Assembly: GCA_026418175.1 (NCBI GenBank)
Contig: JAOABX010000005.1
Span: forward strand, 1 to 64,000
Reading direction: 5' to 3'
Source: Flavobacteriales bacterium
Lineage (GTDB): Bacteria > Bacteroidota > Bacteroidia > CAIKAF01
DNA length: 64,000 nt
Part shown: one piece after another, positions 1-64,000 of the stretch
Layout of the letters: every line of letters begins with the position of its first letter
How positions within the stretch are numbered: position 1 is the first letter of the stretch
Notes under the pieces: generated by a model
Told to the model about the DNA's origin: nothing
Seen by the model: the letters and a program-made list of their open reading frames with translations, nothing else
Database searches by the model: none
Position numbers and translations under genes: made by a program

Positions 1-222
1 ATACCACAGTGTAGTGTACATTACTTCATACACATCCACTGCATACCTGATGGGAACAATAGCCCGAGGAATCTTATATTTCTTCCAAGTATCTTTTAAT
101 TCTTCCCGGCTGTATGTTTTTTTTAATTCGTATGATTGTAGGGTTCCTAATGAATCGTTCCAGGCATATGCAGGCTTGGAAAGGCTTAGAACAAGGCAGA
201 CAATAAAATAAATACGTTTCAT
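1..222 (-). CDS. Secreted protein, N-terminal fragment (possible alpha/beta hydrolase)
   Basis: An open frame starts with ATG at 222 and runs off the left edge after 74 codons without a stop. The first 20 or so residues form a signal peptide (MKRIYFIVCLVLSLSKPAYA), so the product is exported. The rest contains a Tyr/Lys-rich stretch and an IRYAVDVYEVMYTT segment that resembles the strand preceding the core of some secreted alpha/beta hydrolases; that resemblance is weak and from memory. It lies 21 bp after the M1 peptidase stop on the same strand, so it is probably the third gene of the rmuC operon. The plus-strand ORF over the same bases is a shadow. Confidence 0.6.
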   Translation of the reverse strand, partial: MKRIYFIVCLVLSLSKPAYAWNDSLGTLQSYELKKTYSREELKDTWKKYKIPRAIVPIRYAVDVYEVMYTTLWY

Positions 223-243
223 AGTAAACTATTAAGATTGTAG

Positions 244-2079
244 TTACGGTTTCCAGGTATTATTTTCTTTTACAAGATCAGCCATACGGCCTGATGGATC
301 AATCATCACTGAAGTTATATTATTCATGGGTATCGGCACTGTAAACGTGTATGTAGTATACACCCACATCCAGTCAGGAAGAACTTGAGGCTTGATACCT
401 TTGTATGTTTCCTGCTTTTCACCCCGCATGATATCAAGTGGAATGTAATATACGTGTGTAGATGCATGTGACGTTGTTTCAACCACAATATCCAGAGGCA
501 TAGGAAAATCACCAATACGTTGTAAGGTAATTTCGGTATTATTACCAACAGGTTTTACTGACTGAATTCCGTAATCAATTACATTCAGCGAATTAATAAA
601 TTGTTCGAGATACCAGTTCAATTCAAGCCCGGAAGTTTTTTCCATCACTCGAATAAAATCGTTGGGTTTAGGGTGTTTGAATTTCCATTCATCAAAATAT
701 CGAAGCATACCACGATCAAATGCTTCCTGCCCTACAATATAGCTTAATTGATGAAGGAACACTGCCCCAGCGGAATACGATGAAATGCCGTAAGTGCGAT
801 TCCGTTTGTAAAAATCAGCATGGGTAGTAAGAGGTTCCCTATCGGGTGATTTTACTAAATAGTAATAGGAACCATAATTCCCCTGAAAAGGATTTTCGCT
901 ATGTTGATTAAATAATATATTTAAAATATAATCCTGCGCATAGGTTGTAAATCCTTCATCCATCCAAGGATACAATGACTCATTGGTTGCCAATACACCA
1001 TAATACCAGTTATGAGCTGCTTCGTGTACACATACACTCACTAATCCTTCAAAACTTCCACTGGCAGTAACCAGCGTAGCCATCGGATACTCCATTCCGC
1101 CATCTCCACCCTGAATGAAAGAAAACACCTCATAAGGATATTTTCCAAACTTTTTACTCATTAATTGAAAAAATTTAATCATATAGGGAGGTAAGTTTTT
1201 CCATTTATTAGCATAAATGGTATCTGATTGGTAAATAAAGTACAATTTCGGGCCATCAGGTACTTTTGCTTGCTCTACCACATAATTTCTATCAGCCGCC
1301 CACATAAAATCATGAACCCGTGGTGCATAAAAATGCCAAGTAATTTTATCTTTTTTGGGAATAACAACACCTTGTTCTTCATATCCATGCCCTACTTCAT
1401 TAGGGTTTTGCAAGTATCCGGTAGCACCCAGTGTGTATTTAGAATCAATAGTAATTTTCACCCTGAAATTTCCCCATACTCCATAAAATTCACGACCTAT
1501 GTAAGGATCGGTATGCCATCCTTCCTCATCATATTCACATAGTTTGGGATACCACTGGGCCATGGAATAATCAACCCCTTCTGCACTGTTTCTTCCGGAA
1601 CGGCGAATTTGAACAGGTACCTGGCTTTTAAATTCCATGTAAAACGTAGCAGAATGGCCCGGCAAAATTGGCTTATTCAGCGCAACTTCTAAAATCGTAC
1701 CTTGCACCTGAAATTTTACCGGTTCATTATCTTGTTTCAATATAGTAATTCGATGGTAGCCTATTTCTTCTGGAGATAATTTAGAAATACGGTCTGCAAT
1801 GCGCCTGTCAGGATCCGGTAAACTTCTGGATCGAGTATCCATCTCGCTGCCAGGCTGAAAGGCATTAAAGTATAAATGATAAAATACCTTGTATAGTGTA
1901 TCAGGTGAATGATTGGTGTATATTAATTTTTGTTTTCCTTTGAACTGATGTTGTTTTACATCCATGTCTATTTCCATGTCGTAATCTACTTCCTGCTGCC
2001 AGTAATTACACTGTGCAATTGCTGATGCAGAAAATAAAATCATCAATATCAAAAAAATAGTATGTAAACTCTTCATCAA
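244..2079 (-). CDS. Secreted M1 family (gluzincin) metallopeptidase
   Basis: This 611-aa protein has an N-terminal signal peptide ending near residue 22 (SASAIAQ) and the zinc signature HEAAH at residues 352-356, with the third zinc ligand E375 exactly 18 residues later (HExxH-x18-E). The exopeptidase-type motif is present as GGMEYP (327-332), as in M1 aminopeptidases. The product is probably a periplasmic or surface aminopeptidase that trims peptides. No T9SS sorting domain is seen at the C terminus, so it is likely periplasmic. Its ATG overlaps the stop of rmuC by 4 bp (ATGA), which implies translational coupling. Exact substrate is unknown. Confidence 0.9.
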   Translation of the reverse strand: MMKSLHTIFLILMILFSASAIAQCNYWQQEVDYDMEIDMDVKQHQFKGKQKLIYTNHSPDTLYKVFYHLYFNAFQPGSEMDTRSRSLPDPDRRIADRISKLSPEEIGYHRITILKQDNEPVKFQVQGTILEVALNKPILPGHSATFYMEFKSQVPVQIRRSGRNSAEGVDYSMAQWYPKLCEYDEEGWHTDPYIGREFYGVWGNFRVKITIDSKYTLGATGYLQNPNEVGHGYEEQGVVIPKKDKITWHFYAPRVHDFMWAADRNYVVEQAKVPDGPKLYFIYQSDTIYANKWKNLPPYMIKFFQLMSKKFGKYPYEVFSFIQGGDGGMEYPMATLVTASGSFEGLVSVCVHEAAHNWYYGVLATNESLYPWMDEGFTTYAQDYILNILFNQHSENPFQGNYGSYYYLVKSPDREPLTTHADFYKRNRTYGISSYSAGAVFLHQLSYIVGQEAFDRGMLRYFDEWKFKHPKPNDFIRVMEKTSGLELNWYLEQFINSLNVIDYGIQSVKPVGNNTEITLQRIGDFPMPLDIVVETTSHASTHVYYIPLDIMRGEKQETYKGIKPQVLPDWMWVYTTYTFTVPIPMNNITSVMIDPSGRMADLVKENNTWKP

Positions 2080-3431
2080 TCTTCTAGTTGTTCATTAGAT
2101 TTATTTATCAATGCCTGATTAAACCGTTTTTCAGCTTTAGCACCAAGTTCACGAAGATATTCTGCCCTGCGGATAAGATTACCTTTACCAGTACTTAATT
2201 TATTCATGGCATCTTCATATCTTTTTTTTGATTTATCCATGAAATTTCCAACTTCAATCATATCTTCTGTAAATCCTACCAGTTTATCAACCATATCACC
2301 GGCAGATTTGGCAATCTCCAGGGCATTCTGTACCTGGCGTTCTTGCTTCCACATGCTGGCCACTGTTCGCAGCGTTGCAAGTAAGGTTGTTGGGCTTACC
2401 AATACAATCTTCTTATCCCAGGCTATATTAAACAATTCCGGATCCTGCTGCATGGCAGCGCTGAATGCTGCTTCAATGGGCATAAACATGAGTACAAAAT
2501 CTGGAGTATGCAGCTGTGTAATTTGTGTATAATCTTTTTCACCCAGTTGTTTGATGTGATTTTTTACAGAATCTACATGAGCCCTGGCAAATTTTTGTCT
2601 TTCTTCCTCCGATTCAGCATTCACCATACGCTCATAAGCAACCAGTGAAACTTTGGAATCAATGATGATGTGCTTATCATCGGGTAAAAACACTACTACA
2701 TCGGGTTGTACTCTTCCGCCCTCCTCATAGGTACCGCTTACCTGAGTGCGGTATTCAATATCTTTTTTCAATCCGCTACGTTCCAGTACTTTTTCCAGCA
2801 CCAATTCGCCCCAGTTACCTTGAGTTTTAGTATCTCCTTTTAGGGCATGTGCCAAATTGTTAGCTTGTTCACTCACCTGTTGATTTAGCTCTATGAGACG
2901 TTTTATTTCATTTTGCAAGTTCAATTTATCCCGAAGCTCTTTGTCATAGGTTTCCTGTACTTGTTTTTCAAACGATGAGATTTTTTCACGTAATGGATTT
3001 ATAATAATATCCAAATTGGCTTTGTTTTGTTCTGCAAAACGATTCGATTTATCTTCAAGAATTTTATTGGCCAATACTTCAAACTCGGTTTTAAATTTTT
3101 GTTGAAGCTGTTCCAATTCAGCTTTATCATTTCTTATTTTCTCTTCCAAATTCCGATTAGCCTCTTCCAGTTTTGATAACTGTGCCTGCATTTCAAACAG
3201 TTTTTTACGCTCCTGCAACAAGTCATCATCCCGCTTTTTAAGTTGGTCATCCCATATATTTTGCATCTTTTGATGTTCTAGTTCCATCCAGTGAATGCGT
3301 TCTTCCAATCTGGTTTTTTCCATTTGTAGTGACGCATCCGAAGTGTTCTGGTTTTTTTGAACCAAGCGAGCAGCCAAATAGCCTATTATAGCCCCAGCTG
3401 CTAAACCAATAAATAACAGCAATATTTCCAT
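2076..3431 (-). CDS. rmuC: DNA recombination protein RmuC
   Basis: The 451-aa product starts with one transmembrane helix (about residues 2-20), followed by a long coiled coil rich in Glu, Gln and Lys (about 30-190). The conserved RmuC nuclease-like domain follows (about 195-400, with QGNWGELVLEKVLERSGL and PDVVVFLPDDKHIIIDSKVSL). RmuC proteins are implicated in limiting recombination at inverted repeats and, in some bacteria, in defence against foreign DNA. Length and domain order are normal for the family. It is the first gene of a minus-strand operon with the M1 peptidase and is divergent from cdsA. Confidence 0.93.
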   Translation of the reverse strand: MEILLLFIGLAAGAIIGYLAARLVQKNQNTSDASLQMEKTRLEERIHWMELEHQKMQNIWDDQLKKRDDDLLQERKKLFEMQAQLSKLEEANRNLEEKIRNDKAELEQLQQKFKTEFEVLANKILEDKSNRFAEQNKANLDIIINPLREKISSFEKQVQETYDKELRDKLNLQNEIKRLIELNQQVSEQANNLAHALKGDTKTQGNWGELVLEKVLERSGLKKDIEYRTQVSGTYEEGGRVQPDVVVFLPDDKHIIIDSKVSLVAYERMVNAESEEERQKFARAHVDSVKNHIKQLGEKDYTQITQLHTPDFVLMFMPIEAAFSAAMQQDPELFNIAWDKKIVLVSPTTLLATLRTVASMWKQERQVQNALEIAKSAGDMVDKLVGFTEDMIEVGNFMDKSKKRYEDAMNKLSTGKGNLIRRAEYLRELGAKAEKRFNQALINKSNEQLED

Positions 3432-3514
3432 GCCCTAAAAATACTCAAATGAAAGTGGAGGGAAAACACCCTAAAAGAATTGTTTATAAAATTTTAACCA
3501 TACACAATTATCCG

Positions 3515-3522
3515 TACTTTCG
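3515..3522 (+). promoter_or_regulatory. Possible -7 element of the cdsA promoter
   Basis: TACTTTCG resembles the Bacteroidota -7 box TAnnTTTG with one change. It ends only 5 bp before the cdsA ATG, so transcription would begin at or next to the start codon and the mRNA would be leaderless. No clear TTG -33 box is at the expected distance, so this is tentative. Confidence 0.25.
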
Positions 3523-3527
3523 TTGCC

Positions 3528-4322
3528 ATGAGTAATATGTTAATAAGAGCAATTACCGGAGTCGTATTTTTAGCAGTTATGATTGGTTCTATGCTGCTTG
3601 GCGGATACTTGTTTTTGGGCGTGTTTTCGCTGGTTGTATTTTTTTCGCTCAAAGAATATTTTAAACTGGTTAGAAATTTTAGTCAGCCCTTAGAATTACC
3701 GGCAATAGCTTTATATCTTGTTGGTAGTATTAGTGTTCAATTTTTATCAGAGGCTTTATTCTTTCCATTTTTATTAGCAATATCTATACCGCTTATGGTA
3801 ATAGAACTTTTTAGAAAAAACGAACAACAAGTGATGCATGCCATTACCGTTACATTTCCATTGGTTTGGATTGTATTACCCATGGCGTTGCTGATTCATT
3901 TGGGATTTCATCCGGTTGAGAATATTGAACCCTGGAAAATACTTCTTCCTTACTTTATTTTACTTTGGGTTAATGACACATTTGCATACCTGAGCGGAAA
4001 ATTTTTGGGGAAACACCAATTGGCTCCGCATATCAGTGTAGGTAAAACCATCGAAGGCACATTGGGTGGTATAATATTTACGTTGATAGCAGCTTATTTA
4101 ATTTTTCAATGGATAGAGGTATTTGCTCTATGGAAATGGCTGGTTGCGGCTGCTATCATTGCTCCATTAGGAGTTGCATCTGATTTATTCGAATCAATTT
4201 TTAAGCGTAAGGCAGGTGTAAAAGATTCAGGCAATTTACTTCCCGGACACGGCGGATTGCTCGACCGTTTTGATTCGGTTTTTTTTACAGCACCAATTTA
4301 TTATCTGATTATAAACTGGTAA
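3528..4322 (+). CDS. cdsA: Phosphatidate cytidylyltransferase
   Basis: This 264-aa polytopic membrane enzyme makes CDP-diacylglycerol from phosphatidate and CTP, the branch point for phosphatidylethanolamine and acidic phospholipids. The CdsA signature is complete near the C terminus: SIFKRKAGVKDSGNLLPGHG followed by GLLDRFDS, including the K-D pair and HGG-x-x-DR-x-D. About seven or eight hydrophobic helices precede it. Its length is normal. The gene stands alone on the plus strand, divergent from rmuC. It works upstream of the phosphatidylserine decarboxylase encoded at 12077. Confidence 0.95.
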   Translation: MSNMLIRAITGVVFLAVMIGSMLLGGYLFLGVFSLVVFFSLKEYFKLVRNFSQPLELPAIALYLVGSISVQFLSEALFFPFLLAISIPLMVIELFRKNEQQVMHAITVTFPLVWIVLPMALLIHLGFHPVENIEPWKILLPYFILLWVNDTFAYLSGKFLGKHQLAPHISVGKTIEGTLGGIIFTLIAAYLIFQWIEVFALWKWLVAAAIIAPLGVASDLFESIFKRKAGVKDSGNLLPGHGGLLDRFDSVFFTAPIYYLIINW

Positions 4323-4404
4323 ATGTATATTTTTTACACTTTTAAGCAACGTTATGTTTAAATAGTAGGTCTTAGTATCTAAATCTCATATCAAAATACA
4401 CGGT

Positions 4405-5469
4405 ATGATAAGAAACCTTTTATACTTCAGCCTGGCAGCATTATTAATCATAGAAAAAGCTTTGCTGAGCCATGCTCAATGCAACCTCAATCCAACCATC
4501 ACTCCAAGTTCAGTAATGTTTTGTCCTAATGCTGTAGCTGAAACATTGCAAACTCAAAATTATCAAACGTATCAATGGTTTATTTTCGATTCTTATAACC
4601 ATATATCATCACCCATTAGCGGTGCTACCGGCCAACAGTTAATTATTGATCCGATCAACTACATAGGATTAGAAGTATATGTAAAGGTAAGTGACGGAAT
4701 TTGTACCGATAGTTCAGAAACTGTATTTATTGATGGTTGGGTATTTCTTCCACCGTTTGTGATGCATGCTGGCGACCAAGGCACCATAGGAAGTAATGGT
4801 GAACAATACATGAACTGCGGAGATACAACAATGCTGATATTGATGCCTCCTTACACTGAGCAGATTCAATGGTATAATTACGGTAACCCAATACCAGGAG
4901 CTACAAACGACACACTAATCATAACTCAAACCGGCCATTATACCTGCAGTGGAGCTCCGGCAGTTTGTCCAGATTACTTGCAACAGTTGGGTGTAGTAAT
5001 TGAAATTTACTTTCCTAACCCAACCATTCCCGTAATAACATTAGAAAATGGAATACTACATGCTTCAGGGAATGGCACATTTCAATGGTACTTGAATGGA
5101 CAACCCATTAACGGCGCTAACCAAAACACATTGGTTCCCTTGCAAAACGGAACGTATACTGTAACAATTATGGATGATTTTCAATGCGAAACAGAATCTG
5201 AACCTTTTATTCTTAATAATTTATCCATGCCCCAAATTTTAAACGAATTGTATTTAAACGTTTATCCGAATCCTATACAAACACACCTGATGTTTGAAAA
5301 TTTATCACAGGAAAAACAATATATACGTATAATCAATGCTTACGGACAGTTGATTCAAGAAATTGAAATGATGGCCAGAGAAGTTCGTTTGATATTCATG
5401 CTAAACTATGCTCCGGGTATTTATCTAATACAGTGTAATCATTCCAGCTACCATGTCATCAAGCAGTAA
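4405..5469 (+). CDS. T9SS-secreted surface protein, unknown function
   Basis: The 354-aa product has a signal peptide (cleaved near SHAQC, residue 24). Its middle part consists of Ig-like or SprB-like beta repeats with the recurring pattern QWY/F-x(6-12)-GA-x-x-Q/N-x-L, about residues 45-270. The C-terminal 75 residues form a T9SS type A sorting domain (LNVYPNPIQTHLMFENL ... YAPGIYLIQ). It should cross the outer membrane through the Por/Gld system and be displayed or released. No enzymatic motif is seen. The gene is isolated, with about 80 bp and 150 bp AT-rich flanks. Confidence 0.8.
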   Translation: MIRNLLYFSLAALLIIEKALLSHAQCNLNPTITPSSVMFCPNAVAETLQTQNYQTYQWFIFDSYNHISSPISGATGQQLIIDPINYIGLEVYVKVSDGICTDSSETVFIDGWVFLPPFVMHAGDQGTIGSNGEQYMNCGDTTMLILMPPYTEQIQWYNYGNPIPGATNDTLIITQTGHYTCSGAPAVCPDYLQQLGVVIEIYFPNPTIPVITLENGILHASGNGTFQWYLNGQPINGANQNTLVPLQNGTYTVTIMDDFQCETESEPFILNNLSMPQILNELYLNVYPNPIQTHLMFENLSQEKQYIRIINAYGQLIQEIEMMAREVRLIFMLNYAPGIYLIQCNHSSYHVIKQ

Positions 5470-5625
5470 TAAAGTTAATTTTTTCAAAGTATTGCGAAGA
5501 AGTTCTGGAACATAATTCAAGCCTTTTTCATATTTCATATAAGCAAATAAGAAATTTCATATCCCCAAAAATTCATTTTTTTTTCTCATTTTGCATTGAA
5601 ATTCTTACCAAATAATTTCCATGCT

Positions 5626-6759
5626 ATGAGCAATCTAATTGTAAAAAAAGTAGAAACACCCAAAGAACTTAAACGTTTTATATTTCTTCCTTGGAAAATT
5701 TATAAAGATGATCCCGTATGGGTAGCTCCATTAAAAGGCGATTATAAAAAAATCTTCGACCCTAAAAAAAGTCCGTTTTTCCTGCACGGCGAAATGGTGT
5801 ATTTTCTTGCTACCCGAGACGGAGAAGATGTTGGAAGGGTTGCAGCTATTAAAAATACGTTGCATAATAAAACATGGAACGACAAAGTTGGTTTTTTCGG
5901 TTTTTTTGAATGCATTGATGACCAGGAAGTAGCCAACGCATTGCTGGATGCTGCAAAAGAACAATTAAAATTATGGGGGTTTGACCATATGCGTGGTCCT
6001 GCCAGCCCTTCAAGCAATGAAGACTATGGGGTTTTAATTGATAACTTTAAAGACCAGCATGTTTTAATTTCTACGTATAATGCCCCGTATTATTACAAAC
6101 TTTACTTAGGTTACGGATTGAAAGGTATAAAAGAATTGTATGCCATCCGATTCCCCGGCCGAGAAATTGAAGCAAAACAAGGTGAACGCCTGAAACGATT
6201 GAAGGAAACCGTATTGCAACGTACCGGAGTACATTTTGAAAACCTTAACATGAAGAAATTTGCTGAAGGAGTTAAAACATTTCGAGGTATTTTTAATGAA
6301 GCCTGGAACACTACATACAACCACGGGTGGGTTCCCCTTACAGATGCAGAGTTTGACCATATTACCAGTTCACTAAAACCAATTACCGATCCGGAATTGG
6401 TACTCATAGCAAAAAAGGATGATAAAGTAATTGGTGGTATGATTTGCCTTCCTGACTGGAACGAAGTATTTAAAAGTTGGAAAGGAAATATCTTCCCATT
6501 TCACTGGATTGATTTATTTACCAAGAAGAAAACCATCAAATGCCTCCGTGTGGTAATTTTGGGTGTATTGCCCGAATATCAGAAAAAAGGGTTGGATGTA
6601 GTAATGTACCATGAAGTAATGCGTCGTGGTTTAGATAAAGGCATGGAGTGGGCAGAGGCATCGTACATTGTGGAAGATAATTTACCCATGTTTAAACCTT
6701 TAATGAATATTGGTGGAGAAGTATATAAAACATACAAAGTGATGGAAATGCCTATCTGA
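5626..6759 (+). CDS. GNAT-like N-acetyltransferase of unknown substrate
   Basis: This 377-aa protein belongs to a large bacterial family with an N-terminal segment of the type VETPKELKRFIFLPWKIYKDDPVWVAPL and a FGFFECIDDQEVANALLDAA block, fused to a C-terminal GNAT-like acetyl-CoA fold (about 230-377, GVLPEYQKKGLDVVMYHEVMRRG). The family is usually annotated only as N-acetyltransferase. I chose ATG 5626 because homologous proteins begin just before this conserved segment; an in-frame ATG at 5596 would add 10 residues. It is followed after 20 bp by the site-2 protease and probably shares its transcript. Confidence 0.8.
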   Translation: MSNLIVKKVETPKELKRFIFLPWKIYKDDPVWVAPLKGDYKKIFDPKKSPFFLHGEMVYFLATRDGEDVGRVAAIKNTLHNKTWNDKVGFFGFFECIDDQEVANALLDAAKEQLKLWGFDHMRGPASPSSNEDYGVLIDNFKDQHVLISTYNAPYYYKLYLGYGLKGIKELYAIRFPGREIEAKQGERLKRLKETVLQRTGVHFENLNMKKFAEGVKTFRGIFNEAWNTTYNHGWVPLTDAEFDHITSSLKPITDPELVLIAKKDDKVIGGMICLPDWNEVFKSWKGNIFPFHWIDLFTKKKTIKCLRVVILGVLPEYQKKGLDVVMYHEVMRRGLDKGMEWAEASYIVEDNLPMFKPLMNIGGEVYKTYKVMEMPI

Positions 6760-6779
6760 AAAATAAAAATACTACAAAC

Positions 6780-7856
6780 ATGGAACTATTAAAAGTAAAA
6801 GGAATTCCCATTCGAATTCACTGGAGTTTTATACTCATTTTAGGGTATGTTGCTTATGTGAACTATAAAGCCGGCAGTCAGTTTAATGAAATAGTTTGGG
6901 CTATTATTTATGTTCTTACATTATTTTTATGTGTTACATTACATGAGCTAGGACATGCGTTAGCGGCATTGCGCTATGGAGTTAAAACGAAAAGTATCAC
7001 GTTATATCCGATTGGAGGGGTAGCAGCACTGGAAAGAATTCCGGAAAAACCCGGACAAGAATTGGTAGTTGCTCTGGCTGGCCCATTAGTAAATGTAATC
7101 ATCGGAGGTATTTTATGGCTTTGGGTATTTTTTTCTCCCATAGAATATCGCCTGGAAGACATTGGTATTCGAATCAATGCTCACAACTTAGTGTTAAATC
7201 TTGCAGCGGTAAATATCATATTGGTCATTTTTAATTTATTACCAGCTTTTCCGATGGATGGTGGCCGGGTACTTCGTTCGTTGCTTGCATTAGCTATGGA
7301 TAGAGTTAAAGCTACACAAATTGCCATGTATGTCGGGCAAGCTATGGCCATTTTGTTTGTATTCTGGGGATTTCAAAGTAATCCATTTCTGATTTTAATT
7401 GGAGTATTTATCTTTTTTGGAGCTGCACAAGAATATCAAATGGTTAAAAGCAGCGGTTTTTTAAAGAAAAAATTGGTGGCTGACGCTTTAATGACCCGAT
7501 TTACTACTTTAAGTTTAGCAAATACATTGGAAGAAGTTAAAAATCTAATACTTCAAGGCCATGAAAAAGAGTTTATTGTTATTGATCTTTTTGGACAGCC
7601 GGTGGGTATTATGACCCGCGATATTTTAATTCAACATTTAGCATCCGGCAGTAAAGAACTTACTGTGGCAGAGTGTTATCTAAAATCTTCTATTCATTTT
7701 AGCCCTGATACTGATTTGGATGAAGCATTTAAGATAATGCAATCTGAAGGGATACCCATTGTTCCTGTAATTGAAAACGAGCAAATGATAGGTGTTATCA
7801 ACACTGAAAATATTCTTGAATGCATCATGTTAGGTGAAGCAATGCATAAAAAATAG
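6780..7856 (+). CDS. Site-2 protease family (M50) metalloprotease with CBS pair
   Basis: The 358-aa membrane protease has the zinc motif HELGH at residues 55-59 in a hydrophobic helix and the second motif NLLPAFPMDGGR around residue 155, whose Asp is the third zinc ligand. A C-terminal pair of CBS domains (about 225-355) follows and probably senses adenine nucleotides. Such proteins cleave transmembrane substrates within the bilayer; the substrate here is unknown. The first ATG matches family starts (LLKVKGIPIRIHWSF). The stop lies 2 bp from the stop of the convergent membrane protein gene. Confidence 0.9.
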   Translation: MELLKVKGIPIRIHWSFILILGYVAYVNYKAGSQFNEIVWAIIYVLTLFLCVTLHELGHALAALRYGVKTKSITLYPIGGVAALERIPEKPGQELVVALAGPLVNVIIGGILWLWVFFSPIEYRLEDIGIRINAHNLVLNLAAVNIILVIFNLLPAFPMDGGRVLRSLLALAMDRVKATQIAMYVGQAMAILFVFWGFQSNPFLILIGVFIFFGAAQEYQMVKSSGFLKKKLVADALMTRFTTLSLANTLEEVKNLILQGHEKEFIVIDLFGQPVGIMTRDILIQHLASGSKELTVAECYLKSSIHFSPDTDLDEAFKIMQSEGIPIVPVIENEQMIGVINTENILECIMLGEAMHKK

Positions 7857-7858
7857 TT

Positions 7859-10108
7859 TTACATGTCTTTGCAAATTAACGGGTGACTGTTGTAACGTAT
7901 TGGCCTGCCTAAAGAACTGTATTCTATTACCTTCTCATTCGATTTTCGAATCATTACGTCATCAACTATGTAACGAAGGGATGGGAAGTCATAGCCAATT
8001 AAGAATAATTCATAGGTCTTGAAAGGATTGAGTTCAAAGGTACATTCTGTATAACTCCATCCATCATGAATAATTTCACTACGTGCCGGATTCGAAAAGG
8101 TTACCCAGCCTTCAAAAGTTCCATCAGTAGCATAACTTTGTACTACAAAACAACCATTCACCGCATTTTCAGCACGATTATACACCCAACACGAAGCAGT
8201 ATATAATCCGGAAGGAAGCGTTCCTGGGTCTATCGAAAGCAATACATTTCCATCACCCCTGCGAAAAGTACGAACACCTTTTCCATGATGAGGTGCAATA
8301 AATGGTTCATCTTCCAAATCCTTTTGAATAACCAACGAATGATTATACGTCTGAAACGTGTTATAATACTTAGCAACGGTATCGCAAGCTGTAGTTTTTC
8401 CCCATTCATCACCTGTTAGTAAATAGTATGAATGATGGTTAATTGAAGAAACATATTTTGCACGCTGTAAAAATTTTTTTTCTGTAGAGGTTATTTGGGT
8501 TGTATCTGCCAATAATAATAAAGGGCCGGATAAAAAATACGCTGCCAAGGGAGCCTTATAAATTGGAAGATTAAAAGATTCTCGAATAGCTTCGGTTTCT
8601 GTTTCAGATGGACGAATTAAAATTCCGCCTACCAACGGTAAATTTGTGTACCAAGACAAAAGATATCCATTAATCATAGACGTGTCAGAAAATGGAGAAG
8701 AATACCGAAAACTTGATTCTAACGATAATGGCAAACTTACCACTGCAGAAGGATTATACATCTTTTGAATACGTAAAGCTTCCACCCAAAGCGAATTTTC
8801 ACTCATCGTAATGTAAAAATTGGAATGTGTAGTAAGTTTACGATGAAATGTTGCATGCATAAATGTAATATCCAATAATCCATACAATACAACAAAGAGC
8901 AACATGATTAACGATTGAAGTCTCCATACTTTTTTACACTGGTCATAAAAAATATAAATTCCTGTTAGAGATGTAATGCCAAGTACATAATAAAAGGGCC
9001 AAGCAAAACGTGCTACAAAACGAAATTGTTTGGCATAGTACACCCATTCATACAACCACTCAAATTTTGTCAGCCCAAAAACTCCGGTTGCAAAAACAAT
9101 CAACAAAAATGCCGGAATTAACATCAAACCCAATAAATATAAATGAGAGAATGCTTCATGTTTTTTAATTTTTCGCCATGTGATAATACAACTACACAGT
9201 AAAACCCAAAAGATGAATGGCACCGAAGCATTGTCGAAATAATTGGGTTGTTCTTTTGGAAATAGTTTTTGAAGCCAATAGGCTGAGAATCCACTGCCCT
9301 GAATAAACCATTCATATACTCCCAAGTAGTTCTCACCAAATCCGCCGGCAACCGGATTTCGGTGAAGGTGTGTATCGGTAATTTGTAAAATGAAAATATA
9401 CAAGATAACCGGCACTAATGCCAGGATGATTAATTGTATAACGTTTCTATAAGTTTGTAATGAACGATAACATATCATCCATACAATTTGAACCAAACTA
9501 ACAAAAGCTGTATGTATTAGCCCCAAGTAAGGATGAGAAAAATAAGATGCAGTGATGAATAAAAATAACAAGAGTGCATATCCCCATGTGTTTTCTTTAC
9601 TCCAACGAAGTAAAAAGAAAATAAGTGCAGGTAGATAAAATACATAGCTCAATGAAAAATTACCTGCCATTTTAAACCACTGGGGAGATAAAAAACCAAC
9701 CAGCAGGGCAAATAATACACTAAAAAAACGATTCACATGCAGCTCTTCAAAAATCCGAGTTAAGAAATAACACGAAAGAACCAATGGTACAAAGTGAATC
9801 AGATTAAAAAAACCAATTGAATACGGCTGAAGAAAAGGAAAAATTGAAAATAATATTTTGCTACACCCAAGCAGCAACGGGTCGCAATCTAAATAAAATA
9901 AATTTTCTCCAAATGGATGATTCAGCCACTTGATATCAACCCCATGCCCATCACGCAGATATTGTAAGAACACAAAATAAGCTCGCTGACCATCTTTTCC
10001 TAAATCTAAAATATATGAATTGGGAAAGAACAAAAGTTTAGTATAATGAATAATCAACATTAAAACTGAAGGCACCCAGCGGTAGAAAGCAAATGATTTA
10101 ACAGTCAT
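7859..10108 (-). CDS. Large multi-pass membrane protein, GT-C glycosyltransferase-like
   Basis: The 749-aa product has about 11-12 predicted transmembrane helices in residues 10-420. The first periplasmic loop contains KDGQRAYFVFLQYLRDGHG and HPFGENLFYLDCDPLL, with acidic residues placed as in GT-C type lipid-linked-sugar transferases. The C-terminal 250 residues are soluble and end in a jelly-roll or carbohydrate-binding-like beta domain (about 615-725, SGLYTASCWVYNRAENAV ... WSYTECTFEL). The family is not recognised beyond fold. A role in surface glycan or protein glycosylation is inference. It is divergent from the gene at 10213. Confidence 0.6.
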   Translation of the reverse strand: MTVKSFAFYRWVPSVLMLIIHYTKLLFFPNSYILDLGKDGQRAYFVFLQYLRDGHGVDIKWLNHPFGENLFYLDCDPLLLGCSKILFSIFPFLQPYSIGFFNLIHFVPLVLSCYFLTRIFEELHVNRFFSVLFALLVGFLSPQWFKMAGNFSLSYVFYLPALIFFLLRWSKENTWGYALLLFLFITASYFSHPYLGLIHTAFVSLVQIVWMICYRSLQTYRNVIQLIILALVPVILYIFILQITDTHLHRNPVAGGFGENYLGVYEWFIQGSGFSAYWLQKLFPKEQPNYFDNASVPFIFWVLLCSCIITWRKIKKHEAFSHLYLLGLMLIPAFLLIVFATGVFGLTKFEWLYEWVYYAKQFRFVARFAWPFYYVLGITSLTGIYIFYDQCKKVWRLQSLIMLLFVVLYGLLDITFMHATFHRKLTTHSNFYITMSENSLWVEALRIQKMYNPSAVVSLPLSLESSFRYSSPFSDTSMINGYLLSWYTNLPLVGGILIRPSETETEAIRESFNLPIYKAPLAAYFLSGPLLLLADTTQITSTEKKFLQRAKYVSSINHHSYYLLTGDEWGKTTACDTVAKYYNTFQTYNHSLVIQKDLEDEPFIAPHHGKGVRTFRRGDGNVLLSIDPGTLPSGLYTASCWVYNRAENAVNGCFVVQSYATDGTFEGWVTFSNPARSEIIHDGWSYTECTFELNPFKTYELFLIGYDFPSLRYIVDDVMIRKSNEKVIEYSSLGRPIRYNSHPLICKDM

Positions 10109-10200
10109 TATATAAATATTTCTTTAAGAAGATTTTTAAATTTTATATAAATATACTTCCAATAAAACCATTTATCAGCCTTCACGCAAGGTTATTTTTT

Positions 10201-10208
10201 TATTTTTG
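10201..10208 (+). promoter_or_regulatory. Putative -7 box before the GTG-started gene
   Basis: TATTTTTG is a perfect match to TAnnTTTG. It ends 4 bp before the GTG start codon at 10213, so the predicted transcript would start on or near the first codon. No convincing -33 TTG is at the usual distance. Confidence 0.35.
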
Positions 10209-10212
10209 CTGC

Positions 10213-10593
10213 GTGAAAATAAAAGCATCTGCAATCTTCATATTAATTATTCTTAGCGTGCCTATGCTAAGCAAATTGGGATTGTGGGTATATTTTATAT
10301 CAAACAGAAAAGAAATTGCAAAAACCCTATGCGTCAACAAAGATATTCCTGATTCATGTTGTAAAGGAAAATGTTATTTGGGAAGTCAATTAAAGAAAGT
10401 GGATGATCCTAGTCAAGACACTAAGCAAGTTCCACCACTATCAATTAAATTAAAGGAATTTGCTGCTGAATTAATTATTCAAGAAAATCCATTTGGCTTT
10501 TATGAAGAAATAAAAATTATTATATGGCCTGATATTAATTTTAAATTACTACAACCCAATCTTTTGCCCTTTTTTCATCCTCCCGAAGTTTAA
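10213..10593 (+). CDS. Small membrane-anchored protein with a CCxGKC cysteine motif
   Basis: The 126-aa protein starts at GTG; the frame has no earlier start. It has one hydrophobic N-terminal helix (about 5-30) and then KTLCVNKDIPDSCCKGKCYL, with Cys40, Cys49, Cys50 and Cys54. I recognise this as a common but unnamed Bacteroidota family (pattern C-x-N-x(4)-P-x(2)-CC-x-GKC-x-L). The cysteines sit just outside the membrane and suggest metal or thiol chemistry. It is first in a three-gene set with an outer-membrane-like protein (10631) and a His-rich lipoprotein (11561). Function is unproven. Confidence 0.7.
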   Translation: MKIKASAIFILIILSVPMLSKLGLWVYFISNRKEIAKTLCVNKDIPDSCCKGKCYLGSQLKKVDDPSQDTKQVPPLSIKLKEFAAELIIQENPFGFYEEIKIIIWPDINFKLLQPNLLPFFHPPEV

Positions 10594-10630
10594 GAATGTT
10601 CTTTTATTATTTTCTTAAACTTATCAATCT

Positions 10631-11542
10631 ATGCAGGTATTAAAACAAATTTTAGGGTGCCTATTTGTAATGTTTTTGTATCAAATAGGTCGGCCATGTG
10701 ATATTTGTGGTTGTTCAGTAGGCGGAATGTACATGGGAATATTACCCCAGTTTCAAAATCATTTTGTAGGATTCAGATATCAATACCGGGAGTTTACTTC
10801 TACCCATACATTCAATCAAAATGCTTACAATTCAACCGATCGGTTTCATACCCTTGAACTTTGGGGTAGGTTTTACCCTCATCGTAAAATTCAACTCATG
10901 GCATTTATGCCGGTAAATTATTTTACAAAAAATGAAAACGAACGGGTGACTTCTACCATTGGACCAGGGGATCTAACCGTTTTAACAAATTACATGGCTT
11001 ACAATACACCAGACACAGCCATAACCTGGTGGAAACATAATTTACTCGTGGGTGGAGGATTAAAATTGCCCACAGGAGATTTCAATCATTATCGAAATGA
11101 TTCGCTATTAAATCCGAATTTGCAATCCGGTACAGGTTCATGGGATTTTTTACTAAATACTTCCTACACGGTTCGTTATAAGAAATTGGGCATGAATGTA
11201 GAGGCAAATGCCCGATTTAATACTTCCAATGCACATGGCTATCGTTTTGGGCATCGTTTTAATGGGGCTATTCGCTTTTTTTTATGGACAAAAATTAAGT
11301 CCACTTCATTAGTGCCTTACATTAGCTTTCTTATAGATTATGCCTTAAAAGACCGAAACAGGAATTTAATCGTTTTAGAAAGCGGTGGAATCAATCTAAC
11401 TCCACAATGGGGGTTGGATTTGTACTTCAAAGAACGATGGATGGTTGGTGCATTTGCATCGCATAAAATGTGGGATTATTTAGGAAATGGAACCATTCAA
11501 TCCGGATGGCGTTTTGGTGTTCAAACCGTTTTTATTTTTTAA
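10631..11542 (+). CDS. Predicted outer-membrane beta-barrel with N-terminal CDxCGC motif
   Basis: This 303-aa protein has a signal peptide followed immediately by RPCDICGCSVGGMYMGILPQ (Cys23, Cys26, Cys28). The rest alternates polar and hydrophobic residues with many aromatics and ends in FGVQTVFIF, typical of an outer-membrane beta barrel. Segments such as MAFMPVNYF and GLKLPTGDF are typical of transporter-like barrel proteins found near metal genes. It lies 37 bp after the Cys-motif gene and 18 bp before the His-rich lipoprotein, so the three are probably co-transcribed. Metal binding or export is inference from the Cys motif and neighbours. Confidence 0.65.
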   Translation: MQVLKQILGCLFVMFLYQIGRPCDICGCSVGGMYMGILPQFQNHFVGFRYQYREFTSTHTFNQNAYNSTDRFHTLELWGRFYPHRKIQLMAFMPVNYFTKNENERVTSTIGPGDLTVLTNYMAYNTPDTAITWWKHNLLVGGGLKLPTGDFNHYRNDSLLNPNLQSGTGSWDFLLNTSYTVRYKKLGMNVEANARFNTSNAHGYRFGHRFNGAIRFFLWTKIKSTSLVPYISFLIDYALKDRNRNLIVLESGGINLTPQWGLDLYFKERWMVGAFASHKMWDYLGNGTIQSGWRFGVQTVFIF

Positions 11543-11560
11543 ATTTTAAAATCTATTACC

Positions 11561-11956
11561 ATGAAAAGAATATCAAGTAAATTAGCTTTAATGTCATTAA
11601 GCAGTATGTTGTTGCTTTCAGCTTGCCATAAACATGACGAAACTGATGTACAAATTCAAATTACCTCTCCCCTGACAAATAGTATGTATCATTTAGGTGA
11701 TACCGTTAAAATTCAAGGTACAATCACTGGGAATACTGAAATGCACGGATATGAAGTCAAAATTAAAAACCTATCGCAAGGGAATGTGGCATTCATAACC
11801 GATTATCATGACCATGGCTCCAATTATACAATCAATGAATTTTGGGTAAATAATGTAACAGAACATAGCGATATGCGACTAGTGGTAAAAGTAGAAGTAG
11901 ATCATAGCGGAACAATGGTATCAGATTCGCTCAATTTTCATTGTCATCCTATGTAA
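11561..11956 (+). CDS. His-rich lipoprotein, DUF4625-like
   Basis: The 131-aa product has a lipoprotein signal (LLLSACHKHDE; lipid-modified Cys about residue 22) and one immunoglobulin-like beta domain with the pattern ITSPLTNSMYHLGDTVKIQGTI, resembling DUF4625. Histidines cluster at the N terminus (CHKHDE), mid-domain (DYHDHGS) and the end (FHCHPM), which suggests divalent metal binding. It is the last gene of the set and is followed by a strong terminator. Function is unproven. Confidence 0.7.
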   Translation: MKRISSKLALMSLSSMLLLSACHKHDETDVQIQITSPLTNSMYHLGDTVKIQGTITGNTEMHGYEVKIKNLSQGNVAFITDYHDHGSNYTINEFWVNNVTEHSDMRLVVKVEVDHSGTMVSDSLNFHCHPM

Positions 11957-11975
11957 TAACTAAACATTCCTATAC

Positions 11976-12006
11976 AAAAAAGGCAGCTAATTTTGCTGCC
12001 TTTTTT
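11976..12006 (+). terminator. Rho-independent terminator after the Cys/His-rich gene set
   Basis: GGCAGC-taatttt-GCTGCC forms a 6-bp GC-rich stem extended by A/T pairs and followed by TTTTTT. It lies 20 bp after the lipoprotein stop and marks the end of the three-gene transcript before psd. Confidence 0.9.
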
Positions 12007-12076
12007 GTTTGTAATTGTGCAAGAACAGTAAACTTAAGAATGATTTTAATACTTTTATCCAATAATCTAAATACAT

Positions 12077-12736
12077 ATGGGTATTCATAGAGAAGGTAGA
12101 ACCTGGCTTATTATTAGCTTTATATTATGGGTATCTGTAACTACAACTTTGTATTTACTTGATGCACCAATCCTTGTAATGGCTATTATGAGCGGGTTAC
12201 TCGGAGTGATATTTTTAATATTATTGCAATTTTTCAGGGTACCGCATCGAATTCCCAAAGTTGGTGATGATTTTATTTTATGTCCGGCTGATGGCAAGGT
12301 GGTAGTAATAGAAAAAACCTTTGAACCAGAATATTTAAAGGAAGATGTAATACAGATATCAGTGTTTATGAGCCCTTTTAATGTGCATAAAAATTGGTAT
12401 CCAGTAAGCGGAGAAGTCGAGTATTATCAATATCATCCCGGGAAATATTTAGTGGCATGGCATCCAAAATCTTCTACTGAAAATGAACGAAGTACTACTG
12501 TCATTCGACGTAAAGACGGGAAAAAAATTTTGGTTCGGCAAATTGCCGGTATTTTGGCACGCAAAATTTGTTGTTATGTAAAACCAAAATCGCAGGTTAA
12601 TCAGGGGGATGAATTAGGCTTTATTAAATTCGGTTCGCGGGTTGATATATTCTTACCACTGGATGCTGAAATCAAAGTACAGTTGAACGAACTAGTTAGG
12701 GGGAGTCAAACAATTCTTGCTATTTTAAAGCAATGA
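12077..12736 (+). CDS. psd: Phosphatidylserine decarboxylase family protein (short type)
   Basis: The 219-aa proenzyme has two N-terminal transmembrane helices (about 8-50), an F-R-P-like RVPHRIP segment, CPADGKVV and SVFMSPFNVHKNWYPVSG. The self-cleavage site is GS at residues 186-187 in KFGSRVDIFLP; Ser187 should become the pyruvoyl cofactor. This is the short, PsdD-like form common in Bacteroidota. It makes phosphatidylethanolamine from phosphatidylserine at the inner membrane. It converges on ndh with a 10-bp gap. Confidence 0.92.
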   Translation: MGIHREGRTWLIISFILWVSVTTTLYLLDAPILVMAIMSGLLGVIFLILLQFFRVPHRIPKVGDDFILCPADGKVVVIEKTFEPEYLKEDVIQISVFMSPFNVHKNWYPVSGEVEYYQYHPGKYLVAWHPKSSTENERSTTVIRRKDGKKILVRQIAGILARKICCYVKPKSQVNQGDELGFIKFGSRVDIFLPLDAEIKVQLNELVRGSQTILAILKQ

Positions 12737-12746
12737 ACTTCTAGTT

Positions 12747-14036
12747 TTATGATTTTTGTGTATAAGGGCGTGTAATAATTCGTATGGCTCGCTGATATGT
12801 GATATAATTCCAAAGCCAGTTTAAAAAAACCATCATCCTATTTCTAAAACCAACCAGAAGCATCAAATGTAAAAACATCCATCCCAACCAGGCAATATAA
12901 CCTTGCAATTTAAATCCGTAAATTTCAAACACTGCCTTATGCCTTCCAATGGTTGCCATACTTCCTTTGTTCTTATAAATAAAAGGCTGCATGGGTTCCT
13001 TTTTAAGCAAACGAATAATATTTTTTGCAAGTAATCGTCCTTGTTGTTGTGCTACCGTAGCTACCATCGGATGGCCATTGGGATAATTTTTATCGGAAGT
13101 CATATATGCCACATCGCCAATAACAAAAATATCTTCATAACCCTCTAATCGGTTAAAGGCATCTACTTTGTAACGATTTCCCCGAGATACAAGTTCTGTT
13201 TTAATTCCTTCAATCGTTTTTCCTATCACTCCAGCACTCCAAATCACTGTATCAGTTTCTAATACTTTATTATTACTTAATGTTAGTTGACCATTTGAAG
13301 CATTATATGAAATTACCGATGTATTAGTTAACACCTCCACACCAAGCTGTTTTAAAAAAAATTCAGCTTTTCGAGATGAAATTTCACTCATGGACGAAAG
13401 TACTCTTGGAGCAGCTTCAATTAAATACACGTGCATCTTAGAAGCATCCAGTTCTTTGTAATCAGCGGGAATAACATACTTCTTTATTTCAGCCAAAGCA
13501 CCGGCTGTTTCAACGCCGGTAGGACCTCCACCCACAATTACAAAATTGAGAATACGTTCTATTTTACCCGAATCACTTTCACTCAAAGCCTTTTCAAACT
13601 CCTGCAAAATATCACTACGTAAATCCAATGCATCTGGTATTGATTTTAATTGCATGCAATATTTTTCTAATTCCTTATTATCGAAAAAATTTGTTTTTGC
13701 CCCGGTAGCTATGCATAAATAATCATATGAAATTTTACCAATGCTGGTATATATTTGCTTTTGGTTGGTATCAATAAAATTTACTTCTGCCATTCGAAAT
13801 ATTACATTAGGCATTTTGCTAACGATTTTTCGTAACGGATATACAATAGAATCCGGGCCCAGTCCTCCCGAAGCTACCTGATACATCAGCGGTTGAAAAT
13901 TAAAATAATTATTTTTATCAATTACAGTAACTTTTATCGGCTTCCCATTCAACTTCTTTATCAGTTCCAATCCGGCAAACCCACATCCTATAAGTATTAA
14001 ATGCGGAGCATTCATTGTATAAAAATTAATTTTCAT
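12747..14036 (-). CDS. ndh: Type II NADH dehydrogenase (NAD(P)/FAD oxidoreductase)
   Basis: The 429-aa flavoprotein has an N-terminal FAD-binding motif (LIGCGFAGLE, about 15-24) and a second dinucleotide motif for NADH (FVIVGGGPTGVETAG, about 165-180). The FAD-contacting IFVIGDVAYM segment is near residue 305. A C-terminal amphipathic region (MFLHLMLLVGFRNRMMVFLNW) fits membrane attachment. It should pass electrons from NADH to menaquinone without proton pumping. ATG 14036 is followed by an alternative ATG at 14015 that would start with MNAPHLILIG, equally plausible. Confidence 0.9.
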   Translation of the reverse strand: MKINFYTMNAPHLILIGCGFAGLELIKKLNGKPIKVTVIDKNNYFNFQPLMYQVASGGLGPDSIVYPLRKIVSKMPNVIFRMAEVNFIDTNQKQIYTSIGKISYDYLCIATGAKTNFFDNKELEKYCMQLKSIPDALDLRSDILQEFEKALSESDSGKIERILNFVIVGGGPTGVETAGALAEIKKYVIPADYKELDASKMHVYLIEAAPRVLSSMSEISSRKAEFFLKQLGVEVLTNTSVISYNASNGQLTLSNNKVLETDTVIWSAGVIGKTIEGIKTELVSRGNRYKVDAFNRLEGYEDIFVIGDVAYMTSDKNYPNGHPMVATVAQQQGRLLAKNIIRLLKKEPMQPFIYKNKGSMATIGRHKAVFEIYGFKLQGYIAWLGWMFLHLMLLVGFRNRMMVFLNWLWNYITYQRAIRIITRPYTQKS

Positions 14037-14121
14037 AGTTTTTAAATTATATCACCCCTCACAAGTTGAGATAAGTTATAATAACATAAAAATTAAATAT
14101 TAATTAAGTTTAAAACCAACA

Positions 14122-15324
14122 TTAATGAAGAGACTTTAGTAGCTTAAGTTTATATACCATATTATTTGTGTAAGCCTCAATAATATACACACCTGATGCC
14201 CATGAATCAGTTGATACATTTACTTCTGAACCTGAAACAAGTTGATCTATAATAATTTTTCCATAAACATCAGCAATTCGAATTCTGTTGAGCTTTCCGG
14301 ATGAAAGTGATATTAATGTACTACTTACAGCAGGATTAGGATATACTTTTAATGCTTTATTTTCTGAATCCTCCAGATTGATGTGTAATTCATTGATGTA
14401 AGGCACAGCCAGGCTTGAAAGCGCAGCAATGGCAAGCTTGGATGTGCGATGATAATACGAAATATTGAAATAAGTAACACTATCTCTTACTGTATGATAC
14501 TGCGGATTAGGATCATTATCCCAGTCTTCAATAAACAGCAAGGCAGAAAATCCTTTGTTCCAAAAAGAAGCATGATCGCTATACGTTGCTCCGGGATTAT
14601 TTATCATAAGATTTAAACCAATATCATATCGTTCATTCACAATGTATAAACTATCCCCTAATGATTCAGAATCGGCAATGGGCCTTACATGAATACGAGC
14701 TACGCTGTCATTATTCCCATCCCAAGCAATTGCATCCAGGTTAATGACACCCATAATGGTATCGTTATTGTTTTGAGCCATTGTGGCATAGGCATTACTA
14801 CCAATCAATCCTTGTTCTTCTTCATCCCAAATAGCATACAAAATCGTATATTCAAAATCATACTGTGAAAGGATTCTGGCAGCTTCCAAAACAGTTGCCA
14901 CTCCGCTCCCATCATCATCAGCTGCTGGTGCGATGCTTGTATTGGGCAAACCATCATAATGTGAACAAAAAATAAAATAACGATGGGGATATACAAAACC
15001 CGTTTGTATAGCTAAGGCATTTTTTCCTAACGAACCAAATTTTTGTGAATCTACCGCCAAACCAAAAGAAGAAAATTCCTGCATGATATAACGGTAAGCC
15101 AATTCATTTCCCTGCCGGGTGCGATGCCTGGAATAAATGGTATCTAAAACACCATTTACATATACTCCACGATATCCGGAAATTTCTTCTGCCCTGTACA
15201 TCAAACTATCAATACTCACCTGTGATAAAATAGAAGATACAACTGGATGTTGCTGTGCTTGTAAGGGCAAAATAGGAGTAATTAAAAATGTAATGACAAC
15301 ATAGAGAAGAATTTTTTTAGACAT
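14122..15324 (-). CDS. T9SS-secreted M28 family Zn aminopeptidase
   Basis: This 400-aa exported protein has a signal peptide (ends near LPLQAQ, residue 24) and an M28 catalytic domain with the expected ligands: HYDG, ADDDGSG, the DEEEQGLIGS glutamate pair, NLDAIAW and YSDHASFW. The C-terminal 75 residues are a T9SS type A sorting domain (LKVYPNPAVSSTLISL ... WASGVYIIEAY). It likely releases amino acids from peptides outside the cell. It lies 55 bp after the Cys-rich membrane protein on the same strand, and ndh follows after 85 bp. Confidence 0.9.
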   Translation of the reverse strand: MSKKILLYVVITFLITPILPLQAQQHPVVSSILSQVSIDSLMYRAEEISGYRGVYVNGVLDTIYSRHRTRQGNELAYRYIMQEFSSFGLAVDSQKFGSLGKNALAIQTGFVYPHRYFIFCSHYDGLPNTSIAPAADDDGSGVATVLEAARILSQYDFEYTILYAIWDEEEQGLIGSNAYATMAQNNNDTIMGVINLDAIAWDGNNDSVARIHVRPIADSESLGDSLYIVNERYDIGLNLMINNPGATYSDHASFWNKGFSALLFIEDWDNDPNPQYHTVRDSVTYFNISYYHRTSKLAIAALSSLAVPYINELHINLEDSENKALKVYPNPAVSSTLISLSSGKLNRIRIADVYGKIIIDQLVSGSEVNVSTDSWASGVYIIEAYTNNMVYKLKLLKSLH

Positions 15325-15379
15325 GAGAGTTATATTTTTTAAAGTTAAGCAAATGACTATTAAAAAGAAAAATAAGAAT

Positions 15380-15994
15380 TCATTTTATCCATTTTTTTAT
15401 GGCAAGATAAATCAGCAACATGCCCAATACAGATATTACAATCAAAAATACCTTTTGCCTGTCTGAAGCATGAGCTAACGGACGGCTTGCATCAATTACG
15501 GTTTTTCCGGTACTATCAATTTCATTCACCATTGACGCATTAACAAAATCCTTTTTAGGAAAATTTTTTTCTAAAAATAAAATCTCTTCATCCCAACTCA
15601 TTTGACTATAAATGGTATACTCATCTTCCTCTCCAGCTGGTATTTTTTTTCTATTTCGTTCACAATAGTGTACAGTAAAATCACCGGTATTATTTTTTTT
15701 AATATAAAGCAACCAAATAGCACCAACTTCAAATGGCATTTTACAAGTGGTAATACAATCATAGTTCACTTGAAATGGAGAAGAAATGATTCCTTTGTAC
15801 AATGTAATCCCTTCAAATGTTGCCACACCTGTATTTTTGCCAGGTTCAAGTTTTACAACACGAGCCACGGTAATTACTTGAAACGAATCAGTAGCAGCTT
15901 TATTCAGCGGAGGCAACAACTGCCCGCAATCACAAGCCAACAAAGAATATGAACCTAATAGAACAAACAGAATATTTAAAATAATTCTACGCAT
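15380..15994 (-). CDS. Exported CDCG protein with C-terminal membrane anchor
   Basis: From ATG 15994 the product is 204 aa: a signal peptide ending at LLACDCG, a beta-rich domain with VITVARVVKLEPGKNTGVATFEGITLYKGI and two further cysteines (DCITTCKMPF), and a C-terminal transmembrane helix (about 182-200) followed by KKWIK. The CDCG start and fold pattern resemble the TIMP/netrin-like extracellular domains common in Bacteroidota; function is unknown. A longer frame from 16039 exists, but the signal peptide fits 15994, which overlaps the hutH stop by 8 bp. Confidence 0.7.
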   Translation of the reverse strand: MRRIILNILFVLLGSYSLLACDCGQLLPPLNKAATDSFQVITVARVVKLEPGKNTGVATFEGITLYKGIISSPFQVNYDCITTCKMPFEVGAIWLLYIKKNNTGDFTVHYCERNRKKIPAGEEDEYTIYSQMSWDEEILFLEKNFPKKDFVNASMVNEIDSTGKTVIDASRPLAHASDRQKVFLIVISVLGMLLIYLAIKKWIK

Positions 15995-17486
15995 ATTCAG
16001 ATGGCTGATGTTGCTCAAGAAATTCAACTGATTTTTCAAATAATGGGTACATCAAGGTATCTTGCTCAATAAAAGGAACAACTTTTCGGAATTCAGTTCG
16101 AAGTTTTTCTATTGAATCACTGCTAACCAGTGGTTTTCTAAAATCAAGGGCCTGAATAGCGGTCATTAATTCAATACTTAATATTTGATACAAATTTTTG
16201 GTGATGCGATATGCCTTGGTAGCAGCATTGGCTCCCATACTTACATGGTCTTCCTGTCCACGGGATGAATCAATCGTGTCAGCAGAAGCCGGCATGCATA
16301 AAGTTTTATTTTGACTTACCATGGAGGCTGCACTGTACTGGGCAATCATAAAACCAGAATTAATTCCGGGAAAAGGAGTTAAAAAAGCAGGCAATTCGCG
16401 ATTGCCGTTAATCAACTGATAAATTCTACGTTCAGAAATACTCCCAAGTTCATGCAGAGCAATACTTAAAAAATCAAGAGCCAATGCTAACGGTTGTCCG
16501 TGAAAGTTTCCTCCTGATAAGATCAAGTCTTCATCCGGAAATAAGGTAGGATTGTCTGTTACGGAATTACATTCAATTTCAAATACTTTTAAAGCATATT
16601 GTATTGCATCCCAACTGGCCCCATGTACTTGGGGTATGCAACGGAAGGAATAAGGATCCTGAACATGCTTTTTAGCTTGAGCTGCAATTGAACTTCCGCT
16701 AAGGTACTTCCTCATTCGATCAGCAGCAATAATCTGTCCGTTATGTGGACGTATTGTGTGCAAAGAAGGATAAAAAGGTTCTGTTCTTCCATCAAATGCA
16801 TCCAATGATACAGATCCGATAAATGTAGCCCACTCCCAAAGATGAATAGCCTGCATACAAATCCATGCGCCATAAGCACTCATAAACTGTGTACCATTCA
16901 GCAAAGCCAATCCCTCTTTGCTTTGTAGATTTATTGGAGACCAACCCAGCTTCCGTAATACCTCTGCCGATGATACGCGTTTTCTATTCCAAAATACTTC
17001 TCCTTCTCCTAATAAAGGTAAGGAAAGATGTGCCAAAGGAGCCAGATCGCCCGATGCTCCTAAACTTCCCTGCTGATAAACAACTGGCCAAATACCTTCG
17101 TTGAACATATCTACCAAACGCTGCACCGTACTAAGCTGAACACCAGAATTCCCATAACTCAAACCGCGAATCTTTAAATACATCATCAGCTTTATAACTT
17201 CCTCCGGAACAGGTTCTCCCATTCCGCAGGCATGTGACCTTACCAAATTTTCCTGCAGTTTTTGCAAATCCTTTGCTTCAATTCGCGTGTTATATAAAGC
17301 TCCAAAACCTGTATTTATACCATAAATAGGTTCATTATGGCTGGATAATTTTTCATCTAAATAAGTTCGTCCCCTTAGAATGGCTTCTTTACTTAGATCA
17401 CTCAAGATTATAGTTGCTCCAGGAATCAGAACCTGTTGCCATTCTTTCAATGAAGCGGGCTGATTGCTTATTACTATTTGATTCAT
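15987..17486 (-). CDS. hutH: Histidine ammonia-lyase
   Basis: This 499-aa enzyme converts histidine to urocanate. The MIO prosthetic group forms from Ala144-Ser145-Gly146 in GSLGASGDLAP. Tyr55 (YGINTGFG) and the selectivity pair Ser84-His85 (VRSHACGMG) match histidine-specific lyases, not the His-Leu of tyrosine or Phe-Leu of phenylalanine lyases. Length is normal. Its ATG overlaps the hisS stop by 4 bp. No hutU, hutI or hutG is in the window. A role in aryl-polyene or flexirubin pathways, where related lyases occur, is less likely given the selectivity residues. Confidence 0.9.
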   Translation of the reverse strand: MNQIVISNQPASLKEWQQVLIPGATIILSDLSKEAILRGRTYLDEKLSSHNEPIYGINTGFGALYNTRIEAKDLQKLQENLVRSHACGMGEPVPEEVIKLMMYLKIRGLSYGNSGVQLSTVQRLVDMFNEGIWPVVYQQGSLGASGDLAPLAHLSLPLLGEGEVFWNRKRVSSAEVLRKLGWSPINLQSKEGLALLNGTQFMSAYGAWICMQAIHLWEWATFIGSVSLDAFDGRTEPFYPSLHTIRPHNGQIIAADRMRKYLSGSSIAAQAKKHVQDPYSFRCIPQVHGASWDAIQYALKVFEIECNSVTDNPTLFPDEDLILSGGNFHGQPLALALDFLSIALHELGSISERRIYQLINGNRELPAFLTPFPGINSGFMIAQYSAASMVSQNKTLCMPASADTIDSSRGQEDHVSMGANAATKAYRITKNLYQILSIELMTAIQALDFRKPLVSSDSIEKLRTEFRKVVPFIEQDTLMYPLFEKSVEFLEQHQPSEYA

Positions 17487-18868
17487 GCTTCTTGCGTAAT
17501 TTGCTGAATAAATTCATCCCAACTTATGGTATGCTGCTCTCCGGTGTGCATATTTTTGATTCCCAGTTTACGTTCCAGCAATTCGTTGGAACCAATGGTA
17601 CAAACATATTCAGCCTTCACTTTATCAGCATATTCCATTTGCTTTTTAATCTTCACTGCATCCGGATAGATACCGCAACGGATATTCTTTCCTCGAAGTA
17701 TTTGAATCAAGCGTAAACTTTCTTTGCTTTCTGTTTCGCCAAAATTCAAAAAGAAATATTTGTACCGTGTACTTTCAAACGATGGATATAATTTATGAGC
17801 TAACAGGAGGTCATAAATACGGTCAGCACCAAATGATATGCCTACTCCAGGTAATCCGGGCATTCCAAATATACCGGTAAGGTCATCATACCGTCCGCCA
17901 CCAGCAATACTTCCAAAACCAGAACCCGGCACTTTGACTTCAAAAATACAACCGGTATAATAATCCAAGCCACGAGCTAGGGTAATGTCTAACTCCAACG
18001 TTTCATTTGAAACTCCTAATTCATGAGCTGTTTTAATCACATAGCTTACTTCATCCATTCCTTTCATCCCTGTTTCGCTGGATGATAAAAATTTTTTTAA
18101 AAAAGAAAGTGTATTTTTCTTTAATTCGGCAGCATCAATTACCTGAGATATTTTTTTCAAAGAATCTTCACTGAATCCGTTTTGTTGCATTTCATGCAAT
18201 ACATTTTCTTTTCCAATCTTATCCAGTTTATCCAATGCAACGGTAAAAGAAACAAGCTGTTTGCTAATTCCAGCTACTTCGGCAATACCTGCTAAAATTT
18301 TTCGGTTGTTGATATAAATTTTAAAACCTTGAATTTTTAGTTCTGTTAATACTTCATGTAAAATCAAAATAAGTTCAACTTCATTGATTAATGAAGCACT
18401 ACCCACCACATCGGCATCACACTGATAAAATTCTCTATATCTTCCCTTTTGAGGATTATCGGCCCGCCACACCGGTTGTATCTGGTACCTTTTAAAAGGA
18501 ATGGGTAATTGGTGATGATATTGTACTACATACCTTGCAAAAGGAACCGTAAGGTCATATCGTAAAGCTTTTTCACTGATATGACGAAGTAATTTTTTAG
18601 AATCTATTTGATTAAGGTCTAATCCTGACACTTTCGGTTCTTTTAAATAATCGCCTGAATTAAGCACTTTAAATATTAACCGGTCTCCCTCTTCTCCATA
18701 TTTTCCGGTTAATGTTTCCAATTTTTCCATAGCCGGTGTTTCAATGGGTGAAAAACCAAATTTTTCATATACTCGGCGAATGGTTGAAAATATATAGTTT
18801 CGGCGGGCCATTTCTTCGGGACCAAAATCCCGCATGCCTTTGGGAGCCGATGGCTTTTGTTGACTCAT
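17483..18868 (-). CDS. hisS: Histidyl-tRNA synthetase
   Basis: The 461-aa class II synthetase charges tRNA-His. It starts with KPSAPKGMRDFGPEEMARR and contains LRYDLTVPFARYV (motif 2 region), the histidine-binding ARGLDYYTGCIFEV block, and a motif 3 GGGRYDDL ... GVGISFGADRI. The anticodon-binding domain fills about residues 365-461. A TACCTTCG box on the minus strand at 18887-18894 could be its -7 element. It is the first gene of the hisS-hutH operon. Confidence 0.96.
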   Translation of the reverse strand: MSQQKPSAPKGMRDFGPEEMARRNYIFSTIRRVYEKFGFSPIETPAMEKLETLTGKYGEEGDRLIFKVLNSGDYLKEPKVSGLDLNQIDSKKLLRHISEKALRYDLTVPFARYVVQYHHQLPIPFKRYQIQPVWRADNPQKGRYREFYQCDADVVGSASLINEVELILILHEVLTELKIQGFKIYINNRKILAGIAEVAGISKQLVSFTVALDKLDKIGKENVLHEMQQNGFSEDSLKKISQVIDAAELKKNTLSFLKKFLSSSETGMKGMDEVSYVIKTAHELGVSNETLELDITLARGLDYYTGCIFEVKVPGSGFGSIAGGGRYDDLTGIFGMPGLPGVGISFGADRIYDLLLAHKLYPSFESTRYKYFFLNFGETESKESLRLIQILRGKNIRCGIYPDAVKIKKQMEYADKVKAEYVCTIGSNELLERKLGIKNMHTGEQHTISWDEFIQQITQEA

Positions 18869-18985
18869 GCCTTACAATTTTAAGCCCGAAGGTAGAAATA
18901 TTTGTGCTTAATTAATGCCTTGCAATGCTGTGAATGGATTTTAAAACATTATTTATTTAAAGCAAAATTTACTGTAATTTATTAG

Positions 18986-18993
18986 TAAATTTG
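18986..18993 (+). promoter_or_regulatory. Putative -7 box for the lipoprotein at 19013
   Basis: TAAATTTG matches TAnnTTTG exactly and would give a short leader of about 15 nt before the ATG. No clear TTG -33 box is seen. Confidence 0.3.
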
Positions 18994-19012
18994 TAACTAA
19001 TTATTTTTAATA

Positions 19013-19534
19013 ATGAAAAAAATTTTTTTGCCAATAATTGGGACGTTTATTCTATTCTCTTGTGGTCCGAAAAAAGACCCTAATCTTACTTATTTTGAAA
19101 AAGCAGAAGAATACAATGATTATATCATTAAAGAACAAGTAGAATTGTTTGCCGCATTTGATGAATTTATTCATCAAATGGAAACCGGCAACATGGATCA
19201 ATTGCAAGCTTCATTTGATAAGCTCTATGAACGCTCAAAAACTGCAGTTGAACGGATGGAAAAATTAGCTGATTTTAAAAAGAATACTGAGTTTCGTGAT
19301 AAAAGTAAAGAACTTTTTATTTTTTATAAAACCCAATGCGAAACTGATTTGAAAGAAATGCTGACATTGTTTGAAAAAGACACATTGATGACAGAAGCAG
19401 ATCAAATACGCATTGAAGAAATTGCTAATGCATTTGATAATACAGAAAAAAAACTAAATGATGCGCTGATTGCTGCCCAAGAGGCATTTGCTAAAAAATT
19501 CAACCTGGAGTTGGTAGAAGATAAGCCGCTTTAG
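19013..19534 (+). CDS. Small helical lipoprotein, LIC11966-like
   Basis: The 173-aa product has a lipoprotein signal (ILFSCGPKK, Cys about residue 17). The mature part is almost wholly alpha-helical, with heptad-like Leu/Phe spacing and many Glu and Lys residues (FEKAEEYNDYIIKEQVELF). This looks like the LIC11966 family of surface proteins; the match is from memory. Function is unknown. It is monocistronic and converges on the next gene with a 27-bp gap. Confidence 0.65.
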   Translation: MKKIFLPIIGTFILFSCGPKKDPNLTYFEKAEEYNDYIIKEQVELFAAFDEFIHQMETGNMDQLQASFDKLYERSKTAVERMEKLADFKKNTEFRDKSKELFIFYKTQCETDLKEMLTLFEKDTLMTEADQIRIEEIANAFDNTEKKLNDALIAAQEAFAKKFNLELVEDKPL

Positions 19535-19561
19535 TACTTAGCATTTGAATATCCAATATTT

Positions 19562-20053
19562 TTAGGTTATTTTTATTCGCTTTACAGTATCGGCTTCATA
19601 CGCTCCGCCCAAATCAACATCATTTCCACCCTGCGACCAAAATTCCACCTCGAGTGTCCTTTTTTCTAGTTTCCAAACTACAAGGTAATAATCCTCAGAC
19701 TTAGATTCTTTACGCTGTTCTTGCCCCCAAAGCCGGCGACATTTCGGCAATGTATCGCCCAAACCAATTCCATATATTTTACCGGTAAAATGAATTCCTC
19801 GTTCAAACCAAGTTGCAATAATGGAAGTTATTTTTTGATGAGCTGCATCGGTGTAAATTATAATTCCATACTGGTAAAAAGTAAAAAAATTAGCACCGCT
19901 TCTATCCGGTTTTCCGAGTTTTTCAGATGCTTTTTTCCAATCATCATCTATTTTAACCGGCAACGTGTATTCCAATACATCTAATTGGGTCTGCCGTGTA
20001 CGACAAGCCGTAATTATTAGTAAAATAAATAATAACAGATAAAGGTTTTTCAC
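19562..20053 (-). CDS. Hypothetical lipoprotein
   Basis: This 163-aa protein has a lipoprotein signal (LLIITACRTRQ, Cys about residue 17). A small alpha/beta domain follows with IDDDWKKASEKLGKPDRSG and YGIGLGDTLPKCRRLWGQ, a layout reminiscent of small periplasmic proteins with repeated G-D-T / LG-x-P hairpins. I do not recognise a family. Its ATG overlaps the stop of the enoyl-CoA hydratase by 4 bp, so it is translated from the paa-like transcript, although nothing in its sequence suggests a catabolic role. Confidence 0.65.
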   Translation of the reverse strand: MKNLYLLLFILLIITACRTRQTQLDVLEYTLPVKIDDDWKKASEKLGKPDRSGANFFTFYQYGIIIYTDAAHQKITSIIATWFERGIHFTGKIYGIGLGDTLPKCRRLWGQEQRKESKSEDYYLVVWKLEKRTLEVEFWSQGGNDVDLGGAYEADTVKRIKIT

Positions 20054-20820
20054 CCTTGCTTAAATTGTTGTATAGTTTGCTTAGCAAAATCAGATAATAT
20101 TAAACGCCCACTAATCTCAGCCCGTTGCTCCAGTAGAGTATCCCAATGCTCTGTTCCACTCCACATGATTCGCTTCAACTCTTGCATAGCCTCCGGGCTA
20201 CTTTTAGACAAACGTAATGCCAATGAAGATATTGCCTGATCAAGTTCATCGATTGTTGCAAAAACATCCATAAACATTCCCTTTTCACAGGCCCATTTTG
20301 CTGAACGCCATTCGGTAGCATTTACAGCCAGAGAATTGAATGCTGATGTTCCAACTTTTCGTTCAACGGCCGGACCAACCACAAAAGGTCCAATACCCAC
20401 CGCCAGTTCGCTGAGTTTTACAGATGCAGCTTCGGTAGCCAAACAATAATCCACAGCACAAGCAACGCCAACTCCACCTCCCACTGCTTTCCCTTGTACA
20501 CGACCTATAACAAATTTGGGTACTTTGCGTATGGCATTAATTACTCGGGCAAACCCCATAAAGAACTCTTTTGCGGGTGCAAATTCTTCCAAGATAAGTA
20601 ACTCATCAAACGATGCTCCTGCACAAAAAGCACCATTGCCTTCACTTTGAAGCACAATAACCCGAACATCCGTACGATCACCAAACTCAGTAATAGTTTC
20701 AGCCAATTGCTTCAGCACCATGCTAGGTAAAGAATTACTTTTAGGATGAAAAAAAGTAATAATTCCAATTCCATCTTTTACAGAAGTGTTTATCCCCCCT
20801 TGTACAATGATATTTTCCAT
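20050..20820 (-). CDS. Enoyl-CoA hydratase/isomerase family protein
   Basis: The 256-aa crotonase-fold protein carries the two oxyanion-hole segments (NGAFCAGASFDEL near residue 65 and QGKAVGGGVGVACAVDYCLA near residue 110). A position after the second segment normally held by a catalytic Glu is occupied within LAVGIGPFVVGP, so catalysis may rely on other residues. In context, 1 bp after the monooxygenase-like gene and downstream of paaZ, it probably acts on a CoA-thioester of phenylacetate-type or fatty-acid degradation, like PaaF or PaaG. Confidence 0.85.
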   Translation of the reverse strand: MENIIVQGGINTSVKDGIGIITFFHPKSNSLPSMVLKQLAETITEFGDRTDVRVIVLQSEGNGAFCAGASFDELLILEEFAPAKEFFMGFARVINAIRKVPKFVIGRVQGKAVGGGVGVACAVDYCLATEAASVKLSELAVGIGPFVVGPAVERKVGTSAFNSLAVNATEWRSAKWACEKGMFMDVFATIDELDQAISSLALRLSKSSPEAMQELKRIMWSGTEHWDTLLEQRAEISGRLILSDFAKQTIQQFKQG

Positions 20821-20821
20821 A

Positions 20822-21160
20822 TTAAAATTTTTCAGTTTGATGTATCACTTGTGCTATTTCACTTTTGTACCAAGCATACCACCGAGTGCTTTGGTATTTT
20901 GCATCCCTGTGAATCGGATGCTTTTTCCATTGTTCAATAGATTCAAGGTCTTTCCAATAGCTGATAAAAATTCCCCGATTTCCATTATAAACTGACTGAT
21001 AACCTAAATACCCAGGAATTTCTTTCACAAGATTTAAAGTCAGTTCATCCATTTCAGCATATCCTTCCAAATTATCTGATCGTAAAAGAGAAAAAGTTAC
21101 CTGATAGTAATTCCCATCAGGTGGCTGCCTATGCCAGTGTATATACGGGTGTTTATCCAT
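20822..21160 (-). CDS. ABM-type (antibiotic biosynthesis monooxygenase-like) protein
   Basis: The 112-aa protein fits a single dimeric ferredoxin-like ABM domain: YYQVTFSLLRSDNLEGYAEMDELTLNLVKEIPGYLGYQSV and GIFISYWKDLESIEQWKKHPIHRDAK, the typical strand-helix-strand and W-x-H pattern. Members act as cofactor-free oxygenases, heme degraders or stress proteins. It overlaps paaZ by 8 bp, so a role in the same pathway is likely, but no specific reaction can be assigned. Confidence 0.8.
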   Translation of the reverse strand: MDKHPYIHWHRQPPDGNYYQVTFSLLRSDNLEGYAEMDELTLNLVKEIPGYLGYQSVYNGNRGIFISYWKDLESIEQWKKHPIHRDAKYQSTRWYAWYKSEIAQVIHQTEKF

Positions 21161-23252
21161 GTTTACGTTGTACCATAGTTAAGATAGTTCCAGTAGCTAC
21201 GATTTCATTTTTTTCGTCTAAGATTTCCACCAGCCATTTTACAATTCCTTTATCTATATCATCACCACGCCTAAAGTCTTCAGGTTTTTCAACTACCCGT
21301 TTATCACTGGGTAATTTTTCCTTGCAGGTAAATCGCACATACACTTCGCTACCAGGATAAGTTGGTTTAGTAAACCGTAATTCATCAATACCATAATTAA
21401 GTAATACCGGATTCTTTTCATAACAATCAACAAATAGTCCGGCGGCAATACTCATCATCAGGTATCCGTGTGCCACTTGGCGTTCAAACATTGTACCTTC
21501 AAAATTGGTATCTTTTAAATGAGCATAAAAATGATCACCGGTTAAATCAGCAAACTTATCAATATCATCTGCTGTAATAACACGTTTATCCGTGATTAGC
21601 TGATCGCCAATTTGTAACTCTTCAAAATACTTTTTGAAAGGATGTTTTCCTGGATCTTTGCCTTTGGCATGCGGCTGATAAACCTGAACAATTTCAGTTA
21701 TCATAGTAGGAGAACCCTGCAATGCAGTACGCTGTAAATAATGTTTCACACCACGTACGCCTCCCATTTCTTCCCCTCCTCCCGCTCTACCGGGGCCACC
21801 GTGAACCAGCATGGGCAGCGGCGATCCGTGTCCTGTATTTTCTTTGGCACATTCGTTATTTAACACCAATACACGACCATGATATGAAGCAGCGCCAATT
21901 ACATAATTCCGAGCCTCTTTATAATCGGCTGTAACAATGGTGGTTACTAAACTTCCTTTACCAAGCTTACTTAATGCAATGGCTTCTTCCGGTGTTTTAT
22001 ATGGCATGATAGTACTAACCGGTCCAAACGCTTCAATTTCGTGTGGTTCTTTACATCCAAACGGATTTTCATTTTTCAGCAAAATGGGTGATAAAAATGC
22101 ACCTACTTTGGCATCGGCATCTGCCACTTCCACACTATCCAAACTGCCATATACAATTTGTGAAGTAGCCAATAATTTTTGTACCTGATCAAGCACTTCT
22201 TTACGCTGGGTTTGCCCTGCTAAACTACCCATACGTACTTTTTCGTTCAATGGATTGCCAATAACCGTTTGGGCCAACGCTTCTGAAAGTGACCGAATCA
22301 TATCCTCCATTTTACTTTCAGGAACAAAAATTCGGCGTACCCCTGTACAACGTTGCCCTGCTTTAAGAGTCATTTCCTTTCTTACTTCTTTAACAAAAAT
22401 ATCCCACTCTGGCATTCCAGGATTTACATCGCTACCCAATACAATACAATTTAGTGAATCGGCTTCCATATTAAATGGTACTGATTCACGCAAAATATAC
22501 GGATTGGATTTTAACATTAGTCCGGTTGAGGCAGAGCCTGTAAAGGTTACAACATCCTGACACATCACATGGTTCAGAATATCTCCGGCACTACCACAAA
22601 TAAGTTGTAATGCCCCTTCAGGTAAAATTTTGGAAGCAATAATTTCACGCACTACCACTTCAGTTAAGTATGATGTAGCAGTTGCAGGTTTTACTATGCA
22701 AGGTACTCCAGCCAATAAATTCACCGCTATTTTTTCAAGCATACCCCATACCGGAAAATTAAAAGCATTGATATGTACGGCTACACCTTCTTTGGGTACC
22801 AAAATATGCGTACCCATGAAAGTATTATTCTTACTCAGGTTATGGCTTTCACCATCTATACAAATCACATCGTCAGGGAACTTACGGCGTAGAGAAGCAT
22901 TAGAAAAAAGATTACCAATTCCTCCTTCAATATCTACCCAACTATCAGCCTTAGTAGCACCAGTTAAATAACTTACCCGATAAAATTTATCCAGGTGCTT
23001 ACGTAAATGTAAGGCTAAGGCTTTAAGCATATTGCCTCGTTGATGAAACGTCATTTTTCGTAAAGCAGGCCCCCCTACACTTCTTCCATATTCCATTATG
23101 GCTTTAAAATCAAGCCCAGAGGTAGTAGCATATGCTACCACTTCGCCGGTAACCGCATTGAATAATGCCTGTCCTTCTCCTGCACCTTCTATCCACTGTC
23201 CCAAGGCATAGTTTCCTACTTTTTTTATTGAAACAGATGTTGCTGTATGCAT
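21153..23252 (-). CDS. paaZ: Bifunctional oxepin-CoA hydrolase / semialdehyde dehydrogenase
   Basis: The 699-aa fusion has an N-terminal aldehyde dehydrogenase domain (about 1-530) with catalytic Glu263 (NMEADSLN) and Cys302 (GQRCTGVRR), and a C-terminal MaoC-type hotdog hydratase (about 550-699) with Asp573 and His578 in TGDHFYAH. This is the PaaZ architecture, which opens the oxepin-CoA ring in aerobic phenylacetate degradation and oxidises the resulting aldehyde. Length is close to the E. coli enzyme. It heads a four-gene minus-strand operon; paaABCDE are not in the window. Confidence 0.93.
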   Translation of the reverse strand: MHTATSVSIKKVGNYALGQWIEGAGEGQALFNAVTGEVVAYATTSGLDFKAIMEYGRSVGGPALRKMTFHQRGNMLKALALHLRKHLDKFYRVSYLTGATKADSWVDIEGGIGNLFSNASLRRKFPDDVICIDGESHNLSKNNTFMGTHILVPKEGVAVHINAFNFPVWGMLEKIAVNLLAGVPCIVKPATATSYLTEVVVREIIASKILPEGALQLICGSAGDILNHVMCQDVVTFTGSASTGLMLKSNPYILRESVPFNMEADSLNCIVLGSDVNPGMPEWDIFVKEVRKEMTLKAGQRCTGVRRIFVPESKMEDMIRSLSEALAQTVIGNPLNEKVRMGSLAGQTQRKEVLDQVQKLLATSQIVYGSLDSVEVADADAKVGAFLSPILLKNENPFGCKEPHEIEAFGPVSTIMPYKTPEEAIALSKLGKGSLVTTIVTADYKEARNYVIGAASYHGRVLVLNNECAKENTGHGSPLPMLVHGGPGRAGGGEEMGGVRGVKHYLQRTALQGSPTMITEIVQVYQPHAKGKDPGKHPFKKYFEELQIGDQLITDKRVITADDIDKFADLTGDHFYAHLKDTNFEGTMFERQVAHGYLMMSIAAGLFVDCYEKNPVLLNYGIDELRFTKPTYPGSEVYVRFTCKEKLPSDKRVVEKPEDFRRGDDIDKGIVKWLVEILDEKNEIVATGTILTMVQRKHG

Positions 23253-23413
23253 GATGTTATTGATTATTTTTTGAAAACATGCAATTTTAGCGAAAAAAGG
23301 TGAAACCGGAAAAAACTGCTAGCATGAAACAAGGATAAAACCTTAATTAAACAATTTGCATACTCATTTTCAGATAATAATTTTTAATTTTATTTTTATA
23401 ATAAACAAAACCT

Positions 23414-23968
23414 ATGAATGAAGTACACATCCACTTGTTAACTAACCATCTACCTATAATATTACCAGCATGTGGATTATCCATATTATTAGCTGGAATG
23501 ATTTTAAAATCAGAAGTAGTAATACGGGTAGGTTTTGCCGTGCTAATTGGTAGTGGGTTAGCAACAATACCTGCACAAATTTCGGGAGAAGGAGCTGAAG
23601 AAATTGCAGAAAATATTGTTGGAATTAATGAAGCCTCAATCGAAGAACACGAAGACCAAGCAAAATATTTTTCTATATTATCGTATATTTTAGGAGCAGC
23701 AGGGATACTTGGTATGATACTTAGTTTAAAAAAATCGTCTGTAAGTAAGTTTTATACACCTGCAATTATCATCTATGGCATATTAGTAATGTATTTTGCT
23801 TACAAAACCGGCAACAGTGGAGGGAAGATACGTCATACTGAAATAATTTCCGGAGGTTCTGCTATGGAAACCACTAATCAAAATACAGAAAACACAACAC
23901 AAGAAAATAACACACCTCAAATACCAATCAGTAAAGAGGAAGATAAAGAATATAAAGAAAAAGATTGA
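23414..23968 (+). CDS. Four-helix membrane protein, DUF2231-like
   Basis: The 184-aa product begins MNEVHIHLLTNHLPIILP and has four predicted helices (about 12-32, 37-55, 85-103, 112-130), then a conserved GGKIRHTEI segment and a low-complexity Thr/Asn/Glu tail. The conserved His residues (HIHLLTNHLPI at the first helix, EEHEDQAKYF before the third, and RHTEI) resemble DUF2231 membrane proteins and suggest heme b ligands. Function is unknown. It is monocistronic and divergent from paaZ. Confidence 0.6.
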   Translation: MNEVHIHLLTNHLPIILPACGLSILLAGMILKSEVVIRVGFAVLIGSGLATIPAQISGEGAEEIAENIVGINEASIEEHEDQAKYFSILSYILGAAGILGMILSLKKSSVSKFYTPAIIIYGILVMYFAYKTGNSGGKIRHTEIISGGSAMETTNQNTENTTQENNTPQIPISKEEDKEYKEKD

Positions 23969-24207
23969 TTAAAACTTTTTCAGTACTTACTCTTCATTTC
24001 ATGTATTTGTAATTCATATAAACCTGCATAAAGAAATTGTGATAATTTACAAATAACAATATTGCTTAAAATTATGTTGGTTAAAAAAATTTACTTTGAA
24101 TAAAAAAGTATTTTTAGATATATAATTTAATTTTTTCTTATTTACAAGGGAAATATAATTTGCTTTTTTCGTATTTTTTTTTGAATTTAGATTAAAACAT
24201 TTTGAAT

Positions 24208-27200
24208 ATGAAAAAACTACTACTAATTACATTATCATGGATAGGATGTATATTTTCTTTTTATGCACAAAAATATCATCCACACTATCAAGACGGAAAA
24301 ATTTGGTTTAAAATCAAAAACGATTATCGGGTTATCTCTGCTGTAAATGAAGATCCAAGAAATATTCCATTCAGTCATCTTCCATTATTGCATGAAATCA
24401 CCAAACAATATAACATAACAAGGCTTAGTCGTCCATTCTTTGCAGCCAAAGGCGATATTAATTTAGAACGCACCTACCTGCTTGAGTTTACTGATTACAT
24501 GCAGGTTGAAGCCATTATCAAAAAACTTCAAGCACATGCCGGAGTAGAATATGCTGAAAAGGTTCCTCTAGATAAGCATTGTTTAACACCCAATGATCCA
24601 AACTTTTCTTCTCAATGGGGATTAAATATTATTGGAGCACAAACAGCATGGAATTACTTTTCAACCGGATCAAACATTGTTATTGCTATTGTAGATGATG
24701 CTGTAGAACGTACTCATGCAGACCTTTCACCCAATTTATGGGTTAATCCAGGAGAAACACCTAACAACGGAATTGATGATGACAACAATGGCTATGTAGA
24801 TGATATCAACGGATATGATGTTGGAAGTAATGACAATAACCCGAATCCCCCAAACTCGCAATACGATCATGGTACGCATGTTGCCGGTATTGCATCTGCC
24901 CGTAGTAATAACGGAATAGGAGTTGCTTCAATTGGTTTTAGCTGTAAATTAATGTGCGTAAAAGCTACTAGTTCGCCAACCTCAGTTACCAATGGATATG
25001 ATGGTATTGTATATGCAGCTAATGCTGGGGCAAAAATTATTAATTGTTCTTGGGGGGGGCCAGGTTATTCTACAACCGGACAAAATGTTATCAATTTTGC
25101 ATGGAATAAAGGATGTATAATTATAGCGGCTGCAGGAAATGATAATGTAAGTTCACAATTTTATCCCGCAGCATTTAATAATGTTATTTCTGTTGCAGCC
25201 ACTTCATCAAACGATACAAAAGCAAGCTTTTCAAATTATGGAACCTGGATCGATATTTCTGCACCAGGTAATAACATATATAGTACCATTGTTGGAAATA
25301 GCTATGGAAACAAATCCGGAACATCCATGGCATCTCCCATGGTTGCGGGTTTAGCTGGGCTTATGTGGTCACTAAATCCCAGTATGCCCAGAGCTGATTT
25401 GATTAATTGCCTGCTTACAACTGCAACCAACATCAATGCACAAAATCCAGGTTACAATGGACAACTAGGTGCCGGTAGAATTAACGCTGCCCAAGCAATG
25501 CAATGTGTTTCTACATCATTGAATAATCCACCGGTAGCAGATTTTACAGCAAATTTTACAACTATCACTGCCGGTGGCCAAGTACAATTTACAGATCAAT
25601 CTACCTACAGCCCAACTAGTTGGAGCTGGTCATTTCCAGGTGGAACACCGGCATCTTTCAATGGACAAAATCCACCCCCTATAACTTATAATACTGCTGG
25701 TACATATAGTGTTACATTAACAGTTACTAATGCTAATGGCAGCGACAGTGAGGTAAAAACAAACTACATACAAGTAAATGCTGCGGGGGGATGTGAAGAT
25801 ATAAATTATCCAATTCCTACTGGTTGGAGTCTTGTAAATTATATTACTGGTACAGCAGGTGCAGATGGTTTTGTAAACGGTCAAAATATTTATAATGATA
25901 AACAAAAAGCCATGTATTTTGATGCCTCTGCACTACCCTATACTTATTTAACACAATGCTTAATTGCATTTGGAGTAGCTTATTCATCTAATCCAAACAA
26001 AATTGTACCGGTAAGAATTTATGATGGTACAGCAGGGCCTGCATCTCAACCCGGAACATTGCTGGCAACCACGAATTTAACCATGGGAGAAATAATGGCA
26101 GATGTAAATGGAGGTTATTATACAGTAGCTGATTTTGCTACGCCCGTTACGCTTCCGGCTTCTAAACGATTTTTTGTAAGCATTGATATTAGTAACTTGA
26201 GTTGGACCGGTAATCCCAAAGATTCTCTTTCTATTGTAAGTAATACCAATGGAAATACCAACACCATTGCCAATCCGGTGTGGGAACAACAAAGCAACAA
26301 TCAATGGTATCGCTACAATTCAGCCGGATCTTGGCCACTCAATATTTCTTTAATTATTCATCCATTTTTAACGAATCAACCGGTTGTAGCACAATTTACG
26401 CAAACTTCCACTACTATATGTGCTGGTGAAAGTATTACATTTGATGCATCTGGTTCAACCTATCAGGATACATTGCTTTGGGTATTCCCGGGTGGAAGCC
26501 CATTTTTGGTTCCGGGAAATCCCAACCCTACTGTGTTCTTTAATACTCCCGGAACAAGAACAGTAAAAATGTATGTAATTGGCGGTGGTTGCAGTGAGCT
26601 TGACTCAGCACAAGTTACAATTACAGTAAACCCAACGCCAAACGTAGCTATTACAACCCCAGATAATGAAATTTGCGTAGGTCAAAGCACAACCCTTAAT
26701 GCTTCCGGAGCTACGAGCTATACCTGGAGCCCTGCCAGTAGCCTTAGCTCTTCAACAGGAGCCACCGTTACTGCAACACCATCACAAACAACAACCTACT
26801 ATGTAACAGGAACTACTGGTTCATGCACCGGTAACAGTACTATTGAAATAAGAGTTAAGGATGAACCACAAGTAAATGTTACCAATAGTAATTTAAATAT
26901 TCTTTGTAATGGTACCGTTGATTTTGACGCTTCAGCATCAACAGATGTAAGCACATTCTCCTGGAATTTTAACGGAGGTACTCCTGCCACATCTAATGCT
27001 TCGGGTGCTACAGTACAATTCAATAATACCGGCACATTTAGTGTTACATTGCATGCATCTAATATTTGTGGCACGGATAGTTCATACGCTGTCACTGTAA
27101 ATGTTACTGGCCAGTGTAATGTATCTTTAGACGCATCAGAAATTCAGCAATTCGCAGCCTGGTATGCACCCCTTGATGAGGATATTGTGGTACACTGGTT

Positions 27201-27384
27201 CAGTAATTTACCATCTACAATTAGCCTGATAAATAATTTAGGTCAGATTGTAAGCTTAGAACAAATACAGTCAATCGGGGAGCAATGGATTCGAATAGAC
27301 ACATCCCCATTAGCTTCAGGAATTTATATTCTAAGAATTGATAATGGAATGCATACCCAGCATGTAAAACTTAGAATTGATTAA
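24208..27384 (+). CDS. T9SS-secreted subtilisin-like serine protease with PKD domains
   Basis: The 1058-aa protease has a signal peptide (ending near FSFYAQ), a propeptide (about 25-130), and an S8 catalytic domain with Asp163, His221 (DHGTHVAG) and Ser373 (SGTSMASP). PKD or Ig-like domains follow near 445-520, 725-800, 805-880 and 885-965, separated by a jelly-roll-like segment (about 530-720). The C terminus is a T9SS sorting domain (ASGIYILRIDNGMHTQHVKL). It should be a cell-surface or secreted protein-degrading enzyme. I use ATG 24208 rather than an upstream in-frame TTG at 24202. A strong terminator follows. Confidence 0.92.
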   Translation: MKKLLLITLSWIGCIFSFYAQKYHPHYQDGKIWFKIKNDYRVISAVNEDPRNIPFSHLPLLHEITKQYNITRLSRPFFAAKGDINLERTYLLEFTDYMQVEAIIKKLQAHAGVEYAEKVPLDKHCLTPNDPNFSSQWGLNIIGAQTAWNYFSTGSNIVIAIVDDAVERTHADLSPNLWVNPGETPNNGIDDDNNGYVDDINGYDVGSNDNNPNPPNSQYDHGTHVAGIASARSNNGIGVASIGFSCKLMCVKATSSPTSVTNGYDGIVYAANAGAKIINCSWGGPGYSTTGQNVINFAWNKGCIIIAAAGNDNVSSQFYPAAFNNVISVAATSSNDTKASFSNYGTWIDISAPGNNIYSTIVGNSYGNKSGTSMASPMVAGLAGLMWSLNPSMPRADLINCLLTTATNINAQNPGYNGQLGAGRINAAQAMQCVSTSLNNPPVADFTANFTTITAGGQVQFTDQSTYSPTSWSWSFPGGTPASFNGQNPPPITYNTAGTYSVTLTVTNANGSDSEVKTNYIQVNAAGGCEDINYPIPTGWSLVNYITGTAGADGFVNGQNIYNDKQKAMYFDASALPYTYLTQCLIAFGVAYSSNPNKIVPVRIYDGTAGPASQPGTLLATTNLTMGEIMADVNGGYYTVADFATPVTLPASKRFFVSIDISNLSWTGNPKDSLSIVSNTNGNTNTIANPVWEQQSNNQWYRYNSAGSWPLNISLIIHPFLTNQPVVAQFTQTSTTICAGESITFDASGSTYQDTLLWVFPGGSPFLVPGNPNPTVFFNTPGTRTVKMYVIGGGCSELDSAQVTITVNPTPNVAITTPDNEICVGQSTTLNASGATSYTWSPASSLSSSTGATVTATPSQTTTYYVTGTTGSCTGNSTIEIRVKDEPQVNVTNSNLNILCNGTVDFDASASTDVSTFSWNFNGGTPATSNASGATVQFNNTGTFSVTLHASNICGTDSSYAVTVNVTGQCNVSLDASEIQQFAAWYAPLDEDIVVHWFSNLPSTISLINNLGQIVSLEQIQSIGEQWIRIDTSPLASGIYILRIDNGMHTQHVKLRID

Positions 27385-27401
27385 CAAAAATGTTATCCCA
27401 C

Positions 27402-27426
27402 AGCCCCGAGAAATCGGGGCTTTTTG
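27402..27426 (+). terminator. Rho-independent terminator after the subtilase
   Basis: AGCCCCGA-gaaa-TCGGGGCT is an 8-bp GC-rich stem with a GAAA tetraloop, followed by a T run. It lies 17 bp after the subtilase stop. Confidence 0.93.
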
Positions 27427-27517
27427 TTAGGGTAGGTTAAAATTGGTTAATTGAGTTTCCTTTTTCTTTAGTTATTTTCACATTATTTTCACCTTTGCAT
27501 TAATAATAGTTTACTCC

Positions 27518-29686
27518 ATGAAACATTGTTACATTTCGATTCCTATCATTGGGATGATTGTTATATCCTGCGGTTCTAAAAAAAATCAACTGAATGACGT
27601 TATAAATCCACCCATTGAAGTAAATTATATTAAAACAAGAAAAGATACTTCTGTTTTTGATAACTATTTCGGGACAATCATTCATGATCCATATCGCTGG
27701 CTGGAAGACGATATGAGTGAAGAAACAAAACAATGGGTAGAAGCACAAAACAAAATAACTTTTGGATATTTGAGTAAAATTTCGTTTAGAGATAGTATCA
27801 AAAAACGTCTAACAGATATTTGGAATTACCCCAAATATTCAGTCCCATTCAAAGAAGGTGGATATTATTTTTATTATAAGAATGATGGATTACAAAATCA
27901 AAGTGTTTTGTATTTCATGAAAAACTTAAAAGATGACCCACAGGTTTTACTCGATCCAAATACATTTTCTGCAGACGGAACTACATCTATTAGCGGATTT
28001 AGTGTATCAAAAGATGGGAAATATGCTGCATACAGCATTTCAGAAGGTGGGTCAGATTGGAATACAATTAAAGTAATTTCATTACCGGATAAAAAAGAAC
28101 AACCGGATGTGATTAAATGGGTAAAATTCTCTGGAATTGCTTGGTATAAAGATGGATTTTTCTACAGTAAATTTCCTGAACCTAAAAAAGGTGATGAATT
28201 AAAATCAACTAATCAATTTCAGCAGGTATATTACCACAAAATGGGTACCAGTCAAACTCAAGATCAGCTGATTTATGAAGACAAACAAAATCCGTTTAAT
28301 GGCCACTATGCAGGAGTAACCGAAGATGAGCGCTACTTAATTCTTTCGATATCAAAAGGAACTTACGGAAATAAAATTAAAGTAAAAGACCTGAACAAGG
28401 GAATGAATGCACCTTTTATCACAATTGTAGATGATTTTGATAACGAAAGTGCTATTGTTGACAATGAAGGTGAATTGCTGTATATGTACACCAATATAGG
28501 TGCTGGTAAATATCGTCTGGTAGAAATCAATCCAAAATCAGCTCATAAACGAGATACTTGGAAAGAAATCATTCCTGAATCAGAAAATGTACTGACCGGG
28601 GTAAATCATTTAGGTGGAAAATGGATTGCTACCTATCTGAAAGATGCATCTTCCTTAGTAAAAATTTTTGATTCATCAGGTAAATTTTTACACGATGTGC
28701 CATTACCCACAATGGGAACTGTAAGTTCATTTAGTGGAAAAAAAACTGAAAATACTGCTTACTACTCATTTACCTCATTTGCTTATCCTCCTACAATTTT
28801 TGAATACGATATTGAGAAAAATACATCTACTGAATTTCGAAAAGCGGAAGTAAAAATTAATCCCAACGATTACGAAGTAAAACAAGAATTTTATACCAGT
28901 AAAGACGGTACCAAAATACCCATGTTTATTGTACATAAAAAAGGGATACGTAAAAACGGGAATAACCCTACTCTTCTATACGGATATGGAGGTTTTGATA
29001 TAAGCATTTTGCCTAGCTTTAGTATATCTAATATGGTGTTTTTGGAGAATGGGGGGATTTATGCAGTAGCCAATCTTCGCGGTGGTGGAGAATACGGGGA
29101 AGCCTGGCATAAAGCAGGTATGTTGCTTAACAAGCAAAACGTATTTGATGATTTTATTGCTGCTGCAGAATTCTTAATTAAAGAAAAATACACCGCTTCT
29201 AATAAACTGGCTATACATGGACGTTCTAACGGAGGTCTATTGGTGGGAGCTGTAATGACGCAGCGCCCAGAATTATTTAAAGTAGCAGTGCCAGCTGTTG
29301 GCGTACTAGATATGTTACGATATCATAAATTCACGATAGGGCACGCTTGGGCAGTAGAATATGGTTCAAGTGAAGATTCTGTACATTTTGCTAATCTTCT
29401 AAAATATTCACCACTTCATAATATAAAAGAAGGAGTTGAATATCCTGCCACACTAATTATGACAGCTGATCATGACGACCGAGTAGTTCCCGCCCATAGC
29501 TTTAAATTTGCAGCCACTTTACAGGAAAAACAAAGCGGAAAAAATCCTATATTAATTCGTATAGACACCAAAGCTGGACACGGTGCTGGAAAATCAACCA
29601 GTATGGTTATTGAAGAAAGTGCTGATTTTTGGGCATTTATTTTTTATAATTTAGGTATGAAAATTAAAAATCAAACAAATGAATAA
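27518..29686 (+). CDS. Prolyl oligopeptidase (S9A), lipoprotein
   Basis: The 722-aa enzyme has a lipoprotein signal (MIVISCGSKK, Cys about residue 18), a beta-propeller domain (about 80-430) and a C-terminal alpha/beta-hydrolase domain. The catalytic residues are Ser570 (GRSNGG), Asp654 (ADHDDRV) and His688 (KAGHGAGK). It cleaves small peptides after proline in the periplasm or on the outer membrane. Length is normal for S9A plus a signal sequence. The ankyrin gene begins 8 bp before its stop. Confidence 0.95.
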   Translation: MKHCYISIPIIGMIVISCGSKKNQLNDVINPPIEVNYIKTRKDTSVFDNYFGTIIHDPYRWLEDDMSEETKQWVEAQNKITFGYLSKISFRDSIKKRLTDIWNYPKYSVPFKEGGYYFYYKNDGLQNQSVLYFMKNLKDDPQVLLDPNTFSADGTTSISGFSVSKDGKYAAYSISEGGSDWNTIKVISLPDKKEQPDVIKWVKFSGIAWYKDGFFYSKFPEPKKGDELKSTNQFQQVYYHKMGTSQTQDQLIYEDKQNPFNGHYAGVTEDERYLILSISKGTYGNKIKVKDLNKGMNAPFITIVDDFDNESAIVDNEGELLYMYTNIGAGKYRLVEINPKSAHKRDTWKEIIPESENVLTGVNHLGGKWIATYLKDASSLVKIFDSSGKFLHDVPLPTMGTVSSFSGKKTENTAYYSFTSFAYPPTIFEYDIEKNTSTEFRKAEVKINPNDYEVKQEFYTSKDGTKIPMFIVHKKGIRKNGNNPTLLYGYGGFDISILPSFSISNMVFLENGGIYAVANLRGGGEYGEAWHKAGMLLNKQNVFDDFIAAAEFLIKEKYTASNKLAIHGRSNGGLLVGAVMTQRPELFKVAVPAVGVLDMLRYHKFTIGHAWAVEYGSSEDSVHFANLLKYSPLHNIKEGVEYPATLIMTADHDDRVVPAHSFKFAATLQEKQSGKNPILIRIDTKAGHGAGKSTSMVIEESADFWAFIFYNLGMKIKNQTNE

Positions 29687-30314
29687 ATACGTTTTAATTT
29701 TTATTTCTATATTTTTTATTCAATTAATATCAGCTCAATCAGTTGATGTTTTAATAGATTTAGTGCAAAAAAATCAGGTTGCCGAGTTAAAAACCTATTT
29801 AAAAAAATATCCTAATGCAGTAAAATTAGATTTAGGTGATAATAAAACTCCCTTGCATGTAGCGGCAGAATTTAATAGCTTAGAATCGGCTGAACTTTTA
29901 TTAAAATCAAAAGCAAATGTCAATGCATCAGATGTATTGGGAATAACACCTTTACATAAGGCATGCATAAATGGATATAATGACATGGTGAAGTTATTAA
30001 TTTCGTACAAAGCCAATGTAAATGATGGCGGAATCATTGGATATACTCCCATCATGTATGCTGCAAGTAATTGTTCAGAAGAAATATTAGAATTACTAGT
30101 AAAAAAAGGAGCCAATATAAATTACAAAGGCCCAATGGAGCAAACTGCACTAATGTTGGCTGCTATAAATGGCAATCTGAATAATGTGAAAAAACTTATC
30201 AACTTGGGTGCCGATTACAAACTAAAAGATGCTGAAGGCAAAACAGCATTAGATCTTGCTACTGAAGAAAAGAAAAATGACGTTATAGAGTATTTATCTC
30301 TTTTAAATTATTAA
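29679..30314 (+). CDS. Exported ankyrin-repeat protein
   Basis: The 211-aa protein has a signal peptide (LIFISIFFIQLISAQS) and about five ankyrin repeats (about 30-205) with the canonical TPLHxAA pattern: KTPLHVAAEFN, ITPLHKACIN, YTPIMYAASN, QTALMLAAIN and KTALDLATEE. It is a protein-binding module in the periplasm or at the surface. Its overlap with the prolyl oligopeptidase gene suggests that it may act with or protect against that enzyme; this is inference. The kinase gene follows after 2 bp. Confidence 0.85.
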   Translation: MNKYVLIFISIFFIQLISAQSVDVLIDLVQKNQVAELKTYLKKYPNAVKLDLGDNKTPLHVAAEFNSLESAELLLKSKANVNASDVLGITPLHKACINGYNDMVKLLISYKANVNDGGIIGYTPIMYAASNCSEEILELLVKKGANINYKGPMEQTALMLAAINGNLNNVKKLINLGADYKLKDAEGKTALDLATEEKKNDVIEYLSLLNY

Positions 30315-30316
30315 CC

Positions 30317-31294
30317 ATGATTATTACCCGGACTCCTTTCCGAATCAGTTTTGTTGGCGGTGGTTCGGACTTGGAAGCATACTATTCCAAATCTCCGGGT
30401 GCGGTTTTAAGCACCACGATCAACCAATACATGTATATATCTTCACACAAATTTTTTGAAAAGGATAAAATACGAGTCAAGTATTCTCAAACAGAAACCG
30501 TTGATCGTGCATCAGATATACAACATCCCATTCTACGCACCATTTTATCCAAGTTTAATCTTACAGGCATTGAAGTAAGCTCCATTGCTGATGTCCCATC
30601 GGGTACAGGAATGGGGTCATCCTCATCATTTACGGTAGGTGTGCTACATAATATTTATACTGTTCTTGGGAAAGAAGTATCCAAAGAACAATTAGCTCAA
30701 GAAGCTTGTGAAATTGAAATTGATATATTAAAAGAACCCATTGGAAAACAAGATCAATATGCAGCTGCTTACGGAGGATTGAATATTTTTCGGTTCAACA
30801 CGGATGGTAGTGTAATAACGGAGCCAATAAATCTTCCTTCTGAAATTATTTTGGCATTAGAAAAAAATTTAGTGATGTTTTACATTGGCAATCAAAGAAA
30901 AGCATCAGACATATTAACCGAACAGAAAAAAAATACCGGGAAAGAAGATAAATTTAATACCTTGCAGCAAATGGTTCGCTTGGTAGATGAATTAAAAAAC
31001 TGCCTCATTCAGGGAACTATTGATGAGATGGGAAAAATTCTACATGAAAACTGGCTGTTGAAACAACAATTGGCCAGTGCCATTAGTAATCCCGAAATAA
31101 ATAGTATTTACCAAACAGCATTAGAAAATGGAGCAACAGGCGGGAAATTGCTTGGGGCCGGAGGTGGAGGATTTATGTTATTTTATTGCAAACCAGAATA
31201 TCAAACACAATTAAAAAAGGCATTGCAAAAATTACAACCTTTTGATTTTGCATTTGAATACGAAGGTAGCAAAGTAATTTATCGGCCTGAATAA
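30317..31294 (+). CDS. hddA: GHMP kinase, HddA-like heptose-7-phosphate kinase
   Basis: The 325-aa kinase starts MIITRTPFRISFVGGGSDLEAYY, the signature of D-glycero-alpha-D-manno-heptose-7-phosphate kinases. The GHMP nucleotide loop is PSGTGMGSSSSFTVG (about residues 95-109), with the C-terminal GATGGKLLGAGGGGFMLF motif. The reaction feeds GDP-heptose or related heptose nucleotide synthesis for surface glycans. It lies 57 bp upstream of a gmhA-like isomerase, which supports the assignment. The nucleotidyltransferase (hddC) and phosphatase (gmhB) are not in the window. A related sugar kinase specificity remains possible. Confidence 0.82.
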   Translation: MIITRTPFRISFVGGGSDLEAYYSKSPGAVLSTTINQYMYISSHKFFEKDKIRVKYSQTETVDRASDIQHPILRTILSKFNLTGIEVSSIADVPSGTGMGSSSSFTVGVLHNIYTVLGKEVSKEQLAQEACEIEIDILKEPIGKQDQYAAAYGGLNIFRFNTDGSVITEPINLPSEIILALEKNLVMFYIGNQRKASDILTEQKKNTGKEDKFNTLQQMVRLVDELKNCLIQGTIDEMGKILHENWLLKQQLASAISNPEINSIYQTALENGATGGKLLGAGGGGFMLFYCKPEYQTQLKKALQKLQPFDFAFEYEGSKVIYRPE

Positions 31295-31351
31295 TTACCC
31301 TGATTTAACCTAGTCAGATTCTTTGTATCTTTCGGAATCATTTTCATTCGA

Positions 31352-31951
31352 ATGAATCTAACTGAATCATATATCCAGCTTCTAAAAGATACTTTGGATC
31401 AATTAGACCGCGATCAGATCAATTTAGCAATTGATGCCTTTTTAAAGGTTCGTAACGCCGGGGGTACTATTTATACATTTGGAAATGGTGGAAGCGGCGC
31501 TTCTGCCTCTCATGCAGCTGGCGATTTTTTGAAAGGAGCTTCGTATGGGCTTGAAAAAAGATTTCGCGTTATTTGTCTCAATGACAATATCCCTTCGATG
31601 ATGGCAATTGCCAACGATATTGGTTGGGATGAAATTTTTATAGAACCTTTAAAAAATTTTCTTCAGCCCCATGACCTGGTAATTGGCATTTCGGGAAGTG
31701 GTAATAGCACGAATGTGGTAAAAGCCATGCAATACGCCAAAGAACAAGGTGTTACTACCATTGCATTTTGCGGTTATAAAGGAGGCAAGATTAAAGAATT
31801 GGCTGATATTGTCATTCACTCCAAAGCCATGGACATGGAAATTGCTGAAGATATACACATGATTGTATTTAACATCATTAAAAAAGAAATGATCAACCGG
31901 CTTCATACTTCCAATAGCATGGGTAGCCAATACGATGAGCGTGTAAAATAA
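31352..31951 (+). CDS. gmhA: SIS-domain phosphoheptose isomerase
   Basis: The 199-aa protein is a single SIS domain with FGNGGSGASASHAAGDF, ISGSGNSTNVVKAM and an EDIHMIVFNII metal/active-site helix, all typical of GmhA. It would convert sedoheptulose 7-phosphate to D-glycero-D-manno-heptose 7-phosphate, the substrate of the neighbouring kinase. DiaA-type SIS proteins are similar, but the position next to hddA favours GmhA. Confidence 0.82.
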   Translation: MNLTESYIQLLKDTLDQLDRDQINLAIDAFLKVRNAGGTIYTFGNGGSGASASHAAGDFLKGASYGLEKRFRVICLNDNIPSMMAIANDIGWDEIFIEPLKNFLQPHDLVIGISGSGNSTNVVKAMQYAKEQGVTTIAFCGYKGGKIKELADIVIHSKAMDMEIAEDIHMIVFNIIKKEMINRLHTSNSMGSQYDERVK

Positions 31952-32007
31952 TTTTGTTATTTCTTGAAGTTGGAAAATATAGATAAAAACATTCGTCCCA
32001 TTCATTC

Positions 32008-32032
32008 AGCATGAAAACGTTAAAACCATGCT
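32008..32032. terminator. Weak inverted repeat between convergent gmhA and rfbC
   Basis: AGCATG and CATGCT flank a 13-nt loop in the 95-bp space between two converging genes. The stem is short and the T run is imperfect, so a bidirectional terminator role is only possible. Confidence 0.25.
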
Positions 32033-32046
32033 AAATTTTAAATATC

Positions 32047-32592
32047 TTACAGAAAAGGTGAAATAAAATCCCTAAAAAATTGCCCCTGAGCATCTTTTTC
32101 TGAAACCAAAGGATCTGAAACCCCCCAGTGAATATTCAAATCTGGGTCATTCCAACGAATACATCCTTCAGAAGCTTTATGATAATAATTGGTGCACTTG
32201 TATGAAAATATAGTATCAGGCTCTAAAGCTAAAAAACCATGTGCAAAACCTGGTGGTATCCAAAATTGAGTTTTTTGTTGATCGTCTAATAACACTGAAA
32301 CATACTTTCCGTAGGTTGGGCTAGACTTACGTATATCAACCGCTACATCTAATGCTTTCCCTTTCACCACGCGAACCAATTTCCCTTGATCAAAAGGCGG
32401 AGCTTGAAAGTGCAACCCCCGTAATGTGTATTTGGAAGATGACGATTCATTGTCCTGAACAAAAGAAAATCCTTTCACCACCTCCTGAAAAGTTCTCAGA
32501 TTAAATGATTCCATGAAATATCCACGCTGATCTGAAAAAATCTGTGGCTGAATAATCAATAACCCTTTGATAGGTGTAGTTTCAATTTTCAT
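32047..32592 (-). CDS. rfbC: dTDP-4-dehydrorhamnose 3,5-epimerase
   Basis: The 181-aa cupin-fold epimerase has GLLIIQPQIFSDQRGYFMESF at the start, LRGLHFQ with the catalytic His, KGKALDVAVDIRKSSPTYG, WIPPGFAHGFLAL and the YKCTNYYHKASEGCIRWNDP block. It acts in dTDP-L-rhamnose synthesis for surface polysaccharide. It lies 17 bp after the tyrosine-kinase gene and is the last gene of the export operon. rfbA, rfbB and rfbD are elsewhere. Confidence 0.95.
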   Translation of the reverse strand: MKIETTPIKGLLIIQPQIFSDQRGYFMESFNLRTFQEVVKGFSFVQDNESSSSKYTLRGLHFQAPPFDQGKLVRVVKGKALDVAVDIRKSSPTYGKYVSVLLDDQQKTQFWIPPGFAHGFLALEPDTIFSYKCTNYYHKASEGCIRWNDPDLNIHWGVSDPLVSEKDAQGQFFRDFISPFL

Positions 32593-32609
32593 CCAATCAA
32601 AACAACTAT

Positions 32610-35054
32610 TTAATTTTTTTTATTAAAAAAATATTTCCAAAATCCTTTTTTGGGCTTTGATACAATATCTTCTTCGTAATATCCAAAACCTTTATCAAGA
32701 TATCCGTACCCCATACCATATCCATACCCGCTATATCCATATCCATATCCGTAACCACTGTATTTACCTGTTTTTCTTAAGTCAAATCCATTTAAAATAA
32801 CAGCCATTTTATCCAGCTTATGTTCTTCTCTGATTTTGTTGAGGTTATTGATAAAAAACTTTCGGGAATAATCTGCCCTGAAAACGTAAATTGGATAATC
32901 AGCAATTTTTAAATTGGAGTGTGCATCAGCAACAATTCCCACCGGAGGATTATCAATCAATACATAATCATATTGACTTAATAAATCCTTAATTAAATTA
33001 CTCATGGAAGCTCCTAAAAGCAATTCGGACGGATTGGGAGGTATTGGCCCTGCAGTGATGTAAAATAAATTTTTCATGCTGCTTTCCCGAATGCAATCTT
33101 CCACTTTGTCTTTTCCAATTAGCAATGTACTCAGCCCTTTTTCATTTGAAGCATTAAATCCAAGATGAATTTTAGGTTTCCGCATATCTGCATCCACAAT
33201 GATAACACGTTTCCCGGCAAAGGCTAAAATTCCGGCCAGATTTATAGCCACAAAAGTTTTTCCTTCGCCTGAAATGGTTGATGTAACAGAAATTAATTTA
33301 GAACCGGGTTGATTAGAAATAAAATCAAGATTGGATCGAATTGTACGAAACGTTTCAGAAGTTAACGATTTAGGATATTTATCTACCACCAATTGTGATA
33401 CCGGTATAATGTCTTTGTATTTAGAAATCACACCCAGTACCGGTGTATGCGTGTATTTGATTATATCATTCACCGAAAGAATTAAATCATGCGTTACATA
33501 ATGCAACACTATTACGGTAAGAGATAAAAGTAACGATACTACAAATGCAATGGCAATAATAAAATTCCTTCTTGGTGATACCGGAATTGTATTGGGCTTA
33601 GCAACCTGTAACACTCTGTATCCAGGTGTATATCCTTCTCTTGCTAAAATATATTCTGCTCGTTTAGAGATTAATTCATCATAATATTTTTGATTAACTT
33701 CATAAATTCTTTTTAGCTGCATATAATCTGCTTCCATATTTTGACCACTATTCCCACTAAACAATTCTGATTCTAGGAGCTTGATTCTTTGATTTAAATC
33801 ATTTACCTGATCTATAACCGTTTGTTTAACATACGACACACTTTCTACCAGTAATTTTTTTTGGGTTTCAATTTGAGCAGTTAATTCCTGATATTCTCGA
33901 CTATTTTCAGTTACTGACTGCCTCAACTGGTCTCTTCGAATGAGGAGATTATTTAAGTTATTTACAATATTTGAAACATTACCTTGAATATTAGCCTGCG
34001 AAATCAATGTAATAAGCTGATAGATATTAATATCTTTAGCCTGTACTTTGCTTATAATGTCATTCAAAAGCATCAACTGTACCTCGTATTCTAATTTCCT
34101 GCTTTCAAAATTTTTAATAATGTCCAAGTTTTTATTTGCCAAGGGATTAAAATCGGTAGATTCTACCACCCGGTGTCTTTTTTTATAATCAGCCAAACTA
34201 CTATCGGCTTCTTCCAGCTTGTCTTTAACTAGCCCTAAGGTTCTGTCAATGTATTCAATAATTCGGTTAGAACTTTCTTTCTTTTTTTCAAGATTAAAGT
34301 GCTCAAATTCTCGTGCAATTGCATTTGCCATATCAGCCGCCCGATTATAATTCACGTCGGTTGTAGTAATACGAATGGTTCTTGCAGCTTCATTTAATAT
34401 ACTTATCTCAATACCTTTACCATATTTATTTACAAACTGCGTAGGATCATTAATTTTAAAATAGTAATCAACTTGTTCTTTCAGTAACTGATCTTCATAC
34501 CTTACAGAAGTAGTTATTTCAAAGTGTTCAGTACTTTCATTTTTATTAGTTATAAAATCATACTCATACTGTTTATTACCTACCCGGTATTTAAGTTGAT
34601 AATTTGTTAACGATTTAAATCGAATATTTATCGGTACACCGTAAATGGATGCATTTGTAACTCGGGTATAAACCCTATAAGGTCCATTGTTATAATTGTC
34701 AAAATCAATAATGCGGCCTTTGTTAAAGTAAGTTATATCCAGGTCCATACTGTCTAAGGTGCGTTGCAAAAAAACCGGCGATCGCATCAATTCAAGTTCT
34801 TGGGCCAAGCTGTTATCAAAGTAATCTTCTTTGCTGAGGAATTTTTTTTGCTGAATATCATCAGTAAGCTGTATAATTGATACTGAACGATAAAGTGGAA
34901 TGGTGTACCTTAGATATAAAAACATACACATTCCAACGATTAAAAAAATAAGCAACGCCCATTTAAGGTTTTTTCGAGTGATGAAAAGGAACAAGCCCAG
35001 GTCAAAATCCTGGTTAAACATGGGGATTTCACGTTTTTCTTGCTGCTGACTCAT
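32610..35054 (-). CDS. Polysaccharide copolymerase with BY-kinase domain (Wzc-like)
   Basis: The 814-aa inner-membrane protein has a Wzz-type fold: two transmembrane helices (about 33-52 and 513-533) flank a periplasmic region with long coiled coils (about 255-450). The cytoplasmic BY-kinase domain has Walker A SGEGKT with Lys599, an A' motif VIIVDADMRKP and a VLIDNPPVG motif. A Gly-Tyr-rich tail (GYGYGYGYSGYGYGMGYGY, about 768-790) provides many autophosphorylation sites. It controls chain length and export together with the Wza-like protein, whose stop it overlaps by 4 bp. Confidence 0.92.
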   Translation of the reverse strand: MSQQQEKREIPMFNQDFDLGLFLFITRKNLKWALLIFLIVGMCMFLYLRYTIPLYRSVSIIQLTDDIQQKKFLSKEDYFDNSLAQELELMRSPVFLQRTLDSMDLDITYFNKGRIIDFDNYNNGPYRVYTRVTNASIYGVPINIRFKSLTNYQLKYRVGNKQYEYDFITNKNESTEHFEITTSVRYEDQLLKEQVDYYFKINDPTQFVNKYGKGIEISILNEAARTIRITTTDVNYNRAADMANAIAREFEHFNLEKKKESSNRIIEYIDRTLGLVKDKLEEADSSLADYKKRHRVVESTDFNPLANKNLDIIKNFESRKLEYEVQLMLLNDIISKVQAKDINIYQLITLISQANIQGNVSNIVNNLNNLLIRRDQLRQSVTENSREYQELTAQIETQKKLLVESVSYVKQTVIDQVNDLNQRIKLLESELFSGNSGQNMEADYMQLKRIYEVNQKYYDELISKRAEYILAREGYTPGYRVLQVAKPNTIPVSPRRNFIIAIAFVVSLLLSLTVIVLHYVTHDLILSVNDIIKYTHTPVLGVISKYKDIIPVSQLVVDKYPKSLTSETFRTIRSNLDFISNQPGSKLISVTSTISGEGKTFVAINLAGILAFAGKRVIIVDADMRKPKIHLGFNASNEKGLSTLLIGKDKVEDCIRESSMKNLFYITAGPIPPNPSELLLGASMSNLIKDLLSQYDYVLIDNPPVGIVADAHSNLKIADYPIYVFRADYSRKFFINNLNKIREEHKLDKMAVILNGFDLRKTGKYSGYGYGYGYSGYGYGMGYGYLDKGFGYYEEDIVSKPKKGFWKYFFNKKN

Positions 35055-35839
35055 TTGGTAAGAGATATAATCAGTGCTACACTGGTTACAATGGTGGCAA
35101 TGGTTGTAAATATGGTAAGATACGGGGCAATATTACGATTAAATAGTTGAGCGGGGTCTTCGTAAGGATCTACATAAATAATATCGCCTGCTTGAAGAGC
35201 CAAATCAGCCTCTTTCATTCCTTCCAGCGTACTTAGGTTTATTTTATACACTTTAGGATTTTTCAAATCGCCCCGAATGAGTTTAATTCGTTTTGCTTTG
35301 CCGGTGTTTGAAATTCCTCCAACTTTTGCTAAAGCTTCTAACAAGCTCATATTATCTCCAGTAAAATCAACAATTTGAGCATTATTTCCGGTTCCAGGAA
35401 AAACTATCACCTTGCGATTGGTTATGCGTAATGTTACAAAAGGATCTACACGATAATAACTGTATTTTTCCTGGAGCAAATCTTCAGCCTCTCGTCTTGT
35501 TTTTCCTCTTAGGTCCACTCTTCCTATCAATGGAAATTTTGCAGTACCATCATATTCTACCTGAATCTGAATACCATCTTGGCCTGTTCCTTGCCCTGTA
35601 TTAGTTCCAGAATTATTGAGATTGCTGGTCATACTTACCAAACTTTCTCCGTTGTTTGACAATATACGAACATGCAATATATCATTGGGAGAAATTCGAT
35701 AAGAGCTATCCGGACCTGTTGAAGAAAATTGATCAAACTGAAAATCTTTGCGTGTACGCAACATTACACTGGGATTAAAAACACTACAAGAGGTAAATAA
35801 TCCTATGATAAAAAGCATTACAATTCGCTGTATAGGCAT
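35051..35839 (-). CDS. Polysaccharide export outer-membrane lipoprotein (Wza-like)
   Basis: This 262-aa protein has a lipoprotein signal (GLFTSCSVF, Cys about residue 18), a Poly_export domain (SYRISPNDILHVRILS ... VEYDGTAKFPLIGRVDLRGKTRREAE) and a SLBB-like domain (VIVFPGTGNNAQIVDF ... AGDIIYVDP). A C-terminal hydrophobic helix (about 240-258) ends the protein. It forms the outer-membrane channel for capsule or exopolysaccharide and is shorter than E. coli Wza, as usual in Bacteroidota. It is the first gene of the wza-wzc-rfbC operon. Confidence 0.92.
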   Translation of the reverse strand: MPIQRIVMLFIIGLFTSCSVFNPSVMLRTRKDFQFDQFSSTGPDSSYRISPNDILHVRILSNNGESLVSMTSNLNNSGTNTGQGTGQDGIQIQVEYDGTAKFPLIGRVDLRGKTRREAEDLLQEKYSYYRVDPFVTLRITNRKVIVFPGTGNNAQIVDFTGDNMSLLEALAKVGGISNTGKAKRIKLIRGDLKNPKVYKINLSTLEGMKEADLALQAGDIIYVDPYEDPAQLFNRNIAPYLTIFTTIATIVTSVALIISLTK

Positions 35840-35912
35840 TAGTTTATATTTTAAAATATAGTTGAAATAAAGGATAAAGCCAAATGCTTACTCACAATTC
35901 AAACCCTTCTTA

Positions 35913-35940
35913 CAAAGGTAGAAAAAGGAATGAAAAACAA
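35913..35940 (-). promoter_or_regulatory. Promoter of the polysaccharide export operon
   Basis: On the minus strand TTG (35940-35938), a 17-bp spacer and TACCTTTG (35920-35913) match the Bacteroidota promoter TTG-N17-TAnnTTTG. It lies in the gap after the glycosyltransferase stop and about 75 bp upstream of the wza-like ATG, so the export operon can be transcribed independently of the upstream genes. Confidence 0.55.
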
Positions 35941-35943
35941 TGC

Positions 35944-37164
35944 TCAGGCAGAAACGTAACGAGAGGCGTGTTTTACGGCCTTAACATCTAATAAGTCATG
36001 ATACAGTTCTCTCATATCATCTACGAGCCGCGTATAGTGAAATTTTTTTGAAACATAACCCCAACCTTCCGCTCCAAATTGTAGGCGCATTGTATCGTTG
36101 GAAACTAAATTTGCCAAGGCTTGTGAAAATAATATTTCATTCGGCTGATTCACTAAAATACCTGTTTTACCAGCAGATACAACATTTTCAATTCCACCTA
36201 CATTGGTACTTACAACCGGTTTTCCTGAAGCCTGTGCTTCAATCAAGCTTACGGGAGTCCCCTCATTAAGCGAAGTTAAACATATGATATCAAGGCCAGC
36301 ATTGGCAACGTCTATTTCTTTAATCCAAGAAGTAAAAGTAACATCAGCCGGTTTTTTATCTGGATATATGTTTACTGTAAGGCCTAAACTTTTTGTAAAA
36401 GCTATTAAGGCCTCCTTTCGTTCTCCATCGCCTATTATGAATGCTCTTAGTTTACGTTGAGTTTGTTGCTTTACGTTCGCAAAAGAACGTATAAAGAGCT
36501 CATGATTTTTTATAGGTACTAAACGACCAATAATGCCAATAGCCAGCTCATCCTCTGCCAAATTGTATTTGCTTCGAAAACTGCTTCGTTTCGATTCTTT
36601 TTGTTCCTGAAAACGACTTAAATCAAAACCCAAAGGGATTACCGATATTTTTTCGGGTTCACATATCTGATGCTTTACAGATAGCTCATATTTCTGTATA
36701 TCACTCAAGGCAATAATACGTGTTGAAACAGCAGCCATCTTTCGTTCTACCTGTTTAAATAATTCAGTTTTCATTCGGTTGAAATACGAATGAAATACAT
36801 GGCCATGAAATGTATGTATTATTACCGGTACTCCGCAACGGTATGCTGCCCAACGGCCTAATACTCCCGATTTGGAAGCATGTGTATGTACAATATCCGG
36901 TTTAAATCGTTGAATGATTTCTTTTAATTTATAATAGGCAATAAGATCGCTGTTATATTGAATACTACGCTGCATTTCAGGTATTACGATCGGCTTAATA
37001 CCCAACTGCTTTAAAATATATTCTGATGAGTCCTCCCCTTCATCAATAGCCCCCCCAACCAATACAGTTTTAAATTCTGGGGATAAATATTTGGTAAGAT
37101 AAGCTGCGTTATATGTAGGACCTCCGATATTAAACCGGTTGATTATTCGTAAAACTTTAAGCAT
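35944..37164 (-). CDS. Glycosyltransferase family 4
   Basis: The 406-aa GT-B enzyme has an N-terminal acceptor domain (VLRIINRFNIGGPTYNAAYLTK, HTHASKSGVLGRWAAYRCGVPVIIHTFHGHVF) and a C-terminal nucleotide-sugar domain with IGIIGRLVPIKNHELFI and the E-x7-E motif LNEGTPVSLIEAQASGKPVV. It transfers a sugar from a nucleotide donor during surface glycan assembly; the sugar is not predictable. It is transcribed toward the export operon. Confidence 0.93.
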   Translation of the reverse strand: MLKVLRIINRFNIGGPTYNAAYLTKYLSPEFKTVLVGGAIDEGEDSSEYILKQLGIKPIVIPEMQRSIQYNSDLIAYYKLKEIIQRFKPDIVHTHASKSGVLGRWAAYRCGVPVIIHTFHGHVFHSYFNRMKTELFKQVERKMAAVSTRIIALSDIQKYELSVKHQICEPEKISVIPLGFDLSRFQEQKESKRSSFRSKYNLAEDELAIGIIGRLVPIKNHELFIRSFANVKQQTQRKLRAFIIGDGERKEALIAFTKSLGLTVNIYPDKKPADVTFTSWIKEIDVANAGLDIICLTSLNEGTPVSLIEAQASGKPVVSTNVGGIENVVSAGKTGILVNQPNEILFSQALANLVSNDTMRLQFGAEGWGYVSKKFHYTRLVDDMRELYHDLLDVKAVKHASRYVSA

Positions 37165-37269
37165 TCAATCAATTTGTATTAACTAAACTACTATTGAGAT
37201 GTTAAATTTAAATAAGCGGTTGCACGTAAACAATGAATTTATGGATTGAATGTATTAAAATCTCTTTAA

Positions 37270-39159
37270 CTACACGTTAATATACTGTTTATACCACTGC
37301 TGAAATACCAAAATGGCCCATACCTCAAAATGGGCATCTTCGGGATTATTTGAAAACAACTTGGAAATTGAAGTTTTTACTCTTTGCAAATCAAATATTC
37401 CCTGTTCAATGATAAAATCGTTATCAACCAGCTCTTGTAATTCCGGCCATTCTTTCATCAACAAATCACGAAGTGGAAGTTCAAATCCTTTTTTGGGACG
37501 ATTCAATAATTCTTCAGGCAAATCCTTTCGAAATGCATCTATCAAAATTTTTTTTCTTCGGTGTTGATCAATTTTAAAAGCATCTGGCAAACTAAAAGCA
37601 AAATTAACTACTCGATAATCCAACAATGGCACACGAACCTCCAAAGCATGCATCATGCTTATGCTATCAACCTTATAAAGCATATCACCCGGCAATACCA
37701 ATTTCATATCCGCTAAAAGAATATCATTTATGGTGTGGGACTTTGAAAAATGAGAAGTATAATTTTTTAAGAAAATATTGAACCCTTCCTTTTCTGTTTC
37801 TTGTATGCTTAGTAAGCTATTAACAAATTCATCACTCCCTATACAAGCCCAGTTTATATAACGTTCCTCTGGTGTGAAGTGAAGCGCTGATGCATAGCGA
37901 TGTAGCTGACGAATTCGGTTTCCTAAAAACGATTCACGAGATTTAGGAAGTAAAGCCCATAAAGGGGTAAGCACACCTACCAATTTACTTTTTATTCCAC
38001 CCTGTAAAATTTGAAACTCTGCAGCATGTTTATTATATCCTCCAAACAACTCATCGCCTGCATCTCCAGATAATGCAACAGTTACATGTTTTTTAACATG
38101 ACGGCATAACACCTGAAATGGAATAGCGGAAGAATCGGCAAAAGGTTCATCAATATGATGCAATACCTGATGAAGGCTTTCTTGCATTTCCCGCATACTT
38201 AACTGAAAAACTTCGTGGATGGTTCCGTGCTTTTTGGCAACTAGATTAGCGTATCGGGTTTCATCAAAATAAGGATGATCTTTGTAACCGATAGAAAATG
38301 TATGTAATCCTTTATGGTAACGGGCAGCCGCAGATACTACCACCGATGAATCAATGCCTCCGCTAAGAAAAGCACCCACTGGCACATCGGCCACCAAACG
38401 ATCCTTTACGGCTGATGAAATTAATTCATACATTGTATTGCATGCCTGATTATAATCTTGCTTCTCATCAATACGCAATGGAGCATAGGGTATTTGATAA
38501 TATTGTTTTTTGGTGTAACCTGCTGGCGTAATGTGAATATAATTTCCGGGTTCTAACTTAAATACATTTTGAAATATGCTGTATGGTGCCGGAATATATC
38601 CTAATTTAAAATACAAATAAAGAGCCCCTCTATCTATTTTTTTTTCAATGCCCATTTTAATTAAAGCCCTCAATTCAGAGGCAAAGAAACATCCATCAGA
38701 AGTAATGATATAATACAAGGGTTTTATACCATACCGGTCTCGTACTACAATGAGTTCGTTATTTTTTCGATCATAAATTGCAAAAGCAAAAAAACCATTT
38801 AGTTCATGAATACAATCAATTCCTTTTTGAATATATAACTGTAGTAAGACTTCCGTATCAGAATTGGTTCTAAAACGAATACCTTGGGATTCCAGTCCGG
38901 AACGAAGCGTTTTGAAATTAAAAATTTCTCCATTAAATACGATTGTAAATCGGCAACTAGCATCCGTAAATGGCTGAGATGCTTCCTGGCTCAAATCAAT
39001 AACAGATAATCGGGAATGCCCTAAAGTACAGGTATCAAATTGCTTGACTTGCTGAAAATCAGGGCCTCGATGTAGCATGGAATGAATCGAAGCATCCAAC
39101 CTATTGAAAGCTTTTTTGCCTTCTTCGTTAAATGCGTACATCCCCGCTATGCCGCACAT
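37270..39159 (-). CDS. asnB: Asparagine synthase (glutamine-hydrolysing)
   Basis: The 629-aa enzyme has a class II glutaminase domain with nucleophile Cys2 (MCGIAGMYAF) and a synthetase domain with the PP-loop LSGGIDSSVV (about residues 265-274). Members of this family in polysaccharide regions often amidate sugars or lipids and not free aspartate. The position between lpd and a GT4 gene makes a glycan-modifying role possible. The start is fixed by Cys2. It lies 13 bp after lpd. Confidence 0.92.
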   Translation of the reverse strand: MCGIAGMYAFNEEGKKAFNRLDASIHSMLHRGPDFQQVKQFDTCTLGHSRLSVIDLSQEASQPFTDASCRFTIVFNGEIFNFKTLRSGLESQGIRFRTNSDTEVLLQLYIQKGIDCIHELNGFFAFAIYDRKNNELIVVRDRYGIKPLYYIITSDGCFFASELRALIKMGIEKKIDRGALYLYFKLGYIPAPYSIFQNVFKLEPGNYIHITPAGYTKKQYYQIPYAPLRIDEKQDYNQACNTMYELISSAVKDRLVADVPVGAFLSGGIDSSVVVSAAARYHKGLHTFSIGYKDHPYFDETRYANLVAKKHGTIHEVFQLSMREMQESLHQVLHHIDEPFADSSAIPFQVLCRHVKKHVTVALSGDAGDELFGGYNKHAAEFQILQGGIKSKLVGVLTPLWALLPKSRESFLGNRIRQLHRYASALHFTPEERYINWACIGSDEFVNSLLSIQETEKEGFNIFLKNYTSHFSKSHTINDILLADMKLVLPGDMLYKVDSISMMHALEVRVPLLDYRVVNFAFSLPDAFKIDQHRRKKILIDAFRKDLPEELLNRPKKGFELPLRDLLMKEWPELQELVDNDFIIEQGIFDLQRVKTSISKLFSNNPEDAHFEVWAILVFQQWYKQYINV

Positions 39160-39172
39160 GCTAAGGGAGTAA

Positions 39173-40561
39173 TTACAAGTGAATTACCTCACCATAGGCA
39201 GCTGCTGCAGCTTCCATCACTGCTTCACTCATTGTTGGATGAGGATGAACTGCCGTAATAATTTCATGTCCGGTAGTTTCCAACTTGCGTAAAGCTACAA
39301 TTTCAGCGATCATTTCGGTAACGTTAGCTCCTATCATGTGAGCACCCAACAGCTCGCCATACTTGGCATCAAAAATTAATTTTACAAATCCGTCTGCATG
39401 GCCGGAAGCCTTAGCTTTTCCACTAGCAGTAAATGGGAATTTACCTACTTTAATTTCATATCCGGCTTCTTTGGCCTGCTTTTCAGTATATCCCACCGAT
39501 GCAACTTCAGGCTGGCAATAAGTACACCCGGGAATATTTTTATAATCAATGGGTTCAGGATTTTTTCCTGCAATTTTTTCAACACAAACAATTCCTTCAT
39601 GCGATGCTAAGTGAGCTAATGCCGGGCCTGGAATTACATCACCAATGGCATATATACCTGGAATATTAGTCTGATAGAATTGGTCAACAACAATCTTTCC
39701 TTTGTCAGTTTTTATACCCATGGTTTCCAAACCTATACCTTCTATGTTGGCTTCAATACCCACAGCCGATAGTACAACATCACATTCTACAGTTTCGGTT
39801 CCCTTAGGGGTTTTTATGAAAACTTTACATCCTTTATCAGAAGTTTCTACTTTTTCAACCGATGAATTGGTCATTATTTCCATTCCCTGCTTTTTAAAGA
39901 TTTTTTCCATGGCTTTGCTCACTTCTTCATCTTCAGCAGGCAATATAGTGGGCATATATTCTACCAAGGTTACTTTGGTGCCAAGGGCATTGTAAAAATA
40001 AGAAAATTCAGAACCAATGGCTCCAGAACCGACAACTACCATGCTTTTTGGCTGTGATGGCAATGTCATGGCTTCTCGATAACCAATCACCCGCTTACCA
40101 TCTTGAGGAATGTTAGGCAATTTACGAGAACGGGCACCAGTTGCTATGATGATATGTTTGCCCTCTACCGTTTTTTTGGTACCGTCGGCAGCAGCAACTT
40201 CTACTTTTCCTTTGGCTACCAATTTGCCGGTACCCATTATAACTTCTATATTATTTTTTCGCATCAAAAACTGAACACCTTTGCTCATCCCATCAGCTAC
40301 CTGACGACTGCGGGCAATAATTTTATCAAATTCCGCTTCGGCCTCCTTAATTTTCAATCCATACTCGCCGGCATGCTTAATATAATCATAAACCTGAGCA
40401 CTTTTTAACAAAGCTTTTGTAGGAATACATCCCCAATTAAGACAAATTCCACCCAGGTTTTCCTTTTCAATAATGGCTGTTTTCAACCCCAGTTGAGAAG
40501 CCCGAATTGCTGCTACATATCCACCCGGACCACTTCCTATAACAATAATGTCGTAACTCAT
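39173..40561 (-). CDS. lpd: Dihydrolipoyl dehydrogenase
   Basis: The 462-aa flavoenzyme reoxidises dihydrolipoamide in 2-oxoacid dehydrogenase complexes. It has the FAD motif IGSGPGGYVAAIRA, the redox pair Cys40/Cys45 (GGICLNWGCIPTK), an NAD motif VVVGSGAIGSEFSYF, and the C-terminal His-Glu dyad in HPHPTMSE. A longer frame from 40621 exists, but ATG 40561 (MSYDIIVIGSGPGG) is the family start. It is the first gene of the lpd-asnB transcript and diverges from glmM. Confidence 0.94.
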   Translation of the reverse strand: MSYDIIVIGSGPGGYVAAIRASQLGLKTAIIEKENLGGICLNWGCIPTKALLKSAQVYDYIKHAGEYGLKIKEAEAEFDKIIARSRQVADGMSKGVQFLMRKNNIEVIMGTGKLVAKGKVEVAAADGTKKTVEGKHIIIATGARSRKLPNIPQDGKRVIGYREAMTLPSQPKSMVVVGSGAIGSEFSYFYNALGTKVTLVEYMPTILPAEDEEVSKAMEKIFKKQGMEIMTNSSVEKVETSDKGCKVFIKTPKGTETVECDVVLSAVGIEANIEGIGLETMGIKTDKGKIVVDQFYQTNIPGIYAIGDVIPGPALAHLASHEGIVCVEKIAGKNPEPIDYKNIPGCTYCQPEVASVGYTEKQAKEAGYEIKVGKFPFTASGKAKASGHADGFVKLIFDAKYGELLGAHMIGANVTEMIAEIVALRKLETTGHEIITAVHPHPTMSEAVMEAAAAAYGEVIHL

Positions 40562-40585
40562 ACAGTATTTTTTAAAATAAAAACA

Positions 40586-40593
40586 CGAAATTA
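40586..40593 (-). promoter_or_regulatory. Possible -7 box of lpd
   Basis: TAATTTCG on the minus strand is one change from TAnnTTTG and lies 25 bp upstream of the lpd ATG. No -33 element was confirmed. Confidence 0.2.
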
Positions 40594-40717
40594 AAAAAAT
40601 ATCTGGGTTTACATTCTGCAATCATTTTTATTTGAACATACCAATAGTTAATGCTGCAGTTAGTGTTGATGTTAATAAAATTAATGCCCTTCTAATGCTA
40701 CACTTTTAATCAGGCTG

Positions 40718-40725
40718 TACCTTCG
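40718..40725 (+). promoter_or_regulatory. Possible -7 box of glmM
   Basis: TACCTTCG resembles TAnnTTTG and lies 40 bp before the ATG of the mutase. The same octamer occurs upstream of hisS on the minus strand (18887-18894). No clear -33 TTG is present. Confidence 0.25.
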
Positions 40726-40765
40726 TTATTGATTGTTTTTTTTATTTTAAAATAAATCTACATTC

Positions 40766-42154
40766 ATGACACTTATTAAATCCATCTCCGGTATCCGAGG
40801 AACCATTGGAGGAAAAGCAGGAGAAAATCTCACTCCATGGGACACTGTAAAATTTACAGCCGGCTATGCTGAATGGCTCAAAAAAAAATTTCCTAGCCAA
40901 TCAATAACCGTTGTTGTAGGCCGTGATGCTAGAATTTCAGGGCCTATGATCAGTCAGCTAGTGATACAAACCTTGATTGGTTGCGGAATACATGTAGTTG
41001 ATTTAGGCCTAAGTACAACGCCAACCGTAGAAGTTGCTATACCCGATTTTCATGCTCAAGGGGGTGTCATTTTGACAGCCAGTCATAATCCCAAACAATG
41101 GAATGCATTAAAATTACTCAATGAAAAAGGAGAATTTATTTCAGCAGAAGATGGAAACAAACTGTTGCAAATTGCTGATCGTGGTGAAACCCTATTTGCT
41201 GGCATTGATGAACTTGGTTCTTATCGGTTTATAGCCAACGGATATATTGACGAACACATCGAAAAAATACTCGGACTTACACTAGTTGATGTGGATATGA
41301 TTCGTGAAGCTGAATTAAGCATTGTGGTAGATGCAGTAAACTCCACTGGGGGTATTGCGGTACCCAAATTATTGGAAAAACTGGGAGTAAAAGAAATTCA
41401 TCAATTGTTTTGCGACCCCAATGGACATTTTCCTCATAATCCTGAACCTTTACCTGAACATCTTACAGAAATTTCTTTTTTCATTAAAAAAAATAAATGT
41501 GACCTGGGCATTGTCGTTGATCCAGATGTTGACCGACTGGCACTGGTATGCGAAGATGGAAGTATGTTTGGTGAAGAATACACCTTGGTAGCTGTGGCTG
41601 ATTTCGTGTTACGTTATAAAAAGGGAAATACGGTTTCAAACCTATCATCTACCCGCGCCTTGCGTGATATAACAGAAAAAATAGGAGGAAACTATTATGC
41701 CGCAGCTGTTGGTGAAGTAAATGTGGTAAAGAAAATGAAAGAAGTAAACGCAGTGATAGGTGGAGAAGGAAATGGAGGAGTAATTTATCCTGAATTGCAT
41801 TATGGCAGAGATGCATTGGTAGGTATTGCCTTGTTTTTATCACACCTGGCTGAAACAAAAATGAAAGCATCCGAATTGAAACAAACTTATCCTGCTTACA
41901 TTATTTCAAAAAACAAAATTGAACTTACACCGGATATAAACGTTGATTTGGTTTTGGATAAAATTGCAAAAAAATATGCCGGAAAACCCGTAAATACTGA
42001 AGATGGAGTAAAAATAGAATTGGGCAATGAGTGGGTGCATTTACGTAAATCAAACACAGAACCTATAATTAGAATTTATGCCGAAAGTACAGATGAAAAT
42101 AAAGCCCATGCATTAGCAGAAAAAATGATAGAGGAAATTCGTAGCTTTTGCTAA
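40766..42154 (+). CDS. glmM: Phosphoglucosamine mutase-type phosphohexomutase
   Basis: The 462-aa phosphohexomutase has the phosphoserine loop TASHNPKQWNALK with Ser106, the metal loop DPDVDRLALVCEDG, the sugar loop GEGNGGVIYPELHYGRDA and the phosphate loop RKSNTEPIIRIYAE. The GEGNGG sugar loop fits the phosphoglucosamine/phosphomannomutase group. It would make glucosamine-1-phosphate for UDP-GlcNAc synthesis. The cysteine desulfurase gene begins 56 bp later. Confidence 0.88.
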   Translation: MTLIKSISGIRGTIGGKAGENLTPWDTVKFTAGYAEWLKKKFPSQSITVVVGRDARISGPMISQLVIQTLIGCGIHVVDLGLSTTPTVEVAIPDFHAQGGVILTASHNPKQWNALKLLNEKGEFISAEDGNKLLQIADRGETLFAGIDELGSYRFIANGYIDEHIEKILGLTLVDVDMIREAELSIVVDAVNSTGGIAVPKLLEKLGVKEIHQLFCDPNGHFPHNPEPLPEHLTEISFFIKKNKCDLGIVVDPDVDRLALVCEDGSMFGEEYTLVAVADFVLRYKKGNTVSNLSSTRALRDITEKIGGNYYAAAVGEVNVVKKMKEVNAVIGGEGNGGVIYPELHYGRDALVGIALFLSHLAETKMKASELKQTYPAYIISKNKIELTPDINVDLVLDKIAKKYAGKPVNTEDGVKIELGNEWVHLRKSNTEPIIRIYAESTDENKAHALAEKMIEEIRSFC

Positions 42155-42159
42155 TCGGT

Positions 42160-42190
42160 TTGGTGTTCAGCCCCTTTCAACTTACCTTTG
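42160..42190 (+). promoter_or_regulatory. Putative promoter of the cysteine desulfurase gene
   Basis: TTG (42160-42162), a 20-bp spacer and TACCTTTG (42183-42190) fit the Bacteroidota promoter. The predicted start lies about 15-17 nt before ATG 42211, which supports that start over the longer upstream frame. Confidence 0.4.
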
Positions 42191-42210
42191 AACAGTCAAT
42201 TTACAAAGTG

Positions 42211-43350
42211 ATGAAAGTTTACTTGGATAATGCAGCTACCACTCCGATGGATAAGGAAGTGATTGATGTAATGGTTAATGTAATGAATGATTGTTTTGGA
42301 AATCCTTCATCCATTCATGAACATGGGCGAAAAGCTAGAGCAATAATTGAAAAATCCAGGAAAAAAATTGCAGAATTACTGAATGCTTCTCCGGCAGAAA
42401 TTTTCTTTACCAGTGGCGGTACAGAAGCTGACAACATGGCAATACGGCAACCGATAGAAGATCTTGGAATAAAACGAATCATTACCACACGAATAGAACA
42501 CCATGCGGTAACTCATACTGTTGAAGACCTTGAAAAAAAAGGAAAAGCAGAGGTGGTTTGGCTATCTGTAAGCAATGATGGTAGTATTTCATTAGAAGAA
42601 TTAGAAAAACATCTTTCGGTACCTGCACCTACTTTGGTTTCGTTGATGCATGCCAACAACGAAATTGGTACCATGCATCCTATCATGTTGATTGGCGAAC
42701 TTTGCAAAAAATACAATGCATTGTTTCATTCAGATACTGTGCAAACTATAGGGCATTATCCTATCAATTTGCAAAATATTCCTGTAGATATGATCACTTG
42801 CAGTGCTCATAAACTGCATGGACCGAAAGGAATTGGATTTTTATACGTTCGAAGCGGAACAGGAATTAAACCAATGATCACCGGTGGTTCACAAGAACGA
42901 AATATGCGAGCCGGAACTGAAAATATTTATGGGATTGCAGCTTTAGGCAAAGCCATGGAATTGGCACATGAACACATGGTTGAACATGAACAGCATATTC
43001 GTGGCCTAAAAAATTACATGAAGCGAAAGCTCATGGAGGAAATAGAAGATATTCGATTTAATGGAGACGCTTCGAATGATAGTTTGTACACCGTATTGAA
43101 TGTTTCATTTCCACCAACACCGCACAGCGAAATGTTTTTGATGAAACTGGATATTCAGGGAATATCTGCCTCTGGCGGTAGTGCTTGTTCATCAGGAAGT
43201 AATACTGGTTCGCATGTTTTAAATGGAATTCAAGCTGATCCCAATCGTCCCAGTGTTCGGTTTTCTTTCAGCCGTTTTAATACAAAAGAAGAAATCGATT
43301 ACGTAGTAGGTGTACTCAAAGCTATGTATGCCGGTCAACCCGCAAAATGA
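42211..43350 (+). CDS. Cysteine desulfurase (NifS/IscS-like)
   Basis: The 379-aa PLP enzyme takes sulfur from cysteine for Fe-S clusters and thiolation. It has the PLP-lysine Lys201 (SAHKLHGPKGIGF) and the catalytic Cys326 in SGGSACSSGS, the longer loop typical of class I (NifS/IscS) enzymes. I chose ATG 42211 (MKVYLDNAATTPMD) instead of 42148, which would add 21 unrelated residues upstream of the promoter. A metallo-hydrolase gene follows after 4 bp. Confidence 0.93.
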   Translation: MKVYLDNAATTPMDKEVIDVMVNVMNDCFGNPSSIHEHGRKARAIIEKSRKKIAELLNASPAEIFFTSGGTEADNMAIRQPIEDLGIKRIITTRIEHHAVTHTVEDLEKKGKAEVVWLSVSNDGSISLEELEKHLSVPAPTLVSLMHANNEIGTMHPIMLIGELCKKYNALFHSDTVQTIGHYPINLQNIPVDMITCSAHKLHGPKGIGFLYVRSGTGIKPMITGGSQERNMRAGTENIYGIAALGKAMELAHEHMVEHEQHIRGLKNYMKRKLMEEIEDIRFNGDASNDSLYTVLNVSFPPTPHSEMFLMKLDIQGISASGGSACSSGSNTGSHVLNGIQADPNRPSVRFSFSRFNTKEEIDYVVGVLKAMYAGQPAK

Positions 43351-43354
43351 TGAT

Positions 43355-44128
43355 ATGAAACATGGCATCCGCATCACATTTTTAGGAACTGGCACCTCGC
43401 AAGGAATTCCGGTGATTGCTTGTGAATGTGAAGTTTGCAAATCTACAGATGCATTTGATCATCGGTTACGAAGTTCCATTTTAATTGAATCTGCCACAAC
43501 CACTGTGGTTATTGATACCGGACCAGATTTTCGGTATCAAATGCTGCGTGAATCCATAAAAAAAATCAATGCTGTAGTCTTTACCCACGAACACCGCGAT
43601 CATATTGCCGGCTTGGATGATATACGGGCTTTTAATTTTAAGCAGGGAGAAAGTATTCCATTATATTGCACAGCTGCTGTAGAAAAAGCCATTCGACGCG
43701 ATTTTCATTATGCCTTTGCAGAAACCAAATATCCGGGAGTTCCTGAGATGCACATTATCCCCATTCACGATGAGCCATTCATGGTGGGAGATATTCCATT
43801 CCTTCCTATCAAAGTGTTACACTACAAAATGCCGGTATTAGGTTTTAGAATTCATAATTTTACTTACATCACCGATGCAAGTTTTATTGCTGATGAAGAA
43901 CTCAATAAAGTAATGGGTTCGGATATTGTAGTATTAAATGCGCTTCGAAAGCAAACGCATATTTCACATTTCAATTTAGAGCAGGCACTTCAAATAATGG
44001 ATTATCTAAAGCCACAAGAAGGATATTTTACTCACATCAGCCATCTGCTTGGGCTACATCGGGAAGTTCAACTAGAACTACCTCCCAATATTAAACTGGC
44101 ATTTGATGGTTTAAAAATTGAAATTTGA
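43355..44128 (+). CDS. MBL-fold metallo-hydrolase (PhnP-like)
   Basis: This 257-aa protein has the metallo-beta-lactamase fold signature THEHRDHIAGLDD (HxHxDH) and the start ITFLGTGTSQGIPVIACECEVC. The CEVCKS cysteines match the zinc-site variation of the PhnP/YcbJ group, cyclic phosphate phosphodiesterases. Substrate is unknown. ATG 43355 is preferred over 43310, which overlaps the desulfurase frame. It is followed by a porin gene after 9 bp. Confidence 0.85.
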   Translation: MKHGIRITFLGTGTSQGIPVIACECEVCKSTDAFDHRLRSSILIESATTTVVIDTGPDFRYQMLRESIKKINAVVFTHEHRDHIAGLDDIRAFNFKQGESIPLYCTAAVEKAIRRDFHYAFAETKYPGVPEMHIIPIHDEPFMVGDIPFLPIKVLHYKMPVLGFRIHNFTYITDASFIADEELNKVMGSDIVVLNALRKQTHISHFNLEQALQIMDYLKPQEGYFTHISHLLGLHREVQLELPPNIKLAFDGLKIEI

Positions 44129-44137
44129 ATTTTTAAA

Positions 44138-45274
44138 ATGTTGCGTTGCTTTTTTTCAATTATTTGGATATTAATACTCAGCTATAAAAGTTATTCCCAA
44201 GATAGCGTTACTATCATAAAAAAAGCTTGGATTCCCAATATATCTCTGGAAGCTTATATTGAAGCTTATTACCAGTACGATTTCAATCGCCCAATAGATG
44301 GTAACCGGCCATCATTTGTGTATTCGTTTAACCGTCATAATGAATTTAACATCAATCTTTCATATCTTAAAACAAAATTTCAGCATGATAGATACCGGGC
44401 TAATTTAGCATTCATGGCTGGAACATACAGTCAGGCAAACTTAGCTAATGAACCACCTTTATTTCGCCATATATTAGAAGCCAACATCGGATTTCGTTTA
44501 GCTAAAGGACTATGGCTCGATGGAGGAATTTTCCCATCTTACATAGGTTTTGAAAGTACAGTGGGCATGGATTGTTATAATGTAACTCGATCCATATTGG
44601 CGGACAATAGTCCGTATTTTTTCAGTGGTATCAAATTAGGTTATACTACTCCCAATGAAAAATTATATTTTGCTACATTAATTATCAACGGCTGGCAAAA
44701 TATCCATGAAACACCATTTAACAGTAATAAAGCATTAGGCCTACAAATACAAATAATGCCTACAGATAAAATTACTTTAAATTATAGCAATTTCATCGGC
44801 TATGAAACACCTGATAGCGCTAAACACTGGAGATTTTTTAATAATATTTACGGAATTTTTAATATCCATCAACATTTTCAATGCATCACCGGATTGGATA
44901 TCGGGATACAAGAAAAACAGCCGGGCAATTTATTGAATGTACATCTTTGGTATTCACCCGTATTGATTGTTCGAACTGTATTTGCTAAAAAATTCGCATT
45001 GGCATTACGTGGCGAATATTATCATGATCGAAAAGGAATTATTGTGAATATGACAACACCTGGTGGAATTAAAACCTGGGGAATAAGCATGAACTTCGAC
45101 TATCATCCTTGGGAATATTTAATTTGCAGACTGGAAGGCAAATTTTGGATGAATACCTCCGGAAAAATATTTCAATCGGCCGAAGGTAGTAGTCGATTTA
45201 GCCCAGTAATCATTGCATCCATTGCATTTCGATATGGACTATTACTAAATCAGGCTTCATCTAACAAGCACTAA
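44138..45274 (+). CDS. Outer-membrane porin, BBP2 (OmpL-like) type
   Basis: The 378-aa protein has a signal peptide (ending near SYKSYSQ) and a beta-barrel body with ISLEAYIEAYYQYDFNRP, GTYSQANLANEPPLFRHILEANIGFRLAKGLWLDGGIFPSYIGFE and many aromatic-flanked strands, typical of the putative beta-barrel porin-2 family. It should form a passive channel. It converges on hom with a 14-bp overlap at the 3' ends. Confidence 0.85.
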   Translation: MLRCFFSIIWILILSYKSYSQDSVTIIKKAWIPNISLEAYIEAYYQYDFNRPIDGNRPSFVYSFNRHNEFNINLSYLKTKFQHDRYRANLAFMAGTYSQANLANEPPLFRHILEANIGFRLAKGLWLDGGIFPSYIGFESTVGMDCYNVTRSILADNSPYFFSGIKLGYTTPNEKLYFATLIINGWQNIHETPFNSNKALGLQIQIMPTDKITLNYSNFIGYETPDSAKHWRFFNNIYGIFNIHQHFQCITGLDIGIQEKQPGNLLNVHLWYSPVLIVRTVFAKKFALALRGEYYHDRKGIIVNMTTPGGIKTWGISMNFDYHPWEYLICRLEGKFWMNTSGKIFQSAEGSSRFSPVIIASIAFRYGLLLNQASSNKH

Positions 45275-46529
45275 TTAGCCGGGTTAGCGATTTTAAGGCT
45301 TCATTCCGAAGCAGTGTTTTTCGAACCATAAATTCAGCATATTCATTCAGTTCGGCTACAAAACATTGATTAGCTAATAACACCTGTTGATATTCATTCA
45401 ATTTTTTTAAACTGATGTTTCCAACAGCTACTACCTCACCATGTATATTATCAGAATATAATATTGTAGAATCATCCATATGTTGTATCAATTCTATTTT
45501 TTTGGTTCGTAATAATACACGTATGCTATGTTCATTGGTAAATGCTAACCGATGATTAGATTGATTAAGTTTATGATACTCATATTTATAATGATAATGC
45601 AGAGCCACAATGTCTGATAACACGGCTGAACCGGTAGGGTGTCCTCCAGCTCCTTTTCCAACAAATTGCTGTTGATCGCTAAAGGCAGCTTTTACTAATA
45701 CCGTGTTAAATTCATATAATACACTTCCTATCGAAGAATTTGGTGTGATCAATACCGGTAGTACACTTACTCTTAATTGATTATTATTAACAATTTCAGC
45801 TTTAGCTTCTAATTTTACTACTAATCCTGCCTGACGTATCCATGATAAATCACGTGGTGTTAAGGCAGAAATTCCAATATTAAAAACATCATCAGGTGAT
45901 ATGACCACCCCAAAAGCATGAGTAGTTAAAATGATTAATTTATACTTGGCATCAAACCCTTCTACATCCAGCAAGGGGTTAGATTCTGCAAATCCTAATC
46001 GCTGAGCTTCAGCCAAAGCCTGCGCATACGTATTCCCATGATGAAAGATTTGCGTTAGTATATAATTGGATGAACCATTAAATATTCCATGAATAGATTG
46101 TAAATGCTCATTATTATAATACTCTTCCAAGGTACGTATTATGGGTATTCCACCGCAACTCGATGCTTCATAAAGTAGGGGTGTCTGATAAGTTTTTTGA
46201 AGTTCAATCAACTCTTGAAGATGCTCTGCTATCATCTTTTTATTGGCGGTAACTACTGCCTTTCCCTTCATCAAGGAAGATTTTACAATGCGATATGCCT
46301 CATCAGCATCATCAATTAATTCTACAATTACATTAATTTCAGGGTCATTTATTATTTCCTGAACATTAAAGGTAAAATAATGCAGGGGTAGGGAACGTGG
46401 TTTATTTTTATGTTTAACCGCTATTTTTTTTATCCGAATGAGTGAATTTGTATTTTTTGAAATAATATCATACAATCCTTGCCCTACACAACCAAACCCA
46501 ATCAATCCAATCGTTAATTTATTTTTCAT
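45261..46529 (-). CDS. hom: Homoserine dehydrogenase
   Basis: The 422-aa enzyme reduces aspartate semialdehyde to homoserine. It has the NAD(P) motif IGLIGFGCVGQGLYD at the N terminus, the catalytic domain with GIFNGSSNYIL and GFAESNPLLDVEGFDAKYK, and a C-terminal ACT-like segment (about 345-420), suggesting feedback control. It is the last gene of the met operon and overlaps metX by 11 bp, so supply of homoserine is tied to methionine regulation. Confidence 0.93.
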   Translation of the reverse strand: MKNKLTIGLIGFGCVGQGLYDIISKNTNSLIRIKKIAVKHKNKPRSLPLHYFTFNVQEIINDPEINVIVELIDDADEAYRIVKSSLMKGKAVVTANKKMIAEHLQELIELQKTYQTPLLYEASSCGGIPIIRTLEEYYNNEHLQSIHGIFNGSSNYILTQIFHHGNTYAQALAEAQRLGFAESNPLLDVEGFDAKYKLIILTTHAFGVVISPDDVFNIGISALTPRDLSWIRQAGLVVKLEAKAEIVNNNQLRVSVLPVLITPNSSIGSVLYEFNTVLVKAAFSDQQQFVGKGAGGHPTGSAVLSDIVALHYHYKYEYHKLNQSNHRLAFTNEHSIRVLLRTKKIELIQHMDDSTILYSDNIHGEVVAVGNISLKKLNEYQQVLLANQCFVAELNEYAEFMVRKTLLRNEALKSLTRLISAC

Positions 46530-47580
46530 GGTATAATTGCTTTATTTGTTTATCAGAACTTTGAAATAGATTTGAAAATTGTTTACTAAGAATTTCGGAT
46601 ATTTTTTTGGTTTCTATTAAAAATCCATCATGCCCAAATAATGATTCAATAACAAACAACCGAGCATTCGGTACATGCTGAACAATGAACATTTGCTCAT
46701 CAATCGGGAAAAGAATATCTGTATCAATACCAATCACTGTTAGTGGGATTTGAATGGAAGCTAATACTTCCTCCAACATACCCCTATTTCTGGCAATGTG
46801 ATGGCTATCCATAGCATAAAGCAAAGCGATGTAACTAAACGCGTTAAAACGTTTTGCTAATTTTTCACCCTGGTACTGCTGATAACTCCAAGCTTTGTAA
46901 TGATTCAACGCATCCTTATCATCTGATTGCGTATTTGCATATGTGTTATAATGACGATAACTTAATAACGCTATGCTTCTTGCGGCTTTTAAACCTTCTA
47001 ACCCTGCCTTGGGGTCAGAGTATTTAAATGTTTTATCAGCTTTAATCGCCATTCGTTGTGATTCATTAAATGCTTTACCCCAAGCAGAGTGAAAAGCATT
47101 GGTGGCAATAGGTACTGCATGCTGAATTACAGTTGGCTCTACAATACACCATTCTAATACTTGCTGGCCTCCTAATGAACCTCCAATCAATACATCAATA
47201 GTTGGAATACCTAAATACTTCCTCAACAAAATGTGAGCCTTTATCATATCACGTACTGTGATGAGCGGAAATGAATGATAATATGGGTTACCCGTAACAG
47301 GATTTATTGACAAAGGGCCTGTTGATCCATAACATGAGCCAAGTACATTAGCACATACAATAAAATGTTTATCCGGATCAAATAATTTACCATTTCCTAC
47401 TAACCCACCCCACCATTCGGCAGCATCACTATTAGCTGTTAAGGCATGACAAATCCATACCACAGGCTTTACTCCCTTCGCATACTGTCCATATGTATGA
47501 TAACCGATTGTAAGCGAAGGGAGTATTTCACCGTTTTCTAATTCAAATGCCTGTGAAATATGCAATTCCTGATATCCCAT
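46519..47580 (-). CDS. metX: Homoserine O-acetyltransferase
   Basis: The 353-aa alpha/beta-hydrolase acetylates homoserine using acetyl-CoA. Signatures are VWICHALTANSDAAEWWGGLVG, the nucleophile elbow IGGSLGGQQVLEW, and the C-terminal Asp and His of the triad (VIGIDTDILFP and FGHDGFLIE). The product O-acetylhomoserine is the substrate of the MetY encoded two genes upstream. Its ATG shares a base with the osmC stop (TAATG). Confidence 0.95.
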   Translation of the reverse strand: MGYQELHISQAFELENGEILPSLTIGYHTYGQYAKGVKPVVWICHALTANSDAAEWWGGLVGNGKLFDPDKHFIVCANVLGSCYGSTGPLSINPVTGNPYYHSFPLITVRDMIKAHILLRKYLGIPTIDVLIGGSLGGQQVLEWCIVEPTVIQHAVPIATNAFHSAWGKAFNESQRMAIKADKTFKYSDPKAGLEGLKAARSIALLSYRHYNTYANTQSDDKDALNHYKAWSYQQYQGEKLAKRFNAFSYIALLYAMDSHHIARNRGMLEEVLASIQIPLTVIGIDTDILFPIDEQMFIVQHVPNARLFVIESLFGHDGFLIETKKISEILSKQFSNLFQSSDKQIKQLYHEK

Positions 47581-48032
47581 TAATTTAAAATGAGCGGTTG
47601 TTTTAACAAATAAGATATTGGGGTTTCATTTGAAAGGTTATCGTTGACCGGGCAGCGTTGTTTTACTTCATCAATCAATCGATTGATGTCTTCTTGAGAA
47701 GCATTGGCTTCGATAGCTATTTCTACCTGCAATGATTGAAACCCCGCCCTAACATCAAATGATTGACCCAATAGTCGTAACGGATTAATATCACCCTGTA
47801 TATTAATTCGCAAATCGTGAATTGTAATGTTTTTTTCTTTTGCGATGATATGTGTTACAACATTTATGCATCCGGCATACCCAGCCAATAAATATTCCAC
47901 TGGATTTGGAGCATCATCTTCTCCGCCCAATTCTTTTGGTTCATCTATAATAATATTAAATCTTCTTGCTTTTACTTCTGTCTTGGTAGTATTGTAAGCC
48001 TTGCCTTGAACACTAAATCGAATAGTTGACAT
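47580..48032 (-). CDS. OsmC family protein
   Basis: The 150-aa protein has the OsmC fold with the two reactive cysteines Cys55 (LLAGYAGCINVV) and Cys127 (KQRCPVNDNL), so it is likely a thiol-dependent peroxidase or a sulfur-transfer protein. OsmC proteins usually respond to hydroperoxide stress, so its position between metY and metX is unusual and hints at a role in sulfur handling. It lies 20 bp after metY. Confidence 0.9.
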   Translation of the reverse strand: MSTIRFSVQGKAYNTTKTEVKARRFNIIIDEPKELGGEDDAPNPVEYLLAGYAGCINVVTHIIAKEKNITIHDLRINIQGDINPLRLLGQSFDVRAGFQSLQVEIAIEANASQEDINRLIDEVKQRCPVNDNLSNETPISYLLKQPLILN

Positions 48033-48052
48033 AACATTTACGTTTTTAAATT

Positions 48053-49493
<1,441 letters not shown>

Positions 49494-49496
49494 GGA

Positions 49497-49610
49497 TTAC
49501 ATCCAGCAACACATGCAGCAACAACAAGAATAAAATGGGGAAATTCTAAAAGCGGAATATTTCACCTGTTGGGTGAAGTTTAGATTTGGAATGTTTGTAA
49601 TTACTTTCAT
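49497..49610 (-). CDS. 37-aa polycysteine leader peptide upstream of metY
   Basis: ATG 49610 opens a 37-codon frame that ends SCCCCMCCWM and stop at 49497. Six of the last nine residues are Cys and two are Met. It begins 12 nt after the end of the riboswitch P1 helix and stops about 100 nt before metY, in the metY direction. Polycysteine short ORFs act as cysteine-responsive attenuators in mycobacteria; here the same logic would make ribosomes stall when charged Cys-tRNA is scarce. The start context TAAATTAAAC-ATG is AT-rich and unstructured, as usual for this phylum. A longer frame to 49724 overlaps the riboswitch and is not used. Confidence 0.6.
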   Translation of the reverse strand: MKVITNIPNLNFTQQVKYSAFRISPFYSCCCCMCCWM

Positions 49611-49621
49611 GTTTAATTTAC

Positions 49622-49762
49622 ATTTATCTTTCTCCGCTCCACACCATGTGGAGTTGGGAGCAGGATTTGGCACCGGTTTTCCAATTCCCAAAAGGGAACT
49701 TATAGTTGGTTGCCAGAGGGTCATAGAGCCTGTTCTCTCACCTCATTCTCAATAAATCTTAG
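49622..49762 (-). ncRNA. SAM-I (S-box) riboswitch
   Basis: On the minus strand the conserved core is visible in order: a P1 strand (ATTTAT at 49757-49752), GAGGTGAGAGAACAGGCTC, GACCCTCTGGCAACC, the P3 hairpin TTCCC/GGGAA, GGTGCCAAATCCTGC, the P4 hairpin CTCCACA/TGTGGAG, and the closing P1 strand ATAAAT (49627-49622). These match the S-box consensus (GAGG..GAGGGA, CGGCAACC, GGTGCTAAATCCTGC). It should bind S-adenosylmethionine and turn off the metY operon. No terminator directly follows P1, so control may act through the leader ORF or the downstream attenuator. Confidence 0.93.
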
Positions 49763-49789
49763 TACAAAACGTACACCAGAACGTTGCAG

Positions 49790-49821
49790 CAAATATAAAA
49801 ATAGAATGTTTGAATTTGCAA
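49790..49821 (-). promoter_or_regulatory. Promoter of the metY operon leader
   Basis: On the minus strand TTG (49821-49819), a 21-bp spacer and TATATTTG (49797-49790) match the Bacteroidota promoter. The predicted start is about 25 nt before the riboswitch P1 helix, which fits. The remaining 49822-49988 between this promoter and the flippase gene is AT-rich with nothing recognised. Confidence 0.5.
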
Positions 49822-49988
49822 GTAATTATAAAAATAATTTTTCAATTACCCTTAATTTCCTTTATTTATGAGATTTACAAAAGCAACAGATAATATTCTA
49901 TTAACATGGTGAAGAAAAATTATTGTAAATCCACAAAGAGTAATTTATTTATTCATATAACCGCTCATTTAAATTTTACTAATTTTCA

Positions 49989-51317
49989 GTGGTGAAATCT
50001 TTTCAACTTCGTATCACATCAATAAGTCACTGGCAGATCTTTCAGGTCATCCGGTTTTGTTCAGTTATCGGAACAAACATTTTATTTACAAAAGGTTTAT
50101 TAGAAACCTCAGCAATTGGGGTATATGAAAGTATTTTATTAATTGCAACCATTAGCAGTTCATTTTGGGTTAGTGGTATCATGCAAGGTTTATTGGGTGT
50201 ATTTCCGAAAAATGAAAAATCGCCTGCTTTGTTCAACTCCTTTTTCCTGTTAACCATAATTGGATTAGTAGTAGCCATTGCTCTTTATATTACGCAAGAA
50301 CAATTTGTCAACTGGTTTAATATTTCAAACACAACGTTGTTTAATAAACTTTTTATCTGGTATCTTGTATATACTACTTTTAATAATCCAACTTATGTAA
50401 ATGAATATTTTTGGATGATGACTAACAGAAACAAGCCACTGTTGCTATATGGCTCGTTAATATATTTCCTGCAGTTTGCGGTTCTAATCTTACCACTTGC
50501 TGTTGGATTTAGTTTGCTTCAAAGTTTTCAATTATTGGCAGTTCTTTCTATATGCAAATGGATTTATTCATGGATAATTATTTACCAACACAGCCAAGTA
50601 TTGATTGAACCTAAATTTATTCGAATTCTTCTTTCAAAGTCAGTTCCACTTGCTGCAGCAACTCTTATTTCAGGATATGCGCAATATATCGATGCATGGA
50701 TTGTAAAAAAACACTTTGACGATGCTACATTTGCAGCATTTATGTACGGGGCTCGTGAATTTCCACTATCGCTTATTATGGCCAATGCATTATCTGAAAC
50801 CTTAGCTAACCGAATTCGGGTCAATGGAATACACGATAATCTAAAAATCATTGGCAATGAAGCAAAAAAATTAGGGCTAATATTATTTCCGATTACCTGC
50901 CTTTTAATTGTAGTTATGCCTGTCTTATTTCCGCTAATCTACAACCATGATTTCACGCTGAGTGCCAGTATTTTTAATATCTATTTATTACTGATTATTC
51001 CCAGATTATTATTTCCACAATCTATTCTTATTGGTTGCGGGAAAAACCCAATTATATTGTGGAGTGCTGTGATTGAATTAGGTATAAATATCGGCTGTAG
51101 TCTTCTTTTATTGAATATAATGGGAATTGAGGGAATTGCCTGGGGCACAGTAATAGCCTATATGGCCGATAAGATTTTTTTATGGTTATATGTAAGTAAA
51201 AAGTTTCAATTGCCATTACAATCTGTTACTCACCTTAAATTATGGATAACCGGAAGTTTAACTGTACTTGGGTTTTATATAGTATATCATCAGATTTTAT
51301 CAACTTTCTTACTATAG
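49989..51317 (+). CDS. Wzx-like polysaccharide flippase (MATE/MVF fold)
   Basis: The 442-aa protein has about 12 transmembrane helices spread over its whole length, with polar breaks typical of Wzx/O-antigen translocases (VIGTNILFTKGLLETSAIGVYESILL, KSVPLAAATLISGYAQYIDAWIVKKHF). It should flip lipid-linked oligosaccharides across the inner membrane, serving the polysaccharide genes at 32-37 kb. The frame begins with GTG codons at 49989/49992; no ATG is present near the N terminus. The DUF6728 gene follows 33 bp later. Confidence 0.85.
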   Translation: MVKSFQLRITSISHWQIFQVIRFCSVIGTNILFTKGLLETSAIGVYESILLIATISSSFWVSGIMQGLLGVFPKNEKSPALFNSFFLLTIIGLVVAIALYITQEQFVNWFNISNTTLFNKLFIWYLVYTTFNNPTYVNEYFWMMTNRNKPLLLYGSLIYFLQFAVLILPLAVGFSLLQSFQLLAVLSICKWIYSWIIIYQHSQVLIEPKFIRILLSKSVPLAAATLISGYAQYIDAWIVKKHFDDATFAAFMYGAREFPLSLIMANALSETLANRIRVNGIHDNLKIIGNEAKKLGLILFPITCLLIVVMPVLFPLIYNHDFTLSASIFNIYLLLIIPRLLFPQSILIGCGKNPIILWSAVIELGINIGCSLLLLNIMGIEGIAWGTVIAYMADKIFLWLYVSKKFQLPLQSVTHLKLWITGSLTVLGFYIVYHQILSTFLL

Positions 51318-51350
51318 AATTGTTAAATTTAATATCAAATTTTAATCGCC

Positions 51351-51518
51351 ATGATACTCCGAAAAATTCTCTATTATCTAAATCCATTAACCTTATTTAA
51401 AAAATCACCTCATCCTGAAGGTATCAATTTACGCATGATGCATGGAATTAATCGCATAAGTTTATTTATGTTTCTCATTGGTTTAATCATAGTATTAATT
51501 AAGATTTTTTCCAAATGA
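51351..51518 (+). CDS. Small one-helix membrane protein, DUF6728-like
   Basis: This 55-aa ORF (MILRKILYYLNPLTLFKKS ... MFLIGLIIVLIKIFSK) has a basic N terminus with a YLNPLTLFKK segment and a single C-terminal transmembrane helix (about 36-52). It resembles the small DUF6728 family of Bacteroidota; the match is from memory. Its TGA overlaps the ATG of the methyltransferase gene (ATGA), so the two are translationally coupled. Function is unknown. Confidence 0.65.
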   Translation: MILRKILYYLNPLTLFKKSPHPEGINLRMMHGINRISLFMFLIGLIIVLIKIFSK

Positions 51519-52192
51519 GTTTATTTAGAAATTGGGGAATTTTCATCATTATTTTGATAATTTTTTCATGCAAAAACAAATCCAAGCATGAGCATCATCA
51601 TGGGCAGGCTAATGAACATATGCACCAAAAATCGTTTGATGAATTGGTGAAACAATTTGAAGACCCGCAACGGGATGTTTGGCAAAAGCCTGATACTGTC
51701 ATTAAATTATTAGGTGACCTGAAGGGCAAAAAAATAATGGATATTGGCAGTGGAACCGGTTATTTTAGCTTTCGATTATATAATGCAGGAGCAAATGTAA
51801 TATGCGGAGATGTAGATGATGAATTCCTAACCTATATTCGAAAAAAAATAAAAGAAATCAATGCAGATACCAATCGAATTAGCACCCGAAAATTAAAATA
51901 CGATAATCCAGTTTTACAAAAAGAAGAAGTTGACCGGGTAATTATTGTAAATACATATCATCATATTGAAAATAGACCTAGATATTTTTCTAAAGTTTTT
52001 CAAGGCTTAACGCCTGATGGTAAATTAATCGTTATTGATTTTAAAAAAAGAGAACTTCCTGAAGGCCCGCCCGTTAAAATGAAACTTACAGAAAAGGAAG
52101 TAGAAAATGAATTAAAAAAAGCCGGATTTAACACATTTCAAACCGATACGACCACATTGCCCTACCAATACCTTATTATAGCCGGAAAGTAA
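51515..52192 (+). CDS. Predicted lipoprotein with class I SAM methyltransferase domain
   Basis: The 225-aa protein begins with a lipoprotein signal (IFIIILIIFSCKNKSK; Cys about residue 19) and then a His-rich stretch (KHEHHHGQANEHMHQ, about 24-38). The rest is a class I methyltransferase: SAM motif I IMDIGSGTGYFSFRLY, an acidic CGDVDDEF ribose-binding loop, and motif IV VNTYHHIENR. Export of a SAM-dependent enzyme is unexpected because SAM is made in the cytoplasm. The N-terminal helix might instead be a membrane anchor. Substrate is unknown. Confidence 0.8.
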   Translation: MSLFRNWGIFIIILIIFSCKNKSKHEHHHGQANEHMHQKSFDELVKQFEDPQRDVWQKPDTVIKLLGDLKGKKIMDIGSGTGYFSFRLYNAGANVICGDVDDEFLTYIRKKIKEINADTNRISTRKLKYDNPVLQKEEVDRVIIVNTYHHIENRPRYFSKVFQGLTPDGKLIVIDFKKRELPEGPPVKMKLTEKEVENELKKAGFNTFQTDTTTLPYQYLIIAGK

Positions 52193-52197
52193 AACAT

Positions 52198-52228
52198 TTG
52201 TGGCATTTTGATTTTGCACGTACATTTG
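52198..52228 (+). promoter_or_regulatory. Promoter of the GH18-CUB gene
   Basis: TTG (52198-52200), a 20-bp spacer and TACATTTG (52221-52228) match the Bacteroidota promoter and lie about 20 bp before the ATG. The gene can therefore be expressed apart from the methyltransferase gene. Confidence 0.5.
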
Positions 52229-52247
52229 TGTAAATAATACCGAGTTT

Positions 52248-55163
52248 ATGAGATTTTTACTAGTACTAACACTATTCTTCTCATTATTATTTTATTGTAA
52301 TGCACAGATAAGCATCATGCAGGAAGAATTGTTAAAATACAATTCACTGGGGTATGATGAAACATACTATCAAACCTCAAATATACCTGCATCTATGTCA
52401 AATACTAGAAGTAATTGCAACTTAAACAAAATGGTTTTTGGTTGGCACCCCTATTGGCAAAATGGTTTAGAAGTTAATTATCAATGGAATTTATTAAGTG
52501 ACCTTTGCTTTTTTAGTTACGAAGTAAATCCAAACAATGGAAATGCGGTTAGTACTCATGGATGGGCTACCAATGCAGCTGTTACCACTGCTTTAAATCA
52601 AGGCAAAAAAGTTCATTTATGTGTTACATTATTTAATAATCATGCTACATTTTTTGGTAACAGTTCAGCTCAAACCACGCTTATTAATAACTTAATCAAT
52701 GCTATTCAAACCAGAGGAGCTCATGGAATAAATATTGACTTTGAAGGAGTACCTTCTTCACAAAGCACCAACATGACCAATTTCATGATTAATTTAAGCA
52801 ATGCTCTGCATACAGCAAATCCAAATTACCAGCTAAGTATGTGCTTATATGCAGTGGACTGGAATAATGTATTTGATGAACCGGTATTATCACAATATGT
52901 AGATTTTTTTACCATCATGGGTTATGACTATTATTGGACTGGTAGTTCACAAGCAGGCCCAAACGACCCGTTATATGGTTTTACAGATGGTTATGATCGT
53001 TCGCTTTCCAGAACTATCACATATTATCGTAATGCTGGAATTCCCGCAAATAAATTAGTATTAGGGTTACCCTATTATGGTAGGGAATGGGAAACAGTTT
53101 CCAATGCAATTCCTTCAAATACTACAGGAAATAATGTTTTTAGCAGAACATTTCGCGTAGTAAAAAACAATGCTTCAGGTTTTTATACAGCTGCAAACGC
53201 TCAATACAACCAACGAAGCCAAACCACATCGTATATTTTTCAAAACTCCGGAACCTGGAGACAATGCTGGATTACTGAAGGATATGGAATGCGACGCAGA
53301 TTTGATTTAGTAAACCAACGTGGTTTAAAGGGTATAGGCATTTGGGCATTAGGCTACGATGACGGGTATTCTGATTTTTGGGATGCTATAGAAGCTAAAT
53401 TTACCGACTGCAGCAATGTTCCATGCAAGGATACCATTTACGATGGAGGTGGACCATTAGTTAATTACTACGATAATGAAAACTATGCATTTACTATTTC
53501 GCCAACCGGAGCTGTTCAAACCACATTAAACTTTCAATCATTTGCTACGGAAGCTAATTATGATACTTTATGGTTGTATGATGGCCCATCCACTTCCTCT
53601 CCATTAATAGGTGCCTATCATGGTAATAACAGTCCCGGATTTATCACTTCCAGTGGCCCGAGCATCACGCTTCGATTTAAGTCGGATGGTTCTACTCGTG
53701 CTGCAGGATGGATGGCTATATGGAATTGTATTACCGATAATACCCCTCCCACTACCTCCATTCAGCCACCAGCGTCTTGGATTACGCAGGACACACTCAT
53801 CCAATTTACTGATTTTGACAATCTTCAATTAAACGGAACCTATTGGAATGTATCTGATTTTGATGGAACCTCCTGGAGAAGTAATCCAACCCATGGATTT
53901 TACAACGACCATTTCTCTTCACTACATCCTGACTGGCAAGTATCAACTGGTACATGGATAATTGAAAATGATAAATTAAAACAAACCAATGAAGCTGAAA
54001 ATAATTCTAACATTTATGCATGGCTTGATCAATCGTTAAGCGATGAATATGTATACGAATGGAAGGGGATAACCACCGGAAGTGGAACTAACCGACGTTC
54101 AGGTTTTCATTTTGCTTCGGATAACGGTGCTTTGGCTAACCGTGGAAATTCCTACTTTGTTTGGTTTAGAATTGACAACCAAAACTTACAATTTTATAAA
54201 GTAACTAACGATGTATTTTCATTGGTTCATACGGTGCCCTTTATTACTACTCCCGGTGTTGAATATTTATACCGAGTTATTTACAACAGAATTACCGGAA
54301 AAATTTCAGTATTTGTGAATGGACAATTTATTGGCAGCTGGACAGATACTAATAATCCTTATCAAAATGGGCAGTACATTTCCTTTAGAAGCGGAAATGC
54401 AATATATACTGTGGATGATTTGAAAGTTTATAGAAGTAGATCCTCCTCCAGTCAAATAACAGTTGGCAACAATTCTGCCATGATTCGCTATCAAAATCCC
54501 GATCCAATATCCCCTGCCGCAAAAATTACATCTTTAGTTAAAGACCAGGTACATTTATTTTCTTCTGCTGAACAGCTTTTAAATATTGACTGGACAGTAC
54601 CAGAATTTTCTGGATTCATTTATGATGGAGGAAGCATTGATATAGACACATTTATTAATACTCAAACCTTTTCTGCCAATTGGCAAGGATGGACTGACCC
54701 TCATTCAGGAATCGCCTATTATAACTATGCCACAGGCACCGCACCCGGCTTGGATGATGTAATCCCTTTTACTAACAATGGGATGAATGAGTTTTGCAGT
54801 TACAATACTTCAGCTATTCAACCCGATGGTACACAATATTTTCATACAATTCAGGCGGTTAATCATGCTGGATTAATCAATGAATCGAGCAGTAATGGAT
54901 TTTATTTGATTTTTTCTACTACTTCCACAATAAATGAAAAACATTTGGCTCGAATTTATCCCAACCCAACAAGTAAGTTCGTATACATCCAGTCGGAAGA
55001 ACCTATTACTACAGTGCGTATTATAGACCAAACAGGAAGAACTCAACTTGAGATGAATAGCAAGCACCCTATTCAAACTGTGAATGTTCAAAACCTTGCA
55101 GCCGGTATATATTTTATGGAATTGAATTACAAAACAATGATTCGAATCATTATCGTTCCATGA
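52248..55163 (+). CDS. T9SS-secreted GH18 (chitinase/SleL-like) glycoside hydrolase with CUB domain
   Basis: The 971-aa exported protein has a signal peptide (FYCNAQ), then a GH18 barrel (about 60-380) with the catalytic motif INIDFEG (Asp164, Glu166; Glu166 is the likely proton donor). A CUB domain (about 390-495, YDTLWLYDGPS), a laminin-G-like or concanavalin-like region (about 540-740), a further beta domain and a T9SS sorting domain (ARIYPNPTSKFVYIQ ... AGIYFMEL) follow. Substrate may be chitin or peptidoglycan-type glycan; the GH18 sequence resembles the spore/peptidoglycan type (WHPYWQNG). The next gene overlaps by 4 bp. Confidence 0.87.
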   Translation: MRFLLVLTLFFSLLFYCNAQISIMQEELLKYNSLGYDETYYQTSNIPASMSNTRSNCNLNKMVFGWHPYWQNGLEVNYQWNLLSDLCFFSYEVNPNNGNAVSTHGWATNAAVTTALNQGKKVHLCVTLFNNHATFFGNSSAQTTLINNLINAIQTRGAHGINIDFEGVPSSQSTNMTNFMINLSNALHTANPNYQLSMCLYAVDWNNVFDEPVLSQYVDFFTIMGYDYYWTGSSQAGPNDPLYGFTDGYDRSLSRTITYYRNAGIPANKLVLGLPYYGREWETVSNAIPSNTTGNNVFSRTFRVVKNNASGFYTAANAQYNQRSQTTSYIFQNSGTWRQCWITEGYGMRRRFDLVNQRGLKGIGIWALGYDDGYSDFWDAIEAKFTDCSNVPCKDTIYDGGGPLVNYYDNENYAFTISPTGAVQTTLNFQSFATEANYDTLWLYDGPSTSSPLIGAYHGNNSPGFITSSGPSITLRFKSDGSTRAAGWMAIWNCITDNTPPTTSIQPPASWITQDTLIQFTDFDNLQLNGTYWNVSDFDGTSWRSNPTHGFYNDHFSSLHPDWQVSTGTWIIENDKLKQTNEAENNSNIYAWLDQSLSDEYVYEWKGITTGSGTNRRSGFHFASDNGALANRGNSYFVWFRIDNQNLQFYKVTNDVFSLVHTVPFITTPGVEYLYRVIYNRITGKISVFVNGQFIGSWTDTNNPYQNGQYISFRSGNAIYTVDDLKVYRSRSSSSQITVGNNSAMIRYQNPDPISPAAKITSLVKDQVHLFSSAEQLLNIDWTVPEFSGFIYDGGSIDIDTFINTQTFSANWQGWTDPHSGIAYYNYATGTAPGLDDVIPFTNNGMNEFCSYNTSAIQPDGTQYFHTIQAVNHAGLINESSSNGFYLIFSTTSTINEKHLARIYPNPTSKFVYIQSEEPITTVRIIDQTGRTQLEMNSKHPIQTVNVQNLAAGIYFMELNYKTMIRIIIVP

Positions 55164-56158
55164 AAAAACTTTTATTCCTTTTTTGTTTTTGTGGATTTGT
55201 TTCTTGTACATTAAAATACGAAGTTACAGAAGCCACATTTGAAAAAATTACAACAGGCCCAGGACCAGAAGATATGGTGCTCGATACTTTTCAAGGCCGT
55301 AATCGTTTACTTATTTCTTGTTCAGAGCGAAGAAAAAAACAGCCACCTAAAGATGAAATATGGGATATAAATATTGATACAAAACAATCAAAAATTCTAC
55401 CTCGTACAAATCATCCAGATAGTATAATATTTCATCCTCACGGAGTTGATTTAGTATTTGATGAAAACAAGGCATGGCTAATGGTAGTAAATCATGAAGA
55501 AAAAAAGAATCGCCATAGCATTTTACGTTATTTAGTTCAAGAAGATGAATTAATATTTGATACTATATTTTGGAACCGCCGCTATTTAAAATCGCCCAAC
55601 GATGTGTTTGCTGACACGAAAGATAAATTTTGGGTAACCAATGATGCATCTTCCAGAAACAGCAATTTGGAGTTATTGTTAAAAATTAAAGGTGGAAATG
55701 TAGTATATTTTAATGGAAATTCATTTGTCAAATCTACTCCTGGTCTTGCATTTCCCAATGGAATTGTACATGTAGAAAATCAACTCATAGTTTCCACTTC
55801 ACGTGAAAATAAAATATTTTCATTCCCATTGAATGATCAAAAAAAAGCTATTGCATCAGGTAAAATTGTCCTAGCCAAAGCAAAGGGCTGGGATAATTTT
55901 AGTAAATATAATGATACACTATTGTTATGTACGGCCCATGTAAGACCTTTAAAATTTATAAATCATTATAAGCACTCCAACAACAAATCACCCGTAGCAA
56001 TATATTTAATTAACCTAAAGACGAAGAATGCTGAATTATTGTTTTATACTGATGGCCTTGTGATCAGTGCTGGGTCAACGGCTATTTTTTATGATGGATA
56101 TTTATATGTATGCCAGGTTTTTGATCCGTATATTGTTAAAATATCATTAGCCAAATGA
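55160..56158 (+). CDS. Lipoprotein with paraoxonase/SMP-30-like beta-propeller
   Basis: The 332-aa protein has a lipoprotein signal (FCGFVSCTLK, Cys about residue 16). The rest fits a six-bladed propeller of the arylesterase/SMP-30 group: PGPEDMVLD, HPHGVDLVFD, LKSPNDVFADTKDKFWVTND and FPNGIVHVENQLIVSTSRENKI, where the N/D residues at blade starts bind calcium. It may be a lactonase or arylesterase on the periplasmic side. Its ATG overlaps the GH18 gene stop and its stop overlaps the Smr gene (4 bp each). Confidence 0.78.
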   Translation: MKKLLFLFCFCGFVSCTLKYEVTEATFEKITTGPGPEDMVLDTFQGRNRLLISCSERRKKQPPKDEIWDINIDTKQSKILPRTNHPDSIIFHPHGVDLVFDENKAWLMVVNHEEKKNRHSILRYLVQEDELIFDTIFWNRRYLKSPNDVFADTKDKFWVTNDASSRNSNLELLLKIKGGNVVYFNGNSFVKSTPGLAFPNGIVHVENQLIVSTSRENKIFSFPLNDQKKAIASGKIVLAKAKGWDNFSKYNDTLLLCTAHVRPLKFINHYKHSNNKSPVAIYLINLKTKNAELLFYTDGLVISAGSTAIFYDGYLYVCQVFDPYIVKISLAK

Positions 56159-56802
56159 AACCGGGAGACTATGTAGTTTTTTTACATGAAAAAGGTGGCG
56201 GGAAAATTATCCGGATCGAAAACAATATTGCCTGGGTTGAAACCGATCAAGGAATTGACATTCCTTATCCCATTTCTGAACTTGTAATTATTGAAAAATC
56301 AGAAAAAAAGCCGATAAGTTCTAGTCTATCTACACCTATTATTAAAGAAAAAAAGAATGAAATAAAATTATCAAAACCTAACGAATCCGAATTTAACTGG
56401 GAATCGCTGGAAGAAAAGAAAATCCCTAAGATTAAAGATCCGAATTTTAGGGCTGATATTACATACATTGGTGAGTCACACCATCAAACAAAAATGTTTA
56501 AAAATTCCAACGAAGAAGTGTGGGAAACCGATCTTCATATTCATGAGCTGATGGATGATTTTGAGCGGCTAAGTCCCAGTGAAATTCTTGAAATTCAGAT
56601 AAAACACTTTCATGCCTTTATGGAAAAAGCCATTCGTCAAAAAATAAGAAGAGTAATCATAATTCACGGAGTAGGTACCGGTAGACTAAAAGCTGAGATA
56701 CAAGCAGCAGCATCAAAATATCCTACCCACTCAATTCACGATGCTCCTTTGAAAAAATATGGCAGGGGTGCTACCGAAATTTTGCTTCGAATATCAGGTT
56801 AG
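56155..56802 (+). CDS. Smr-domain protein (DUF2027-type)
   Basis: The 215-aa protein has an N-terminal SH3-like domain (GDYVVFLHEKGGGKIIRIEN ... PISELV, about 1-45), a charged linker, and a C-terminal Smr domain (about 130-215) with DLHIHEL and the HGVGTGRLKAEI motif. Smr domains bind or cut nucleic acids and occur at the end of MutS2; this one lacks the MutS part, as in the usual Bacteroidota family. It is probably a ribosome- or RNA-quality-control factor, which is inference. It converges on the DUF983 gene with a 4-bp overlap. Confidence 0.85.
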   Translation: MKPGDYVVFLHEKGGGKIIRIENNIAWVETDQGIDIPYPISELVIIEKSEKKPISSSLSTPIIKEKKNEIKLSKPNESEFNWESLEEKKIPKIKDPNFRADITYIGESHHQTKMFKNSNEEVWETDLHIHELMDDFERLSPSEILEIQIKHFHAFMEKAIRQKIRRVIIIHGVGTGRLKAEIQAAASKYPTHSIHDAPLKKYGRGATEILLRISG

Positions 56803-57200
56803 GAATGAAAGTGTTGACTTTTATATTTCGAAATTGCCTGTTTATCGTACTTAACAAAAAAATAAAGCCAAATAACTCGAGAATAGCGAAATAGCAAAGG
56901 GAATGTAAGCAATAAAGCACCAGCTATTACTCCAATATAAATTTCCCAACGATACCAATCAACAAAAGGAAACAGCGCTACAAATACAGCGATGCTAACA
57001 GCCACAGTTAATGCATAACTAACATATCCGGCACCAAAATAAAACCCGGGTTCAGGCTGATAATCAAGCCCACAAGCGGGACAATGTTGATGCATTTTAC
57101 CTGCATTACCCAAGTTATAAGCATTTTTATGCACGAATACGTCCCCTTCATGACAACGAGGACATTTCATTTGAGCGATGCTTACCAATGTTGAAGCCAT
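56799..57200 (-). CDS. DUF983 membrane protein
   Basis: The 133-aa protein has an N-terminal zinc-ribbon-like part with two CxxC pairs (KCPRCHEGDVF and HCPACGLDYQ), followed by two hydrophobic helices (about 60-82 and 86-106). This is the DUF983 pattern. Proteins of this type are often near cytochrome oxidase genes, but that is not so here. An exact CRP/FNR-type palindrome lies upstream at 57246-57263. Function is unknown. Confidence 0.87.
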   Translation of the reverse strand: MASTLVSIAQMKCPRCHEGDVFVHKNAYNLGNAGKMHQHCPACGLDYQPEPGFYFGAGYVSYALTVAVSIAVFVALFPFVDWYRWEIYIGVIAGALLLTFPLLFRYSRVIWLYFFVKYDKQAISKYKSQHFHS

Positions 57201-57217
57201 TACATAATATTTTAATG

Positions 57218-57225
57218 CAAATTTA
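57218..57225 (-). promoter_or_regulatory. -7 box of the DUF983 gene
   Basis: TAAATTTG on the minus strand matches TAnnTTTG and gives a predicted start near 57213, about 13 nt before the ATG at 57200. No TTG -33 box is present, which fits an activator-dependent promoter. Confidence 0.35.
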
Positions 57226-57245
57226 GAGCATCGCCATAAATGGGT

Positions 57246-57263
57246 ATGTGATTAAAATCACAT
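57246..57263 (-). promoter_or_regulatory. CRP/FNR-type palindrome upstream of DUF983
   Basis: ATGTGATTAAAATCACAT is a perfect 18-bp inverted repeat containing TGTGA-N6-TCACA. Its centre (57254.5) is about 41.5 bp upstream of the start predicted from the -7 box at 57218-57225, the classical class II activator position. A hairpin terminator role is unlikely, since the loop would be two bases. Confidence 0.5.
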
Positions 57264-57265
57264 GT

Positions 57266-57631
57266 TTAATTAAACAAATCTTCTAAGCTAACTACATCTC
57301 CGGGGCTATCCAAAAAAACGGCTTTATTATCTTTAACTACAATAGGCATTCGAATCATATCATGATTATGAGCCAAAACGGTTAACCAGTCATGCTCCGA
57401 CAAATCTGCATTTGCATAATCTTTCTGAAACTTTTCAGATTGCTCATTCACCATATCGCGTGCCGTGCAATTTAATTCTGCGGCCAACTCTTCCAACCTT
57501 CGAGGAGTTATTGGCTCTTTCATTAAATCTATTTCAACTATATGGTCATGCTGAGATTGTAACCATGCTAATGCTTTCTGATGAATTCGATTTTCACCAT
57601 CCATAAAAATCTTAATATAATTTGATGCCAT
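57266..57631 (-). CDS. ArsC/Spx-like thioredoxin-fold protein lacking the active cysteine
   Basis: The 121-aa product (from ATG 57631; a longer frame from 57649 is possible) has the ArsC/Spx layout: IKIFMDGENRIHQKALAWLQSQ at the first strand and helix, VEIDLMKEPITPRRLEELAAEL, TVLAHNHDMIRMPIVVKDNKAVF and a C-terminal helix. The catalytic cysteine expected near residue 12 (usually CxxC or CSxC) is replaced, within DGENRIHQK. Only one Cys (AELNCTARD) remains. It is probably not an arsenate reductase and may be a regulatory or structural relative. Confidence 0.7.
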   Translation of the reverse strand: MASNYIKIFMDGENRIHQKALAWLQSQHDHIVEIDLMKEPITPRRLEELAAELNCTARDMVNEQSEKFQKDYANADLSEHDWLTVLAHNHDMIRMPIVVKDNKAVFLDSPGDVVSLEDLFN

Positions 57632-57703
57632 ACTAACAATTTTTAGCAATGATACTTTCCATTTACTAAGGGAAAAATGACTTTTGTCAGTTTTTAATAA
57701 AAA

Positions 57704-57730
57704 TAAAAAAGAGGGTTAATGCCCTTTTTC
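57704..57730 (-). terminator. Terminator after the shorter beta-helix gene
   Basis: On the minus strand AAAAAGGG and CCCTCTTTTTT flank CATTAA, giving a short stem and T run 22 bp after the stop at 57752. Confidence 0.6.
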
Positions 57731-57751
57731 AAAAAAAATTCAGATAGAAAG

Positions 57752-59395
57752 CTATTTGATTAGTAGCTTTTGATGTACCGACTTATTATCAAAATAAAAA
57801 CTTATAAAATATAATCCCGTACTCAAACCCGCCAGATTTACATTCATCAAATTATCTCCTTCTTTAATTTCTGTACATATACTCCTAATAACCTTGTACT
57901 GGGCATCAGTGATAATCAAAATTAAACTAGAATTAACAACTGAATGAATATTCACACTTACATAATCAAAAGCCGGATTAGGAAAAACATTCAACTCAAA
58001 ATTCGTTGATTCTTCATAATCATCAATGCCTATGGAGCTATAAATAAAGTCAAAATATGGAGTTCCCAATGCAAGAGAGCCGGTTGCTGGCCTTAAATCA
58101 GGGTCTGAGTTATAATTACCAAACGGATTAATTAATTCAATTTCTTCAGATAAATGCAATGTATCATTGGTAAGCATCCCTCTATTTATAAAATCATTGG
58201 TTGATCCGATACAAAGAGTATCTGCATTGGATAGCCTCCAATCAAAATTGCAACCTGCAATGATGTTTGATCTAAAAGCAAGGGTATCTAAACAATAATT
58301 TGCAGCTGTATTTCTTCCATCTAATAAAAATCCGGCTGAAGGGAAGCCAACAAAAATTGAATTATAAACGCTTAATTTGGTATTTCTTCTTAAATGCAAC
58401 GCTCTTCTATAATTAGTATTTACAGTATCTCCATTTTGCGGATTGATAGGGCCGATGATGGTTACATTTGAAAAAGTAGGCCTGGTAGCAGGCATTCTGT
58501 AAGAACCATTTGCATCATTATCTGATTCGAAACCATTTGATCCCGATTGATCAGCAAAACGGGAGTCGCGAATGGCACAAGCAAATTGAACACGCCCACG
58601 AAAGCCATTATCTGTATCAAAATCATCATCTAGTCCTCGAAATGCAACCAGATACTTTGCATCTACTGTACCTCCAAACCATTCAAAAGAATCATCTCCG
58701 CTATAAGATACCTGCACATGGTCAATTTTAGTTTTACGCCCAACTGAATATAATGATAAACCATTGATCTCCGAATTAGGATCAGGGGTAAGTGAGATAC
58801 CACAAAACTCTATACGCACATAAGAAAAAACACCAGAAGAATCATCATCATTATTGCCACCATGAACTCCGGTTTGCGTAGATACATTTCCAATACCACC
58901 TTCTACAATAGCATTTGAACCAGCAATTAGATTATGCTTTGCAGCGCCACAAATTACAACACCTCCCCAGTCTCCATAATTTCTTAATCCCGGATTAGCA
59001 TTCGATGTGAAAACAATTGGCTGATTTGCTGTACCTTGTGCAAAAATTTTAGCACCCCGTTCAATCACTAAAGTACCTTTACCACTACCCCGAATAATCG
59101 TGCCGGGTTCAATTGTTAGCGTAGCTCCAGGTTTAACATAAATAATAGAATTATTCAAGTGATATACATTAGTATTTGTCCATGTAGTATTTGTGGTAAT
59201 ATTAGCTGTAATATTCACCGTAGTAGTTGGATATATTTTATATTGAGGATTAAATTCACACCAGTCATCAGTCCATCGAGGGGTTGGAGATGTTGCAAAT
59301 GCTCCTATGAATGAAGTTTCTTCCCAAAAATCTACTTGTGCCTCCAAATGAACTATATTCAAACAAAACAAAACAAAAAGAATTAATCTACGCAT
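57752..59395 (-). CDS. T9SS-secreted beta-helix protein (shorter tandem copy)
   Basis: From ATG 59395 the product is 547 aa: a signal peptide (ending near VHLEAQ), a right-handed beta-helix-like region (about 60-420) with repeated GT-x-I-x-G and SNVTI/VYNSIFVG patterns, and a T9SS sorting domain (LNVFPNPAFDYVSVN ... STGLYFISFYF). Its N-terminal about 400 residues are a close paralogue of the adjacent gene, sharing for example NITTNTTW, LTIEPGTIIRG, GDWGGVVICGAA, GVHGGxNDDDSSGVFSYV and GLSLYSVGRKTK. No catalytic residues are recognised. It lies after a terminator and probably has its own promoter. Confidence 0.82.
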   Translation of the reverse strand: MRRLILFVLFCLNIVHLEAQVDFWEETSFIGAFATSPTPRWTDDWCEFNPQYKIYPTTTVNITANITTNTTWTNTNVYHLNNSIIYVKPGATLTIEPGTIIRGSGKGTLVIERGAKIFAQGTANQPIVFTSNANPGLRNYGDWGGVVICGAAKHNLIAGSNAIVEGGIGNVSTQTGVHGGNNDDDSSGVFSYVRIEFCGISLTPDPNSEINGLSLYSVGRKTKIDHVQVSYSGDDSFEWFGGTVDAKYLVAFRGLDDDFDTDNGFRGRVQFACAIRDSRFADQSGSNGFESDNDANGSYRMPATRPTFSNVTIIGPINPQNGDTVNTNYRRALHLRRNTKLSVYNSIFVGFPSAGFLLDGRNTAANYCLDTLAFRSNIIAGCNFDWRLSNADTLCIGSTNDFINRGMLTNDTLHLSEEIELINPFGNYNSDPDLRPATGSLALGTPYFDFIYSSIGIDDYEESTNFELNVFPNPAFDYVSVNIHSVVNSSLILIITDAQYKVIRSICTEIKEGDNLMNVNLAGLSTGLYFISFYFDNKSVHQKLLIK

Positions 59396-59495
59396 CACAC
59401 TATGAATTAATGTTTTGTTACAATGATATATCAAAGTCTAAATATTTAGTAAATCATTAAGGTTAAATAAAAGTTACATAATAATAAACACATAT

Positions 59496-59531
59496 AAAAA
59501 AAAGCGAGGCCATATTGTAATAGGCCTCGCT
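59496..59531 (-). terminator. Rho-independent terminator between the two beta-helix genes
   Basis: On the minus strand AGCGAGGCC and GGCCTCGCT form a 9-bp perfect stem with an 11-nt loop, then TTTTTTTT. It lies 22 bp after the stop of the larger copy at 59553. Confidence 0.92.
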
Positions 59532-59552
59532 GATAAAATTTATTAAGCTAAA

Positions 59553-62105
59553 TTATTTGATAACCAGTTTAAACATTTTTGTTCCAAAATCAGTATCCAT
59601 AACAACCAAATACAAACCGGTATTCACACCTTGAACATCCAAAGTATAAATATTGAATCCGTTGGTAATTTCTAAATCAGAATAATTTTTTATAATTCTT
59701 CCGCTTATTTCAACCAACTTAATATTCATTGAACCTGAAGCAGATGCATTAAACACCAGTGTAGTGAAGTTTTCAGCTGGATTAGGATACAATTTTAATG
59801 AATTGAAATCAACAACTTCTTCTAAAGAAGCATAATAAGGGAAATTAGATGATACACCACTACATCCGTTAAAATCTGTAACTTCAACACTGTATTGACC
59901 ATTGGTTGATACTGTAATAGTAGATGATGTTTCACCTGCAATAGCATTACCATCTAAATACCACTGATATGATGCATAAGGTAAAGTTGTACTTAAAACA
60001 TTACCATCTTGCTCAATAACAGGGGAGGGATTTTCATAGATAGTAATTACCCCATTACTTGTAGCATTATTTGAACCATCAACAACTGTAAGTATTGTAG
60101 CATAGGTACCGGGAGTATTGTAAGTTACAGTTACCGTTTGCTGGTTGGAAGTTGAAGGAGTACCTCCAATAAATGTCCATGTATATGAATCAGCCCCTGA
60201 GGTTGTTGCTGTATAAGTAATAGAACCTCCTTCACAAATTGAATTGTCTGAGAATGTGAAAGCTGCTAAACCTGTTGTATATGAATATGGTGATGAAGTT
60301 GCTGTACAACCAAATGAATTTGAAACAACAACAGAATAATTACCAGCTACGGTATCAGCATTATAAGTTTGATTAGTAGCACCTGAAATTAAATTGCCAT
60401 TTAAATACCACTGATATCCGGCATAACTACCAGTTGAAAGCGTTGTTCCAGACTGAGTAATAACCGGAGTAGAAGGTAACGGATTAACAGTAATAATTGT
60501 TGTACTACTAGTAGATCCCAATGTATTTGTTACAGTTAAAGTAACAGTGTATGTACCAGGTGAATTAAATGTAGCAGTTGGTGAAACACTTGATGAACTT
60601 GATGGAGTTCCACCATTTATAGCCCAAGAAAAACTTGTAAACGACTGTGGATTTGCTGTAAATGTAACGGATTCACCCTGACAAATAGATGTAGAAGATG
60701 GAACAAATGAAGCATTAGGAGCAACAGCCAATGGATTTAATAATGAATGTGTGAAAGAAGCTCCAGAATTAGCCGGCGACCCGTTAGGGCGAGCATCAGG
60801 ATTTGTAGAATTATAAGGATCAACAAGATTTACTGAAGCAGTAGTATTTAACGTATCAACTTGATTATTCGAATTCATGAAAAATGTTCTAACTCCAGCA
60901 GAATTTGTCATACACAAAGTATCAGAAACAGGACTAGATGCCAAGCTCCAGTCGGTAGTCATCCCTGCCATGATACTATGCCTGTAAAATGAAGTATCTT
61001 GACAGTAATTTGTTACGGTTCTTCTTCCATCCATCAATATACCTGTTGGATAACCCATAAAAATGGAATTAAAGATGCTGGCCGCAGAATTTCTTCTAAA
61101 ATGAAGAGCTCTTCTGTATAAACTATTAATTGATACAGGATTTGATGTATTGATAGGTCCTACAATGGTTACGTTAGAAAATACGGGTGCTGTTTTAGGT
61201 GCACGTGTAGAACCATTAGCATCATTATCAACTTCAAAACCATTAGAACCCGATTGATCTGCAATAGCAGGATCACGCCAAGAAAAAGCAAATTGAACAC
61301 GACCTCTGTACCCTAAGTCACAATCAAAATCATCATCCCAACCTCTGAAAGCAACCAAGTAACGAGCGTCAACAGCTCCTCCAAACCATTCAAATGAATC
61401 ATCACCAGAATAGGAAACTTGAACGTGGTCTAGCTTGGTTTTTCTTCCCACTGAATATAGAGATAATCCATTAATTTCAGAGTTTGGATCAGGAGTAAGT
61501 GATATTCCACAGAATTCTATTCGAACATATGAAAATACTCCTGAAGAATCATCATCATTTGTTCCTCCATGAACTCCGGTTTGAGTAGATGCATCTCCAA
61601 TACCTCCTTCTACAATTGCATTAGGACCTGCTGTACTATTATGCCTCGCAGCACCACAAATTACCACTCCTCCCCAATCTCCATAATTGCGGGAACCTAC
61701 AGGTTTATTTGATGTAAATACAATGGGCTGCGATTCTGTACCTTGTGCAATAATTTTTGCACCACGCTCAACGCATAATGTTCCTTTTCCTGTTCCACGA
61801 ATAATTGTACCAGGTTCAATGGTTAATACAGCTGGTGGTTTTACATAAATAACCTCATCATTTAGTAAATAAACGTTACCAGATGTCCAAGTTGTATTTG
61901 TTGTAATATTAGAAACTACCTGAACTGTTGCTGTTGGATATGCCGTATTTTGAGGATTAAAATTACACCAGCCATCCGTCCAGCGTGGGGTTGGAGTTGG
62001 AGCAAATGCACCTCGGTAACTTGTGCTTTGAAAAAAAGGTGGTAAAGTCTGTGCTACAAAAGACAAACTGTAACAAACAAAGAATGCTGATAAAATTCTT
62101 TTCAT
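59553..62105 (-). CDS. T9SS-secreted beta-helix protein with PKD/Ig domains (larger tandem copy)
   Basis: From ATG 62105 the product is 850 aa. A signal peptide (YSLSFVAQ) is followed by a beta-helix-like domain (about 20-430), PKD domains with the WAINGGTPSSSSSVSPTATF and WTFIGGTPSTSNQQTVTV pattern (about 445-530 and 600-680), SprB-like WYLNGNLISGATN repeats and a T9SS sorting domain (LKLYPNPAENFTTLVF ... NTGLYLVVM). It is likely a surface adhesin or binding protein. ATG 62105 is chosen over 62126 because the predicted promoter starts transcription near 62119. It follows the TonB receptor by 105 bp. Confidence 0.85.
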   Translation of the reverse strand: MKRILSAFFVCYSLSFVAQTLPPFFQSTSYRGAFAPTPTPRWTDGWCNFNPQNTAYPTATVQVVSNITTNTTWTSGNVYLLNDEVIYVKPPAVLTIEPGTIIRGTGKGTLCVERGAKIIAQGTESQPIVFTSNKPVGSRNYGDWGGVVICGAARHNSTAGPNAIVEGGIGDASTQTGVHGGTNDDDSSGVFSYVRIEFCGISLTPDPNSEINGLSLYSVGRKTKLDHVQVSYSGDDSFEWFGGAVDARYLVAFRGWDDDFDCDLGYRGRVQFAFSWRDPAIADQSGSNGFEVDNDANGSTRAPKTAPVFSNVTIVGPINTSNPVSINSLYRRALHFRRNSAASIFNSIFMGYPTGILMDGRRTVTNYCQDTSFYRHSIMAGMTTDWSLASSPVSDTLCMTNSAGVRTFFMNSNNQVDTLNTTASVNLVDPYNSTNPDARPNGSPANSGASFTHSLLNPLAVAPNASFVPSSTSICQGESVTFTANPQSFTSFSWAINGGTPSSSSSVSPTATFNSPGTYTVTLTVTNTLGSTSSTTIITVNPLPSTPVITQSGTTLSTGSYAGYQWYLNGNLISGATNQTYNADTVAGNYSVVVSNSFGCTATSSPYSYTTGLAAFTFSDNSICEGGSITYTATTSGADSYTWTFIGGTPSTSNQQTVTVTYNTPGTYATILTVVDGSNNATSNGVITIYENPSPVIEQDGNVLSTTLPYASYQWYLDGNAIAGETSSTITVSTNGQYSVEVTDFNGCSGVSSNFPYYASLEEVVDFNSLKLYPNPAENFTTLVFNASASGSMNIKLVEISGRIIKNYSDLEITNGFNIYTLDVQGVNTGLYLVVMDTDFGTKMFKLVIK

Positions 62106-62123
62106 GATTTCAATTTTTTTTAG

Positions 62124-62151
62124 CAAAAGTATTTGCTTAACGTTAAGTCAA
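62124..62151 (-). promoter_or_regulatory. Promoter of the larger beta-helix gene, with palindromic spacer
   Basis: On the minus strand TTG (62151-62149), a 17-bp spacer and TACTTTTG (62131-62124) match the Bacteroidota promoter. The spacer contains the 12-bp palindrome CTTAACGTTAAG (62136-62147), placed where a regulator would block or remodel the promoter. A further GTTAAGC half site occurs at 62175-62181, 33 bp from the first. Confidence 0.55.
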
Positions 62152-62210
62152 ATGCAGGAAATTATTATATTAAAGTTAAGCAAGCAACCCTTGGAATGAA
62201 CACAATTATT

Positions 62211-64000
62211 TTAAAACTTAAAACCTATAGAAAAGGATATTTGCTGACCAACCCGTTGGCGGATCATTAAATTATCAACGGAATCGTCATATACATTGTT
62301 CAGATTATTATCCTGATAAAATATTCCGTCGTAAGCTATTAAATCTTTAAAGTTCAAACGCAATTCCAATGCTTTCTTAAGAAATGATTTAGTAATCTGG
62401 ACGTCTAATATAGGACGTGGATTTTCAATGATGGATGGATAATAATAATTACCTACCGACCATATTCTTGGCCCAATATAATTAAATGACAAAGTAAAAC
62501 CGAAATCATATTTTGAATCATTATATTGAATGGACGCATTGATGATATAAGGTGACTGACCTTGCATAGATCGTTGTTCTTCTGTTCCGGATAATGTATC
62601 AGCAACATTCACATTTGAATAAATGTATGCAAAATTGCCAATCAAGCTTAATCCATCAAAAAATCTTGCATGACTGTTTGATAATAATGAACCAATATTC
62701 ACTTTATATTCTAATTCTGCACCAGCTGCCAAAGCATATGGAACATTTATATACGTAAATGTTCGATTAGTAGCACCAGTAAACAATACTTTTTCAATAG
62801 GATTTTCAAAATACTTAAAGAATCCACTTACAGATACAATTTGTCCACCTTGAGGATACCATTCAAAACGTAAATCAGCATTCGTAATTTTTGTTCTTTT
62901 CAAATTTGAATTTCCGCCCGCCAGAGCAAAAATACTGTAATCGTAAAATGTAAATGGTGCCAATTCACGTGATTCTGGACGAGTAACCGTTTGAGAACCG
63001 GAAAGACGAATATTAAACTTAGGATGAAACCCATAAATTATATTAATTGATGGAAGAATATCATTCACGGTAGTATCCAAATTAATTGGTGTATCACCAG
63101 AAGTGTATGTGGTAAGGTTTTGTCTGAAACTTTCAAAGCGTGCCCCCCAAACAAATTTCAATTTATTATCAAAAAAAGAATTTTCGAGCTGGATATATCC
63201 GGCCGCTGTTGTAGCAAAATAGGCGTACGTATCAGATTTTCGTGTTACTTCTTTAATAACTAATCCTTGATTGCTAAAATGACTGCTTTGGAAAATAGTA
63301 TCAATAGCTGATACGGATATTTGTGGCATATCAGCACCACCTATACCATACGTAGTATACCCTAATACACGGGCTCCGAAATCACGGTCTTTATATTGTA
63401 AGTAGGAACCGATTTTTAATTCATGCCGCGTTGCTCCAATTTTAAAAGGATAACTAAAATCAAAGGTGCCTGAATAAATATTATCAATTTGATTAGAAAA
63501 GAATCTGGAAGCAATGGATTGTTGTACAGTACCCGAAAATGGTACAAAAAATGGTTGCAATGTATCGGTAGCATCTCTACGATATTGCAAGACTTTATAA
63601 TCTGGGATTATCCTATTCAAACGGCTGTATCCGGCTCCCCATTCAAATTTAATTTTTGATTTGGGTAAGGAATGTTCACCATTGAGGTGAGTAGATAATA
63701 ACATGTTTTGTGAGTAAAAGGTATTGTATGAACGAACATCAAATTGCTGATCTAAGATAATTCCTTCGCGGTAAGTATGCTGATCGTTAGTATTTACATT
63801 AAACATGTTTTTGAGGGTAATTCGGTTATTACTTCCATTGGGCTTGGATGAAATAAAGGCTACATTCCACAAAGCCCCCCATAGTGTATTAATGGTAAAT
63901 TGATTATCAAGATAACTTACCAACTTCCCCACCAAATCAAAATCATTACGTTCAATCTCTCTTCGGGTGAACATATTATTGTATGTTAACCCAAACACAC
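62211..64000 (-). CDS. TonB-dependent receptor, C-terminal part
   Basis: An open frame of at least 595 codons runs in from the right edge and stops at 62211. It is rich in alternating aromatic and polar strands typical of an outer-membrane barrel and ends with GQQISFSIGFKF, a TonB-receptor C terminus with terminal Phe. Motifs such as NIIYGFHPKFNIRLSGSQTVTRPESRELAPF match the barrel of TonB-dependent receptors. The plug domain is off the window. It lies upstream of the two beta-helix T9SS genes on the same strand, so the three may work together in uptake of a surface-bound substrate. Confidence 0.9.
   Translation of the reverse strand, partial: VFGLTYNNMFTRREIERNDFDLVGKLVSYLDNQFTINTLWGALWNVAFISSKPNGSNNRITLKNMFNVNTNDQHTYREGIILDQQFDVRSYNTFYSQNMLLSTHLNGEHSLPKSKIKFEWGAGYSRLNRIIPDYKVLQYRRDATDTLQPFFVPFSGTVQQSIASRFFSNQIDNIYSGTFDFSYPFKIGATRHELKIGSYLQYKDRDFGARVLGYTTYGIGGADMPQISVSAIDTIFQSSHFSNQGLVIKEVTRKSDTYAYFATTAAGYIQLENSFFDNKLKFVWGARFESFRQNLTTYTSGDTPINLDTTVNDILPSINIIYGFHPKFNIRLSGSQTVTRPESRELAPFTFYDYSIFALAGGNSNLKRTKITNADLRFEWYPQGGQIVSVSGFFKYFENPIEKVLFTGATNRTFTYINVPYALAAGAELEYKVNIGSLLSNSHARFFDGLSLIGNFAYIYSNVNVADTLSGTEEQRSMQGQSPYIINASIQYNDSKYDFGFTLSFNYIGPRIWSVGNYYYPSIIENPRPILDVQITKSFLKKALELRLNFKDLIAYDGIFYQDNNLNNVYDDSVDNLMIRQRVGQQISFSIGFKF

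Follow-up and report, generated by a model that had tools for sequence, protein, structure and literature searches.

A putative copper-responsive leader peptide upstream of an outer-membrane barrel and a His-rich lipoprotein in Bacteroidota

Introduction

CruR, a DUF2946 protein of Bordetella pertussis (bp2923), is a copper-responsive upstream regulator; copper relieves the stall, after which Rho ends transcription (PMC9426467). Arrest by CruR has been reported in vitro (PMC12992588), and a CruR-controlled TonB receptor of B. pertussis has been tied to copper acquisition (PMC12914433). CutF of Rhodobacter capsulatus carries a CxxxC motif and ends in a Pro-rich stretch, and a stem-loop covers the start of the gene that follows. 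Its stall is reported to be prolonged by copper, and the spacing between its motifs is given as 45 residues (PMC9973294). Proteins were counted as CutF-like in that survey when they were shorter than 150 aa and carried PP within the 15 C-terminal residues, with a same-strand next gene within 1,000 nt; a cleavable Sec signal peptide and a stem-loop that shields the start of this gene belong to the criteria as well. The count came to 5,334, 40 % of which (normalised) were from Bacteroidota, so that CutF-like leaders are already counted in bulk in this phylum (PMC9973294). In a 2025 survey, copper-related RAPP or RGPP leaders are stated not to have been found in Bacteroidota (PMC12992588). A third system that is relevant here, the MbnP/MbnH pair, is described as occurring much more widely than methanobactin and has been likened to MopE and CorA, which are copper proteins; as stated in the same paper, no data at that time tied close MbnP homologues to copper (PMC3621798).

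Here, a locus of three genes from a bacterium of the order Flavobacteriales is compared with these systems. The trio is ordinary in its parts, and its first product, p1, is striking. Among the papers listed by full-text literature searches, with few subscription journals covered, none describes the p1 family in its title or abstract.

Samples and searches

A search for relatives of the barrel encoded by the second gene was positive for 10 of the 16 genomes that represent the order and for 69 of the 395 from the phylum; the genome under study is in both samples. Set A comprises 41 loci, namely the locus described here and loci from 40 of the 77 other barrel-bearing genomes, mostly the best-scoring ones. 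Set B consists of 40 further p1 loci, hand-picked from the listed matches away from known barrel loci; on a profile check, two of the 40 contained the barrel and five MbnP/MbnH. Set C holds 80 named barrel loci, the best 80 of 83 confirmed, and shares some genomes with set A. The presence of p1, MbnP, MbnH and the third gene product, p3, was counted per locus by profile searches on all frames, and contig ends depress the neighbour counts in sets A and C. From the three sets, 154 copies of p1 were drawn, 144 of them nonredundant. One barrel match (L079) was judged to be due to chance, as it has neither a CxxCGC motif nor a p1.

The three-gene locus

The stretch of DNA that was analysed (the window, 64,000 nt) comes from a metagenome-assembled Bacteroidota genome of 2.68 Mb in 80 contigs, in which its contig is 150 kb long. 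Three plus-strand ORFs, p1 (10213..10593, 126 aa), the barrel (10631..11542, 303 aa) and p3 (11561..11956, 131 aa), are separated by gaps of 37 and 18 bp and are followed by an intrinsic terminator on the same strand with a stem of 14 pairs (11974..12008). The three genes, their gaps and a terminator had been described in a sequence-only reading of the locus and were confirmed; three terminator-like sites were present in the scanned stretch against 1.0 expected. Upstream of p1 lies a divergent minus-strand gene (7859-10108), and downstream of the trio an ORF begins at 12077 that presumably encodes a phosphatidylserine decarboxylase. Searches of the genome gave one match each for p1, the barrel and p3.

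The GTG start of p1 is followed by an in-frame ATG at 10264; in this genome, the match to the p1 profile already starts at 10225, ahead of that ATG. The Bacteroidota -7 element has the consensus TAnnTTTG. The sequence TATTTTTG at window positions 10201-10208 fits it and ends 4 nt before the GTG, which may call for revising either the promoter or the p1 start.

For p1 and the window barrel no credible match to Pfam or NCBIfam was obtained, and their function is therefore taken from context and motifs. Weak matches of the barrel to Alpha-amy_C_pro and of 3 of 37 p1 members to DAN and TGF_beta were judged to be chance.

Anatomy of p1

The protein has a hydrophobic N-terminal segment followed by a Cys cluster, which had been noted earlier as CCxGKC and was found in p1 as CCKGKC. 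The residues conserved in relatives are C40, C50, G52 and C54, which make up a proposed copper site, C-x9-C-x-G-x-C, of C40 and C50-K-G-K-C54 (codons 10330..10374, plus strand). CxGxC occurs in all 154 p1 copies of sets A, B and C, and the nearest Cys upstream of it sits ten residues before in 129 of the 144 nonredundant copies. In 113 of these 144, a hydrophobicity scan detected a hydrophobic stretch of 15 residues ahead of CxGxC.

The C-terminus of the window protein reads FHPPEV-stop. This ending had escaped the earlier reading, and we think that it is the most telling feature of the protein. The FHPP codons (10573..10584, plus strand) end two residues short of the stop codon and specify a proposed ribosome-stalling motif, the PP of which is conserved in the family. 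In 149 of the 154 copies, PP lies within the last 10 residues, 1-7 residues before the stop, as compared with 15 of 391 non-p1 ORFs of 80-170 aa from these loci. As the first p1 profile took in the C-terminus, the search was repeated with the N-terminal part alone; it gave 154 matches, and PP fell within the last 10 residues of 149 of them and within the last 15 of 153. Among the 144 nonredundant copies, one of which has no terminal PP, F stands two positions ahead of PP in 111, and PP is directly preceded by H, R, K or Q in 124.

Between CxGxC and F-x-PP lies a linker of 65.3 +/- 2.2 residues (143 copies). Linkers of equal length are only 15.5 % identical, against 50 % for the 15-residue Cys core, and between residues 43 and 104 (numbered from the ATG at 10264) no column reaches 60 % conservation. 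A middle part that drifts in sequence at a fixed length, with the last motif placed on the stop codon, would fit a nascent-chain sensor with a ruler.

RNA pairing after the Pro-Pro codons

A hairpin is located between p1 and the barrel gene (10586..10622, plus strand), with arms at 10586-10596 and 10612-10622 that form 11 perfect pairs around a 15-nt loop. The left arm overlies the last two codons and the stop codon of p1, directly after the Pro-Pro codons (10579-10584), and the right arm ends 8 nt before the barrel ATG at 10631. With a footprint of the usual size, a ribosome that stops at Pro-Pro would sit over the left arm. An arm of 11 bp was reached by 8 of 5000 dinucleotide shuffles. In L041, the nearest relative, the stem persists, with both partners exchanged in two of its pairs (1 of 5000 shuffles); as this covariation comes from a single pair of relatives, it is slight.

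Pairing was examined in the 117 nonredundant p1 copies (of 144) with the next gene 30-220 nt away and PP in the last 10 residues, and was scored as exceeding the shuffles when at most 2 of 40 shuffles reached the score. The 24 nt after PP paired downstream beyond the shuffles in 33 of the 117 copies versus 9 of 150 control gene pairs (p = 1.7e-8); with gaps limited to 80 nt, the figures were 13 of 46 versus 3 of 54 (p = 1.2e-5). Pairing was not extreme in the other 84 copies. The window scored a modest z of 1.5 and L041 one of 1.3, and L044, L050, L080 and L218 had little or none. The fold energy of the whole region from p1 to the next gene differed as well, with a median z of -2.2 (121 p1 copies) versus -1.0 (150 controls; p = 5e-5); the 24-nt test is preferred, since the control regions contain terminators.

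The barrel and the lipoprotein

That the second product is a barrel is supported by its structural model, which has a mean pLDDT of 90 and resembles, in a Foldseek search, the outer-membrane channels of the FapF and COG4313 types (TM-scores of 0.63/0.70 with 4rl8_C and 0.63/0.65 with 5o67_B). The CDICGCSVGG sequence reported near its N-terminus is present. This N-terminal tail, with the CDICGC Cys codons at 10697-10714, has a pLDDT below 50 over most of residues 16-31 and is predicted to be disordered. The CxxCGC motif was found in 37 of the 41 set-A barrels; one each has CDFCNC and CDYCEC, and two have no such motif. Residues C23, C26, G27 and C28 are invariant in 57 aligned sequences, some of which were collected by way of the CxxCGC pattern. 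PF13557 (Phenol_MetA_deg) matches 5 of these 57 relatives and does not match the window barrel. The closest barrel among the named genomes, from an uncultured Flavobacteriales MAG, is 83 % identical.

The third product was confirmed to be a His-rich lipoprotein: Cys22 follows the signal sequence, and the protein ends in FHCHPM. Its model contains one Ig-type sandwich after the lipobox (mean pLDDT 89, about 98 from residue 31), and its structural matches are generic folds of the Ig/FN3 type. One of the aligned entries is GbpA (residues 317-414), which is listed with Cu(II); no inference about copper was drawn from it. The label DUF4625-like given to p3 before is weak for the window protein, which matches PF15418 below the gathering cut-off (E 0.015; 16 versus 27 bits), and fair for the family, in which 12 of 31 members match at E <= 0.01 (best 2.6e-11). 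Big_7 (PF17957) matches the window protein weakly, below cut-off, and 20 of the 31 members. Invariance across the 31 sequences is confined to the lipobox Cys and a single Pro; the His residues vary, so that a single conserved copper site in p3 is unsupported.

Copper-related neighbourhoods of the barrel

MbnH oxidises a tryptophan of MbnP and thereby makes its copper site. Profile searches of set A found p1 in 39 of the 41 loci, MbnP and MbnH in 29 each and p3 in 11. The order p1-MbnP-MbnH-barrel is the commonest (23 of 41), followed by p1-barrel-p3 (9 of 41). PF20243 (MbnP) and a diheme peroxidase domain were verified on three of the pairs, which the NCBIfam MbnP and MbnH models match below their equivalog cut-offs. 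In set C, 63 of the 80 loci have p1, 37 MbnP, 35 MbnH and 34 p3.

The trio had been proposed as a unit. It exceeds chance in this respect, as p1, barrel and p3 recur together without MbnP/MbnH in 10 loci of set A, the window included, and in 24 of set C. In one locus of set A p3 stands alongside the pair, and in 8 of set C it co-occurs with MbnP; that p3 replaces MbnP/MbnH is a tendency and no strict rule. MbnP/MbnH are missing from the barrel loci L080 and L011 (a Hymenobacter plasmid) as well, and L060 has no p1 beside its barrel. A profile search of window positions 2001-20000 detected no MbnP/MbnH. The MbnP-MbnH pair of the same genome is located on another contig (G000:C18:8980-9561), with neither p1 nor barrel in the 16 kb examined around it (L085), and MbnP matches were obtained in all 16 genomes of the order. 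In L055 and L057, a p1 copy stands on each side of the MbnP-MbnH-barrel set, the second preceding a TonB receptor and a PepSY gene.

p1 beyond the barrel operon

Of 395 Bacteroidota genomes, 160 contain a match to the p1 profile; for the barrel, an equally large draw gave 69. The first one or two genes after p1 in 35 set-B loci encode 66 proteins, among which, tallied over the best 25 of 36 families, were at least 21 TonB receptors, at least six PepSY_TM proteins, at least five YtkA proteins, at least two Fe/Mn superoxide dismutases, and at least one SCO1 and one MbnP. As an upstream control, 37 of 39 proteins were scanned, L142 and L151 being left out as they adjoin a second p1 copy. No family occurred more than three times among these 37, and none of the 25 families listed out of 43 was a TonB receptor, so that at most one can be present. 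Two of the 37 are SCO1 proteins, which perhaps stem from neighbouring copper operons. Some p1 copies, such as that of L135, precede genes of no evident copper link.

Other arrangements were seen. L069, L071 and L073 have another p1 copy upstream, which precedes a series of short genes for secreted and SCO-like products; that of L069 is followed by a protein of 91 aa that contains a CNMP motif and by an SCO-like protein. Two tandem p1 copies occur in L150 and L151. In L136, L138, L140, L143 and L164, p1 is followed by a lipoprotein of about 265-285 aa and then by a TonB receptor of about 665-680 aa. In L157 (1455-3312), p1 is followed by a His-rich protein of 204 aa and a protein of 503 aa that resembles a heme-copper oxidase subunit I.

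Proposed mechanism and alternatives

On balance, it is probable that p1 is a copper-responsive nascent-chain leader over a copper-acquisition barrel and a His-rich lipoprotein, which are switched on when copper is scarce. Its parts differ in firmness: that the operon serves copper is highly likely and that p1 is a regulatory leader is likely, while expression at low copper is the direction towards which we lean. The sequences, the conservation of motifs and spacing, the hairpin and the gene context were observed directly; from comparison we infer stalling, copper binding, the sign of the response and transport. The N-terminal hydrophobic segment would send the nascent chain to the inner membrane, and the ribosome would tend to stall at the terminal Phe-His-Pro-Pro. 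The stalled ribosome would mask the left arm of the hairpin, leaving barrel and lipoprotein translatable; once unmasked, the hairpin would fold across the p1 stop to 8 nt before the barrel start. At the stall, C-x9-CxGxC, about 67 residues upstream, would probably be outside the ribosome and the Sec channel, and copper bound there would alter the stall. Copper is thought here to end it, because p1 copies elsewhere precede TonB-receptor and PepSY_TM genes, like CruR; the sign is uncertain, since CruR acts via Rho and CutF answers copper in the opposite way. The barrel would serve as a channel through which copper or a copper ligand crosses the outer membrane. The lipoprotein p3 would bind metal; it tends to occupy the place held by MbnP/MbnH in other lineages.

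If the sign were that of CutF, copper would prolong the stall and keep the hairpin open, and the operon would be on at copper excess, with barrel and lipoprotein serving in detoxification or export. The CxxxC of CutF has the same Cys spacing as the CxGxC of p1, and the short gap of CutF, with a stem-loop over the start that follows (PMC9973294), is nearer to the 37-nt gap in the window than the 162 nt of CruR. The TonB receptors, PepSY_TM proteins and MbnP/MbnH encoded after p1 copies, however, look like acquisition, and we regard this reversed sign as unlikely. Export, which the sequence-only reading had put forward beside sensing, is unsupported on the same grounds. Sensing is supported for p1 as a nascent leader peptide rather than as a resident metal-binding membrane protein. 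On another reading, p1 would be a stable small membrane-anchored copper chaperone that feeds the barrel tail and the lipoprotein, with no translational control. The conserved Cys cluster does follow a hydrophobic segment in 113 of the 144 copies, as a chaperone might have it; such a protein would hardly account for sixty unconserved residues of fixed length, an F-x-PP held at the stop and RNA pairing just after PP, which makes a chaperone improbable.

The choice of metal had been left between copper and zinc. Cys and His sites are unspecific, and an operon for zinc, nickel, iron or some further metal would be compatible with them. The presence of both MbnP and MbnH in 29 of the 41 set-A loci, and TonB receptors, PepSY_TM proteins and one SCO1 after p1 copies, favour the copper half of that proposal. 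Neighbourhoods consistently unrelated to metals would have spoken against any metal, and they were not found, so that this check did not refute the metal reading. MbnP/MbnH near the barrel and SCO1 and PepSY_TM near other p1 copies argue against a metal other than copper, as does the p1 site itself, which is Cys-based and of a type reported as mostly linked to copper genes (PMC9973294); another metal is very improbable.

If the proposed copper-responsive leader is real, it would give a rule of copper regulation to a phylum for which the 2025 survey reports none of the RAPP/RGPP-type copper leaders (PMC12992588). A leader gene would then flag copper-related operons in 160 of 395 sampled Bacteroidota genomes, and the puzzling MbnP/MbnH pair would gain two frequent companions in this phylum, the Cys-tailed barrel and the p1 leader. 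The fixed spacing in p1 would also render cytoplasmic versus periplasmic copper sensing directly testable.

Comparison with known systems

The predicted fold of the barrel resembles that of the COG4313/Phenol_MetA_deg and FapF channels, from which the barrel differs in its CDxCGC N-terminal tail, its copper context and its lack of a Pfam match. The p3 family shares profile matches and an Ig-type model with the DUF4625/Big_7 Ig-like lipoproteins, whereas the window protein is below cut-off and sits in a proposed copper leader operon. The MbnP/MbnH pair (TIGR04052/TIGR04039, PF20243) stands between p1 and barrel in the commonest order and is absent beside the window barrel. MbnP does not appear in the main text of the survey of CutF-like proteins (PMC9973294).

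CutF and p1 share the CxxxC spacing, a Pro-rich C-terminus and a stem-loop between leader and next gene, but the spacing of the motifs is 45 residues in CutF and about 65 in p1, and the stall of CutF is described as prolonged by copper (PMC9973294). The window p1 is within the limits of that survey in length (126 aa), in PP (two residues before the stop) and in gap (37 nt), and it has a stem-loop (10586-10622) of a kind enriched in the family, where pairing is extreme in 33 of 117 copies. It may thus be among the CutF-like proteins counted there (PMC9973294).

Both CruR and p1 are small first ORFs of the exported type with a Cys copper motif, which is proposed in p1. They have Pro-Pro a few residues before the stop at a fixed motif spacing, and precede genes for TonB receptors, PepSY_TM, SCO and MbnPH-like proteins. 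They differ in the Cys motif (CxGxC with an extra Cys in p1, CXXC in CruR), in the end motif (F-[HRKQ]-PP versus RAPP), in the linker (about 65-66 versus 45 residues) and in what follows, a 37-nt gap with a hairpin in the window and a 162-nt Rho region for CruR. DUF2946 (PF11162) matched none of 37 p1 members at E <= 0.1 and none of 21 related genomes. A comparison of the p1 profile with one DUF2946-like protein of pMOL30 was also negative, a weak result as this yardstick scores below the DUF2946 cut-off. Judged by its anatomy, p1 works like CruR and CutF but lies outside DUF2946. We give an even chance to the broader reading that the p1 proteins are phylum-wide copper-sensing arrest peptides of the Bacteroidota that have no sequence kinship with CruR/DUF2946 and evolved the same trick independently. 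Their C-x9-CxGxC, about 65 residues from F-x-PP, would read copper outside the inner membrane and control MbnP/MbnH-barrel, barrel-lipoprotein and TonB-receptor/PepSY operons.

Follow-up and report, generated by a model that had tools for sequence, protein, structure and literature searches.

The methionine operon of the window, the stretch of 64,000 nt of DNA analyzed here, is preceded by a 37-codon leader ORF that starts shortly after a full-length SAM-I aptamer and ends in a run of cysteine codons, and leaders of the same kind stand before metY in many genomes of the class Bacteroidia. It is considered rather likely that this arrangement is a two-input leader, in which the SAM-I aptamer and the cysteine-codon ORF act in series, a reading for which only sequence evidence is available.

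An earlier note on this DNA had described a short frame with the C-terminus SCCCCMCCWM, lying on the same strand between a complete SAM-I aptamer and metY. The description is confirmed on both counts, for the frame by its translation, which places six Cys within codons 29-35, and for the aptamer by a match to RF00162 that is full length and above the gathering score (Table 1). This aptamer is the sole SAM-I aptamer found in the genome. The leader ORF has no match in Pfam. An alternative, longer in-frame start within the aptamer would give 75 aa, and the 37-codon start appears preferable because it matches the position conserved in relatives. A comparable cluster (a short ORF with 6 Cys per 10 codons) arose in 0.015% of dinucleotide shuffles of the window leader, as little as had been supposed. 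In the same-genus genome G003, the Cys run and the stop are identical at 30/30 bases in the alignment, while the N-terminal part of the leader ORF is 55% identical and the aptamer 95%, the footprint that would be expected if the terminal codons matter and the remaining peptide does not.

Downstream of the leader ORF, the genes follow in the order metY-osmC-metX-hom, all on the minus strand. The OsmC-like gene is thus placed between metY and metX within a met operon; an OsmC-like frame likewise follows cysH at another locus, L311, as judged by eye without a profile. The consensus of Bacteroidota promoters is TTTG at -33 and TAnnTTTG at -7, and a candidate promoter of this kind is included in Table 1; a scan for sigma-70-like promoters gave no excess (3 found vs 2.2 expected from shuffles).

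Table 1. Features of the leader and the operon in the window, with G003 denoting the same-genus genome.
Feature	Position	Strand	Remarks
Candidate promoter region, both elements	49790-49821	minus	resembles Bacteroidota consensus
Candidate promoter, TTGCAA	49821-49816	minus	conserved in G003
Candidate promoter, TATATTTG	49797-49790	minus	conserved in G003
SAM-I aptamer RF00162	49621-49758	minus	55.3 bits vs gathering 44.4; model 1-108, full length
Leader ORF, 37 codons, translation MKVITNIPNLNFTQQVKYSAFRISPFYSCCCCMCCWM and stop	49497-49610	minus	ATG 10 nt past aptamer 3' end
Control codons Cys-Cys-Cys-Cys-Met-Cys-Cys-Trp-Met	49500-49526	minus	identical in G003
Segment 1 (GUUGCUGCAU), within Cys codons	49513-49522	minus	pairs with segment 2 if no ribosome
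UAA stop of leader ORF	49499-49497	minus	directly after control codons
Segment 2 (GGGUGCAGUAAU), just past stop codon	49482-49493	minus	identical in G003
Hairpin 3:4, GCCGAU-AGUGCACCC-AUCGGC	49447-49467	minus	identical in G003
Segment 3, UGCACCC in loop of hairpin 3:4	49459-49453	minus	
U-tract UUUUUU	49435-49440	minus	6 nt past hairpin; not canonical intrinsic terminator
metY, O-acetylhomoserine sulfhydrylase	48053-49393	minus	TIGR01326, 690 bits vs cut-off 495.1
OsmC-like protein gene, operon gene 2	47580-48032	minus	PF02566, 73.9 bits
metX-like, homoserine O-acetyltransferase	46519-47580	minus	best match TIGR01392, E 4e-101, 338.5 bits, below the equivalog cut-off of 500
hom, homoserine dehydrogenase	45261-46529	minus	PRK06349, 329.7 bits vs cut-off 205; PF00742

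Elsewhere in the 2.68-Mb genome, TGYTGYTGYTGY occurs inside an ATG-started short ORF at two further sites. One of them (L234) lies on the strand opposite a long coding frame, and at the other (L235) the run lies mid-peptide with 28 codons after it; this mid-peptide run aside, no other polycysteine leader was found among the matches to TGYTGYTGYTGY in the genome. The pattern of a polycysteine run plus stop has matches in most other genomes, and among 30 sampled matches there an ATG-started short ORF was present in 3, all inside long frames.

The spread of the leader was assessed in the regions upstream of metY, taken from 73 of 395 class genomes with a close metY and at 80 named loci in the collection of species genomes, which yielded 148 usable leaders. 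The metY sample was picked by similarity to the metY of the window, ORF starts are first in-frame ATGs, the thresholds for a Cys cluster were set after the first leaders had been seen, and the class-wide counts carry no correction for phylogeny. Of the 148 leaders, 79 have a short ORF in which 10 codons include at least 4 Cys, against 1 in antisense and 1.75 expected from shuffles, so that chance does not explain the clusters; at least 6 Cys in 10 codons were found in 42/148, against 0 in antisense and 0 expected. The Cys leader ORF is present in 17 of the 26 sampled families, among others in Pontibacter, Hymenobacter, Rufibacter, Chryseolinea, Pedobacter, Sphingobacterium (a MAG) and Saprospiraceae MAGs, and the absence of a Cys run in relatives, which the earlier note had named as refuting its proposal, is not what was found. 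Among 16 genomes of the family or order of the window covered by an RF00162 search, the Cys leader was seen only in the genus pair.

The test of conservation at the codon level that had been proposed with the leader search also came out in favor of a coding sequence. Both TGT and TGC are used in 90/98 leaders, and in runs of at least four TGN triplets the third base is Y 239 times and R 12 times in sense, against 10 and 10 in antisense. Since the two codons are mixed and the third-position Y is kept, conservation is at the level of the amino acid. The share of cysteine is 49% within the cluster and 1.0% in the leader remainder; over the last 14 residues, Cys accounts for 38.6% and Met for 12.3% class-wide. 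The leaders are 32-51 codons long (10th-90th percentile), and the Cys run abuts the stop, with 0-1 codon past the last Cys in 52/77 leaders.

In aptamer-bearing leaders, the start of the ORF is tied to the aptamer. Aptamers upstream of metY were placed with a covariance model built in the analysis, to which 105 leaders were positive, 79 of them with a Cys ORF and 26 without a detected one. The ATG of the Cys ORF lies at +6 to +10 nt from the P1 3' end in 61/79 leaders, and any ATG is found at this distance in 67/79, while equal intervals further downstream contain one in only 0-3/79. Of the 30 SAM-I aptamers with the highest scores in the class, most of which precede other genes, 4 have an ATG at +6 to +10. 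Furthermore, 21 of the 26 aptamer-bearing leaders without a Cys ORF keep an ATG at +6 to +10, and therefore the coupling of SAM to the ORF is independent of the Cys codons. A short ORF start close behind an aptamer is one of the features of a riboswitch-controlled uORF. It is inferred, from geometry alone and without data on SAM binding or from reporters, that the type of aptamer in metY leaders controls initiation of the leader ORF. The earlier note had seen the operon as sensing both SAM and cysteine; the combination of a cysteine-sensing leader with SAM-I has comparative support, but two independent sensors are probably not involved, because the ORF start stands at a nearly fixed distance from P1. 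The leader ORF probably serves as the putative expression platform of the aptamer, with serial (AND-type) logic.

The combination is not confined to metY. A search with a model of the aptamer plus the start region found the aptamer-plus-polycysteine module upstream of metX at seven loci (L287, L290, L289, L299, L303, L309 and L310), where metX was identified by profile search except at L290, which is nearly identical to L287. The same module stands once before a cysH-like gene (phosphoadenylyl-sulfate reductase) at L311, and its leader ends in TICCCCCCC. The placement of the element before the methionine operon, as given in the earlier note, therefore holds at metY but is too narrow for the class, and its occurrence at metX and cysH-like loci makes it a portable element. 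SAM-I aptamers before other genes (L306-L308, L313, L315-L317) had no Cys leader.

The window leader was also examined by folding. The 1:2 duplex has an energy of -12.0 kcal/mol, and GGGUGCA (49493-49487) of segment 2 is complementary to segment 3. The computed probability of hairpin 3:4 is 0.97 in free RNA and 0.98 with a ribosome at the stop, and it is at most 0.08 with a ribosome stalled at each of the six Cys codons, as UGCACCC is then taken up in pairing with GGGUGCA. Only 7/2000 shuffles gave a three-state switch as good (P = 0.0035). Two features of trp/his-type attenuators, a short ORF with a regulatory codon cluster for the pathway amino acid and mutually exclusive pairings 1:2, 2:3 and 3:4, are present, the latter in silico and in the window only. 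A terminator beside the aptamer, the usual though not obligatory SAM-I platform, was not found by a terminator scan of the minus strand of 49380-49850, and no terminator-like site was called there, the U-tract lying 6 nt past the stem.

On these grounds, a sequence of four steps is proposed. SAM would stabilize P1 and leave the leader untranslated at high SAM, a step deduced from geometry and spacing only; the leader would be blocked because the P1 3' strand ends 10 nt before the AUG, within the footprint of an initiating ribosome. At low SAM the leader would be translated, and the ribosome at the Cys (and Met) run would proceed or stall according to charged tRNA-Cys; coding and conservation are demonstrated here, and cysteine sensing is inferred. 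In the third step, which relies on folding of the window only, hairpin 3:4 would form in untranslated RNA or with a ribosome at the stop, and a stall at any of the six Cys codons would let segment 2 pair with segment 3 and abolish the hairpin. Finally, by inference, the hairpin state would halt transcription or else block expression, and metY-osmC-metX-hom would be on only if SAM is low and cysteine short. High SAM would mean off at any cysteine level, provided that opening the hairpin needs translation of the leader, and low SAM would mean on only if the ribosome stalls at Cys codons, so that SAM and cysteine would both have to be low (AND logic). Such logic would make sense for an enzyme that incorporates sulfide into homocysteine, as inferred from the fold and from what is generally known of the pathway.

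The later steps are not shared in this form by the relatives. As a class-wide rule the three-state fold of the window was rejected, being found in 7% of 73 real aptamer-bearing leaders and in 7% of shuffled ones, and therefore the third step cannot be generalized. Canonical intrinsic terminators were likewise rejected as the general mechanism of aptamer-bearing leaders (9/79 vs 7.2 expected). Sequestration of the metY start is not supported, the last 60 nt before metY being unstructured (mean z +0.29). The 80 nt after the leader stop are structured beyond shuffles (mean z -1.5). In group alignments, covariation was found only in a Pedobacter-like hairpin, with two-sided changes in 4/5 pairs of helix 2 (9 cells; 0/500 shuffles), and the Hymenobacter consensus fold is essentially empty. 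The last step is probably different in relatives. Where these bear the aptamer, their leaders lack a U-tract terminator and have some 80 nt of structured sequence, and Rho-dependent termination is the leading candidate for the step.

Leaders without the aptamer contain one or two short Cys/Met-rich ORFs. Intrinsic terminators are present in 9/21 of them, against 1.2 expected, and antiterminators stand well above shuffles in several (L083, L090, L093 and L205). Regulation in these relatives would run through a single Cys/Met leader or a pair of them, in many cases with an ordinary intrinsic terminator behind. Met codons number 2.63 per 12 in aptamer-less and 1.31 in aptamer-bearing leaders (P = 1e-4, without phylogenetic correction), and a possible reading has Met codons taking over from the absent SAM sensor. 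Tandem Cys/Met leader ORFs were observed upstream of metY at L083, L090, L093 and L094, none of which has a SAM-I aptamer, each ORF being followed by an intrinsic terminator. With confidence only slightly better than even, the whole can be viewed as a class-wide, portable sulfur-control element of Bacteroidota, placed before metY, metX or cysH, in which a codon-sensing leader is the expression platform of a riboswitch and aptamer-less lineages compensate with Met codons and tandem attenuators.

Other explanations of these leaders differ in how much of the serial reading they leave standing. One that would keep the first two steps is that Rho terminates transcription past the leader stop, a stalled ribosome masking or delaying the Rho-loading site and an untranslated leader leaving it open, so that the hairpins would be pause sites or protective structures. 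The lack of excess intrinsic terminators in aptamer-bearing leaders fits with this, as do the closeness of the Cys run to the stop and a C/G ratio of 1.5-2.0 in the first 30 nt past it, but this preference for C over G is modest and is repeated in similar form nearer metY, and the hairpin switch of the window accounts for the data without Rho. There are precedents, since Rho has been suggested for mycobacterial cys leaders (PMC1262725) and an Mbox-controlled uORF of M. tuberculosis is linked to Rho-dependent termination (PMC12810186). Termination by Rho is accordingly regarded as quite possible, though somewhat short of an even chance. The aptamer and the Cys leader could instead be independent, the spacing being a matter of packing and the aptamer acting on something other than leader initiation. 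Cys leaders do occur without the aptamer, and data on SAM binding or its effect on the leader are lacking. This is nevertheless unlikely, as the spacing of the ATG is tight with neighboring intervals nearly free of ATG, no room is left between P1 and the ATG for a separate expression platform, and the ATG persists behind the aptamer where the Cys ORF is missing.

Two further explanations dispense with cysteine codons as the signal. The polycysteine nascent peptide is rich in thiols and might bind a metal or a thiol reagent that governs stalling, as in the copper-sensing CruR, a Cys-containing uORF acting via Rho (PMC9426467). This is highly improbable for peptides in which the CXXC plus RAPP arrangement of CruR is missing and the Cys spacing is not fixed, whose Met codons are enriched too, and which precede sulfur assimilation genes with SAM-I as the partner sensor. 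The peptide of the window in particular has no RAPP and no Pfam match, and its Cys run is not a CXXC arrangement, which also sets it apart from the CruR / DUF2946 copper uORFs. As direct evidence of translation is absent, the ORF could also encode a functional protein of small size, or the run of TGN triplets could be an untranslated motif at the nucleotide level; an N-terminus only 55% identical even within the genus, the varying length and the want of a Pfam match speak against a protein, and the third-position Y bias with mixed Cys codons points to coding, which makes either barely tenable.

Several known systems come close. In mycobacteria, Canestrari et al. (2020) reportedly described polycysteine leaderless short ORFs, with experiments. 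Leader peptides with Cys runs have also been predicted in Actinobacteria (PMC1262725). The present leaders resemble these in that a short ORF preceding sulfur genes carries a Cys run close to its stop and, as in the mycobacterial regions examined, in the absence of a conserved intrinsic terminator. However, the mycobacterial ORFs are leaderless, whereas the ATG of the window is preceded by a full SAM-I aptamer on the same strand (with the TSS unmapped), and the portions of the literature available mention no riboswitch alongside the mycobacterial ORFs. The present ORFs furthermore belong to Bacteroidota, follow SAM-I at a nearly fixed spacing, mix Met codons with Cys and precede metY, metX or cysH. 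In Rhodobacterales, the uORFC-8-2 motif before cysS is likewise a Cys-codon leader, read as a ribosome-mediated attenuator, but it has two Cys codons, a U-run terminator and no aptamer, and concerns another gene and phylum (PMC8632094). Riboswitches that control or interact with a short upstream ORF are the Mbox (PMC12810186) and the B12 riboswitch (PMC11260477) of M. tuberculosis; these have other ligands, and an amino-acid-sensing codon run is not described in the accessible parts of the two papers. Compared with SAM-I (S box) riboswitches with an intrinsic terminator, the window shares the RF00162 aptamer but has a leader ORF where the terminator would be adjacent to it. Compared with trp/his-type attenuators, it shares the control codons and the exclusive pairings, but the U-tract is offset, translation of the leader is probably gated by SAM, and the switch is not general in relatives.

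No Cys leader of Bacteroidota and no SAM-I aptamer with a polycysteine leader was found in the literature searched, which excluded most subscription journals, in agreement with the statement of the earlier note that no such case was known; within this limit, the fusion of the two looks new. If the serial reading is true, two sulfur metabolites would be read one after the other by an RNA device of wide distribution, with a riboswitch acting via a codon-sensing leader and not via a terminator or the start site of the gene itself. Cysteine attenuation would then also exist in Bacteroidota, and metY, metX and cysH there would have a mechanism of control. Lineages with and without the aptamer offer a natural comparison of how sensing shifts between aptamer and codons, and the presence of the leaders in culturable genera (Pontibacter, Hymenobacter and Pedobacter) makes them directly testable.

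Several other short ORFs were observed around these leaders. An Arg-Met-(Arg/Cys) motif recurs near the end of other short leader ORFs by SAM-I aptamers (L006, L007 upstream of hom, L055, L067, L116 and, in Hymenobacter, L097, L099 and L173), in the forms HSIRMRLI, SHSFRMRM, FRMRQSC, FRMCMPVNI, MRMRMPM and RMRMCC. In metY leaders of the Algoriphagus type (L070, L073, L141, L148), the aptamer is followed by an ATG at +9 and a peptide without a Cys run, and GATTTAT(A), as in the P1 5' strand, repeats just past the ATG, which suggests alternative pairing. Family f68 (L106, L110, L133) has very short leaders after the aptamer that lack a Cys run and have in common a Cys-Met motif (QQCMPP, QQCMSS, RRCMPP). 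At L074:2924-3148:-, L086:1079-1303:+, L087:1229-1447:+ and L192:2723-2926:+, the polycysteine leader and metY are separated by a small, conserved ORF (about 70-75 aa) without a confident Pfam match, and similar ORFs lie upstream of metX in L287 and L299.
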